The notes beneath the pieces were generated by a model. That model worked only from the letters and a program-made list of their open reading frames with translations, was not told the DNA's origin and ran no database searches. From assembly GCA_963969395.1 (NCBI GenBank), contig OZ017796.1, positions 30,804,243 through 30,868,242 on the forward strand: a stretch of 64,000 nt of DNA. Reading direction: 5' to 3'. This document shows, in pieces, positions 1-64,000 of the stretch; position 1 is the first letter of the stretch; every line of letters starts with the position of its first letter. Origin of the DNA: Pseudoscleropodium purum (taxonomy: Eukaryota > Streptophyta > Bryopsida > Hypnales > Brachytheciaceae). A program made the translations under genes and the position numbers.

Positions 1-285
1 GAACAACCTATAACTTAGGATCAATACTCAAGATTCTCAAAATTGAAAAAAATAATAGTAATTTAAGCACAATTAAATTTAATACACATCTATAAGCTAC
101 ACTATCGCATCTATATCCAAGCTAATGTACATACCATTTTGCAAACTAATGAGTCAATCGAAGGATATTCTCTTTCACCAATGAGTAATCAAAATTTGAA
201 TGAGTTTACAAAGTTCATATACCAACAAATATGGACAAATTTCAAGCCCTAGGATATCTATAAATAAAATACAAAATGGAGGACA

Positions 286-3219
286 TTATTCACTTACTTC
301 AACATTATCCAAATTGTTGTCATGGTTATAGGCTTTGAAAGAAGCTACTAATTCTAAATCTATCTCTAGTTGTGCAAAAAGTATCCGTTGAAGTTTAGTC
401 TTATTTGAATAGCTAGAAGTGGCAATGCCATCTAACACCAAAGTTAATATGCGTAGGATAGTTTGGTATCCAGCCAAAACATTTTGCCCAAACATCACAG
501 CCTATGATCAACTCAAAAGCTATATTATTGTATGGTTACTAATGTAAAATAACAAAACACCTCAAGAAAACAAAGAACAGTGAGAGAAACAAGATTAAGG
601 CAAATATTTAAACATTGCATTCTAAAAAACTTTGAATGGATTTGGAACAAGAATACAAACATTTGTAACTTAGGTGTTTTGACTTAGATTAGTGTATAAT
701 AACATAAAAATTGAATTCAATGATTAGTTTATTGGAACAATTGAATTTTAAACCCCAACCTAATACACCAATTTGACAAGTTTAAAGCTTGTATTATGCA
801 TATCAAGTCTAGAGTTGTTGTTTTCTCAATGGTGGATGAAAAACTTTCTCTTTCTTGGACACTCTTTCAAAGTGCTTGTAATCTTCTATTAAGCTTGGCA
901 ATATAGTTGATGTACACTTTTTTTGATTGTTGCATCTATAAGTTGTTTTTCTTAAAGCAATATGCAAATGCTCAGAAAGATTAGAGCTATATTAAAATGG
1001 CATACCAAACTTCCAAATTGCATCTCTAAAGTAGCTCATAGCATGGACTTTCACTAAATGATAATTTGATTTCTACCATCTTGATAATGCTTTTGTGAAT
1101 GTTTGAATTACATTGTAAAACCACAAAAATTAACATAAGAAAACTTCACCTTCTACATTACCATCTCATCTTCAAAACACAATAAAAACTTAACAAAATG
1201 GGCCAAGTCAAGTTTGTCAAGGTCATGGGAGGTAGTTGCATCTATTTAAATGAATTGCTCTATGAAAAAGAGTAAAAGATATTAAGTTGATCACTTACTC
1301 TTGCATAAGCTCATCCATATTTGCAAGGGACTCTTTAGTGTGTTCTTTTGATTGGCAAGATTTTCCATACCACCTTAAAAATTTCATAACAGCTTTTATG
1401 ATATCCCTTCTAAATAATCCAATTATATACACAACAATCATCTGCATCATAATTGATATAGATGTTAAATACTGATTTAAAAAAACTTCAATTTCAAACT
1501 CATCAATTGTGCAAGAATTACAAATGGTTTCAAAGTTTGTATCCACTAACATGCATAATTGATTGATGTTCAAAAGTTGCATAATTTGAATTGGAAGCAG
1601 GCCTTTTTTTTGGACCAGTGTCCCCCCTATTGGCTTCACTCCAGAGGTCAGTATTTGGAGGGATGAAATCAGAGAGGTCAGATTTCTAATAGTCTAGCAA
1701 AATTTCGCCAAAAATAAAAGCCCTGATTGGAAGTGAAGTACCTTCCTTTGACAGTGTTAGGGATTTGAAATTCTAAAAATTTGCAAGAATTCTTCATACA
1801 AAGAAGTCTTTCATCCATCTTGAGAAGAATGGTAGGAGATGTTGAACCTAAAATACTTCTTAATATATCTACAAGTGTCTTAAACTCTCTAAGATTAGAC
1901 TGGTGAAGCATGTCAACATTTACTGCTTCATATAGGTTGCCAAATATTGTATCCCCTCATGCAAAGCCCCATAAACACTACCCCCATATGATGAATAATT
2001 AGACAAATTTGATTTGATCTATATATTTCTAAAACCTACTTAAATGCATGGCAATTAACTCTTTTTAGGATAAAAATACATACTACAAGGGAGCATACTT
2101 TTATTTGTGTCAAAGATACAAGTAACTTGTACAATTCAACACTCTTCCAATATTGGTTAAAACCAAATATAATCTCTAAAAGTTCAAATGTAAATGCCAA
2201 AAAATCTAATTTAGAATCATTATTATCTTGTATCAAAATGTATTCTAGCTTGAATTGTACCTTACAACCTTTAGGATGGTTGCACACATATGTGTATAGC
2301 CTAGGATATAGCCATTGCTCTTCACCATTAGGATCTAATAGTAAAATTCCTCTGCAAGAGACCATACCATCAAGTTAGAATTAAAACAAAACTCAATCTA
2401 GAAACAAACATTTCAACCATACAACAACAATTTGAAACAAAACTCAGGATCATAGTTAGACTTATGTTTTGCTGGCATCTTTCAATGGTTTTAAAATATA
2501 CTCCAAACAACTCTGAAAAAGTTGCAATCTCTCTAGGTGGGTTGATTTGGTAGATGGAAGTATGGGAATAATTGCTAAAAGAGCATATCCTTCATCCAAA
2601 TATCTGTTTTCACAAGATATATTTCTAATGTTGAGTACTAGAGGATGCCCACTAACTTTTCCATCTTTTGACAGTGAAGTTTGATTGTTGTAAAATATTA
2701 ATGGAGCGATCACAACACCTTCAGTATTGACATGCTCCTATTAGACAAAGTAAGAAAAAAATGAGATATCATGTATTAGAAATTGATTTCATAATCAAGA
2801 CTAGGAAACCAATAATTAATTTGCAAATAAACCACAAATTATTTGCATTTGTTTCCACCAATTTGTTGTGAAGGGAGTTGAATACACCTTTTCATCCATC
2901 ATTAAATTTTTAGAGTTAGGATATAATTTAAACCCTTTAGCTACAATAGGAGAAGAAAATAGAGACCCCAAAGCATCAATAGGGTGTCAGTAATGTAAAA
3001 TGCGTCCCTGAATGAGTTCTTGTTTCTAACATTTGTTGTAGTTAAGGTATCTCCTTCATATTTGTCCAAATTAGTAGTTGATCTAACTAAAACGTCTTCC
3101 AATTTAAAGCTTGAGTGAAAGAGAACTTGGTTGAATAGAACATTTATATCTCTTATTGATAAAACTGCTATTATTTTTGCAAGTACGTATCCAATGTACC
3201 AAATTGAATGTAGGATCAT
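286..3219 (-). pseudogene. Decayed transposase-like gene, possibly Plavaka/CACTA type
   Basis: Broken minus-strand reading frames lie in order at 3219-2941, 2713-2462, 2365-2036, 1911-1678, 1639-1295 and 498-286, in at least two frames. The 2713-2462 piece has a YNNQTSLSKDG stretch followed by GHPLVLNIRNIS. The next piece has YTYVCNHPKGCK. The 1911-1678 piece has a LREFKTLVDIL segment. This order (a 'GHP..L..NI' block, then a Cys/His block, then an 'FK.LVD.L' block) resembles, from memory, Plavaka-like transposases, a CACTA-related group. On the upstream side of the gene, near 3229, the sequence ctactacaagaga resembles a CACTA-type terminus; the other end would lie outside the window. I see no intact start or complete frame. 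The family assignment is tentative; what is seen is only a string of collinear degraded coding pieces. Confidence 0.4.
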
Positions 3220-3506
3220 AAGGGACTACTACAAGAGATGTGGGTGTTTTTAAGAAGAGATATCAATATGGAATTACTTAAAAGCACTTTGTATTGCCGG
3301 AAGGTCACGTTGAAAAGTGGAAATCAGTAAATTGAATAGTGGAGTGCTGATTAGTCAAGGAAATATAGGGAAGCATAATATTTTCGGTTGCGTGAGTGTC
3401 TATTTATACCTTCGGGCAAAATTCTACCCCTAACTTACCCTCTCCAACTCCTCCTCGTCTTCTCTTATCCATTTTCGTGCATTAGAGCTTTTGGCTTCAC
3501 ATCAAT

Positions 3507-4450
3507 GTGCATTTAGGTAGAAGCTCAAGAACCCAATTTGAAGCATGCTTTGAGGAATTTCTTAGGTTTGGAGGTCAAGTAGTTGAGGAAGAAAGATTTT
3601 TTTGCGATATTGGCTTGGAAGAGGATCTTGGTGACAATGGGTATGATGGGAACTTTTCGTGTCAATTTTTTTTCCCTCGAGTAGATTCCAATATGGTTAC
3701 GAGATTATTTCGTTTTGTATGAAGTAGAAAAGTAGGGTGAGGAGTTTGGTGTCAATTTTTCTTCAAGCTGAAGTTTTTGTTGCTTCTAGGAGACCATTGC
3801 TATAATTTTGGAGTACAAAGAGGAAGAGCTAGTGGTGCTGACCTCAAAGCCGCAAATAGTGTAAGAGATTTGTTTGACTCTAGGGACTATAACCCCTCTT
3901 GAAAAAGCTTACCAAGTTGACAAGCAACATGACATTGTGCTAAACTCCTTACTAGAAGTACACCATCAGCAACCCTTGGAGCTTCTCACCACTGTGGTCA
4001 ATTACTTATTCCAAAAGATTGCTCTATCACAGCAAGTAGACACTGAATTTAGGATTTTGGAAATTGTAGGAGTCGTCAAGAAGAGGAAGAGGGAGGTGGA
4101 TGATGTCCAACAAGGTGTAGCCGAAAAAAGTGGCCAAGGTAGAGGAGAAGATTGTGTCAAAAAAGTCGAAGGAGGTGATTATTGATCTCAATGACGCTCC
4201 CGTGGAGGAAGATGTGGAGGAGGTGAATATTACGTTGTTACTTGTGGTCAAGCCCAAGGATGAAGAGAAATTGGTTGCTATTGAAGTGAAGGAGAATATT
4301 GTGCCAAGCATAGACAATTATGATGAGAAAATTGATGAAAAGGATTTGAGTATGTTCCTACCCTTATTGTTTCTTTGGCTTCATCTTGTAATTATCTTGC
4401 TTGATAGTTGGCCTCTAGGGTTTAAGTTCTTAGTAACTAGAAGCCTTTAG
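3507..4450 (+). pseudogene. Unrecognised gene fragment, Lys/Glu-rich
   Basis: Three plus-strand open stretches (3507-3722, 3874-4185, 4130-4450) lie in different frames. The second encodes a KKRKREVDD basic cluster that looks like a nuclear localisation signal. It appears to continue into the third by a one-base slip in the run of A near 4122: the charged Lys/Glu character carries on from one frame to the other. The third includes VIIDLNDAPVEEDVEEV and runs to a possible splice donor near 4352. I recognise no domain. It could be a captured gene piece in a transposon or a decayed host gene. Confidence 0.25.
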
Positions 4451-6632
4451 TACAAACATCCTTGGTTCTTGTACTTGAACTCTATTTTTTGCGTATCCTA
4501 CCGAAATTGAATTTGCAAATAATTCACATCAATAGATGTATCATGAGTTGTAGAAGCAGGGAGTATTTTAGGAATCACAATTTGATTTCCAAAATAAAGC
4601 ATTTCAATTGTTGAGAATTTTAGTCACTTGTGTTTTGTTTGATTATAAGTTTTAATTGGGGTGTGTCGATTGAATATAGATGTCATATAATCTTGACGAT
4701 GCCATCTAATGAAATGTATTGACTTCATGCCAATGACCTTCATAAAAGGAAATTTTAACTCCGGGCTTGTTTTTTCCGATTTTATGTTTCAGCCACTTAC
4801 CATAAGTAAATTGGAAAACTATTTGACTGTGGATATTGTGTAGTAGACAGAAGGGTCATGCGTTGGTAATGAGCAATCACGAATTGAGGAATCCAAGCCT
4901 TTTGATAAGAAAAGTAAGCTTTCTAATAATCTTATCTAATTTTCTTGTATCTTCTTCTTCGTCTATTTTATTTCACGTATTGTAGCACAGCTGATGTCTA
5001 CTATGAGGATCAATGGATCACTAGTTCCTCATTAGTACTTTCTGGACATTTTTTAAGTTGAACTAAGAAATTAGAGCCTTCATATCCCCATACAAGATAA
5101 AGACAAAGTCCCTCAATTTAATGCCAAGAAATTGTAAGGGCAATTGTAATTCTTCCATTATAAAAAGGTTTTGTATGTTTTCTCTATGAATAATTGCTTA
5201 TTTTAAAATGAAAGGTGAATCTAATGAGAATTGAATAAGATTATTCATCATGGCAATCTAAACAACCTGAGGTTATTTGACTTGACTTTGGTAATGCACA
5301 TATTTTGTTTTTTTACATAGAGGACTTGGAGATTCATTCCGATGTTTCAAATCCAAAAACTCCTAGTTGGAATTTTAAGAGACTATATTTGACTGGCCAT
5401 CACATTTTTCTAGTGTAGAACTCACTTTTTTAGACTTATATATACTATAGTTGGCTCTTATACTTATTTGTGTGAAGTCTTTGATGTCATACATGCTTGC
5501 TATACTTTGTTGGTGTTTCTAGTTGCGATGAACAATACTTGCTAGTTACTCCTAGTTCAACAACTGATATTTCTTGGTCAATTATGCATTCTAGGATAAT
5601 GATATATGTGAGTCGTCATGCTCAAAGGAGCATGTATCTCGGAAGTAAGTTTCTGATCTCATGTCGTTACTATCTCCTGTTGAGGTAGGATTACATGCAC
5701 ATGATTGAATAATGCTCAAATCATTTGTTTAAATATCAAAAAATGAATTATTCAAAAATTACTACGTTTCTTTACAACTCAATCTTCTCATGTAGAAACA
5801 TGAAGAATATTCATTAACTCGATGCATATTGTTTAATTGTTCAGGTATTGCTAATTGTGTGAAGTTTCTATAATCGTGGGTTCAAATGTTTTTCTTCTTG
5901 AATCTTATTAGGAATTAGTACATGTTTGATTTGGTGAAATTATGTATAGCTAATGAAGCTCAAACAAGCTACCATAGTAAATTATTACTTCTGTTCCTTG
6001 AGGCAAGTTCTTTAAGAGTTGCTTTAGTAGTTTTGTAGCTCAATATTGTTCATTTATGGCTTGATTCTATCCATCCCTACAAAATGTGTAATTGAACCAA
6101 CTTTGTATCCTCAGGAACTTATCATCGTCGTAGATGAGTTGTTGGTTGCCATAGTGGATGTGGGAGTACGAAAACTCAAAATAGATAGGATTATTCTAGA
6201 ATAGGATTAGAAAGAATTTCTGTCTTTTATTTTTTTTGGTAACCCATAGAGATTTTGGCTACCTTAAGAATATTGTGAAAATAGTTAGTTTCTGGATTGC
6301 TAGGATCATTATTAGCGTTACAGAAACGGAACTGATACGGATCCGGGATCCAAAAAAGTTCTGGATTTCTTGATACCTATGGTCTAGGGTTTTAGTCTAG
6401 GGAACTAGGGTACTGTTAGGGGAATGGTCTTCTACCCATTCTCCACCGGGAACTGTCAGCTACATGCCAAGTACTTAAACCCACTGCCATTTTAGTCTTC
6501 TCCTTTTTTGGTTGCTAAACCTCGTGGACGTATAGTTGAGAGAAAAAGTGGTGAGTTAGTGACTGTGATAAGGAGAGGACGGAAAGATTGGTGCCGTTTG
6601 CACTAGATTAGGTTGTTGGGTGTCAGTGATTC
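4451..6632. other. AT-rich stretch without recognised genes
   Basis: Only short chance frames occur here (for example 5497-5688). No RNA gene or repeat array was recognised. From about 6309 the base composition rises and appears to belong with the gag-like relic that follows. Confidence 0.5.
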
Positions 6633-8640
6633 ATGGCGGTGGTTGGTGATCTAATTGCACAAAAGTCTGTAGTAGCAGTCCGGATGGTCTATTTGGTCAT
6701 TCCTTCCGATCCAACCCACCGAGGGCAATTAGAAGAGGATCTTGTGTATATCGGGTGTGTCAGATTGTTAGATAGGCCATGGAGTATGGAGAATGAAGAG
6801 ATGATCCAAGAACTCATTTATGAAGTTCTGAGCTAGTACGAGTTGACAGTGAGAAGTCGACCCGTAGCTTGGACAGAAGACATCTGGATGGATGTGGATA
6901 CGTTCAAAAAATGCAAACTCAGATTAGCCGGAAGGGTGGATAAGTACACAACTAAAAGGTTCTAGAGTCAGGCTTACGCGAAGGAAGGTTTTGCCATCAA
7001 TAATTGCAAGAATGAGAGGCATAGACAAGTACTGAAATTCCTCATTCTGATCCAGTATCCGGAAAAGCCTACCAACGTTACAGTCATGGTGGCTAACACC
7101 ATCTTTGGGGCTTAAAGGATTGGATTGTTTATTGGGGGAGAGTGCTTCAGAGCATAGTAGACAAATTGGTTAATCATGTAGGCAGGGCAAAACATAGCCT
7201 TATCACCTTGTATTTGTTCCACCTATATCATCACAAGGAGGTCTTGAGTGCCGAAGAAACGATTTAGTAAAACACCGGAGTCGAGATCCTAAAGTACGGC
7301 TTGACGGATGAATTAGAGAAGGAGGAGAAGGAATCCAAAGAAGAAGGACAACTAGAAGAAGAAGTAGCCGACTAGAAATGAAGGAAGTCCATAGATCTGG
7401 TTGTACGAGGGAAGGCGCTAACGCTAGATAGAGGGGAGCCAAATCCAAATCTGGAACATCACGAAGACTTGAATTTCCTTGAAGTCGGAATCTAGTGGAT
7501 GCAGTAGGCCAAACAGATGTATGGCAATCTAAAGGATCACGTATTCCTCATCTTGGGTGAACTCAAAGGTGGAGTCGGACCAAATTTTGGAAGAGATTCG
7601 GAAATAGCCAGATCCGGAAGAATTTCGATAGAAGGAGGAACAAATCTAGAAGTTGCAAGTGGAAAGGAATAGCCTCAAATTCCAATTGGAGTGGACTGAA
7701 GGAGAACTGAATGCGGCAAGACGGAAGGAGACAAAGGCCCTCCAACTTGTCCACAACCTCAAGGAACTCATCATGGTTCCAAAGCATACGATGATCAAAG
7801 CTGACCTCTATATTGCCTAGTTGGAGCAGGAAGGTCATATGATTGGATCAAGGATGGTTAAGATCCTGGTCGATTTCGAAGCTCGGATGGGAGTTGTCTT
7901 GAGGAACATGTGCAAGTTACTAGAATATCTAGATCCGAAACAGGTCATAGACTTAGAAAAGTTTTTGGAAGTCCCCAGAAGTATATTCCAAGATACTCTA
8001 GTTCAACAAACTCCGGTCCCACAGACTTCTAGTGGTTCGATTTAGCTACAATCAAAAGCATTGAAGTCTATTCTTAGTATAGGTGCCGGTCCATCGGTCA
8101 GTCAAGCGCGGACTCCAGTAGAACAAGCGTTATTTGAGCTGGAGAAGGAATCAAGTGGGAAGTCCGTTCCATCAGAGCAAGGAATTTCCATCCCGATTCT
8201 TCTACCACTTAGAAGAGTCACGGCCAAAAAGTTCAAGGCATCCGGATTGAACGTTCGTAGCAACCTTGACGCCTAGATTGGAATAATGAGGAATCCAGCT
8301 CGATCTCATTCGGAAGACTTCTTACACGTGCAACAATCAACACCAAAGCAGGATCATGCTGAGATTGAGTTGAGTGAGTCGTCCCACTCCAAAGATCCAG
8401 AAATTTAGGAGATCGAAGAGTCAGAAGAAGATGTGTTGAAGTCTAGATCCGAAGAGGAGACAAAATCTGAAGACTCACCTCTAGAAATTCAATGAAAACC
8501 TCAAATCCGATTGTCAGCAAAGAATATATCGGTGAAGGCTTCGATGAAGACTCCGAGTAGTCAAAGAGGGAGCAACACAAAGAAGGCATGGCGGAGAAGA
8601 TAAATAGCTGGTAGTTAGTTAGGATTTTTATTTTTAGATT
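6633..8640 (+). pseudogene. Decayed retroelement gag-like or plant transposon protein gene
   Basis: One reading frame can be followed for about 2 kb, interrupted by many stops that are mostly TAG (for example after 6836, near 6963, 7146-7149 and 8043). Open segments are 6633-6836, 7821-8045 and 8061-8276. The translated text is hydrophilic, with a DIWMDVDTFKKCKLRL segment, then a helical Glu/Lys/Gln-rich middle, then a Ser/Glu-rich acidic tail. That layout resembles gag-like or 'putative plant transposon protein' regions, but no zinc knuckle, protease or polymerase was seen. Most stops are one C-to-T step from CAG. No long terminal repeats could be matched by eye. Confidence 0.35.
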
Positions 8641-8780
8641 CTAGAACGGATTTCCCAAGCGTGAGCTTGGGTTCCAAATTCTAGGGATAGTTAGGCTATG
8701 AACTTTTCAGATATCCTAAGGTGTTCATTGTTTGGTTACCCTGATTTCTGGAGTGCTTTTTTTGTTTTTTTAGGCGTTGA

Positions 8781-8810
8781 CTTTGGTTTTGGTTTTGGTT
8801 TTGGTTTTTA
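8781..8810. repeat. (TTTTGG)n microsatellite
   Basis: About four to five tandem copies of ggtttt follow the gag-like relic. Confidence 0.8.
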
Positions 8811-9299
8811 AAGGCTGGATTTCTAGTAACTAGATTGGATTGATAGAGTATTATTGTAATGGTGTTAGATTTGTAATTGAGGAGCTGCATGTGGTACCTT
8901 TGAACTACCGGAATGGTAATCCAGTTATATTGAAGAGTGGTGTGAGTGCAGATCCGGAATTGGAAACGATTCTGTGCGAAGATTAGCAATCGCCATCGGA
9001 AACTCCCACTCATTGGAAGGTCTGCCAACCTTGGAATTCGTCTTACATTTAGAGAGACTACCCCCTTGTCAGTTCTGAATGCTTGAAATCTATTGTTGCA
9101 GTAAGGAGAAGTGAACGTAGTCTTGAATGATCTGCATTTTGGATTGGCCATCCGGAATGTTGTGAGGATTCCGATCTTCTTTCCGTGGTGCAACACCTTG
9201 ATTACTTGGATATTTGTTTGTTTTTGTCAGTTTAGTAAGAAGAGAGAGACCAAAGTGGTGAAGTCCCTACCCCTCAAAAGATCAGCAGCAGACCCTTTG

Positions 9300-12200
9300 A
9301 TGGTAAAATAGAGGAATTGAAAACCAGTGTATTGACAGACATAACCGTAAACTAGGTGAAGCCGGATCTAGATTGGAATTCAAATAGCAGTTAGAATTTG
9401 GAAAAGAGAGGAAGAGAGTAGTTAGAAGAGGAGAAAGAAATCATCTGGATATTGAAGTTTGGGAGAACATTTGAATTTCCCTAGGATGATAATCCGTATC
9501 ATCTTACCACATTTTTGTGTGTAAAGATACTTATGTCTAAATTGTGCGTATGACAGTGGAGATCAATGGAAACTATGTGCATGTACAAAAGGTTTGGGAT
9601 CATGACTTTTCCTTTGTTTTCTACATGGATTAAAAATTAAAAAGCTCTTTGTAAATACGGTGACCAAATTTTCTAAACATTGCTTTATTTTTCATTAAAA
9701 GTGAATCTGCCCAATTTTCATGAAGGAGATGATTGAAACCCAAGAAGAATGTTGTATTTCAAGAGCTTGCAAATTAAATTCTTCCAACATGTGAGAATTA
9801 CATGGTTGTGAGCCAATTTGTTGAAGCAAGATCACACTTCACGCATGGTTTGACAAACCATGCGTTTGCCTTTAGTTTAAGAGCTATTCTTCAGATTAGT
9901 GTATACTTTAGAATTTTTTCTTTACAAAACACTTGCTCTCAATGTATTTTTTCACTTTAGGTGATGTAATTCGTACACTATGAGGATACTCACTTAGATT
10001 GCAATGCATGTCATTTGTATTTTGAAGTTTTCGATTTGGATCTTCATAATTTGATTCCAAGGAATAGCTCTGATAAGATTTGGAGAATACAATCTAGGGG
10101 TTCTTGTTACTATTGGATGATTAGATCTTTTCGTTTGAACAAATATTCGTCACAATGATTAGGGATTGATGAAGTACAATTCTACTAGATAATGTAAATT
10201 TTGGAGTTAATTTTTATGCTTAAACCATTTTGGTTTAATTCTTCCTCGTTTTGTTGGGTACGTGTATGTTTTCATTATGCAACTTGAAGAAGAAGCATAA
10301 AGGAGACTTAGTATGTATTTTTCCCTCCTACGCATTTTCTTTCCCATGATCTATTTGCTACGTTGGTTCAATGAAAATGACAAGTCTTTATTTCTTACAA
10401 AGTTTGAGTGATCAATCTGTCCAGGAACTCATTGCCAACGATGTCAATGTCTTGGATCTTGACTTCTTAAGATATGGAGAGACCTTCTTTGAAATGTATT
10501 GTTGTTAAATTATAAAGCTTGAACTTATACATGAATGTTAAGTATACCTGGTACATAATCTACAGTTGTTATATTCAAGAGTGACTTCTATCTTGTGTGG
10601 AGATTGATGAATCATCCCATCTTGTTTTAGGTTGTTTTCATTGGAGGGCGCAACCAACCGGGAACCATCAAGCCCAAATAAAGGGATTGTCACCTCTAGT
10701 TGGTTCTGAATTGTGAGGATATTTGGAAGAGCATTCTTCTAATTGTACTTTTCTTGCAGAAGATCATTAGGCATCGACCAGTCATGATCAAGACTCTTGA
10801 GAATGTTATGAAGCAACTATTGTAGTCCTTAGTGAGTAGATTAATCATAATGGATGTTTTACTTTGAGAAGCCTCATCATTTGACAAATTTATGAAGTGG
10901 TTGATTTTAGCAAGCATGATTCATGGACAACTTTTGATAGTTCTAATGAGTCTTTCAGTCATAGTGTGCTTACTTGTTTACTTTCATTTTTGCAGGAAAT
11001 GTATGGTCTTGAGGATTGCAAGAAGCTAGCCATCTTCTTTGCTTTGACATTCTCTCAAAAGCTATATGGACCTGAAATGATTTTTTCTATGTTGATGAGC
11101 GATAGTTAGAAGTGAATCTAGTTGGCATTTGCCATGCTATGATTTTGCAAAGGTCTTATACCAGATCTTGTGGTAAGAATTTTGTATTGAAAGGACATGT
11201 TCACATACATTATCTCTGAAAAAAGAAGTCTTGGAATCTTGTATTGAAAGGACATATTCTAGTCATTAAGTATATTAATGCAAGTCCCAAACACTATATT
11301 TTCAACAATTTTTACTAAAAACACATAACCTTGTAGTATGCATTTTTTGACTTAAAATTGCACTTAAAGGATGTACTTAAAAGACGAAGTATAACGTCCT
11401 TAAAAGTCACATTCAAGATATTAAGTAATGTCCTTTGAAGCATGTCCTAGAAACAACATTTTATGTAGAAATTACTTAATAGACTTGCACTTTAAGTATG
11501 CATTTTTTGACTAAAAAACATGCTTAAAGCATCCCTTTCTCTTGTAGTGTACCTTAGAATCATCTTCTTCGAAGATGGAAAAATCATCCTCACGTGACTC
11601 AAATATAGGAATAGGTGGATCTAAATTGTGAACAATAGTTGGATTTCTTAGCTTTTTCGGTCCACATCCAAGATATATATCTCTTAAGGGCACCAACATT
11701 CCCAAATCCAGTGACTCCACAAGTAGTACAACTAAAGGCTTCCATTAGGTGCACTCAACTAAGTGCTATCAACTATTTGAGTACAAAAATCTTGCACATC
11801 TAGAAATCATCATCATATCTAAAACCTTGTAGAGTACTTGTAACTTGTAATATTAGAGTGCAAAATCTAAGCAAACAATTTAAAGTGGGCTAGTGTATTG
11901 TTTTTAAAAGTATCGTTTTTCATCATTTCTACAACATAATCAATTGAATAGTTCATTTTAAATAGTGAGTCCTTGATCCTTTTGGGGTTAAACCCTAAAT
12001 GGAATGTATCCTCATTGTTGTTGTGGAATCTTAAACATCCACAAATCATCATGAGCATATCATTATTCAATTCTACAAAGAAGCACTTATACTTCCTAAA
12101 TCCACACAAAATGCACCAATAGTAGCTAATTCTGAAAAAAAAATGCAATAGGGCTTGTTCATTCTACAACCAATATGAACCTACACAAGTGTACAAATTA

Positions 12201-14434
12201 TGACAAAAAAGACATGAATAAAGCATACAATGCTTGCAAACATCAATGGTCTTCTAACCTTCACACAATGTGTACAATACGGGTTTTACTTGGAAGAATC
12301 TTTTTTGACAACCGGTAGCTATAAACTCCACAACTAGGTTCCTTGCCATGGAGTTGTATTTGCAAAACCAATGCAACATAGCACAATGTAAATAAAAAAA
12401 AGTGAGTCTAATCAATGGATGAGCCACTCAAAAAAAAGTACAACTCAGACACTTGAAGCAAAAAACATCAATGACAATAGACTAAAGTACTACATATAAA
12501 AATTAGGAAAACATCATAGTATACCTCAAGAAATTGCTATATCTTGATAGAGTAAGCAGCCTCCATAGTGTGTATTTACTTGTAAAGTAGCTTAAACACC
12601 TAGTGAAGAAAATGTGCACACTAGTCATTCAAAGCTTTGGAATTAATGAAAACACTCAAAGAGACATTTAAGCTCTACATTGCAGTCGGAGAGCTCTAAA
12701 AAAACTCCAAAATACTTCCAAAAAATCACCTTTGTCTTAGTCACAAATCAAAGTAAAGGAGTATTTGTTACCAAGCTGAGGAACTAGAGAACTTGAGAGA
12801 CTAGGCTCAAAGAATTGGAGACACAAACAATTCGGGTTTGCTTTGAGAGTTGCAAAAAATAGAAAGACAACCCATTGAAGAAGAGGAGCATTGATGAAAC
12901 TTGGATGATGATTTGTATTGGCCAAGTAGGATGAATATGTGTAAGATGAGAGCTTCCAAATGAAAAGCTAAATGAAAAGTGAAGATGTGGCTGGATTTAA
13001 TGTCTTGAGAATTATCATCTAGTGGATGAATGTCCAACAACAAAAGTACTTAACAAAAGTCATCATGCATCAACGGCTAAGATTAATAATCAAAGCTAAG
13101 AATCAACAGCTGAAAATTATTTAGGGTTATATAAACTTAGATTCCAAAGATGTGTGCTTCCTTTTTCCCTTCTAAGAGCTGAGTCTCTCTATAGCTTGAT
13201 TGTTGTGAACGTTGCTTTGTTTCTAAATGTTGTGTCTCAACTTTAGAACTTGGCTAAAATCAAAGACCAATTGAATTAGAGAGTAGCCATGGCTTACAAC
13301 TGGTTGTTGTTTGGGCTTACTATGAGAATTTTTTAAAAGACAAATACTGGGTACATTTCTATTTATAGTGTTTTTTCAAGTGTGTGCTTTGAGTTTGTAT
13401 GTCAAATATTTTGCTTGTATACATGTCAAGAACTATATGTTTTAACATAGTGTTTGTAAACCATCTTTCTTCATGAACATTTGGCAATACTTGTGGTGCA
13501 AGAGGATCAATGACATTATAGTTTTGAGTTTATTACATATCTTGTATAGTATGACTTTGTGGATGCAAGTTAAGCTTATTAATATTTCGGCATTTGCTCT
13601 AGATGTGAACTAACAATGCAACAATTGCATTTTAGAATGTTGCAGTTAAAGGCTCGTCAGGTTCTTTGAATAACCTTTCATATGGTGGAAAAGTTGACAT
13701 CGTATTAATATCTAAACCACAAGAGGTTGAAGGTGAAGTCGTAGTTCAAAACTTAGGCCTTCGAGTTGGAGCACATCACATTTGCTATTGCTTGTATTTG
13801 CAAAATTTACTATCTCAATTAGTTTTTCCTAGTGATGAAAGGATCTTTTTGTTGTATTTCTTGTAATACTAGAGGATAGTTCTTTTGCTAAGAATTAGTT
13901 TGTTACAAAGGAAAAAGTTATCTTACTATTTGTAATCATTTTCTACTTGAAGATTTATTTTAGCAAATCATAGAGATCTCTTATATGTTGAATTGTTCTT
14001 TTAGGAATGTTTGCTCATTAGAAAGGGTGTCATTCAAAACTTACTAAGCATGGTTGAATTCAACAAAATGTGTACAATGCCTATTTTTTCACTTGTTCTA
14101 CTTGTACATCCTAAACGCTATCATATCTCATATTGTTTTTGTAGTTTTCAAGGTTCCCAATCATTTGTATGTCTGATTGCAGGTTCATAGTTGAACTTGG
14201 TTAGTCGATGTTTAGTTTCATTGGTTTAGAGTCATTCATCCAAAAAATATAGGATTTTATCCATTGTTAGTGATGGCGCCAAGTTAAGCAATGGTGATAG
14301 GTAGTAGCGCCAACTTACTTATTAGTCGATTGAAAGATTGTTTATATAGTTTTGTATACTTCATTAAATTGTTCTTGATTTTGCATTTAGTATTTTCTTT
14401 GACATTTCTTCTCAATGGATTCTAGGTCAAGACC
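9300..14434. other. AT-rich stretch without recognised genes
   Basis: No protein could be recognised on either strand. Short minus-strand frames at 11511-11720, 11867-12148 and 12807-13043 are hydrophilic but match nothing I know. Near 11540-11555 the sequence ctcttgtagtg is the reverse complement of a CACTA-type terminus (CACTACAAGAG), so a CACTA relic may end there; its partner end was not found. Confidence 0.4.
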
Positions 14435-14442
14435 ACCTCCAA

Positions 14443-14635
14443 CAGGGTTGACAAGACGTCCAGACGCGGACGCTGTGTCCGCAGCATCTGCCTATCCCCC
14501 GTCCGCCCCGTCCGTCCGCCTCGCTCGTCCGCTTTCCAACGGCGGTCGGGACGCTGCGTCCGCTAGCGTTCGGACGTCCGGACGTCCGAAAAACGGACGT
14601 TATTTTGGGGCGGACGTTGAAATTCATCAACCCTG
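14443..14635. mobile_element. 193-bp GC-rich hAT-like MITE, copy 1
   Basis: It begins CAGGGTTGAC and ends TTCATCAACCCTG, so the ends are inverted repeats. It is flanked by 8-bp direct repeats acctccaa (14435-14442) and acttccaa (14636-14643), 7 of 8 identical. The interior is dense in CGGACG/CGTCCG hexamers and strikingly GC-rich for this window. An 8-bp target duplication and a CAGGG terminus are typical of the hAT superfamily. Its first ~110 bp match the left end, and its last ~90 bp the right end, of the 11.9-kb element that starts 127 bp downstream, so it looks like an internally deleted relative in the same orientation. Confidence 0.85.
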
Positions 14636-14761
14636 ACTTCCAAGATGCTTTCCATTTCTTTTTGCTACTCACTCACCATATACACAAGCATGACCTCTTG
14701 CTCAAAGATCTATAAGATTTCAAGCACCTCCAAATAGTACTAGTAATCTACCTTTTCCAGA

Positions 14762-14935
14762 CAGGGTTGACACGACGTCCAGACATCCGGAACGTCCGAA
14801 TGCGGACGCTGTGTTCGCAGCGTCCGCCGGGACCGCCCCGTCCGCCTGTCACCCCGTCCGCCCCGCCCGTCCGCTTTGACGGCCCTATTTCCCCCGACCG
14901 CCCTACCCAAACTGCCCTGCGGTCACTCCCTTAAT
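14762..14935. repeat. Left terminal GC-rich array of the 11.9-kb element
   Basis: It starts with the CAGGGTTGA inverted terminus and then carries many GGACG/CGTCC words. GC content falls sharply after about 14935. It matches the left half of the 193-bp MITE. Confidence 0.8.
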
Positions 14936-15320
14936 CTTTAAACAATTAAATGTTAAATGAAGTGCAATGGTTCGCGATTTGTTATTAAAACAATGTCTCT
15001 TATAAGTTCAAAGATTATAAAGTTTGACCATAAGTCCATGATAGTCTTGAAACTATGAAAAAATTTCAATTCATTTTCAGAAGGCAAACTAAAAAAGTTT
15101 GTGACTTCAAATATATATATATACTATTTAAAAAATCAAGATCAACACAAATACAAACATAATCAATATGGGCAAAATGTATTGAATTTAATATAGAATA
15201 CCATACATTGTGTACATTTGGCTAATTGCACATATAATTTTTTTCATTCCAACTCTATATTTCTAAACTAATTTTTAATGCCTATATAACCTATTCAACT
15301 ACTACTTCTGCACTACCAAT
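14936..15320. other. AT-rich spacer
   Basis: It lies between the left terminal array and the end of gene A and includes a short (TA)n at about 15112-15123. No coding sequence was seen. Confidence 0.6.
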
Positions 15321-15500
15321 CTAATATAAATGGCGGAAATGTTCATCTGGCATCGGCCAATGATATGTATTAGAAAATCGCGTAATCACATGGGCCAAAC
15401 TAGTATTTTCATCGTCAGTCTTCGAAGAAATGTGCTTTAAGTAAGCATAAAACACTTTTGCAAAGTCATGAAAGGCAAATTGTGTCGCACTAGGTGTTTT

Positions 15501-16814
15501 TCATAGCAAGTTGAAATACGCCTCTGACATGTTGTTTCCATTCATCCGCCGAGCAATTTTTCGAATGGCATACTCTTCCGACTTACGTGAATACATCGAA
15601 ATGACTTCCACATCTACACCTACTTTATGCAAATATGCAATATGTGGATCCACCCACCATCTCCTCTGCAAAGTTTGTTTCATCTCATCTACTAATGTGA
15701 ATGTGTACAAAGACTTCATTGGCTGAGAAGTTAAGGTGGTCATGCCCCAATCGCAAACTCCAATGTACACACGTGATCCATCCTCTAGAAAATGCAACAA
15801 GATGTTGTCCGGAGAAAGATCATTGTGCAAATGTCTAGCAAGATGCACTGCATACATTATATGCATAAACGCCCATGTCAACTCCGTGCGCTTCTTCCGA
15901 TATCGCCCTAAACGGTGAGCTTTTACAACCTCTTTTTCGGTTGGATTTGTATACATCAAACGGATTTGAATGTTGTCTGGATAGTCCTTATCCATATTCA
16001 ACATTTGTCGAAGAGTTCCACCATTCCACCAATACGCATAACCTTCACATGTCGTTCTGTGCACCGTAGCAAACCGTATCACACCCGCGTGTGGAATTCG
16101 AACAGCCATTGATTTGTTTTGATGTTCTAACTTTGCAAGATCGGGTCGAGTTTGGTAGTGAATGGATTTCTTTGCCGCAAACTTCCAATAAGGAAGTATT
16201 CCTAGACATCCTTCAATACGAACCTTTCGAATCGTTGCATATCCACCTCTCATCGTTCTATCATCAAAAGCAATCACGCGTGTTGTATCTGGAAGTGCTA
16301 TGAGGTGCTGTTTGGTCCTTTTCACTTCAGCAACTCCATCATTGCTTTTCCACCAACCAATTGAACCAACTCGATTGTGCTTTTTGGCGAATGGAGCACA
16401 TCGCCCCCTAAACAAGTCCGCTTTCAGAATCACTTCTTCAAACTGGGCGTTATTGGGTCGATATTCCTTGCCATATTTAACCAAAATGACTCTGGAATTC
16501 CACAAAGCGTCATAAACCTTGTTCTCCAAACATTTGGTGAAGTACGTTTTATGCATTTCGTCATGCCACTTCGCTACATTCAATGCATCCAACAACATCT
16601 GTGTCATGTCTACCTTGAATTTAGACACGCACTCCTCTTGATATCTGATGTACTTATTGTCTAAAGACAATGTTGTTTCCGATTCATAAAATTGAACGAT
16701 GCGCTCGATCATGAATTTTTTGCATTCTTCCGAAGGACTTTGGCGAGCTACCTCCAAGTTTGATGGTCCCTCTCCATGTTTTAACTTCGCAACCTTCTTC
16801 TTCCCGTTCGGCAT
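15501..16814 (-). CDS. Protein-kinase-like protein (gene A of the element)
   Basis: An uninterrupted 437-codon minus-strand frame starts at ATG 16814 and has no introns. The C-terminal half has kinase landmarks in the right order: a glycine loop RGGYAT (about 189-194), a lysine pair in FAAKK (215-216), a glutamate in KLEHQNK (230), a hinge-like YAYWWNGG (259-266), a catalytic loop HNDLSPDN (330-337) with Asp332 and Asn337, and CDWG (354-357) in place of DFG. All metal and catalytic positions are kept, so it could be active. The N-terminal ~180 residues are unrecognised. In the same frame, after the TGA at 15501-15503, coding-like sequence continues about 59 codons to a TAG at 15321. The TGA is one C-to-T change from CGA, so the C-terminus is probably truncated. 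Its likely promoter is the GC array at 17031-17355. Confidence 0.7.
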   Translation of the reverse strand: MPNGKKKVAKLKHGEGPSNLEVARQSPSEECKKFMIERIVQFYESETTLSLDNKYIRYQEECVSKFKVDMTQMLLDALNVAKWHDEMHKTYFTKCLENKVYDALWNSRVILVKYGKEYRPNNAQFEEVILKADLFRGRCAPFAKKHNRVGSIGWWKSNDGVAEVKRTKQHLIALPDTTRVIAFDDRTMRGGYATIRKVRIEGCLGILPYWKFAAKKSIHYQTRPDLAKLEHQNKSMAVRIPHAGVIRFATVHRTTCEGYAYWWNGGTLRQMLNMDKDYPDNIQIRLMYTNPTEKEVVKAHRLGRYRKKRTELTWAFMHIMYAVHLARHLHNDLSPDNILLHFLEDGSRVYIGVCDWGMTTLTSQPMKSLYTFTLVDEMKQTLQRRWWVDPHIAYLHKVGVDVEVISMYSRKSEEYAIRKIARRMNGNNMSEAYFNLL

Positions 16815-17030
16815 CGTGACAAATGAAATTGATATAGATCAAATTTTTTAATTTAAAATTGAATTCACGCGCAAGTGTCCAACAAATTGGCAACAAGGGG
16901 GCCCCAATAAACCACTCTTGCCTTGCCTCGGAAAGGAGCCAATGGAGGATGAACTACCAAGCTCTCCGCTCCACCTCGCATTCACAAGGGACAAAACAAA
17001 AATGACAATGCCGATGGCCCGTCTGCCCCT

Positions 17031-17355
17031 CTTATAAGTTGCGGACGGCCCCAAACCGTCCGCCCGATCGGACGGACCGGGGGTGGCGGATGCATCGGCC
17101 GTCCGCCTCCCCGAAACCCTCGAGCCCTGTCCGCCCGATCGGACGGCCACGGGTGGACAAATCTGGCGTCCGCCCGATCCGACGGGCAGCGGTGGACAGC
17201 CTGTTCGCCCCATCAGATGGCCCCAAACCGTCCACCCGATCGGACAGGCCGCGGATGGCGGACACATCGGCCGTCCACCTCCCCGAAACCCTTGAGCCCC
17301 GTCCACTCGATCGAACGGCCACGGGCGGACAAATCAAGCGTCCGCCCGATCCGAT
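17031..17355 (-). promoter_or_regulatory. GC array plus TATA-like box upstream of gene A
   Basis: This CpG-dense block consists of two tandem copies of a ~175-bp unit (starting at about 17041 and 17217) containing ccgtccgcccgatcggacgg-type words. On the minus strand it ends in cttataag (17031-17038), a TATA-like box about 217 bp before the gene A start codon. The same order (array, TATA-like box, gene) recurs before genes B and C. The promoter role is inferred. Open frames across it are by-products of the repeat. Confidence 0.55.
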
Positions 17356-17949
17356 TTATTTTCCATATTTGAAAATAGAATCTAAAGAAGAACCATTAAT
17401 TGTCTAATTTGGGCATTTCTTCATACCAATAAGAAATCATTTTAGTTTTTAGCAATCGTTGAATGAAAAATAAAAAAATTTCAAATATTCAAATAATTCA
17501 ATCTTTCATAAATTAATTAGAAATACATTTATACTATTTACTAGTTTTTAAATGTAATAAACACACAACAATAATTTCAAAATACACACCATGCTAGTAC
17601 ATATTTAACCTCGAATGCTAAATTCAAAAATAGACATAATATGGCTCTTACAAAGTTATATTTCTTCTTCATATTTTTATTATTTATCAAAGTCGCTCAT
17701 AGCCTTATACATCAACACTATTATAAAATAATACAATGATGTCTTCAACAATATGCTTGCCTACATACATACTTGGTGTACACTATTACACAACACTTTT
17801 TGAAAAAGTGAACAAAATTGTTGTTCAATATTGTTCTATTCATTTAAAATTTTGTACTACTTCTACCAATCTAGTGCTCTATACTTGTCGTGAGAGTAAA
17901 AATGAGAAAATTAAGCAAATACATGCTCACTATATACTTGCATGTTTTT
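17356..17949. other. AT-rich spacer between array A and gene B
   Basis: No coding sequence was recognised. The short plus-strand frame at 17736-18011 overlaps the 3' end of gene B and looks fortuitous. Confidence 0.5.
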
Positions 17950-19262
17950 TTATTCGGAATCTGAATCGGACTCAAATTGTTGACCGCTGCCTCTTCTTTG
18001 TACTCCAATGAACAGACCACCTCCGTAGTTTCTATGATATCCACTCGGTGCACCTCCTTGTCCATAGTTTAAACCTCCAAAAGTAGGAGGAGGAACCGGA
18101 GTAGTAGGCTTTGATCCTCTTTCATTTGAAGCCCCATAATAAGAGGCCCCATGATGCCCGTATGAAACTATGAATCACTTCTAGTTGATCCCGGATAGAA
18201 TTGGGTGCTTCCGTAAAAAGAGCAACTATACTGCGGGGTTACATGGCTTCCTCCACTACTTTCGGAGCCCATTTGAGTGGGCGTCATATAATATGAACTA
18301 GATCCATTAGACCTACTATAGTGCGTGTTGCCATAGCTACCTGCTCCACCTTGAGAGCCAATTTCAGGGAGAGTGCCATAATGAGAACCAACTGTACTTG
18401 AACCACCATAATGCGTGGATCCATAGCTCCCTCTTCCACCTTCATATCTATTTTGAGGATCGTAACCAAAGTATGAACCACCTCTTCCTTGTTCAGATTC
18501 TCACGTTCTATGTTCATGTCCGTAGGACCCACCATGCCTATCTTGCCGTCCACGATCTTCAAGGCTTCTGTGTGTTGCCTCTTGCATTTGTTGTTCGAAT
18601 TCAATTCGTTCTCGTTCTTCTACCCGTTCGTGCCTAACTCCAAATGTGACAAGCGCTTGCATATCATCGTCATCATTGTCATCTGTCCACGCATCTTCAG
18701 CATCTCGTAGAACAACTGAAGGTTGTTGTAGATAACCTTGATTGGACCACTCTGGCATGCAATCGCTTGCGCCCCTCCACTATGTATCTATAATGGCATC
18801 CGTGCGCGTGTAGTTCTCCACATTGCGACCTGTAGCGGTACGCCAGTCCACGTCCTTGTGGAGTACAATCTCTACCCAAACCATTGTCATAACATTATAA
18901 TTCATTATATTTGGTTTGGCGCTTTTAATGCCAAAAACTCAATGCACTTGTGTGTATCGTTGTTTGAAGTGCTCACTTTGGCACGTAAACATTTGTCCTT
19001 CCCAACGTGGCATTTGGTACTCTACACGTTCACGTTGCCAAAGTTTTTGAATGTGAGTCATTTTCACATACTTCTTGCACATTGAACAATCCCACACTCT
19101 TGTTGGTTCTTCTTCCCATCCCGGTTCACCCACGCACAATGGATCGGCCCAAGCATCCCAATCAAACAATTGGGGTCTTCCCTTTCGACTACTTTTTTGG
19201 GTGTTCTATCTTTCGGTATGATGAAGCCGAAGCAAAGAGAATGAAACAATTAGAAAGCTTAA
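17950..19262 (-). pseudogene. Cys/His-domain protein with Gly/Tyr/Ser-rich tail (gene B of the element)
   Basis: One minus-strand frame runs from about 19262 to 18171. It is interrupted by TAG 19206-19208, TGA 18939-18941, TAG 18780-18782, TGA 18501-18503 and TAG 18168-18170, all one C-to-T change from CAG or CGA. After a frameshift near 18170 it continues to TAA 17950-17952. Order of parts: basic SSRKGRP, then WADPL...GWEEE, then WDCSMCKKYVKMTHIQKL, then FTCQSEHFKQRY, then FG.K....I.NY. Next come a Glu/Arg-rich helix and a long tail of Tyr, Gly, Ser and His residues ending ESDSDSE. The N-terminal part aligns with gene C. No fold is recognised; Cys/His spacing suggests metal binding, which is inference. 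The true start is unclear. The array at 19388-19805 lies directly upstream. Confidence 0.5.
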
Positions 19263-19387
19263 GAACCAAAATTTTGATTTAATTAATTAATTAAAATTTT
19301 AAAAGCGTGAACTTTGTGAAAATTTGTAACAATCTCACAACAATCGTTCACTCAAAGCGGAAGGGGCGTGCAGAGCTTCTAAAGCAC

Positions 19388-19805
19388 TGGTCCGCCCACT
19401 CCAAAAGAGAACGATTGTTCGGAATGAGCCGTCCGCCTCCCCATATATATATGTGGACGCCCCGAGGCGAACGTCCAGATCATGCGGACCACATCAGTCC
19501 GCGTGTCAATCGAACGGCCGTAACCGGGCGGACAGGGCGGACAGGGCGGACGCCGAATCGGATAGACAAGGCGGACGAGTATCGGGGCGGACGCCGGATC
19601 GGGCGGACTGGGCGGACGGAGGACAGGGTGGACGGGTATTGGGGGTGGATGGAGCGGACTCCGGATCGGGCGGACAGGGCGGACGGAGAACGGGACAGAC
19701 AAGTATTGGGGCGGACAAGGCGAACGCCGGATCGGGCGGATGGAGAACCGGGCGGACAGGTATTGGGGCGGACAAGGCAGACGCCGGATCGGGCGGACGG
19801 CTCAT
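19388..19805 (-). promoter_or_regulatory. GC array plus TATA-like box upstream of gene B
   Basis: Several 55-70-bp imperfect tandem units share gccggatcgggcggac (about 19590, 19661, 19730 and 19786). The array is rich in GGGCGGAC and lies on the upstream side of gene B. A TATA-like catatatatat is at 19442-19452. The word content is the reverse complement of that in the gene A array (CCGTCCGCCCGATC). Long open frames across it reflect the repeat and were not called as genes. Confidence 0.5.
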
Positions 19806-20275
19806 CTTAAACCCTAAACCCAATGAAGCAAATTGTTCTTTTTTCAAAATCTCACGGTATAGATGTTTAACCCCTAAAGTTCTTTTCACTAAAAACACTT
19901 CAAAACTGCCATTAGTAGTGCAAATACCAAGTCTTGGAAGAAAATTACTTTTGGGCATATGTAACTGTAGGATCTTGTAGTAAATTAGTTGGAAAAGATG
20001 TGGAAAAAATTTTAGACAAATCCACCATTTGGATTGTAAGATATTAGATATTGAATGTTTCATTTAAGGGGGCTACTCAATTATGTCTATTAATGAACAA
20101 TTGGTAGGCTAACAAACCTAACTTAACATGTATTTTAATATTTGTTGCAATTGTTTTAGGAATATTATAACATAACACTATTATAATATTCTTATAAATG
20201 ATATAGTACTAAATCATTTCAAAATCAACAACATTCAAACACAATCTGTCAATCTTGTCTTCCATACTCCTTTAA

Positions 20276-20277
<2 letters not shown>

Positions 20278-20328
<51 letters not shown>

Positions 20329-20334
20329 TATATA
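20278..20334. repeat. (TA)n microsatellite
   Basis: Nearly perfect TA dinucleotides, about 28 copies, with one interruption near its end. Confidence 0.95.
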
Positions 20335-22116
20335 CATACATAAAATATATTAGATAAATCAACATGAACAAATCAATGATTATATATTTCATAGATCTAT
20401 TCTTCATCAATCAAATAAGAGTGCATGTTCAAATATAGACAAAGATGGTTTCTTCATTTGTTCCCAAAAAATAGATAAACAAATAGAGAAAGATATGAAG
20501 TGAATGTTACTTGGAAAATTGGAAAGAAAGAAATTGAAAAGAAAGAAATTGAAGTACTCAATTGCATTTTATTAAATTGGAAAATTGCATGCGGATGGCA
20601 TGAATTAATCTTCATAGATGCTAAACTCATACGAGTTGCATTTCAACATTTATGATTTATGCAATTGATTGAATTGAAAGCTCTTGTAATTACATTTTCA
20701 AATTTTCGATTCAATCATTCAAATTTGCAAGAGTGATTTATGATAGATTTATAACTATAAATGTGAAAACATTGAATGCCTTTATGCGTTTGTTCATCAA
20801 TATATTAATTTTAAATAAATAATATATATTTTTTATAACATATGCATAAACCATTGCATTAAAAAAACAAAAAAACAAAGAGCCAAGCCAAATAGGCTGG
20901 TCAAATGAAGAGAACAAGAGAATAAGAGCCCTACGAGACAGAAAGTAAAGGAAAATAAAGAAAATATCAAAAGGATAAAAAGGAAGGAGCAAGATGCATT
21001 CTTGCAAGACCGTAGAATACATAATGATTTCAAAATCCAAACACATTAACACAAATATATTTTTTATTTCAATGAGAGCCAAAAATGAAAAATGAACTAC
21101 CCTGCTCTCAAAGATTGTACAATGTACATGTTATACAAAATGAACATATAACAGAAAGAGTAGAAGACATTGTTTATCATGATTGAAAACTGAAATGATT
21201 TTTTCTTTCTATATAGAATATTTTATGAAATGTAACAATGTATTTAATTATCATAGTAATTGGTAGAAATCTTTGTGCAATACATAGAAACATTTCATTC
21301 ATGTGGAGTTTTTTCATTTATTTAGGATTAAAATTGAAGTATTATACTCTACAAAGTACAAACCAAAAACAATACCATATACCTAAGTTCAAAAGTTTGC
21401 AATTGTTTCGTGAATTCATTTTGAAAACTCAAACAAAGAAATATTTTATAATCAATATCTTGTTCATTTGAATCATTTCAAAAATCGAATTCCGAATTCA
21501 ATTCCTATTTATAATAGAAATTATATTTGTCAATTTTTTAGATCTTTAAACAATGAACCCTCTTTTTTAAAATTAATATTTAAAAACATCTGAAATAAGA
21601 ATATTGGAATTATCCTTCAAAATAAATATAGCACATGTATAAGTGTATAATGTATTCTACTCCACCAACTTAAGTAACGAATTTTTCTATGTTTTTAAGG
21701 AAAAATATAGCCATACATGATTTGAAAGTTAAATATTGATTCTTTTTCTTTGTTTTCAAATCTAATCAAAATTTCATTAAAAAATATGAAAGACTCGATG
21801 TTCATTTGAAGATCGTGATGCACTTTTAATGAGAAATCACAACCTTTCATTAAATATCATGAGGTTGAAATCCATTAAACTGTTATTCTAATTATGTATT
21901 GGGGCCTTTTTAAAAAATTTCATTTGCTTATGATGAAAAAGGAATTGATTATTTCTGCAAAACATTTGATTTTCTAATGAACTTTAAAAAAATCCCCACC
22001 ATCTTCAGATCTTCTCAAAACCTATTTAGAGGGATAATATAAGTAAATAATCCAAACATATTCAACTTAATTACATTCCCTTCATTCGTAAAACAATTTA
22101 GGGGAGAAAAGAAAAG

Positions 22117-22151
22117 GTTTAGGGTAATTAGGGTATAGGGTTTAGGGTTTA
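22117..22151. repeat. Interstitial telomere-like tract
   Basis: A few degenerate copies of the plant telomere word TTTAGGG (gggtttagggttta at its end). Too short to imply a former chromosome end. Confidence 0.5.
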
Positions 22152-22264
22152 CATTTTTTTTTTAAAAAATGATAAATCAATTACATTGATCCTCATTTAG
22201 CAGTGATTATTAGGCTGTTTTATTTTTGAAATGTTACTGCTCTTTTTGAATAATAATGGCCTCA

Positions 22265-22519
22265 TAGGATGCACCAATGGACAACTGGGCGGACGCCGTC
22301 GGCGGTCAGTGTTTAAGTGGGGCGGTCGGCATGTCCAAAGCGCGGACGGCGTCGGAAGGCGAACAGTGCGAACAGTCCAGTCGGACGAGGCGGTCGGACG
22401 GGGCGACGGGCGGACGGCGCGTCCGTTGCCGAAGCGAACGTCGTCGGTCCGCGCGGCGAACGCGAGGTTCGGGGCCGCTTCGCGCGGTCAGGGGCAAGTC
22501 CGGCGGCGGACGGCTATAA
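22265..22519 (+). promoter_or_regulatory. GC array plus TATA-like box upstream of gene C
   Basis: A CpG-dense block rich in GGCGGACG and GCGGTCGG lies directly before gene C. It ends in ggctataagg (22510-22519), a TATA-like box about 205 bp before the ATG at 22723. This matches the arrangement at genes A and B. The promoter role is inferred from position and from the threefold recurrence. Confidence 0.55.
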
Positions 22520-22722
22520 GGGTGGAGTGACTTTCATTTCTTCTCACTTCAATTCTCCTTGGGTGCCAAGTTGGATGTGCTACTATTGCTTTATGTGCTA
22601 GTTGCTCCTACGGGGTGGAGAGTTGGGGTCCTCTATCTTTTGTTACTGTATTGCGGTTGATGCCATCACTTTTGACTATCACGTGAGATTTTTTTATTCA
22701 CTTCAATTGGTTATTGACAATC

Positions 22723-25700
22723 ATGAACGGCGAAGGTGATCGAAATATGGATGGGGTGACTCTAGGAAGCGAAGCCAAGAAAAAGAGCAAAGTAAAGGGG
22801 GCTACACATGACCTTCGGCTTGACATTTTAAATGACCCTACAATTAAAGCAGAGAGCGGGTGGGATGATAAAATGCGGAGTATTGGACATAAAAAATGTG
22901 CAGGATCTATGTTAAAATGTACCACATTGACAAGTTATAGCCTCAAGAGTCGCACAAGAGTCATACACGGGATTTTTGTTGTAAACCATGGACTTGCAAC
23001 AACAAACATTTTGTCCATCGATTTGAGGAGGTGTGGCGTGTTTTATTCGGAAACAAGCGCAAAAGCAAAGGCTATATTAATTATAGCGTGGCGTGTATAG
23101 TTTACACTGAACTTATATTAAAGCGCAAAATCGATTGGAGCACGTTTCCGACAACAACAGCTTGCCCACTTCTACTTGAAGCCAATCAAAAGGACATTCC
23201 TGACTTGTACAATTCAGAGGGAGAAATAAAAAAAGTATTAAAAAATACTATTGAGGTGAAAACGGATGGTGTGGAGAAAGCCTCAAATGTTGAAGAATTA
23301 CGATCTGTACAATCTCCAACAAAAGCAATCAATGAAAGCTCTTCAAAAAATGTGGAGAAAGATGTGGAGAAAGATGTAGAGGCGTAGGAGGGTGAAGTCT
23401 TTTCCACAGCTCCAACGCGTTTGACCTTTACACCAAATGTTGCGGCACAAACGCAAACAGAGTTTGTAAACGAAGTCAAGGTTTGCACGGAACGCGGGGA
23501 AACTTCAAAAAGTAAAGTAGACGAAGTCTTGGCGGAGAAAGTGGCAAAGGCTAATGCTACAATTGATAGTCTGATAGCCAACAATTGTTTTGATAGTTTG
23601 GTTTACAAATCTCCGCCTATGCATCAAGGCGTCAAATCTAGTCCAGCGTTAAGTTTAGAAGACAAAGTACATACGCTTCGTGGACAAGACGTGACGATTG
23701 ATAATATACCCTCATTATGGAGTTCCGAGCGTAAAAGGCGGGCAGAAGAGTTTCCGTTTACAACGGCATTGCCAAGTCCTCTACATCGAACCTTGCAAGA
23801 CATGTCCAATCCAAAACAATTGGAAAATCTTTTGAAGCTCTCGGTTCAGTTTGCTAACCTTCATGAAGAAATAGGCAGATTGTCTAACCCTGATGATGGT
23901 GCTACTTCTGTTCCAATGAGTCCACTTGCAGATCCAAAGAATGTTGGACATATACTTGATATAGCTTTCAAGATGACGATGTCAGCTGAATTTTTAGCGA
24001 AAGTTGCTTCGACTTTTATGAATTTGGCCAAGGAGTTTTCTTTCATGGCACCAGAGATGTTGAAAGGTGCTATAGCATTTCAGAATCTCACGAAGACTTT
24101 TGGACCACTGTTCGAAGAAAGAGATGTTCACATACTACAATTGGTGGAATATGAGAAGAAAATTGTTGACCTTAGAGGAGTGGAAGCAAGGTGCAAAATG
24201 TTGAAGTTGAAATTAAAGACTTCGGAGAGTGAGGTTGAACATTTAAATCAACAATCATCGAGGCAAATGGAGGAGTTGATGAAGATGCGTAAACGGATTG
24301 CAGAATTATAAGGGACCTCCAAGAATCCGAGTGAAGTTGAAATCTCACTAGTGATTGTACTCGGAGACAGTCAAGAGACTCAAGAGAGTAAAGATAAGCT
24401 CTCTCTTCTTTTTGATAAGGCCGAAGCAAACGACAACCCTGCCATTGTGAATGTACAAGAAAGTCACGACATGAGCATGTTAAAAACGACACAACAACCA
24501 TCAATGGAAAAGCTTTCATCTGTTTACGTGAATGCAGAGACGCAAACGGAGAGTTGTGACTTTGAAGAGTTGAAGCATAAATTGGAGGAGGCAATTGAAG
24601 CAAAAGGAATCATTGAATCCAAGTTGAATCGATTGCAATTGTGCTTGGATTTAAAGAAGTTTATGCCATCTAGCGGCTTGGAGTCTCGATGGTTAGCATG
24701 GGTACAAAGACTCCAAGATAGACCCTCTGTAGTATCTCGAGCAATGGCAGGTCTTCAAACATTGGCAATGGAGTCGAATGAAAATTGCGATGCCATTCAA
24801 AGCTCTTTGAGTTGGTTCAAGACTATGTTTGACCAACATTCTTCTAAGGGATATACGGAGATCACATGTTAGGGAGACATGGATGCCATGTTTGAGCAGC
24901 TAAACCACACAAAGAAGGACCAAGCTCCACCCATCAATTGGGCCTTGGAAGTAGAGGAAGGATGGGTCCCTTACAACACACTTTCAGCACACATCAATGT
25001 AAAAGACAAGCGAGTGGTGTATGCTTGTGATCCAGCCTCTCCAATCTTAAATGGTTGTTGTAGCCTTTACCAAGGCCTCTTCGGACCGGAAGGTGCGGTA
25101 ACCATGGGCCAATGTCGCCACACTTTCCATGTCACTTGCATTGTGAAAGCATCATTCATTCGTTCGGTGTGTGCCGAGTGTCGTAGTCCATTGAGTGCTA
25201 GGTTCTACAAAATGTTTGGTATCTTGGAAACTATGCCTGCAGGCCACGAGTACAATCATTGAAATCTTTCTCTTGATCAAGCGCCGTACAAATTTCAAAA
25301 TTATCAACATTGGAGAAAGCCAATCCGGTAGAATACAAATGAACAGAGGCATGATTTGTACGAGGAATCTCAGCAACCATTGGATTTGGATGTGTGGATG
25401 ATTCACAATAGAGAGGTGGAATTGCGGGCTCGAGGAATCGTAGATGACGCGGCCCGTGAAATGTTTTGTCGCAACATGGGGGGACATTGGAGCTTGCAAT
25501 ACGAAAAGTTCTTTCGTTTTCCAGATAAAAAAGTGGAGAGAGGACTAGAAGATAGTTGGGTGGAGGTGAACCATGGAAAAGAATTCGATGAGTAGTATAA
25601 GGCATACGACCACACCCTCGTAGGTAGGGCCCTTCTATTGTCGAAGTTGGAAGAGGCTGCAAAAGTTCGTGCTGTCTATGATACAAATGGACAAACAAGC

Positions 25701-26118
25701 ACAGGACATTCATCTGTAGATGTGGCAGCAACATTTGATAGGCGCATTGGCGATATTATAGGGCATTGGAAGGCTTTCCTATTGGATGGAGAATACCTCA
25801 CAATATGGCAAGGGAAAGGAGATGATGAAGTTGTTTAAGCGATGGTAGATCGTGTGGAGAGCAACTTGAAAACCTTGAAGGCAGACGAAGTCGATTTATC
25901 ACCGAAAAGAAAACAAAAAAGGAAGTGTGAAGAGGACGATGACTTCTCTCCGGAAACCAAGAAACAATTTCATAAGGTGGACATCGAAGTTCAATCTGAA
26001 GGGCAAATAGTCCGTCCAAGTCAACAACGGTCAACTCGTTAATCATCTGCTAAACTCCTCGGTACAGCAGATTTTCCTTTTGTTTTGGGAGAAGGTAGTG
26101 GTCCATCCGGTGGAAAGT
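22723..26118 (+). pseudogene. Cys/His-domain, coiled-coil and RING-like protein (gene C of the element)
   Basis: It begins at ATG 22723 (MNGEGDRN). A basic KKKSKVKG and a GWDDK segment are followed by a frame change in the A-run near 22892, then MCRIYVKMYHIDKL. From about 22896 one frame runs to TAG 26118, broken by stops at 22938, 23385, 24309, 24870, 25260, 25329, 25593, 25836 and 26040. Each is one C-to-T change from CAG, CAA or CGA. After the N-terminal domain shared with gene B come an acidic Lys/Glu linker, a helical region with a coiled-coil stretch (about 24110-24310), a second helical segment, and a Cys-rich block near 25020-25200. That block includes CRHTFHVTC and, 12 residues later, CAEC, like the second half of a RING-H2 finger. 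The tail has a KRKQKRKCEEDDD cluster. The function is unknown; ubiquitin-ligase-like activity would be a guess. Confidence 0.55.
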
Positions 26119-26410
26119 AGGATTTGAGGAGAATTTTGTTTTTTAAAAACAATGGTCCTTTCATTGTTTAAAAACAAAAAAGAATGTGAAAGATTTAGAT
26201 CTTAAAAAGATCATATAAGATTCAATAGTGATATTGGAACTATGTTTTCATGTATTTTGTTTATACATATATATTTATATATAAAGATGCTATATTTTCA
26301 TTTGCGTATAAAATATTTTTATATGTACATCTTATTTTACGTGGATGCATTCATTTTTGATTGTGTAACATTCAAATTACATAACAATATAAAATTTTCT
26401 AATGACTAAT

Positions 26411-26616
26411 GGCAATACGAAGTCCGCCCCGTCCGCCCTGTCCGTTTGCCCCGTCTGGTCTATATGCCTGACCGTCCTGGCCGTCTGCCCCACCCCGCCC
26501 GTCCGCCTTCCGACAGCAGGAGGGACGCTGCGTCCGCTAGCGTCCGTGCATCCGAACGTCCGGACGTCCAGAAAACGGACGCTATTTTGGGCGGACGTTG
26601 AGATTCATCAACCCTG
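26411..26616. repeat. Right terminal GC-rich array of the 11.9-kb element
   Basis: CGTCCG-rich sequence ending GCGGACGTTGAGATTCATC then AACCCTG. The last ~100 bp match the right end of the 193-bp MITE closely, including CGTCCGCTAGCGT and the near-terminal TATTTTGGG. Confidence 0.8.
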
Positions 26617-26624
26617 TTTCCAGA

Positions 26625-28569
26625 TGCTAGTATTGCAAATGCTACAACTCTAGATCCACTTGCTCCTAAAATGCCAAGTAACAACTTTAGATGTGATGTT
26701 TTTTTATGCTAAGCATTTTTTATGATAGGCATTTTTGATGCGATGAGTTTTTGATGCGATGTGTTTTTGATGAAATGCGATGGACAACAATCTATTACCA
26801 ATAAATTATTTGTGTAGCTTACCTTTCAATGTACTATTATTAATGTAGATTTGACAAATGCATGAATAGAATTCTTTTACACAAATTAAAGGACACCAAA
26901 GAGCAATCAACACAAATTGTGAAGCCTACGGACATGGTTGCAGTAGTAGTTTGAAAGACCATATCCACTCCTGATGCACTAAGTGGGAGTTTGTAAAAGT
27001 ATGGTTCAAGTTTCACATACTTCATACTTTAACATATATTGCATGAATATTTTTATTTTGTTTATTGTTGTTAATTATTTGAATTTGGTGATACTAATTA
27101 ATCAATTGAAATGTTGATAGCAGAGGTTGGCTTTGATGATTTGTTCCTTCCTTCTTAGGAAAGATCCATCAACAAGTTCCATCCATCTAGCTCAAGACAA
27201 CATCAAGAGAGCCATTTTAGAGGATTTTGGTGTTTTGGAAGATCTAAATGTTTGCTAGCAATTTGACCAGGTATGGGGACGAAAATCAAGCTTAGAGCCT
27301 AGCCTCCAAACAGGCCTCCAAAGTAGAGTATCACAAAAATTTTGAGATGCTAGAAATCACATTACAAGAATCATGAAGGATGAGTTATATCATCTACTCA
27401 AAATTCCTAAGCCTCCTACCAAAGAAACAATTGAAGTGAAAGTTGCTTGGAGAGGTAAACTTGTGTGGACTGTGGGCACTTCTTTACCCACCCTTGGTAA
27501 GGAAGCGGATACAATCAGGTTCTTAGCTTTTATCCACTTTTGATTTAATGAAGTGTTGTAAGTACGGTCCACTGTGCCTTCCAAGTAATGGATCTTGCTA
27601 ATGTTTCTTAGTTTCGTAGATGGGCGAAAAAAATGCCTAGAGGCGCAAGTGATGTCACATTTAGTTAAGGTCAATCAACATGTTATGATGTTCTTTTGGT
27701 GGGTCTATCAATATTAAGGCCTACCCACGTGACTCTCTAAGTTACAACTTCTTGATTTTAACCCCAAATGCTACACTAGTCCTTACGGTCCATTCCTAAT
27801 GCACCTTATGGTTGAGCTCCTAATTCTACTATTTCCTCCTTATGTGATTCTAACTTCTAATTCACGCTAATTCCTCACTTGATGGTGCGGTTGAAATGAC
27901 CAAGCTAGCTTAGTGTCTTACCTAGCTATGAATGGGGGTCAACGTGATTTCGTCCATATCTGCATAGGCTTGTGCTGGATCCATGGGACCTTTGGGAACA
28001 GTTGGTAAAACTCTTGAGTTGATCCCACATTCGCTACTTACGTGGCAGGAGGGAGAAGTGCCCTTGTCTTCCACCTTCTTTCTCCTCCTTCCTTTCTTCC
28101 CTCTTTCCCTTCCTACTTCCCTCTTTTACACTAATACTATTCTACCTAATGTCTTAATGGGGGCCTTACACACTATAGCTTTGGCTTATGAAGCCCCTTA
28201 ATGCCCACTTCCGGTCTTACAAAGTCTTATGTTCGTCATACTAATCCTACTTCTAACGTTCACCATGGACTCTCTAGATCTTCTACTTCATTCTATATCT
28301 AGGCACTATTGATCATCTCTCTCCCCTTTGCCTCCTACTTAGTTCCCCTCTTCCTTAATCTCCTTCCATTGTTATGGTGCACATTGATGGGAGGAGAGGT
28401 GTGAGGGCAACCGGTTGGTATAGGTATGAAGAGGTTTTCCCCCTTTTGTGTTCGGATTTACTTCATTACTTGTTTTGTAATTATATCCCCTCTTCTCCAT
28501 ATTTAATATAGGCTTCCCTCCTTGTTTTTGAATTGGGCTCTCCCTCCTTTTTTTCTCCTTTCCCCTCCC
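26625..28569. other. Stretch without recognised genes
   Basis: No protein or RNA gene was recognised. From about 27.3 kb the base composition becomes more even and C/T-rich, which may mark an old retroelement, but no diagnostic domain is visible. Confidence 0.4.
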
Positions 28570-28926
28570 TTTGAACTACCTCCACCCTCTGGCTGCCTTC
28601 AAACTTAGCTTCCCACCTAGCCACCTTTGAACTCAACTCCTTACTTTGGCTACCTTCCGGATTAGCTCTCTACTCTGGTTGCCTCCAAGAACTCAACTTC
28701 CCATTCTAGCTGTTTTTGGAACCCAACTCTCTACTCTAGCTGCCTTCAGGCTCAACTCCTCACTCTAGCTACCTTTGGGACCAGCTCTCCCCTCTAGTTG
28801 CCTTTAGGGACTTAGCTTCCTACTTTGGTTGTCTTTGAGACCCAACTCTCTACTCTGGCTACCTTTGGAAACTCAGCTCCCCATCCGACTTGCCTTTGGG
28901 ATTCAGCTCCCCACCTAGTTGCCTTC
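28570..28926. repeat. ~30-bp minisatellite, about 12 units
   Basis: Imperfect tandem units of 29-31 bp with consensus near agctgcctttgg, then aactcagctccc, then actct. They are diverged but in clear register from about 28591 to 28926. Confidence 0.8.
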
Positions 28927-28949
28927 TCAATAGCCAGGCGGGGTACCAA

Positions 28950-29340
28950 GGACATCAATTATTGGAGGGCCATTGACTGTTCGGTGAGCTTCTAGGATTA
29001 CGGGGCTGCTAGGTTGGTATAGAAGCTACTGAGTATTGAGGGTCATTGGGCTGTTCGATGAGCTGTTGGGGTTCACAAGGCCATTGGAGCCACTAGGTTG
29101 GTTGGTAGTTTCCGGGTATCAAGGAGCGCCGAATATCGGGGGCCACTAGGCTATTCGATAAGTTATTGAGGTTTATGGGGTTGCTAGGGCCATCGGGGGA
29201 CCACTAGGTTGGTTGGGAGCTATTGGACACTTGGGATTACTGGGTATTGGGGAGCATTGAGTATCAAGGGCCGCCGGATTGTTTAGGAGTTGCTAGGGTG
29301 TCACAGGGCCACTGGGGTCTTAGGACTGCTAGGGTCTCAA
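28950..29340. repeat. Degenerate ~100-bp tandem repeat
   Basis: About four diverged units share a block like gagtatcgggggccactagg, followed by ctgttcgatgagctgttgg. They start near 28955, 29031, 29132 and 29252. Confidence 0.55.
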
Positions 29341-29417
29341 GCTAAACTCTTTCTTAAATCCTTCCTCTTGGGTTCCCTCAAGGAAAACCACTAACTTAAT
29401 AAGAAAAGACAGATTTA

Positions 29418-29443
29418 GTGTGTGTGTGTGGGGGGGGGGGGGT
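29418..29443. repeat. (GT)n followed by poly-G
   Basis: A short GT run passes directly into about 13 G residues. Confidence 0.85.
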
Positions 29444-32385
29444 TGCAACACTAGAGCTCCACTGTTTTGGGGCCTAAGCCCAACTACTAGGGAAACTATG
29501 ACCTATCCAATCCTCGAGTGTGTAGTGACCTTCCTATATGTACACCACTAATCTTAGAAGCTAAACCTTGAACCTTTCCTAGAATGTTTTGGAAACTAAA
29601 CTTTGGAACTACGCATCCAGAAAGTTCAAAGCTCCACCATCAATTTGGGTTTAACACCAACTATAAGACTTGGGAAATGCCCGAGGTTTGTAGCTCTGTC
29701 ATCTAGGACTTTTTTTAGCACGCATTGTAGGACTAGATCTTAATTGGGGGTTCAAAGCTTTGCCATCCTGTAAGGGGGCTTACTCAATAAGAGAACGGTT
29801 AGACAAAGGACTAGGAAATTCCTGAAGGATAAATGCCATGGGGGTTCAAAGCTTCATCATCCCAAAGGGGACCACTCCACAAGAACAACTCTAAAGAAAG
29901 GCTAGTTACTCCAATGTACACCAAAAGTGGAAGAAGGATTAATAATCCAATAAAACCTCACTCACCAGCCCACTCACACAATAGAGGCCCCCTAAAGCGG
30001 CATCACTAAGGTACGGTGGGAGGTGGCTCTAGGGTTAGTATGATACCCCCAAAAGGAACTCTTAATCCACACTAGTTACTCACAAGGTTACAAAAAAAAG
30101 GTCCTCAACTCCATAAGAATACAAAAATACAACATAAAAGGACCTAAAGGACCTTCGAAAGCTTGAGAATGAGCAACAAAGGAGCCAAAAGTGCTCCAAA
30201 AACACCATAGGGGAGTTTTGGTTTCAAATGCCAACTATCCAAAATAACTTGAACTCACGGACCCAACAACAAAATAAAGGGGGTGACTTTAAAGAGGGAA
30301 TTGGAGCCCTTAAATAGATTCCAAGGGACTACTCTCCTCCCCCACACTCCTATTAGTAACTTTATCAACTAAAATTTTCATCTTTATCTTCAAAGATTTT
30401 CATCCTACTCCTAAACTTTTAACTATCTACCACACGCTGAATCAACATCCTAACTTTTGGAGATTAACTCCAAATGCCAAACGGATTGCGCCATTGGCTC
30501 CATAACTCCATTTTCGGTTGGAGACCCTTCTACTCCCTATATCGAGACCAAAAACCAAGTTGGGATAAATTCCCAAATTTTGGTGGTTCCCTATTTTGAG
30601 AAAATTAACTAGCCTATGATCTCCAATAGGTACAAGGGAGTAAGAAAAGTCCCCTTTTTGACTTCCATTTGCCATCATGTGCTCTCGAAGCGTTGGTCAA
30701 CGTTGTAGTGTATCACCACCTGATTAATTTCCGAGGAATTTGGCTTTTACCAGAATCTTGCTACTATCGGAATGCCATGAAATTTGGTGGAGTGCATTAT
30801 TAGCATAAGACACGCTAGTCTAATTTTTAGTGAGATTTTACCACAACCTAGGTAATTTCCATGAAATTTCCATTAGAGGTTAGGATAGTTGACTACTTGG
30901 ATGAAAGTCTTCTACAAGTCAGACGACGCTGGGAATTTCCATCAGACCTCTCAGGGAGTTTCATGGGAGGCGTGCCGGTCCGCTTTGTCCCCTGCACACT
31001 TGGTCAATGAGATCCCAAATGGCATTTCTTTGTGCTATTGATGGTGCAAGAATCTTTTGCAAATGAAGGAATCTTAGGAAACCAACTTCGCCATTGGACT
31101 CTTAACATGGAAATTACCCCAGTACACCATCCTTGGGTAGTAGATTCTTCCATGGCTCCATTCTTCGATTGTGGCACCTACATACTAACAATCGGATTTT
31201 TGGGGGAATTCATTGACCTCGCCGTAGATCCCTCGGATCATCTTAGCCATGAATTGCCACCTTTATAGGGGAAATTAGCCCTTAAGGAATTGTGTGACTC
31301 AAACCTACAAAACTAGTTATCTTGCGATTCTTCTTGTTATTTCCAGACTAGTTTGAGGGAAGTTCTACATATACAATTAAATCTAGACCAAATACTATAA
31401 TGGGTATGTTACAATCCTATTTCGGTTCTACACTCTTTTGAAGGCTTTTTTCTTAATACTTTTATCTATTCTAATTTGTGGTTTAAAACAAAAGAAAATC
31501 TATGAGTCTAAAGTGATGAATTGGAAGCTCACAACTTACTGAGATACAAAGAGGTATATAAATTCAATTAGTATTACTATTAGTGTCTACATTAGTGAAT
31601 GTTGCTAACTTACTTGGTCTATATGACTTTTGAATAACTTTAACTTGAAGGTGAAATTTAACTTAATGCATTGCCTGAGGTATAGTGATTAATTTCTAGT
31701 GTAGTTTAGAATCAATACTATTATCTTTTGACACTAGCAAGACATTAGACTTTTCTAACAAGTTTGCTTGAAATAGATAGAGTAAGAAATTTAATATGAT
31801 ATTATTATATTGGATTTTTTTGGTAATAATTATACATAGTTTTCACCTAAAGTTTGGCAATAAGATTAATTGATTCAAGTACTATGAAGCCAAATAAGAG
31901 CCACTAGATTAAATTAAGATTTTGATTACACATATATTATTGTAAGTTGATTTTTTTATTTTTTTTATTACCGAAAGAATGTTTTTGATATACTAGTACA
32001 TTGTGACTTTTTCAAAAGACAATTGACATTATAGTATGGATTTGGAGGATCCCTACAAATCAGATGCAATATATGGAATGATATCAAAAGTGATGATAGG
32101 CTCCAAGTATCCCAAAAATGAAGTGGTGAAACTCCTAATGAACCAAGGCAACATTTTTTGTGTATCCTATAAATATGTTGTAACAACATTTTGTTGTTAA
32201 CATTTGTATTCACTTAATTTGATTCTTGTTGTTTACATTCACATTTGTATCTAAACATTTAAGAAAGGTAAATTTATTACAATGTTTTGCCTATGAGTAG
32301 ACTTTGCAAGTGTTCAATACTCTTTATCAAGTCTATTGGCTTTACTGACTTGATATTGTTTGTTGTAATATTGTATTGTTTACTA
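29444..32385. other. Stretch without recognised genes
   Basis: The 78-codon frame at 31032-31268 matches nothing I know. No terminal repeats or RNA genes were recognised. Confidence 0.4.
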
Positions 32386-32570
32386 GATGGAGTTGGCCAT
32401 ACCAAATCAAAATTTGAGAGAAAGGGATTATAGAGAATATGAAGCCAAAATGATCAAAGTACAAGACCATTTATAGGAGTGTGCTTCTTTCATGAAGCAT
32501 GTGAAGATCATTGATCTTCCTTTTGCATCACCAATTCATGGTAAAGGATCAAGTAGTGACTCTCTTTAGA
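32386..32570 (+). pseudogene. 3' fragment of an unrecognised gene
   Basis: A plus-strand frame from ATG 32386 (MELAIPNQNLRERDY) reads as a charged helix. It meets a TAG (one C-to-T from CAG) after about 30 codons, then continues to a Ser-rich end near 32570. It resembles the 3' end of a degraded coding exon. No family was recognised. Confidence 0.25.
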
Positions 32571-32757
32571 TGTAATGTTTTAGATTGTACTCTAGCACTA
32601 TTGTGTGACAACAATCACCATTTTTGTAATACATTTATATGAGTACAAACCTTTTGAATTGACCATGCTTTTTAGTGGTAACAAATCTTGAACAAGTTGA
32701 GTTTTGAATTTGAAACTCTCCACTATTGAATTGTGTGACAATGTAGTATATAGACGT

Positions 32758-32943
32758 CAGGGTTGACGAATCTCTACGTCCGCTTGAAAAAGGCGTCCGT
32801 AACCCGGACATGCGTCCGCACGGACGCCAGCAGACACAGCGTCCCTCCCGCCGTCGGAAGGTGGACGGACGGGGCGGACGGGGCGCGATTGTCAGTAGAC
32901 GCTACGAACACAACGTACGCGTCCGGACGTCCTGTCAACCCTG
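32758..32943. mobile_element. 186-bp GC-rich hAT-like MITE, copy 2 (inverted)
   Basis: It starts CAGGGTTGACGAATCTC and ends GTCCTGTCAACCCTG, with flanking 8-bp repeats atagacgt (32750-32757) and acagacgt (32944-32951), 7 of 8 identical. The interior is CGTCCG/CGGACG-rich. Its left end matches the right end of the 11.9-kb element and vice versa, so it is inserted in the opposite orientation. No coding capacity. Confidence 0.85.
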
Positions 32944-34834
32944 ACAGACGTTACTATTACATTTCTATAGTTTAGTATTACTTGCTTGCTGAATGGATAA
33001 TAGAATGTTGTGACAATGTAGTATGTTATTGTCACTATTATAATCTTGTAAGTTAGTATTAATTGCTTGTTGAATTGATAATGTAATGTTTTCAAATGCA
33101 ATATGAATGCATCAAAATAATTAGTAGTTTTTCATTAATAAATTGATAATGTTACTAATTCTATTGTAATGACATCAATTTTAAAATGGTACATTATTGA
33201 ACATCAAAGCAGTGGAGTCAATACTATTTTAGTACACCACTTGTATTGCCCCACAGGAATCATAATTCCAGATGCTTGGACATCCTTTTAGAGAATCTTT
33301 TCTTCCATTTTGTATAAACAAATTTTTAATTATAGAAAATGTTTATTTTCACATACATTATATTCTAAACTCCTCTCAAATCCACGTAGCTAACATTTAT
33401 ACTTGATTTTTCATCACCTTAACCCCTAAATGTTTTGAGTGCAGTTTTGAAGAAAGTAGTAAAAAATGAGGGGTTTGGTGAATGTGAAAAGTAGGCAATA
33501 AATGACAACTTTCAGTTAGTTTCCAACTATAAGATCTTAAACTTCACTTCACTATTGAGGTACCTAAAAATTTTTAGCCACTGATTCCTTAAATTGAGTG
33601 AGATCATAGGGGCTAGAGTTGGTGTTTACATATTTTTGGATTCCTAAAATTCCGGGCAACTGCACTGTGTGGGCTAAATTTGACATGTATACAATTCCAT
33701 TTTGGTTGTTCTTCCTTGGATTTGGGTTCTCATACAAGTCAAGAAAATGCCATAAAAAATTCAAATCCATTCCACATTTTGAAAATAACCTCAATTGTAT
33801 GATTGTAGGCATAGGTTTGGATAAAACTAGTTTACACTACCATGTTTTCCATAAATGCTTTTCAAATTCATCAATGTTCCAATCAAAAATGTGAACGGTG
33901 GGGACAATTATATGTTTGTACTTCATAGTAAAAAAATTTCTTTCCTAAAAAATGTCAAGATCTCCAAATTTGGTGAAAAAAATAGAGCCCCAACCATTGC
34001 TACATACTTAAAGCTTTAGGGCAGCCTTCAAATGATGGCTGCAAGTTCCAAACCCGCTTGGACAATTTTGATACATGTTCATCTTGCAACAAAAAAGGGC
34101 AAAAAAAGACCTGAGATTGGCCAACTTCTGGATTGCAGTGGTCAAATCTGCAACCTAGGCCTCCCTTGGTAGCAGACAACTACGGTTGCGAGCTGGGTTT
34201 TATAAATGCCAAGGGTTTAGGGTAATTTTACTTCGTCTTCATGCTACTTGCCTTCCAGAGACTTATTGTAGGCATGCCCTAGACAGTTTGTGAAATGAAA
34301 ATGAGCAATTTATTTTATGCAGGAATCTAATTATGTGAACATAATGGAACAAATTCAGCAAAAAAAAATGTAGTTGAGTAAAAAATTTGGGAGGTAAGAA
34401 AAAAACAATGAAGGTAGTGAAAAAAATATAAAAGAGATACAAAACAACAATGAAGGGAATAAAAATGATTTAGAGGGTTTAGGCACAAAAAAAACAAAGG
34501 GCAAGGAAAATATAATAGAAAGGGAGAAAAATAGAATTGGAGGCTTCTGGAAAAATGAGTTATATTTTATATAGCATAATGTAAAATATAAAGAATGGAA
34601 GGGAAACATATAAAATGGTTAGAAAAAACTATAGAGAGGAAAAGCTAAACAATACTAAGGACAAAATAACAAAAGGAAAGGTAAGTAGAAAAATAAATAA
34701 GGTTTGGAAAAAATTGCATTCATGCTAAAGACAAAACATATAGTGAGACAAAACACATGTTGAATCCCAAATTGAATCTACATTGTATTGAAATTACCTT
34801 ATGGTCTTAGGGAACCATTCCGCTTATGGCAATT

Positions 34835-36480
34835 TCAGGGCCTATAGTAATACTCTTGAAAACATCCCCGATTAAGACACAAGAAAGTCTGATTGCAAGT
34901 GCAACTTTAGAAGCTACAATTAGGGTCCTCACATGTGATGCATGGACGACTTGAAGTTGGAATGTGGAGACATGGGTCTTCTTTTTCTTCATCTACGTCG
35001 GTTCCTTGGCCACACCAATTTTGTGTGAGAGCATCACACAAATTAGCCTTGAATTGAAGGTGAGTAATTGGTTTCTTTGGATGCCGGCTTTCATGCAAAA
35101 GCCTTAGGTAGATTACATATATATTGACCACGGTTATGTCCAATAAGAAATTAAAAAAACTCTATGCTACCACTTATGCGATTTGATTTGGCTTGAGTAT
35201 GAAGCTCTAAGTTGCTCCACCACATCCACCCTCCTCATATAGGTGGTATATTCTAAATGGATAGGAGAGGTTTGGATTGCATCCCTCCTTTCTCCATTCC
35301 TATGGGGAACTATGGGTACCAATATACATGGAAAAGGAATTGAGAATGCGTGAGTGGAAAGGAAGAGAACCAGCCATTTGTCCTTCCACAATACACATGC
35401 AATGCCTAAAGATTCATGCATTCTCCACTCTAATGTGCCTTGAGGAGAATTTTTCTAATTTTGGACCGCACTCAATGCCGTTGGTAGTCCCACCCAATTT
35501 GTCCTCATTGTGCCAGTTGCATAAATATGTTTTGTGGTCAACTCCGTAAACAAGCCTATGCTAGAGAAGTAGTTGTCCATGACAACTACATATCCCTTTC
35601 CCTCTTGACCATTCACCAACCTCATTACTACATTGTGAGCCACATTGGTCTCCACACTAACCACCAATGGTACTTTGTCAAGTCCATTATAGTTGGCCCC
35701 ACAATAGATTTCAAAGTTGAAAACGTACTAGAATGATGAGTCTACCAAGCACCACACCTTTATGCCCCATTTTTCAGGCTTCTTTGGCATATATTGTCTT
35801 GCCAAACAATATGAGCCTTTATAGTGAATCATCATTTTGTCTATCGTAATAAACTTGCCCAAAGACCACTCACATTTGAAACTATCTCTAATGTCATGGA
35901 CAAGCCACCGCACTTGATCCATTTTATCATAACTAGACAAAGCTCTATCCATAACATAGGTAGATGGATTTGTAATGTGTAGACACTTTATAATTGCTTC
36001 AAATCTTGCCCAAAACAAAATTTTAGAAATACGAGGACAATGGAAAAAAGAACTTTTATTACTCTAATAAGTCCTCATGTTGGGTTGCTTCTTCAACCCC
36101 ATCAAAATGCACATGGCTAAATAGGCCTTCAAAGTGCTCATAGTCAAATACACCCATCCTTGTCCCCTTCTTGTTTTCCCAATATTGGCCTCATCCAGTG
36201 TGGTTGCATAACAGTTATCCTCTATCACAATTTTCCGCAAGAGAGGATAAAGCCAAAATAATCCAAACAATTGCCTAAAGGTTGGCATATGACAGAAAAA
36301 TGTGGTAGGACCCCTTGCACCTATGAATGTTTTAGGTTTTGGCAAGAAAGTGAAATTTGATTGTATCCATGTTTAGTCACAAAACCTATGCTTCACACTA
36401 TGAGGATTGTCTAGATCCCCTTTGTCACTACTTTCATCACCCTCATATGGAAGATCACTATCAAATGAATTACTCAACAT
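34835..36480 (-). pseudogene. piggyBac-type transposase relic (PGBD4-like)
   Basis: From ATG 36480 the minus strand reads an acidic N-terminus (SNSFDSDLPYEGDESSDKGD), then FGLFWLYPLLRK. It then shows FWARFEAIIKCLHI, ITIDKMMIHYKG, YMPKKPEKWGIKVW, VVMDNYFSS, ATGTMRTNW, WKDKWLVLFLST and MRRVDVVEQL. These are the ordered blocks of the piggyBac transposase core, and the three expected aspartates (ITID, VMD, RRVD) are present. In-frame stops fall near 36370, 36061, 35725 and 35452; a one-base slip in a T-run near 35150 shifts the last part. That part carries a Cys-rich C-terminus (CITCEDPNC, then CTCNQTFLC) ending TGA 34835-34837. It is dead as written. The stops I could check are TAG or TAA, one C-to-T from CAG or CAA. 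Confidence 0.85.
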
Positions 36481-36729
36481 AAGAGTAGTATTATCTACCC
36501 TTCATGGCCGAACCCTCCTCCTCTCATGTGGCCTAGGAAGGTTGACATGTATCTAGATAGTTGGCATATTGTCTTGTTGTACCATAGGAGCATTAGAAGA
36601 CTCTCCAATGTAATATAAATTTTGGCCATCCTCATCGAGCCAATCGTGATGTAAGTCGTGTACCTCCAATATTGGCCTTTCCCTAAAACCAAAAAAAATA
36701 ATTTCATGAACATTCCAATCCTCATTTAT

Positions 36730-39000
36730 ATATGTTGTAAAAAAGGCTAAACCACGAAATATGCAAATTGAATTCCCGTCAAAATTAGGTGCCCTTATCT
36801 CACACTAACATGCTTTTGAAGCCATCAAAGTGAAGAAATTCTTCTACAATTCATTCTAATGTACTCACATGCAAGTTCATGGATTCCCAAAACAACATCA
36901 TATAATTCAAAAGTAGTGCATTCTTGTACAATATTGAGAAATACATATTTATTGCAAAATGACAAAAAATTACATGTGGGCAATCTAACTTTAGTGTTTT
37001 TTTGTAATACAAGTGCTAAGATTCATCAAAATTCTATGCTATATCAAAACGTTGCATCTTAGAAACCTAGCATTTCCAAACCGAAGATGTTAAAAAAAGA
37101 CAATATTTGTAATTTGTAACTAGTCTCTAAAACTATCCAGGAAGTGAAGTTGCACAGGAAACTTAGCTATAGGGAAATTATACCAAAATAGAAGATCAAG
37201 AATAGCAAGTGCCCCCTCCCAACTGCTATCCACCTCCCATGCAATTGTAGTCAACGACTCTCTGGCACCTATGAGATCAAGCTTGCTCCTAGCATCCACC
37301 ACTGGCCCTCCCTCGCCCTCCTTACCAAGCCTTTCCCTGCACTCCCTACCAAGCCACCAAGCCGGCCCTCCCCCATATGACCTGCCAGGCCTTTCCCTGG
37401 CCCACCCATCGACCCTCCCTGCCAACTGTTCGTGCCTGCTTTTTCCAATGGAGTCAGCCATCGTCCACTACGGCCTATCATGCAATGCTTGTTGGGGAAT
37501 CACTTGTTGAGTTTTCTCCCATCAAGCTTGCTAGTTGCTACCGTGCTTCCATTGAGGTGTTTTCAAAATCGTGTTCACCTTTTCTTTCGTTGCCCCTCTC
37601 CACTTACTGTCGTTTTCTTGTTTTTTGTAGTATGTCTCTAAAAATTTGGCTTTGACATTGACTAAATAAGTTTAGGTGGCCAACTAAATTAGTCAATGTC
37701 AAAGCTTTCTTCTTCGTCATCGTTGCTATTCGAAGAAGCTTTCTTGCAGGATGAAGATTGTGGTCTTACCAAGTCCTCTTCCTCTTGCTCTTCATTGTCC
37801 AAATAATCTACATCCCCATCACCTATAGGCGTGTCCCCCAAGAGATGAGGAGCCTCACCATCTTGCTGCTCGTTTTCGTCGCTTGATTCATCGAAGGTTG
37901 TTGACAAGTCTCTATGGTGGTAGTTTGATGATCCGGGCTAGATTTAGGGGATGCTAACCTATAGCCATTGACTATGTTGGGGAGGGAAGTCATCCTTGGC
38001 AAGTTGCCAATGCATCATCTAAGGTAAGTGATCCTCAACTACTCTTAGATTATTTCCATTTTGCAAAGTAGTAGAACTAGATTATTTGAAGAAAAAAATG
38101 CAGAGAGTTCTCTCTTATCCATTTTCCTTTAGGGAAGTTTGGAGGTTGAAGCATTCTGTTTAAGAGTAGTTGTAGTGGGAGTTTTGGCAAAATCTGGCCA
38201 AACTTATTCTTTCACAAGCAGATGAATTTTTGAGTGAAATTGTCTTCTTTCACACCAACCTAAACATTGTGCTACTTGACAATAAAAATGGTGGCAGTAG
38301 TTGCTTGGCTATGGATTAGCATGCCAACACAAACTTCTTCTTGGGACAAGTAAGGGTTGTAAGTGTACAACATCAAGCAATGCCACTACCTTGGTCGCTT
38401 GCAAACAAAATGCTCCTTTACTTGTAAGAAGTTCAAATAATTGACTTTCAACTTGCCTTGTTTGTGTAGGTTGTATGTTCTGAGAAGATGGGTCTAATGG
38501 ACAGAAAATGCTTTTTTGGATTTCGATGGCGTGCTCTAGCTTCGGCGCTAAATTTTCCTTTAGGGTTCCATCGATATTGGGTTGTTGCTACACCAACCCC
38601 GGTTGTCCTTGCTCCACTGACCCCAATCAACTCTAGTCCAGGAGGGCCGATCGATCATACTCCGTTGTCTTTGGTGGAGCCCCTTTCGACTCCGTAGCTG
38701 CACCCGCTGCCTATTCCGCCCTCCTCTTCAAGTTGCGACCTACCTGTAGCATCATTGATTGGCCTACTTGCTACATCGAGCCATGCATGGATTGAGCTTA
38801 GTCGAAGTCTTCCTTGCTTAGCTCCGGCGTTGTAGTACCTACCCTACTCGCAACACTTGCTTCGCCACCCTCCAACGTTGTTGAGCCACCTTCTTGCGGC
38901 CATATATAGGTTCTCTCTCTAGAATTCAATTCTACCAGGTCAACACTGCTTCTCTCTCCAATTCCAGTATGCTCATTGATAGACATGCTTCATTGTGGTT
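36730..39000. other. Stretch without recognised genes
   Basis: Several open frames of 60-113 codons on both strands around 37.1-37.9 kb are overlapping and low-complexity. None is recognised. Confidence 0.4.
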
Positions 39001-39480
39001 AGAATTTTGAATTCCTTGGATTTTTGCAATGGAGCTCATTCCATTTTGAATTGGATGTACATAGAATTGTCATTATGAATTTCAATTCAATTAGTGGAAT
39101 TTTAGTTTTAATAGTGGAATTACTTTGAATTGTAGTTGAATTAGTTGAATCACATTCTTTGGTAATTTCAATCCAATTCCATTTTTGGATTTTTTTTAGT
39201 TTGTATTTTTTGGTAATTTCATTTGAATTACAGTTGAATTTCATTGTATTGTAGTCGAATTTCATTGTATTACAATTTGGAGCAATTTCAATTGAATTAG
39301 TGGAAATTCAGTTGAAGTAGTTGAATTACCATTTTTGGAAATTGTAGTTTGAATTGCAATTGAATTAGTTCAAGACTTCAAGTACATCTTATGGGAATTT
39401 CAATTTCAGTTGAATTACGTTTTTTAGATAACAATGTCATTTATACAATATTGAATTTCAGTTAGATCATATGTTTTAGT
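39001..39480. repeat. Low-complexity (TTGAATT)-rich tract
   Basis: Irregular reiteration of gaatt/ttcaattgaattag words over about 480 bp, too degenerate to define a unit. Confidence 0.6.
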
Positions 39481-41214
39481 GAAATATTAGTTTTGGATCA
39501 CTCTGTTTCATTTCAATGCTACTTTGATCTTTTGTTTATCATTATTGAATTACTTAGATAAAAGAAAAGATGGTACAACATTCTCTAAACTAGCCTTATT
39601 ACATGCATTTTAGTTTGGGTTGAGGAACTACCCTTCATCCATATTGTTTTTGGAGCTATAACTTTCCTTGTCAATGAATGTATATATTGTTGAGCCACAT
39701 GTATGCTATTGTCAAAGGAATCACCTTCCATATTTCAAAATTAAAATTCATAGCAATAAATGCTCCAAAGTCCAAGATAGCAAGAAGGAGCTTGTTGCAT
39801 GAGAACCCAGAAGAGTTAGAACAGGAATCCATTTTTGTGAGCTTTGGAACCCCTGCCCTTAGCCCTGCACCTCCACAATTGGGCAAAGCTCCAAAATTTT
39901 GGCTGTAGTGTAAAAAGAGGTGCCCATGTTGCCCTCCAACTATAGAAAATTATTTCTTGTGCCATAACTTTTTTTTCTACGAATTAGAGAGGTTTAAAAA
40001 TTATAGCCCTTGAAAGGTACTCCTTGTCTTCATATCCACACAAAAATTTGATCCAAAATATACTTTATTCTATTCGTAGTGACTTGCCCCCAAAAGCTAT
40101 ATTGCCAAAAAAACATTGTTTGGGTGTTTAGGGGTTAAAATTGAACCTCACCTTTTCATCATCCACATTGTCAATGTGCCTTTGCAAATGTACCTTTGGA
40201 TTTGGTATGTGATGAAAAAGAAATTCTCAAAGAAATTGTATTCATCTAAAATGAAAAATCCTAGTGAAATTCCATGAAATTTCATCCAAATTATGAAATT
40301 TTCCCCCTTTGCATGAGATTTTTTTTATAATTTGTTCCTCCTTGAAAAACTTTCTTCACAATCTCATAGCAAGAGGCTCTGATGTGAGTGGATAGTGATA
40401 AACAAGTCACATTACCCCACCCAAATCCCCCAATTTAAATATTTTTTCAGAATTCTCATTATCCCCCCCCCCCAATAACTAAATCCAAGTTTAAATTTTT
40501 TTTAATCCCATCCCCCAAACCAACCCAAATCCTAACCCTAACCTAATCACCACCACCCCTATTTGTAATTCCCAAGGACCAATCAAGTTTTCAATCAATA
40601 TGAAATTTATTTAGTATTCGTATTTGCATCTATATGTGTCTTTCATTTTTGTGCCAATATCTGTATTCAGTATCAATATCTGTACCCTACTTTGTATTTG
40701 TATTATGTTTTAAATGAACGGTGATCGGGGGTGATTTTATTTTTAAAAAGATCAATAGCTCAGGATTTCAGAGCTTGGGAGGGGGGGATTGTTTTGCAGG
40801 GGTTGCATCTTTTCAGGAGATAGTGATCCATTAGAGGGACTTACAATAAGAGGAGCTGCAGTTCAATGAGTTTGCTAAACTCCACGTGGTAACGAATTAG
40901 AGGTTCAGAAAACTCGCTGAACTATATTCTCCACTCAAAGTACCCCCCCTACTGTGACTCCCTCTCATGTTACAGAAAGTGATATTACGGAAGGTGATAT
41001 TAAAAACGCGCATATGGATGGATGAAACCAGAGACTTCAACATATTCATCCGTCCCTGCCCGAGATCAGCAAATGCGGGGCAAATGTGCGGAGAGCGACG
41101 AGAATACGAAGTCACGGCACCACATTTTCTTGTTGCTGTGCAGCTGCGTCTTCATCGTCGTCTTCGTTGCAGTTGCAACAACAGTTTTCTTTGCACATGC
41201 TCCTCATAGTTGCC

Positions 41215-41369
41215 ATCTTCTTCTCCATCTTCTTCTCCATCTCATTACCCTACTTTCCTGAATCTTCTCCTCGTCTTCTCACATTCTCTTCTCTCACACT
41301 CTAGATCTCCTCTTCTCCCCTTCTCCTTCCACATCTATTTGCACTTCTTCCGACCTCCATCTCCCACTC
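41215..41369 (+). promoter_or_regulatory. Pyrimidine-rich 5' leader of the BPA1-like gene
   Basis: Almost pure C/T sequence (cttcttctccatcttcttct and similar) directly precedes the start codon at 41370. Long CT tracts of this kind are common in plant 5' UTRs. No clear TATA box could be fixed further upstream. Confidence 0.45.
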
Positions 41370-43770
41370 ATGGCGGTAGGCTTTCCTTCGTCCTTGTCAA
41401 ATCCAATTTCCTACACCTACTGTCCTTGAGTTTTGTGAATTTCGAGAAAATATTTGTTCAGTTTGAATTTTGGGAGCTGAGATCGTTTGAATCATTGGGA
41501 TGGGATTCGGGATTCGGTGGGATTTGGGGGATGGAGTGTTCTAGGGTTTGGAGGTGAAATACGGGTGCTTTGTGTGTGGGATGGGCAGAAAGAAGGGGTG
41601 CATACGGTTCGAGTGAGTAACGTGTCTGCGAAGGCGACGGAGCACGACATACAAGATTTCTTTTCGTTTTCAGGGGAGATTGAACACATCGAGCTTCACA
41701 AGTGAGTAGGTTTGGGCTTGGTAGATCGTTCTGAGGAAGGGAATCGAGATGTGGTTGGATCTGGACTAGAGTTAAGCTTCTGTTGCTGCCTCCGAATTTT
41801 GTGATTTTCATGGATCTTTAATCTCGGGAGAATCGGAGCTTTGTAATTTAGGACAGATCGCAAGGAATTGACATCGAGGTGAGATCTCTGGTGTAATATA
41901 TGTAATTTTAGTTGATCGGATGTAGCATTTCGCTTTAGTCGCATGATGCGTTCGACACATGGAGTCTAGGAAGAATTGGAAACTCGGCGAGCTCTTGAAT
42001 TGCATTGGTTTCTTCAGGGAGTTTCTTTTTAGGGTTTCCTCTGGAATTCTGATTCGACAATGGCTTTTGTAGGGATGGTGAATTGTCCCAGACCGCGTTT
42101 GTTACGTTCAAGGAAGCTCAGGCTCTAGAAACAGCTCTTCTACTCTCCGTAAGTCTTGAGCTTTTAACTCTAGTGTGTCCAAACGTAAAATAGAAAATGT
42201 ACCTGGGGAAGGTTTTAGTTGATTATAGTAACTTCCAAAACATATTTCTATAGTTTAAGAATGTAAGACATGGTGGCTTCTTGCCATTGATACAGTTTGT
42301 CACCATCTTGAAGCTTGCTAAGTGATTCATTTCAACTCCTATAGATATGGAAGAGGCCACATCTGACCAGATGAGCACTTAGCTGTTTGGAATGTCAAGA
42401 TTTGAATTTGAGTCACCTTTGAAGTATGATTTAATTTGGAATTGTCTTGGCTTATTCTGCCATGGCTTATTTCATCTGCGCATTTACTAAACTAAATTGA
42501 ATTTTTTTTAAATGATATCTGAGGCTTTCTGCTTTGGCAGGGAGCCACTGTGGTGGATCAAGCAGTGACTATTGCTCCTGCGGATGAGTCGGAGAGGCTT
42601 GCAAGAAGTGTGGACGCCGTCTCGTTGCAAGATCCGAGCACAGCAGAGCCCACAGTATGGCCTCTGAAATCATTGTCTTTTGTCTTATTGTTTAACTTGT
42701 TCACTTTCGGAGTATTCATGGGCTTCCAGAGAATAAGAGTGAGGTAATTCCTCCTAAAAGGTTTTATTGAGGTAGTTAGTTCACCTATATAGTACCTTCA
42801 GTTATGATTAATTTTTAATTTACTTGGAATTATATTAATTGGTGTAATTTGGAGCCTGATTTTATTGACAAATTGGATTTCACATGCCATGGACGTAAAT
42901 TCCTCGTTATTATATTATTGAGGTGTACCTTCATGCTTGTTAAGGATGCCACCTCCACCAACCCAGCCACGAAGAGCGCACAGGAAGTCTTCCAAAGTAT
43001 GCTGGCAAAAGGCTACGTGCTTGGAAACAACACTATGTCCAAGGCCAAGTCTTTTGATGAGAAGCACCAACTGACAGCCAACGCTTCCCAATTAGCAGCG
43101 AACGCCAAGGCCAACGTTGTTTCTATCGACAACAAGATTGGCATCACCCAGAAATTCAGTGCAGGCACTGCAGCGATCAACCAGCAGGTGAAGGCTGTGG
43201 ATGAAAAGTTCCATGTTTCTGAGAAGACACGAACGGCCGTGCAGGTCAGTGGTTGGGTTTATGCAACATGATTCTATTTTTGCCTAAGGGCATTCAGCAA
43301 TTTACATTCTGCAACTTGGCACACGTACAAATTATTGACAAATTGCTTGACAAATTGCCTGACAAATTGACAAATTCAAGTGGCTAAATGGCAATTTTCA
43401 TTGGACTACCATGTAACTTGAAGTTGGCAATCCTCGTGCATTGGTGCAGGTTGCTGAACAGAAACTCAACGCCGCAGGTTCGGCCATTGCAAAGAATAAA
43501 TACATTCTGACAGGCACAACATGGGTAGTGGGTGCGTATTCCAAGGTTGCCAAAACGGCTGAGGAGGTGGGTCAGAAGACTTTAGAAAGAGTGGCTACTT
43601 TGGGGTCAGGTGACCAGAAATCAACTGCAGGAGCTAGCTCACCAAGTGCACCATCACCACATGCAGCTGATGATGTAGACTTGAGTCCAAAAGTTTCTCC
43701 TCCAACTGAGGTGGATTCTAATGATCTTTCACAACCAGAGCCTGTTTCAAAACCTGCAGCTTCTACTTAA
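41370..43770 (+). CDS. BPA1/BPL-like RRM protein (partner of ACD11)
   Basis: Six coding exons: 41370-41375, 41589-41701, 42073-42148, 42541-42654, 42945-43244 and 43450-43770. All phases agree, giving 930 nt and 309 aa. The start is a two-codon exon (ATG GCG) spliced to AAAGAAGGG, so the protein opens MAKEGVHTVRVSNVS. Residues 6-79 form an RRM with RNP2-like VRVSNV and RNP1-like TAFVTFK. The middle has SMLAKGYVLG and KAKSFDEKHQLT, and the last exon TGTTWVVGAYSKVAKTAEEVG; this order is typical of Arabidopsis BPA1 and its BPL relatives. BPA1 binds ACD11, a ceramide-1-phosphate transfer protein that restrains cell death; that role here is by homology. The C-terminus is Ser/Pro-rich. The acceptor at 42944 (ttaag) is weak, so the start of exon 5 is the least certain junction. 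Confidence 0.88.
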
Positions 43771-44170
43771 GGTGATCGTTTTTTCTCATATTAGGGTTTT
43801 CCTTTAGTGCATAGGAGTAGAAATCCCGAGACTTCTAATGATCTTTCATAACCAGTGCCTGTTTCAAAGCCTGCCGATTTTACTTCAGGTGATCTGTTAT
43901 TATCTTTTTATTAGAGTTATTCTTTACTTTATAGTAACTTGAATCCAGAGATTTCTAATGACCTTTCACAACCAGAGTTTGCTTCTAAGCGTACAGTTTT
44001 TAGGTGATCTTTTTTTTGCTCTTATTACAATTATCCATTATTTATAAAAGTTTGAATCTAGAGACTTCTAATGAGCTTTCACACCTAGAGCCTGCTTCAA
44101 TGCCTACAATCTCTTCTTAGGGTGATCCGTCATTTGCTCATATTAGAGTTATCCTTGACTTCATAATACA
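43713..44170 (+). repeat. Degenerate ~117-bp tandem repeat starting in the last exon of the BPA1-like gene
   Basis: Four units start near 43713, 43830, 43950 and 44063. Each opens with ttctaatgatctttcacaac, continues like the gene's coding end, and then has a ggtgatc word followed by a T-rich stretch. Unit 1 holds the real stop codon; units 2-4 lie downstream, probably in the 3' UTR, and have decayed. Confidence 0.8.
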
Positions 44171-46273
44171 AAGACTTACCACTCCTTTCTACTGACACAG
44201 GGTCAGCAATCCCCTTTGCCCTACTTAAAAGGATAATTCAAGCTTTCCAACGCTTTGGTGGAGGTGGCTGAGAATACACAAATAGATGCTTATGAGAAAA
44301 AGGCCTCTATTGTTGATGCCTATTGGACAGGAATTGACGTCTCATGTTACTGTACTTATATCTGAGGCTGTGAAAAATACGTATTTGGATGCAAGAAGAA
44401 AAGGTACTGTGAAGACTAATGTTTTCGTCAGTGAATGTATTTGTGGGGTGTGTGTGGTAATGTTCTTAGTGGTTAGTTCAGCATGGGAGTTGATTGAATC
44501 TCAAGATTTGGAACTTCGATCTTGGTTGTAAATGAAGTTGTGGCCTTCATTGTCAATGAATGTTCTGAGCTCGTTGCACTGGCATCTATCATCCTATTTG
44601 AGGTATGGTATTTGGTTCATTGGAATGCATCGCTGGTTCTTTGTTTGGTGGGAATGGCAATTTTGTGGGCACATTTTCACTAGAAAAGTGCCCAGATGGT
44701 CAACCGTGGTTGCTTTTATATCTCACCGTAATCTTTAGGGAATTTTAAGGAGTACAATTGTTGGGGGTTGTATTGGAATTCACATCATGTAGTACAGTTT
44801 GTCTTGGTTTTTTCACTTGTGACAATTTTCTTTATGTATCTAAGATGAAATCTACTAATCCTTTTTGTTTCAAAAAGTAAAAAAAGATTTTTTTAATTTA
44901 AACTTATAGCTAAAGGTTTACTTTTTTGTCATTTGCCTTGTTTCCAATGGCCACATCCAACAAAATGAAGTGCTAGTATATTATGTGCCATTCCTTGCTT
45001 TGATCTTGGATAAATTAGTCCAAAGTTCCAATAGTAATTGATCAAGAATTATGTTTGTTCTAGATGCCACATTCCTACTTGCATATATGGAGCAACCAAA
45101 AGTAACTACCTCCAAAGATGATGTGAATGCCCTTGCCAAATTCACACTTCACCTTGAAAATCCTTGGCCATCGAATTTGCCAAAAATAAATTAATAAAAG
45201 TACCACTTATATCATCCGTTTTCCTAAAATCCCACACCATTGATTTGCCAAAAATCAATGGTTGTTGCTTTGGGATATGGATATAGATATGGATACAAAA
45301 GACATATACATATATAGAATACATAATATGGATATAGATATGGGTATATATCCCATATCAATTGCAATTTCCAAATCCAATTTGAAATTACAAATGGAAG
45401 TGGTTTGGATTTGGATTTGGGTTGAGAAATTTTGAACAAAATGTCCCATCACTAGGTGACACGTGTATAAGTACATTTAAATTGTCACTTGTTAAAGGAA
45501 TTGTCACATGTAGTGAATCCACTCAAAAGACAAGTTCACAAATGATGTTATGTTGAGTGTTATGTAGCAAAAAGAACAATTTAGAAGAAGATTCTATGAA
45601 TGTAGGACTAATGTTCTAGAATGGTTTGAGACCTTTAAGATTAGATTAGCACTTGTGTTAATCCCTAACCTTTTATAAAGTAAAGTGTTATCCCCAAACT
45701 AGAAAATTTTACATTGCTTGATTGTAACAAAGTTTTTTCATAAAGTAAAGTTTCATTCCCAAACTAGAAAATATTATATAAGATCTTTTATAGTGGTAAT
45801 TAAATTAGTGACCCAATTGTACTCACTTGCATCCTAATGAAGTTGAAATTGCACTCAATGTGGAATCGTCAAGTTCAAAGGTTTGGAATTGGATTGAAAA
45901 GTCATTATTTCACAAATGCAATAAATACTGTGGATTCTTTGTATGGAAAAAAAATTTAGCATTATTCCACAATGTGAAGCGGCACTTTTACATTGTTGTT
46001 GGAACTATGTAGGAAATTAAGAGAGCCACTTTCGCATCCAAATGGGCAAGCTATTAGTCCCCTCCTAAAACCACAATGGAAAGTTATGTGATTTTACTTT
46101 GATTGACTATAATGTATCTTTTTTTCTTCAATTAATAGTTGACGAAAATATTGTTAAAATATTCCTTGATTTGTCACACTTTTTATATTAAAATTTATGA
46201 ATCCAATTAATATTATTAACTGAAAAATGGTTCACAATGCTTGTCTAATTTGGTACTATGCGGGAATAGGACT
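44171..46273. other. Presumed 3' UTR then AT-rich intergenic DNA
   Basis: Moderately coding-like composition continues to about 44.75 kb (open frames 44286-44531 and 44532-44738), but no protein is recognised. It may be a long 3' UTR or a decayed exon. A gatatggatatagatatgg-type low-complexity tract lies at 45275-45350. Confidence 0.4.
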
Positions 46274-46917
46274 TTAACCCCTAAATGCTCAAGACACCCA
46301 AATCTAGTGTTTACAAAACTTTGAAGTTAAATAAAACCTAACCAAACTACTAATTTTTAGTATTTTATATTTTTAGAAAGTTTTTGAAGTCTAATTTTAG
46401 CATAAAAAATAAATGAAAGTGATTTTGTTGTTCAAGATTTTGTGTAAGGGTGCCCATTGCAATCTTGACTCCCATAGTGTTGAGAGCTCTTGGAAATGAG
46501 CCTCAAATACACTAGACCTTGGAGAAAAAATCACATTCAAAATTCATTTAAAAAGGCATAAATTATAGAGTAGATTTTAAGAAGGCATAAATTGATTGGG
46601 GTTATACATGTTAGGCCCTTTAACTTCATATATTTTTGGTCACCAACTTTTTAGATTCAACTTGTGAAAAGAGGATTGCAAGACTTCACATCACTTTTGT
46701 AGTTTTAACACCTTCATGATCAAACATTATAATCTTTCACTCCATAAGTGATATTGTTGTGTTTTCTTTTCCAATTAGATCTCTAACATGTCTAATTTGA
46801 ATTTGTATGGTTACAATCCAAAAAAAATTGATACAACTTATCAAAATGTTGACATTTTGTTCAAATTAGAGCAAACTCCAAGAAGCTCAAAACAAGCCGT
46901 GGGTATTTAGGGGTTAA
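46274..46917. mobile_element. 644-bp piggyBac-type MITE, copy 1
   Basis: It is bounded by TTAA on both sides with inverted ends: TTAACCCCTAAATGCTC on the left and GTATTTAGGGGTTAA on the right. Over its length it is the reverse complement of the 645-bp copy at 63321-63965. It has no coding capacity. Confidence 0.75.
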
Positions 46918-47289
46918 ACCACTGCCACTTAGAAAAAAACAAATGGAAATGAGGTTTTCACAGGGTGCCCAATTCTGGATAAGTTTTGAAGACTTCTTGT
47001 GCATTATTTGTTTCTATCTGAAATTCTGAATGTCCAGGAATAGAGTTGCAAGTAGGAGGTAACAGACAATAATAATTAAGTGCTGTCTAGCGCAAACAAT
47101 TCAAAAGAGAAATTTTAAGTTATGAACTACTGTAACTTATGCCCAAAATCACTTTGTTTTTTCGGAAAATCAAAGCACCTTTTGTGGTCTGGGCTTGACT
47201 TGAGGATCATGCCAAAGTCACATGGATTAAAAACTCTTATTAGCAGGGTTAACCCTAGAAGGATGGATGCTATCCATCAATATCCTTAA
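46918..47289. other. Intergenic DNA
   Basis: No gene seen. It contains ttaaccctagaagg near 47247, similar to the right end of the TTAA-bounded segment ending at 62278. Confidence 0.4.
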
Positions 47290-49300
47290 ATTAGGTTGTT
47301 TTGTTTTGTTGTTTGTTTGATATATTGAGATCTAACAAATCATGAGGCATTTGGTAGTGTTTTGGGTACCACTCAAAAGGTCTTTGCTCAAAAGGGCGCA
47401 AGCATTTTGTTTCATGGCGTTTCAACTTAGTGAACAAAGGTTATTAAATTTCAAATTTTTTATGAAATGGAAAATAGAATTAAATTATTTTTTATTTTGA
47501 AAAATTCATAACTTTTGCATTGCATGTCCAAATGCCATGAAACAAAGTCTTTACACTCGTGTGTGGGTAAGACTTTCTATTCATGCCAATTTTCGTAGTG
47601 TTTAGACATATGGTGTAGAAGTTATGGATTTTTTAATTAGAAAATTGAATTATTGAATTTTAAAGTTTTCATGGATTAAAAAAATGAAAAAATTACTTTT
47701 ACTTTTGTTTTGGTTGTAGCAACAATACAAGGCACACTAACTGGGAGGTGGCTGGCAACATTCTTGGTACTACTCGAAAGCTCTTGACAAAGTGGTGTGT
47801 GTGTGCACTTTATTTTGTGGTATTTGGACTTACAATTTGAAAGTTATTGAATTTGAAAGTTTTTATAAATTCAGAAATTGAATGAAATTATCTTTTCATT
47901 TTGGAAAATTCATAACTTTTGCTTAGCATGTTCAAATGCCACAAAACAAACCCCTTGCACTCCTTTGTGCCTAGAGCATTCTCTTTACCCCTATTTCATG
48001 ACCTTTTGCTCTACAATTTGAAAGATATTGATTTGGATTTTCTTAATTCAAAAATTGAATTATTGAATTTCAAAGTTTTAATTCCTAAAGTTCCTTCATT
48101 ATGTTTTCACCAAAACACTCCAAAACTACCATTTTTTGGAGAAGTATCAAAAAAATTACAAAACATTTTTGGACACACTCAACCATAATATCTTGTAGTA
48201 TGATAATTTAGAATATGTAGAAAAAGTTTCAAAAATTTCCACCATGTAGATTGCAAGATGTTAGTGTTTGAATTGACATAAAGCCTTTTTTTGGCCTTGC
48301 AAAAAACCGGGCAATTGCACTTTATAAGGTCACATTTGTATGAAAAATGTCCAAAATGGTTGCAACTCTTTCAATTCATTTTTCAAGGCAAGTTGGCTAC
48401 AAGCTTCAAAAATTTCAGATCATTTGGAATTGTACAACATATAGGAAAAAAATAGTAAGTAGAAAGAAGTAGGGAATGAATCAAAATACTAAATTGTTAA
48501 TAATTTAATTATGGAATTGAAAAATGCCAATTCCAATGGTTGTAATGTTGTAATAAAAAATCTTCACCTAATATTTTTATTTTTTTTCAAAAATGTTGAA
48601 ATTGAGTTCAATAAAGAACTTCAAAGTCTATTTTGGAATAGAGAATCCATGACTGCCGGCAAACTAAAATACCTCATAACTTTTGACTCATTGATCAAAA
48701 TGGAATGATTCAAAGCTTTCTATGTATATATGAGTCTAGAAAATTAAGTTCAACTTTTTGTTTTAGAAAAAAGTTATTTTTTAGATTTGCCCAGATTGCC
48801 CAAGTTGATAAACAAATTATATATTAGGCCATACTTTTGACTCATATTTCCAAATGTCTTGAAATTTAGTGCACATGAAAGATATTCCTCATCCACACCT
48901 TCTCTTAAAATTAAGGCCAAAAATATGAAAATCTTTGCTCACATATACCTACCCCCAAAAGTTATGTTGCCAAAAAATGCACCTTGGTCCTTTAGGGGTT
49001 AATAGATTTTTTTAAATGAAAAAATTACCTTTACTTTTACTTTGGTTGTGGCAACAACACAAGGCACACTAGTCCATACCTTAAGTTATTGAAGGCTAAT
49101 AGTTTTGTTTTATTTGTTTATTACATTGAGATCTTTGCAACTATGCATACTTTGGTCATGTTTTTGGTACCATCAAAAACCTCAATAGGAAAGGGTGCAT
49201 GGACTTCATTTTATGGCATATGGACATATGGTGAAGATATTGAATTTCAAAATTTTTATGAATTAAGAAATTAAAAGATTACATTGACTTTGACTTTGAC
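47290..49300. repeat. ~405-bp tandem repeat, about 2.5 units
   Basis: Matching blocks recur. The sequence ataacttttgc, then atgt-caaatgcca, occurs near 47510 and 47914. The sequence aaaattgaattattgaattt occurs near 47642 and 48052. The sequence aaggcacacta occurs near 47730 and 49060. The register is broken between 48078 and 49002 by an inserted TTAA-bounded element. Confidence 0.65.
48078..49002. mobile_element. 925-bp piggyBac-type MITE inside the tandem repeat
   Basis: The left end is TTAATTCCTAAAG and the right end CCTTTAGGGGTTAA. The neighbouring tandem unit near 47660-47690 runs on without this segment and so serves as an empty site. The first ~200 bp resemble 19867-20060 and the last ~100 bp resemble 40040-40138. 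Confidence 0.65.
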
Positions 49301-49302
49301 AT

Positions 49303-50755
49303 AGCAACAACACAAGGTATAGTAGTAGATATTAGATGTCCCATGGATGACAAAGTATCCTTCTATGTAGTATAGAAGTGCAAATGTTCATTCTTGAAAT
49401 TTTGTGTGAAGAAGGAAGATCTTCTAATGACCTCCAATGAATGCTCTTGGGTTCTTTTAAAAAAATGATTTTCACAATATCAAAAAGGCTGATTTCCATG
49501 GTGACCAACCCATTTTTGGGGGGTTAAGAAAGACTCAACCTATCAAGAACAAGCTCTTGAATGCTTTGATCAAAGATGGGGGCAGTTCAAAGCTATTTGC
49601 TTTAGATAAGGTAGATGGTTGTAAAAGCAACCCTTTAAGGGCTGATCAGCCTTTTTCATAGGTTTGCATAAACAGAAATATTTTTAGCTCATTTTTCAAA
49701 AAAAGAAAAATGGCTACTGAATATAACACAAGTGGTTTCATATTCTTCGAAGCATTTTTGAAATAGTTATGAATTTTCAAAGATTTCTGTAGTAGGTACC
49801 TATTTGTTACCATAGGTCTCCCAAAATCTGTCCCCTGCAACTTCTAAACCAATTTGAGGAAATGATTGGGTCTTGGAATAAACTAATAAATTTTTCTTGA
49901 TTCATTCAATAGCAACAGTGGTCAGTTTAAAAATCAGCTCCCATCCTTTTACAGGCAGCTATGGGACGGTTGCAAGGAGAGGGTCGCTTTTACAGCCATC
50001 TACCTTAAGGACTGAGCGTCAAGTGGGAGCGAAAGCCTCCATCTGGGATTGGTTAGCTTGGGTTGGTTCTTCTGTTCCGCCCCTGGCAAATTAGCATTGC
50101 TGTTATGCTATTTGTCTCGCCTTTGAAATCAAGCGTTTTTCTGTGTGCCAAAATAAAATAAAAAAATTCTATGAACTATGTCAAAGATGTACGACAAAGT
50201 AGAGAACACTGTTTACGACACGTTAAGCATATAACATGTGCAAAAGTATAAATTTAGGGGATGTGAAGACCTGCGGAGAGATCTGTGGGTCACGAGCCAA
50301 ATCAGTTGAGATCTCTCGATATGTAAGAATCATCATCTATAAATTTCTTAAGAATTTCAAAGTGGGAGGCTGTAGACTGATCTTACTGACAGCAAACAAC
50401 CCTATTTTTATTGAAAAGATCAGTGGCCATAGACATTTATGCTTATGTTACACAAATTGCTAAGAAGTCCAACCACGAGTATCTGTTCAATCTTGCAGAC
50501 TAGGTTCAAAGAATCAGTGACATAGATTGAATGTGTGACAGGTGTCACAGTAAATGATAGTCTAATGTCATATTTGAGATCTTAAAAGAGTTCCGAGTGT
50601 AATGAGCTACGTATCTATGCAGTCTGTTTTTCAGACGCATTGAGAACAATGACGATATAAAATTAGGATTCTGGAGTTGACGGAGGACGAATGTTTATAC
50701 AGAATGACAGGGTGAGGCTTCACACGGTACCTTAGTGAGGTCGCGCAATCTAGAG
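49303..50755. other. Intergenic DNA downstream of the amylase gene
   Basis: No gene was recognised. GC content rises from about 50.5 kb toward the amylase 3' end, so the last ~200 bp are probably its 3' UTR. Confidence 0.45.
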
Positions 50756-53700
50756 TCAACGCCTTTCCCAGAGCTGATACTCACCCTGGTCTGTACATCT
50801 TTTCCAGGTCCCTTCCAAGTTGTTTTGTTTCGACGGATTCCAATCAAGATGCCCGATTTTCATAACTAAGTTATCGCCTATTTGCGCCACATAGCCTTCA
50901 AAGTTCGCTTGGAAAATTTTCACTCCACTCCGACAGTGCACACCAGTTCGAGTCCGCACGGCGATCAGCTCCGCTATTTGATCATGCAGACCGAAGTCAT
51001 AGAAGTGGTCGTGGAAAATCACAGGCTGCAACCAACGCCAAAGAATTCAAACATTTGAGAAACAAAAAAAAATCAGAAAGGAAATTCATGTTGGAATTTT
51101 CATGTATACACAACAATGAATATTTGCTAACTTCAACCGAAATCCATTGCACTGATAATTTGGATAAATTTGCAAGTAAACTGAGGGTGCTGCACGATTG
51201 CTTGCACTTACAGTCCCAGGATGAGTCAAGATATACGCGTAGCCCATCATCAGCTTATCTCGAGGGAACGGCCAATGTCCCTGTAAATAGCAACACATGG
51301 CAAAGTCAGCCTCTCCAGAATGAAGAAGTGTCTACTTCTGAAGGCCCAATAATTCCAGATAACGCAGGCGGAAGAATCCCACTGACTGGGAGAAAGAGCA
51401 CAGACCTGGGTCGATCCCGTATCATGATTCTCAAGGAACGTGACTGCACGCGAAGGCCACCAACCCATCACTCCAGGTGGTTTTCCTTGCGGATCTATTA
51501 ATCTCCAGAACTCACCATGAAGTGCTGAGTGCAATATGCCCTGTCGATAATCAAAGTAACCAAGTGAATAAAGCTTGACAGAAGGGAGTCCAAAATCGTT
51601 CTGATCGATTCACGCATCGTTGATATGCGCCATAGGCGTACAATATAAAACATCTCGAGGATTCTGCGTACCTTAGTTGTGACATCAAACGCTGATGATG
51701 TCCCACCAGCGGCGTTGATCCAGTTCACGATTCTTTGCCTGTGAGCATCTGCATCCACATCAGCCACAGGTAATTACGTAAGTCCAGAAATGCTCAGAGA
51801 ATTTCAGAGGTGAAAGAAAATACCCTAGTGCAAAACCTCAATGAGCCGGTTAGAATTATGAACCTTGATTGTAGCTAACTTGGCCACCCTCATAAGCTAG
51901 ACTATCCCAGTATTCTCCTATGGCAAATGCTGGTTTCGTTGCTTCAATGTACTCCTTCACGTATCCACCCCAAAACCCTCTGTTTCAATCACATTCAAGC
52001 AGGTGATTATCTTCTCACGACACACTTGACCGGGAAGAGGTTCTCAGTTCAATAATGATACTCTTGCAAAAACTCTCCAGAAACCCAAAACTTTACAAAT
52101 TAATCGAAAAACTTCAAGACCTGACGAAGTCGAGTCGCCATCCGTCGAATCCGAAGTCCGTGCGTAGCCACTTCATCCACTCTATAATGTCCTTCCTAAC
52201 GAAGTCCTGGGAATGGTCGATATTTGGAGCAGCATGGAAGAAGTCCCCTGGCGCAGTAACAAGCTTCTTAAGTAGACGGATTACGGTGAAAATACTAGAC
52301 GTGATAGAGTAAGTATAAATTTTCAGAGTAAGTATAAATTCATTACTTGAGTTCAAGGTGAAGTTTACCGCTCTTTGGATTGCCCTGCCCTTGAAAGTTG
52401 GGGTCATCCCTTACGATAGCCTCAGGTCCCCAGGCCAATTTGCCTCCAAATCTGTTCCAGACCCCATTTGGACCCTGATAATCACAAGCGCTAAAGTTTT
52501 GTAAATTCACTTCGCCTAGACCTTGAAGTTTGTTAGGTTTGGTGGCTCCACAAAACTGAACATGGTTTTCAATGTATTTCAACTGCTTCGGGAACTTTCA
52601 GAAAGAGAATTCTTTGGGAGGTCACCCTATGGTCACACGACTCAGATTCATAATTCTAACCAACTTACTGGGGTTCATAAGTTGTATCCATAAGTCAGTT
52701 AGAATTGTGAATCTCCGTATTGTGAGGCCTCCATATGATCATTGATACGATAGACAAAATTTTCTTTATGATATTGTCTCGTTTCTGAAACAGTCTCATT
52801 ATACTAAAAACCTTGATATTAACGTTAAGATACAGTAAAAGGTAAGCGAATCAGGTTCAGTGTCGAAGGAAAGTAGAATGGATTTTTCAGTCACGCTGCA
52901 TCACCTGCTTCTGTGCGCAACGATGATTGAGGACTACGTCTCCTAGAACCTGCAACAAGAAAGTTTGCTGTGAGACATCTGGAGAAAGACGTACTTTACT
53001 CGTCCGACCCTTAGCATGGGAGGGAGAAATACAGATAAAAGGCTACAAGAGAGTTGCACCATGGAGAGAAGGCAAGACCTAAATGGTCTGTTCCACTTAC
53101 AAGAATTTTATGTTTATGCATCTCATTTATACAGAGCTTCAGTTCCTCCGATCCTCCATAAGCAGAATTCAAGTCGTAGAGATCCCCTGGCATGTAACCT
53201 GCGACGATTCACTCCACACCGGAAACTCGGTTATGTTGAATAATGGTAGCACTTTGTCATATGGGATTGGAATAATCCGTGACGGCATACAAACTATCTT
53301 ACATATCATGTAGAAACCTGCCCGCATATTCTAGAAAACGAAGTCACATTAAATCCTGCCGTTTTGTAACGCCATTTTAGGCAGGTTCTAACGTAACCAT
53401 GCCAATTGTAACGCCATTTACGGCGTAAAAAAAACCTTGCCCCATTACATTGGCGTTTTCAGGGAAGGGGATTTTCTACTAGATGTATCCACCTAGAACT
53501 TGATGGAGTTTCCGTAGGCATGAATTCATGATCTCCTGCTCAAAGATTGCATGGATATTCGTTCAAAGTGCACCTGCCGAATAGGAGCATTCGACATTGA
53601 AGACAGGCAAATCAACATGGAGTAGACATTTGTTGGATTTGACAGAGAGAAGAAAAGATGTATTCAAACCTTGAGGGGCGACTGAGTGTGTCGGGGGGGG

Positions 53701-56305
53701 AAGCCAAATAGTTGTGATTCCACATTTGGAAAGATCGGCGGCCTTCGCTGACATTTCCAACCACCATTGTCGTCTCCAGCTCTCCCAGTTGAAACCTTGA
53801 AACTGTCGTAAAAGACAGGTTGTCATGTAATGCACAAAGGGTAGGGATGCATTATGAGAGCCGCAATACTAGTCTAATCCCCCTTACAGACAAGAATCAC
53901 GAAGAACGGCGTTCGAGAACGATTCACTTTCAAGCACAGCGTCAATTGGAACATTTCTCCAACGGTTCTCAATTACATCTGAGAGGTTACAGCTCAAGAA
54001 CACAGGATGTTGAAAAAGAACAGACAAAAATGGAAAACTTATGAACAGAAACGAAATCCAAAAAACTTGAGTCTGGAATATTCGATCGTTCCTCGTGACA
54101 ATTGACCAGAGAAGAGCTTGCGTACATACCACAATCTCGTGGCCACTCCCCGTGCCGGATTCTGCACATACAAGGAAATAATGATCACGGATGTTCAAAC
54201 CTCAACCTGAAAAGAGATCGAAAGCGCAGAGCCTTAAGAATGCCAAACTAGACGTTGTTTTGCGGCAGACCTGATGTTTTTTCCGAATCTTCAGGATATC
54301 GGACGAGTGGCTTGATGGATTTGGTCTGGAGAGCTCTCTCCAGTGCGGTTCGTTGCAAGTCGAGTGCTTCCTTCTCTGCTGCTCGCACCGAGAATTTATC
54401 ATCCTCCCTCACCTTGGAGTTTGAGACGTCCCAGACATTCTCCGGGGATGGAAGCTGCAGAGGGATCATGGCGTCGATCTCGGCAGTTATGGAGGTCGGT
54501 TGCAATGGCGGCAAAATTTGTCGCCCAGTCTGAAGGCGCCGTTGCATCCAGTCCGGCGTTTCTCGTCGCGGACCGTTTTCAAGAAGGTCCTTGATTCGGG
54601 AATCGCTCCCAGGAAGCATTTCCAGACGACCTACGTTTTGAATCTGGTCGAGCACCATGCTGCTGGTATCAATTTCGGCACCGTTGATCATCGCCAGCTT
54701 CAATGTCTCCTCCGCCATAAGCGCTCTGTTCTTCCAAGCAGCTACGGCGCCCTCCACCGCTAGCAATGTTCTTTCTATTGACTCGAGCCTGACGAAGTTA
54801 AAAGAATAGAAACGTGTGTTCAGTTTTAGGCTAGAAGACAGCTCCATAATGCGCAAGAAAGAAAGAGGGAGTCATTTACCTGGACTTATCGACAAGTCTG
54901 CGAGCTTCACTCGCTTTGAGAGATGCAGCATTCGCACTCCGGAGAGTATCTACCTCTGCTTCAAATACGACCTTGTCAGCTTCTTGCCGCGCCTGCGCAG
55001 CCATCTTCGCCGCTTCAATCGCACGTTCAGCAACACCTGCACGTTCTTCCGCTGCTTTAGCAGCCGCTTGCTGTACTTCCAAAGCAGTCTTCTCCGCTGC
55101 TTCAACCCTTGCTGCCGCGGTTTTGATGAACTTTTGAGCAGTACCAAGCTCAATGCGGTAACACTCGGTTTCTCCACTCGCAATTTGAAGCTGTCGACTT
55201 GAAGTAAGGAGCGCCTCTTCCAATAACAGCACCTTCGCTTCCGCCTCTGCCAATTCGTTCAACGCTTTCACCTGTTCGTTTAAGATAGCTTCATACTTTT
55301 CGGCCTGCGCTTTGGCAGAGGTAGCAGCCGCCCTGGCTTCATCAAGGGCGACGTTAGCTTCCATAGCCACGGCTGAGGCGGCTTCATCTGCCGCCAGCCG
55401 TAGCCTTTCTTCAAGCTCTAGAATCGCTTCAGCCGAGGCGGTTTCGGCGGCGGCCACTTTCAGCTTCGCTTCCTCTGCTATGCGTGCCGTTGAATTTTGA
55501 ATTGCGGACTCTGAAATTTTCTCAACCTGCACTGCGAGACTAATGCCTTCCAGTCTCTCTTTCCGAAATGCTTCTTTCGCAGCTTCCATCTTTTGAATGT
55601 CCAATATCATATCTCGTGACTTCGCCTCCATATCTGCCAAAGCATCCAAGGCTTGTCTCTCAGCTTTCTGTGCACCTTCGGCTCTTGCTTCAGCTTTGGC
55701 CAAAGCAGCTTTAAGAGACTCAACATCGTCTCTGCTATTAGTGGCACGCTCGTCCTGCAAGTGCAACGAGATCAATCTCGATGTTTCATTCAAAGACGAA
55801 AAATTCTACACCTTTTTGAGCTGATCACGAGAGCATTGAGCTCACCTTGAGCACTGAAACGACATGGCTGCTTCGCCGCTGTGGCTTAATGACTTTCCTG
55901 GTCTCTAAGCACCTGTGAAACATTCAGTTGTCGACTATCAGTACCTCTTTCATGTGATAAGTTTGCTGCTCATTGGCCAAAAAAATGTAGGTCTACATTG
56001 ACATGTAAGAGCGCTGTGAGATTAGGATTAACTCCGTACCTCTCACCAAGGAACGGAGTCCTCAGGGAGGAACTCAAACTGTTGATGTTTTTCCCGGCAA
56101 CGTGGTGCGAGGATATCAAGGGAATCTGCTGCAACACTGATCGGAACTCTCCGTGCCACACCCCTGCCGAAGATTGTAGTAAGCTTCCCGACGCACCCGC
56201 AAGTGGACGAGCTGCAATGGTATCCTGCATACGATTCAATCGCGTCACAGTAGCCGTCAAGGACGGACATTCATGACTCAAGTAAAAGTGACATTCGAGA
56301 TTCAT
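50756..56305 (-). CDS. Plastid AMY3-type alpha-amylase with long N-terminal coiled coil
   Basis: Fifteen exons: 56305-56040, 55912-55846, 55754-54880, 54788-54271, 54161-54130, 53802-53670, 53198-53101, 52949-52905, 52474-52369, 52247-52121, 51979-51864, 51748-51672, 51540-51406, 51280-51212 and 51025-50756. Every junction is GT-AG and in phase, giving 977 aa. Residues 1-75 are Ser/Arg-rich like a transit peptide; about 112-400 are an Ala/Glu/Lys coiled coil; 403-575 are a linker; from 577 ([10 protein letters not shown]) the GH13 domain follows AMY3. Seen: DVVLNH (667-672), nucleophile D753 in GWRLDFVR, acid/base E778 in GEYWD, D860 in ENHDTGS. It would hydrolyse alpha-1,4-glucans of starch in the plastid. 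AMY3 (about 887 aa in Arabidopsis) carries starch-binding CBM45 modules at its N-terminus; I see a coiled coil instead. In-frame TAG lies five codons before ATG 56305; extra 5' UTR exons are possible. Confidence 0.9.
53365..53450. repeat. Repeated tgtaacgccattta motif in an amylase intron
   Basis: The 14-mer tgtaacgccattt(t)a occurs at 53365-53379 and 53407-53420, with a partial inverted copy (attggcgtttt) near 53450. They may be ends of a small insertion in the largest intron of the catalytic-domain part. Confidence 0.4.
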
Positions 56306-57530
56306 CTCACGAATCCGCTAAGAAGCCTGCGAATTAATTTTCTGCTTTAATCGCACGCCTTGAGGCACCAACTGTGCTTTCTCTGCGCGACCAAAAACAT
56401 TGACACCACGAAAGAGACGATGGTGATGACGGGACGCACCATTTTTTGATCGCCTTGTAGGATGACTTGCAACTCGAAACGAAGAAAGTATTCAAAGTGC
56501 AGTCCCAGACTCTCCTTCGAACCTCCACACCTTCTAAGGCGAAAACAGTTGCATTGTGACTGTCAAAGGATCTGTGATGTCGTCTCTGCAAGTAGAACAG
56601 CGTCTTTATTACCAAAAAGCGTAATAAAGTCTGGCAATCTTCCAATTTCCGATTCACTCACCTCCCTCACTGTCACTCTTTCAATGTCTATCCCCAAACC
56701 TGTTCTAGCTCCTGACGCGATTCCAATTTCACATGTCACCACCGATACCTGATGGCCTGATTGTTTTCCTACCCCTAGCCAGCTGCGATTCTGCAACCCC
56801 AGACCGAAGCGACGGTCGATCATTCTGCTGCGCTGTCGGAATCGTACATAAATTCAACAAAACGGCAGTGCCCTTTCTCTCCACTTCATTCCGAACCTAT
56901 CCTCTCGTCCACTACATCTTCAAGTGGCCATGGACATGGAGGTTCTTCCTCTTCACGCCCTTTCATTGCAATATTCTAGCATCAATTACCAGCAATCCTG
57001 CTCCACACTTCAGCTCCAGCACGCGAATGATTCTTTCACAACGAAGCTCCCACTCTCAAAATCCTGACCAACTGAAACATAAGCTCTCGAAAACAGAGTA
57101 TAGGGAGCGGAAGGCCTGAGGCCTGGGGACCTACCGCGTGAAATTCAAGCTTGCTTCTGGCAGTGCCAATCCCGGCAATGTGACTGCAGCCAATCGATGC
57201 AGGAACCGAAGCCGTCCGCGACGAATAAAGCTTACCCCACAATTAACGACGCCCTTCCTGATCATCTAGCTCATTCTCACACCACAGGAAACGAAAGCAC
57301 GCTGAGGTAACGTGCCGAAAGAAAAGGCAGAGCGCGGCGAACACTCCGGGGATCCCAAACCAATTCACAATCTTCACATAGCGCCGGGAAAATTGGATCC
57401 TAAAGCTCACCTTGCAGCCTCCGGCCCTGTCGCCTTGCGAAACCTCGAGTAGCTGCAGTCCGCAGGATTGTCGAGTACTAAGACCGTGGGAGTGGTTATA
57501 AGCGAATCTCACCTTTTACTCGAACCAATT
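56306..57530 (-). promoter_or_regulatory. 5' flank of the amylase gene
   Basis: The first 1.2 kb upstream of the start codon have GC content near that of the exons, unlike the AT-rich DNA beyond 57.6 kb, so they probably hold the 5' UTR and promoter. An acceptor-like ttaattcgcag lies on the minus strand 24-34 bases before the ATG, and all three frames after it hit stops. This fits a 5' UTR intron rather than further coding sequence. No TATA box could be chosen with confidence. Confidence 0.4.
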
Positions 57531-57920
57531 GAAGAGAGAGAAACAACTCCCGCTTTTAAATTTAAGCTGACGAGTCTGTCCATTGAGCCAATCGACGAGA
57601 GAGAAATAACTTCAGCTTCTAAATTTAAGATAGCGTAAATCTAAGATAGTGTAGACTATGTTCATAAAGAGAGAGAAATAATTCCAGCTTCTAAATTTAA
57701 CCCTTGAAGGACCCTAAAGCCAAAAAGTAGTCTATGGATGACTTCAATGTTCAGTGCAGAAACAATGAATGCACCTATTAGTTGAAGAATTGAAGTAGTT
57801 TTGGTGCTTATCTTGGTCTTAGGAAGCCCTGTCCGCCAAGGATTAAGCCAAAATAAATTAAGACCCATTTCATTGAATTAACAAAAGAAAGAAAAATAAT
57901 TTTGTTTTTTAAATTTGAAC
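57531..57920. repeat. Repeated gagagagaaataa...ctaaatttaa motif upstream of the amylase gene
   Basis: About 35-bp units of the form agagagagaaataactt, then cagcttctaaatttaa, lie at 57531, 57595 and 57667. A weaker copy is at about 57884. Spacing is 64-72 bp for the first three. Confidence 0.7.
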
Positions 57921-59214
57921 CAAGAGTTTCTTCATCAAGACAATTGAACATTAGGCTATAGATTCATCATCCCTATGCATTTCTGTAGAGAAAAGGCATA
58001 GGAAATTACTTCACAATTTATATTTAGAAAATAGGAATCTAAACATATCATTTATCATTTATTTAGGATTGATGAATTTTACCACCAAGAATTTATTATA
58101 ATATTGTGAGAATGTATGACAAGTATGTTGCAATTGATGATAGTGTAAAAAGTGCAAGACATTTCAAAGTATCATTTTAAAGATGGGGTTAATCCTTAAA
58201 AGTCCAAATGGTAGTAGAGATCACTTTTGGTATGTCTATTAGTGGAATTGTTCAAATAAATTATTTAGGAAGTTTCAAGATGGGCTTCACGAAAGAACAA
58301 AAGTTACTAATAGAAAGAAGAAATTATACCCTATATTTTTCTTCAAGAAGACAAAAGGGCCTTAAAGATTACTACAACCACAACCAACCATGAGCCAAGT
58401 TCCTAAGTGAAATTCTTTATTTACATCATGAAATAGATGCACTAAAGATGGGATTTCTGCATACTTCTTTAGGACCTATTGGCATTCATCTCATGTTCAA
58501 AATTTGAACATTTGATCTTATATAGTTAAATGCATTTTCTATGCATAATTGATGTTTGAATACTCCTTCCTTCTTAATGCAAAGTCTTCACACCTTGCCC
58601 TCCCGCATTCAACCAAGAAAATTTTGACATCCGTAGTACACTAAAAAGGATATTTAGTGTTAGCAACACTATTTATGAACCATGAAACTAAATATCATTA
58701 AGCCTACTAAAATAAGTAACATTAAATCTAATTTCTAACACTAAAAGTATTTTATGGTAAATCTAAAATATGAAGTGGTTTACATTTAGTGTTAGAACAC
58801 ATTAAAAAAATGAACTTACAAAGGAAAAGATTGAAGATAAGTAAAATGATGGAAGGAATAGAAAATGTGGAAAACATTTGTAATGAAGGAAGTCTTTGAA
58901 CATCAAATAAAGAAAAACAAATTAATATTTAGATATAATAAAAAACTGCAAATTTCATACTTGGGCTGGAACTTGTTGGCCTTGGAAGTATGGTTGATGT
59001 TTGGCTATAATTTCCTACAAATGTGAAAAGAGTTCATTGACATTCTAAGTGCCATCAACACCCAAAACCATACTTGATCTAATCATAGCTTTTCTAACAT
59101 ATGACATATTATGACAATCTACCTCTCTATTCACATCCTCAATGCTATCCGCAACCAGTTGTAAGAAATTTTTTTTCCTAGGTTTGTGAGTTATCTTGAC
59201 CATTGTCCATCAAC

Positions 59215-59882
59215 TCAAGCAGTATTTTGCCAAGCATTGGTTGCAATGAGCTTAGCCTTCTTCACTTTCCATCGCTTGGTCCAAGCATCCTTAACCTTTG
59301 AGATGATAAATGTGTCCGATGGTTGACATAAATGTGTAGAACACAATGGTAAATACCTAAGGTTGGCTTGTTTTGCTTCCAAAATAACTATTAAAACTGG
59401 GGTAATGTTATAGCCGGTATAATTGTCAACCCAAATGACTTTTGTGCGGCCATGAACATCGGCTTGGAAGGCTTGAGGTTCAACAAAGTATTCAACAAAA
59501 AGGGCTTGATCCATCCAGCCCTTAGGCCTAGTCCTGTAGCATACCCCTGGAATATTATCTTCAAGGCCCAAAATAGGATAATTGTTGTTGGAATTGGTAA
59601 AAATGAGCATGGGGGCTTCAATCATTGATCGATGCCCTTTGGAGATTCTAATGACCATGGTCATAGAGTCTCCATTGGAAATCACTTCGGCATACTTGAC
59701 ACTTGTGCCCCCCTAAATCCCAATATTCGACCATTGTCAAAATTCACGACAAAATGAGTTTTGTCAACGTTCTCTATAAGATTTTCATCTAAAACACCGA
59801 TTCTGAATCCCCTATGTAGGACACCTAGATGGTAAGTTGTTGCCATTTTGATTTGCAGTTCCTTATTGGGACTATAAGTCAA
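59215..59882 (-). pseudogene. DDE_1-type (pogo/Tigger-like) transposase relic
   Basis: Two overlapping minus-strand frames, 59882-59682 and 59685-59215, join by a frameshift near 59685. The first has NVDKTHFVVNFDNG, holding the first catalytic Asp. The second has RTKVIWVDNYTGYN with the second Asp and LCSTHLCQPSDTFIISKVKD with the third acidic residue, followed by WTKRW. This order is that of DDE_1 endonucleases in pogo/Tigger-like Tc1/mariner elements. Coding-like sequence continues past the stop at 59215 in another frame to about 58970. The N-terminal DNA-binding part is not recognisable. Confidence 0.75.
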
Positions 59883-60476
59883 GCGTCCTCATTGTGACAA
59901 CAACACAATGTTGTACACATGCATAAATTGTTGAACCCAACTTGGGGTCAACTTTGACGTGAGTAGAACATTGTCCTTGGGATCACAAGATTGGACTATA
60001 TATGGAAAGGTAAGATCTAGCAAGATAGATAAAGCCAACTCAATGAGCAATTTGGATGAGAATTTTACTCTAACTTTTTTAAATTGGTTAAATGCATTGA
60101 GGGGTTTAGGATAGATCCAAAGTACCCATTCAAATTACTTGGTACCACGACCAGGACCTGCCTTTATGTGGAGTTGTTTAAGCCCTCCTATCCGGCTCCT
60201 AGTACATGAAATTGGTGAAGATGGGATATCAGTCTCTTCCTTATTGCAAAATTGTTGACATTAAGTCTACCAATGAGAAGCTCGGACAAGGTTGGCACTC
60301 CTTTGAACACAAAAATGCTTTGGAAAGGCATCAATCATGTGGATGTAAAGTCCATGCGCAATTTCATCTTGAAACATCTAAGTGATGATACACTTGCAGA
60401 CAACAATGGTGGAAACCTATTGCAAGCACTGAGGTGTGGAATGTGCCGACGAAAAGATAGCCATGACAAGTTGTTG

Positions 60477-60558
60477 AATTGCCAAAGACAAGGTTTTAAA
60501 TTGCCAAAAACAAGTTTTTGATTTGCCAAAGAGAAGTTCGTGAATTGCCAAAGAAAAG
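60477..60558. repeat. 21-22-bp tandem repeat, four copies
   Basis: Imperfect units beginning attgccaaagacaag repeat four times inside the mariner-like element. Confidence 0.75.
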
Positions 60559-61484
60559 GGAGTAAAAAACAATGTTGCTAGATTACATCGGCCAAACTTG
60601 TTTGAGTTGGGGCAGGGATCAAGTGGAGGTAGGCAAGTGCCAGGCCTAGAGAAGAGCATCGAAGCTAAGGTGGGGAATAAGTATAGGTGGGACGTAGGAT
60701 CGAGTGCAAGCTAAGACAGAGAGCGGGAGAATTCAAACGAGGTGGAAGACGAGAAGGTGAAGTATAGCACACACACAAAAATAATCCCATCACTCGTAGA
60801 TCTTGAAGGAGAGGAGAGGAAGAGAGGAAGAGAGCTTGAATGCACAATGTATGTGTAGGGAACAAAGATGAAATGCACGGTAAGGCTAGGAAAGAAGATG
60901 ACAAAAGGGAAAAGAAAGTGGAGGTAGCGCATTGAAATTTAACACAATACTAATTCCTCTAAAGTTGAGATTTAGTGTTGTGGCTGGTAGGGTGGTAAGA
61001 ATACTAAACATAATTAAATACTAAATATCATTTTTAGTGTAGTGCATATCTCCAAATGCATTAACCTTATGAGGACTATTTGCAAATCAATGTGGATAAA
61101 TGGATAATATAGAATCTTTTTCTTATATGTAAGACAAAAGCATTAGAAGATTTTAGGGGCTTCTGGATGCCTGTGAGTTATCACAGCTTGCGAATGCAAG
61201 AAACAAGTTTGGTATAGCGGTCTGATGTGGTCGAGCCCCTGCCATGTCATTGATTCAATTTTTTTTGGCATTTGGAGAATAAATAAATATATTAATTTTT
61301 AATTTTTTAAAATATTTTATGAAAAAGAAAATTCTGACAATGGGCCGTTCACCTCGCTGCGGGGAACAATTGCAGGGAATAGGCCCGAAACAAGCTTTTG
61401 GACCCCCCAAAACTCTTCTAATGTGCAAATGCTCAATTCCTTCTTTAAAATTTTGTGTGAAAAGAGAAGGTCCTGTACAGTAGT

Positions 61485-62278
61485 TTAACCTCTAAATGAG
61501 TTTGTTTTTAAAAAATTTGGAAGTAGATGATTTACATTGTAAAGTAAATACACCTAATTTCAACCACTCTCTAAAACCGTATAGTCTAAATTCTCACTTA
61601 AAATATACTTCCATCATTCATGAGAATCTATATTTGGTTTTAGAAACACCTATTTTTAGCACTTTGAAAATCTTTAGTTTATTCATACAAAGTTCAAAAA
61701 ATGCATTCTAAGAGGATCTAGAGTCTCTTTTTGACTTCTAATGAGACCCTACAAAAAAAATCAATATAATAATAAGAACCATGTTGAATTGCTTATTTGT
61801 GCAATTTTAGGTGGAAGGTGGAAGCACCAATAACCAATCAAATAAGCAATTTGGGAGCAAATTCTGTGTTGTATGAGTTGGTGTATATTTTTCCCACATA
61901 GGAAGATAGGAAATACAAGGATTGCTAAATTTTCAGATTTTTATTCAGAAAAATTGAAATTATAGTGCATTTCGGGAGGCAAAAGAACTCTTGACCCACA
62001 AGCAATGTCTAGAGTCTTCTAATTCCGATCATTCCAGATAGTACTTCCTTGCTCATTACTATAGGTAATGTGTCTTAACCTTATTGGTTGCAACCTTGGA
62101 AAGGACAGAAAAAACAAATTTCAAGCTTCAGAACCGGCAGATCCAGCCTAAGGTTGGAATTACCACCCCTTCCACGTTGGGAACTCGGTGTGGTTGGTAA
62201 TTGGTGCCTCCACCTTAGTAACCTTACCCCAAGGATTAAATGATGTCCACAGTGACCAGTCTGTCCTTCTAGGGTTAA
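61485..62278. mobile_element. Possible TTAA-bounded element
   Basis: The left end is TTAACCTCTAAATG; the right end is CTTCTAGGGTTAA. The terminal match is short, and the two ends resemble different copies elsewhere (the CCCCTAAAT family on the left, ttaaccctagaagg at 47247 on the right). They may not be partners. Confidence 0.3.
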
Positions 62279-63320
62279 ACTTTTTTTTTTAAAAACTCCC
62301 TATGAAATGGAGAAATGGAGTGACGAAAATATCTCCGCTTTGCCCCCTCCAGTCCAGTCCTTTGCATGTGCAAGACTGGAAACATTAGCTTCGTGAACTG
62401 CCATGTCGACAAGGAGCAGCGGTTCTGCTGAAAAGAGCAGTTTCCAAATGGGTGGATGGATGAAGAATTGTGAGATGATGATGGACGGATTGAGTAAAGG
62501 ACCCAAAGTGCACCCAGGGTTGGCTTTTTCTTTTCTTTCAAATTTGCTAAAAAGTCAGCAATGCAGATTTTTTACAGGGGATATTTGGTGAGATATTCTT
62601 CCTTTTCCAGTAGATGAAATTGCTGAACTACAACCAAATCTTAGAACAGTATCACTTCGTTTTGGATGAATGTACACCTTTTAGGATGAATGCATGAATT
62701 TCATCCGTACGTTGCAAGTTTCATCCATTTCCATGGATGTAAAATTAGCTTCATCATTTCATTTGCCTCTCCCCAAAAGAAATGAAAAACAAAATAAAAA
62801 CACTGAGAGCACCGTTCACTTAGACACACCGTGGTTGACAATTATGTATGGTATATCAGAGGATTCAGAGCTAGCTGAACTGCCTTGGAAATATCCAGGG
62901 GAGCTTTTTAGTTCAGGATTGGGCCCACGGAAGAAAAGGTCGGTCGGTTCCCAAGCCCGCCGAGGACTGCTACTACCAACTTACGGTCCAGTCGATATTT
63001 AGGAAGGTTCACCCATGAGGGAAGGAAGCTTCCGACGACCAGGAAGGTCAATGGATTGGAATGCTGATGCGGGTGCGGGTGCGGCCTTTCCGATGGGGGT
63101 CGCTGGGCGTGTGGGGAAAGGTAACTGCACCTAAAACCGTCCAAAGGAGCAGGGCAGCATGCGGAACATTTGTAACCAATGAAGGAGAGGGTGCTTTTGC
63201 ATACGCTTGGAAAGCAAATTAACGTTGTTAATGTGTGGGTATAAAGATGTGAGCCTGCAAACCTTGAACCTAGTTGTAGAAATGTACAATCATTTGAGGG
63301 CAAGGAGCGCTTTTGCATTC
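62279..63320. other. Intergenic DNA without recognised genes
   Basis: Frames at 62694-63002 and 62908-63318 on opposite strands overlap and match nothing known. Confidence 0.4.
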
Positions 63321-63965
63321 TTAACTCCTAAATGCCCAAGGCGTGTTTTGAGCCTCTAGAAATTTGCTCTAAATTGAACAAAAAGTCAACATTTTGATAA
63401 GTAGTATCAATTTTTTTTGAATTGTAACCATACAAACTCAAACTAGACATGTTAGAGATCACACAGGAAGAAAAAACACAACAATATCACTTATAAGTTG
63501 GAAGATTATAACATTTGATTTGAGGGTGTTAAAACTATGAAAAATTTTAAATTCGCTTTTCACAAGTCAAACCTAAAAAGTTGGTGACCAAAAAAATATG
63601 AGGTTTAAGGGCCTTGCATGAATTACCCCAATCAATTTATGGCTTTTTCAAAATCTACTTTACAATTTTTTTAAATGAGTTTTGAATGTGATTTTTTCTT
63701 CAAGTCCTAGTGTATTTGAGGCTCATTTTCAAGAGCTCTCAACACTACGGGAAGTCAAGATTGCAATGGGTACCCTTGCACAAAACCTTGAATAGGAAAA
63801 TCACTATAATTTATTTTCAAGATCAGACTTTGGATGCTAAAACTAGACTTCATGAAGAATCTTTCAAAAATATAAATGACTAAAAATAGAAACTTAGTTA
63901 GGTTTTATTTAACTTCAAAGTCTTGCAAACATCAGATTTTGGTGCCTTGGGCATTTAGGGGTTAA
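63321..63965. mobile_element. 645-bp piggyBac-type MITE, copy 2
   Basis: It is bounded by TTAA at 63321-63324 and 63962-63965. The inverted ends after TTAA are CTCCTAAATGCCCAAGGC and its near-perfect complement (one mismatch in 18). It is the reverse complement of the copy at 46274-46917 along its length. Confidence 0.85.
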
Positions 63966-64000
63966 GAAGGCAATTTTGCAAGCATGTGAGTGTTAAAATG

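Follow-up and report, generated by a model that had tools for sequence, protein, structure and literature searches.

A decayed three-gene element without a transposase in the moss Pseudoscleropodium purum, very probably a form of a multi-gene hAT family

The DNA analysed here, called the window, is a 64,000-nucleotide stretch of the Pseudoscleropodium purum genome (GCA_963969395.1, contig OZ017796.1, positions 30,804,243 to 30,868,242). It contains an 11,855-bp element (14762-26616) that has the TIR CAGGGTTGA at both ends (14762-14770 on the plus strand and 26608-26616 on the minus strand) and is bracketed by an exact 8-bp duplication, TTTCCAGA (14754-14761 and 26617-26624). The 9-mer CAGGGTTGA occurs six times in the window, compared with 0.49 expected occurrences in shuffled sequence, and the six sites fall into three pairs with flanking octamers alike at 8/8, 7/8 and 7/8 positions, respectively. 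As controls, the six cross-pairs of these sites share 1-3 of 8 octamer positions, and random octamer pairs reach 8/8 at a rate of 5e-5. The two ends are of distinct types, a left type (CAGGGTTGACAnGACGTCC) and a right type (CAGGGTTGAyGAATyTCwACGTCyGC). One end of each type, correctly oriented, is found in the large element and in each of two MITEs, and a scan of the window that allowed up to seven mismatches gave no other end of either type. An earlier note on this DNA, made from its letters, had described inverted ends 11,855 bp apart with the same flanking octamer and had called them hAT-like with an 8-bp target duplication; the CAGGGTTGA pair, the exact TTTCCAGA and the shuffle and cross-pair controls uphold both statements. 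A TIR that begins with CAGGG is of the hAT type, and CAGGGTTGA is present at the window element, at both MITEs and at a sibling element elsewhere in the genome (L029, see below). The 8-bp duplication typical of hAT elements is exact in the window element, in L029 and in three of six other copies with two ends, and clusters of GTCCG/CGGAC at both ends form the subterminal arrays of a short motif that are also characteristic of this superfamily. The features of the locus are collected in Table 1.

Table 1. Features of the element and of the related MITEs, with coordinates in the window.
Feature	Position	Strand	Remarks
193-bp MITE, same family	14443..14635	+	octamers ACCTCCAA / ACTTCCAA
Left target-site duplication TTTCCAGA	14754..14761	.	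sequence match, octamer control
Left end: TIR CAGGGTTGA (14762-14770) and GTCCG-rich subterminal array	14762..14930	+	
Gene 1, protein-kinase-like	15321..16814	-	one in-frame stop near the C-terminus relative to P0001
Internal GTCCG/CGGAC array, upstream of gene 1	17035..17356	.	
Gene 2: Cys/His domain and Gly/Tyr/Ser-rich tail	about 17953..19217	-	broken by stops and a frame break
Internal CGGAC array, upstream of gene 2	19379..19810	.	
AT-rich middle	19819..22386	.	~93% identical to the middle of sibling L029 (2994-5514)
Internal GTCCG/CGGAC array, upstream of gene 3	22280..22518	.	
Gene 3: Cys/His domain, coiled coil, RING finger	22723..26117	+	broken by stops and a frame break
Right end: GTCCG-rich subterminal array and 9-bp TIR (26608-26616)	26418..26616	-	
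Right target-site duplication TTTCCAGA	26617..26624	.	sequence match, octamer control
186-bp MITE, same family, inverted	32758..32943	-	octamers ATAGACGT / ACAGACGT

Gene 1 has 77 relatives among 2,432 candidates, mostly unnamed metagenomic proteins, the best of which is 74% identical. Columns K217, D334, N339 and D357 do not vary among the 20 aligned relatives, and the window copy retains them; they correspond to the predicted catalytic Lys, the HxD-type Asp with its Asn and the D-W/F-G-type Asp of the kinase superfamily. The Pfam Pkinase score of the window ORF itself is 20.1 bits, below the curated cut-off of 31.7. Gene 2 has nine relatives among 183 candidates (356-420 aa where long) and gene 3 has eight among 7,996 scored candidates, one of them 94% identical. 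One 49-kb contig of the public protein set carries a gene 3 that is 94% identical, whereas no kinase found exceeds 74% identity, a point against the reading proposed below. Genes 2 and 3 have a Cys/His domain in common (profile comparison 99.7%, E 1.4e-25, 122 columns). An intact relative of gene 3, P0079 (1,121 aa, aligned over its full length), has a predicted RING finger that scores 27.9 bits against the zf-RING_11 cut-off of 27; the RING of the window gene reaches 22 bits, below the cut-off, with a Tyr in place of the fourth-position Cys of CSLCQ. AlphaFold models had a mean pLDDT of 41 for gene 2 and 39 for gene 3. The relatives of the genes read without introns. Relatives and profile comparison confirm the earlier description of a kinase-like gene and two related Cys/His genes.

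This copy is decayed. Compared with their relatives, window genes 1, 2 and 3 contain one, four and nine in-frame stops, respectively, and genes 2 and 3 also have frame breaks. Most of the gene 3 stops that were compared with relatives replace a Gln or Trp, the pattern expected of C-to-T decay. When the element was translated in six frames, no Pfam transposase family matched at E <= 0.1, as the earlier note had stated for this copy; the matches obtained were the kinase, the RING and one marginal hit to XhlA, a phage haemolysin family (E 0.019). No matches were found in viral contigs searched with P0001, A1, A2 and A3, in genome contigs searched with A1 and A2, or in the plasmid search, and the Rfam and tRNA searches found none either.

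The GTCCG motif is concentrated in the element. Of 256 window bins of 250 bp, 14 have at least two copies of GTCCG or CGGAC: nine in the element, three in the MITEs and two elsewhere, the latter with two motif copies each. Besides the terminal arrays there are three internal ones, whose distance upstream from the respective gene start is ~160-220 bp or more. In 9-mers common to the terminal arrays, two of the internal arrays exceed 500 of 500 shuffles and the kinase array exceeds 482 of 500. The likeness of the kinase array to the ends is weak, being reached by 18 of 500 shuffles at k = 9 and by 88 of 500 at k = 7, and at 7 bases neither the kinase array nor the gene-2 array stands out from shuffles. 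Arrays upstream of each gene were found at matching positions in three other copies, and GTCCG arrays also lie upstream of the transposase in the related loci L029 and L031+L032.

The two MITEs are built from the same ends. In the MITE at 14443-14635, 88 of 97 aligned bases of the left part are identical to the left end of the large element and the right part matches its right end, such that the whole resembles the two element ends fused at a 14-bp direct repeat. This repeat is present in both terminal arrays of the large element (at 14861 and 26493) and marks the junction in the MITE; taken alone, it may also be read as an insertion duplication. Both end types are paired in both MITEs, and the earlier statement that the terminal arrays match the ends of ~190-bp MITEs holds. 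As in hAT-derived MITEs, both family ends are present and the octamers are 7/8 alike, but in contrast to the large element only ~100 bp of each end is kept, without genes.

The genome from which the window comes (313 Mb in 52 contigs) contains many related copies. A search with the 189-bp left end turned up 1,614 first-look candidates, of which 40 were scored, all of them matches; a search with gene 2 turned up 1,385, and all 100 scored ones covered at least residues 7-419 of 420 at 71-76% identity. The first-look numbers are unscored, and the copy number is therefore not exact. Gene 2 was free of stops in 17 of the 100 scored matches. Ten of these copies were fetched, a non-random sample in which nine were chosen for a stop-free gene 2 and one for a known left end. 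All ten had gene 2 and gene 3, eight had the kinase (one partial), and gene order and strands were as in the window throughout. Both ends were found in six, with the three-gene form spanning 11.7-12.1 kb; an exact 8-bp duplication was present in three of these (GCCTTGCT, ACTCAAAC and CATGAGGT), and the flanking octamers of the other three were unlike. The kinase adjoins the left end in all eight loci L001-L008, which belong to the 40 left-end matches. On the other side, the right end comes after gene 3, with no transposase match between, in the window and nine other fetched copies. None of the 11 copies, window included, had all three genes free of stops, and dS between copies was ~0.03-0.1 for most pairs. 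The earlier note had proposed a search for recurrent copies with the same three genes and had held that everything between the ends moved as one unit; such copies were found, ten fetched and six of them with both ends, and their common order bears out the proposal. It had also named, as an outcome that would count against it, that the internal 11.5 kb had inserted separately into a MITE. We rejected such a composite, given that there are no inner MITE ends, that the arrays upstream of the genes carry the motif of the ends and that the interior recurs between the same ends in about a dozen other copies. This rejection rests on recurrence, because the 14-bp repeat alone is readable as an insertion duplication.

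Divergence among the copies was also examined for selection. Median dN/dS was 0.48 for the kinase, 0.66 for gene 2 and 0.60 for gene 3. Private changes were nonsynonymous in 92 of 131 cases for the kinase, 118 of 153 for gene 2 and 249 of 364 for gene 3, and the nonsynonymous shares expected from neutral C-to-T and G-to-A changes are 0.69, 0.77 and 0.69, respectively. Because the private changes match this neutral expectation of decay, we do not claim purifying selection from the dN/dS medians. Shared changes differ weakly (p = 0.036 when pooled and 0.016 for gene 2 alone; neither the kinase nor gene 3 reaches significance).

Transposase genes are found in siblings. Searching the genome with PF05699 yielded 664 candidates; 150 of them were scored, and all were matches. 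At five of the 40 scored left ends, a PF05699 match lies 7,560-7,708 bp inward in matching orientation, and at the same distances outward of the 40 left ends there is none. Two of these five left-end-linked matches lie in open frames, of 743 and 751 aa. One of the five, L029, was fetched and proved to be a 9,704-bp element with ends at 81 and 9784 and TTCATAAA on both sides. It carries a kinase on the minus strand and, in the position of gene 3, a transposase with Pfam matches to zf-BED (5.2e-4), DUF659 (5.6e-31) and Dimer_Tnp_hAT (3.2e-9); no match to gene 2 or gene 3 was found in it. Relative to the window element, its left 2.4 kb is ~95% and its middle ~93% identical. The BED, DUF659 (RNase-H-like) and dimerisation domains that characterise a hAT transposase are present in L029 and were not found by Pfam in the window element. 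Because L029 has the transposase between the same ends, the window copy, as judged from its sequence, is classed as a non-autonomous form of a hAT family and not as an autonomous hAT.

Two further loci combine all four genes. L021+L022 has gene 3, an array, a transposase that is 93-96% identical to that of L029 but contains a deletion and a MITE insertion, and finally the right end. L031+L032, picked by eye for gene-2 and PF05699 matches ~12 kb apart, has the kinase, gene 2, gene 3 (part missing), the transposase and the right end; each of the four genes has an array upstream, and a further array lies at the right end. No left end was found in the two four-gene copies; they are not proven units with a duplication and could be recombinants. 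Frames are broken in the kinase and transposase of L029 and in the transposases of both four-gene copies, and none of the transposases of the family that were read (L029 and the two four-gene copies) is intact. A more diverged locus, L030, was chosen for the longest open frame at its PF05699 match. Its uninterrupted ORF of 1,174 aa carries DUF659 and dimerisation domains and shares 38% identity with the transposase of L029; beside it is a divergent 699-aa ORF with a RING that aligns to gene 3 (tblastn E 7.6e-22 for the RING part) at 23-25% identity over the alignment, Cys/His domain included. Neither ends nor an end pair with a convincing duplication were found there, and L030 is a locus rather than a proven element.

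Taken together, the same ends enclose the kinase with genes 2 and 3, the kinase with a hAT transposase, or the ~190 bp of a MITE, and two four-gene copies run into the same right end as the other forms. The window element is very probably a decayed copy of a three-gene, transposase-less form of a multi-gene hAT family that is moved in trans by transposase-bearing siblings. A BED/DUF659 transposase from the siblings would recognise the shared TIRs and GTCCG arrays and would cut and paste the three-gene form, leaving 8-bp duplications. The kinase, Cys/His and Cys/His-RING proteins would act as helpers or regulators of the transposon, for instance by binding the GTCCG arrays at ends and promoters or by countering host silencing. 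Deletions or exchanges between arrays would create the different forms. In L029, gene 2 is missing between the arrays of the kinase and gene 2, and gene 3 is missing between its own array and that of the transposase; in the three-gene form, the transposase is missing between its own array and the right-end array. As far as examined, the breakpoints of the forms fall inside arrays, and the MITEs fuse both terminal arrays. More tentatively, the family may be a multipartite hAT that keeps its own kinase, RING and array-binding Cys/His proteins beside the transposase and splits these functions among complementing siblings, with the arrays as docking sites, promoter control and break points; we hold this to be a reasonable possibility, short of an even chance.

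A somewhat unlikely alternative for the make-up of the family, in which mobilisation in trans is unchanged, is that an element with kinase and transposase recombined, inside the arrays, with an element carrying genes 2 and 3, the four-gene copies being secondary chimaeras. Breakpoints in arrays at each junction examined are consistent with such an exchange, as are the missing left ends of both four-gene copies and the unlike octamers in three of six two-ended copies, which recombinants would have. Conversely, the gene-3-like ORF beside the transposase in L030 suggests an old association, and gene order is the same in the two four-gene copies.

Much less probable is a Pack-hAT origin, that is, that a non-autonomous hAT captured three neighbouring host genes that later spread as its passengers. 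Plant hATs do capture gene pieces (PMC8903248), and no transposase lies between gene 3 and the right end in the window or in nine of ten other fetched copies. However, the kinase is common to the transposase-bearing sibling L029, all four genes are joined in two copies, a gene-3-like ORF occurs at the diverged hAT locus L030, two of the three genes have a domain in common, the genes lack introns in relatives, and an array with the motif of the ends lies upstream of each gene. Such sharing of genes with transposase-bearing copies, on the sequences compared, argues against capture from the host. The earlier note had treated the genes as cargo, a view not supported by the kinase and transposase of L029, the two four-gene copies and the gene-3-like ORF of L030. 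Because related copies carry them together with a hAT transposase, the genes look like the transposon's own helpers rather than random cargo.

It is more improbable still that the three genes encode an unrecognised transposase and the element is an autonomous member of a new superfamily. The element is very abundant, yet has no Pfam transposase, and the low-confidence AlphaFold models of genes 2 and 3 might leave room for an unknown fold; against this, L029 has a canonical hAT transposase between the same ends, flanked by 8-bp duplications, and both ends and duplications are of the hAT type. That two MITEs 11.9 kb apart once moved the intervening DNA as a macrotransposon is suggested by the family MITEs nearby and is refuted by the lack of inner MITE ends on either side and by the same interior recurring between the same ends in other copies.

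Other superfamilies provide precedents for additional genes. TnpA of En/Spm, MURB of MuDR and VANC of VANDAL21 are element-encoded second proteins, and the second protein of En/Spm and VANC acts via short repeats in the element. The proteins of the moss family may be functionally similar, with the difference that those elements belong to the CACTA and MULE superfamilies rather than to hAT and have neither a kinase nor a RING protein. To our knowledge, descriptions of hAT elements usually name one transposase gene, and we recognised no description of a multi-gene hAT with a kinase in the available portions of the literature, mostly from outside subscription journals. In maize, Ac is a 4.6-kb hAT with one transposase transcript, and Ac/Ds resembles the present family in its short TIRs, 8-bp duplications, subterminal arrays and forms with and without transposase (PMC3260210). 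Unlike in Ac/Ds, a kinase gene and two Cys/His genes, every one with a separate array, also lie between the ends here, and the form lacking a transposase measures 11.9 kb and has a constant gene set. Pack-TYPE elements, Pack-hAT among them, are likewise TIR elements that are non-autonomous, carry genes and have 8-bp duplications (PMC8903248); here, in contrast, the gene set is constant and partly common to transposase-bearing siblings, and the genome search with gene 2 identified no host source gene.

An abundant transposase-less form with a constant three-gene set, whose transposase resides in siblings with the same ends, would be a natural system for studying which roles a kinase, a RING protein and a protein of DNA-binding type have in a plant DNA transposon, and whether transposon functions can be split among elements. 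It would equally be suited to following the origin of gene-bearing elements and MITEs via deletion within repeat arrays. Furthermore, the family accounts for moss proteins that public sets list as hypothetical or bacterial: two of the relatives of gene 1 are named for the moss Ceratodon purpureus, and another is annotated to a Bacilli bin.

Equal-scoring matches to gene 2 in the moss's own genome assembly (G000) were paired in opposite orientation, with 7-18 kb between partners; on contigs C41 and C49, such pairs reflect either palindromic duplication or a feature of the assembly. At the diverged hAT locus L030, the transposase ORF is uninterrupted (1,174 aa) and is separated by a GC-rich stretch (about 4751-5750) from a divergent gene-3-like ORF of 699 aa. 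At 560-922 of L017, a three-gene copy, the left end holds a MITE of the hAT family; the MITE's ends lie at 732 and 922, with octamers CCTGCAGT / CTCGCAGT.

Coordinates of paired gene-2 matches and other transposon-related features
Feature	Location	Strand	Details
Opposed gene-2 pair	C41:19755455/19772716		G000
Opposed gene-2 pair	C41:19636026/19653544		G000
Opposed gene-2 pair	C49:5135114/5141824		G000
Diverged hAT locus	L030 1314-9533		transposase ORF + gene-3-like ORF
DDE_1 endonuclease fragment	window 59215-59712	-	E 1.6e-9

The database record of P0002, a relative of the kinase-like gene 1, describes a protein from a Bacilli metagenome bin; its source is probably moss DNA placed in a bacterial bin.

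In the window, an unrelated DNA transposon has left the DDE_1 fragment as its remnant. The window also has an inverted repeat pair (46274-46917 and 63321-63965; 82.7% identity across 665 aligned bases) and local direct repeats of 74-76% identity (28632-28925, 43716-44165 and 47436-48079).
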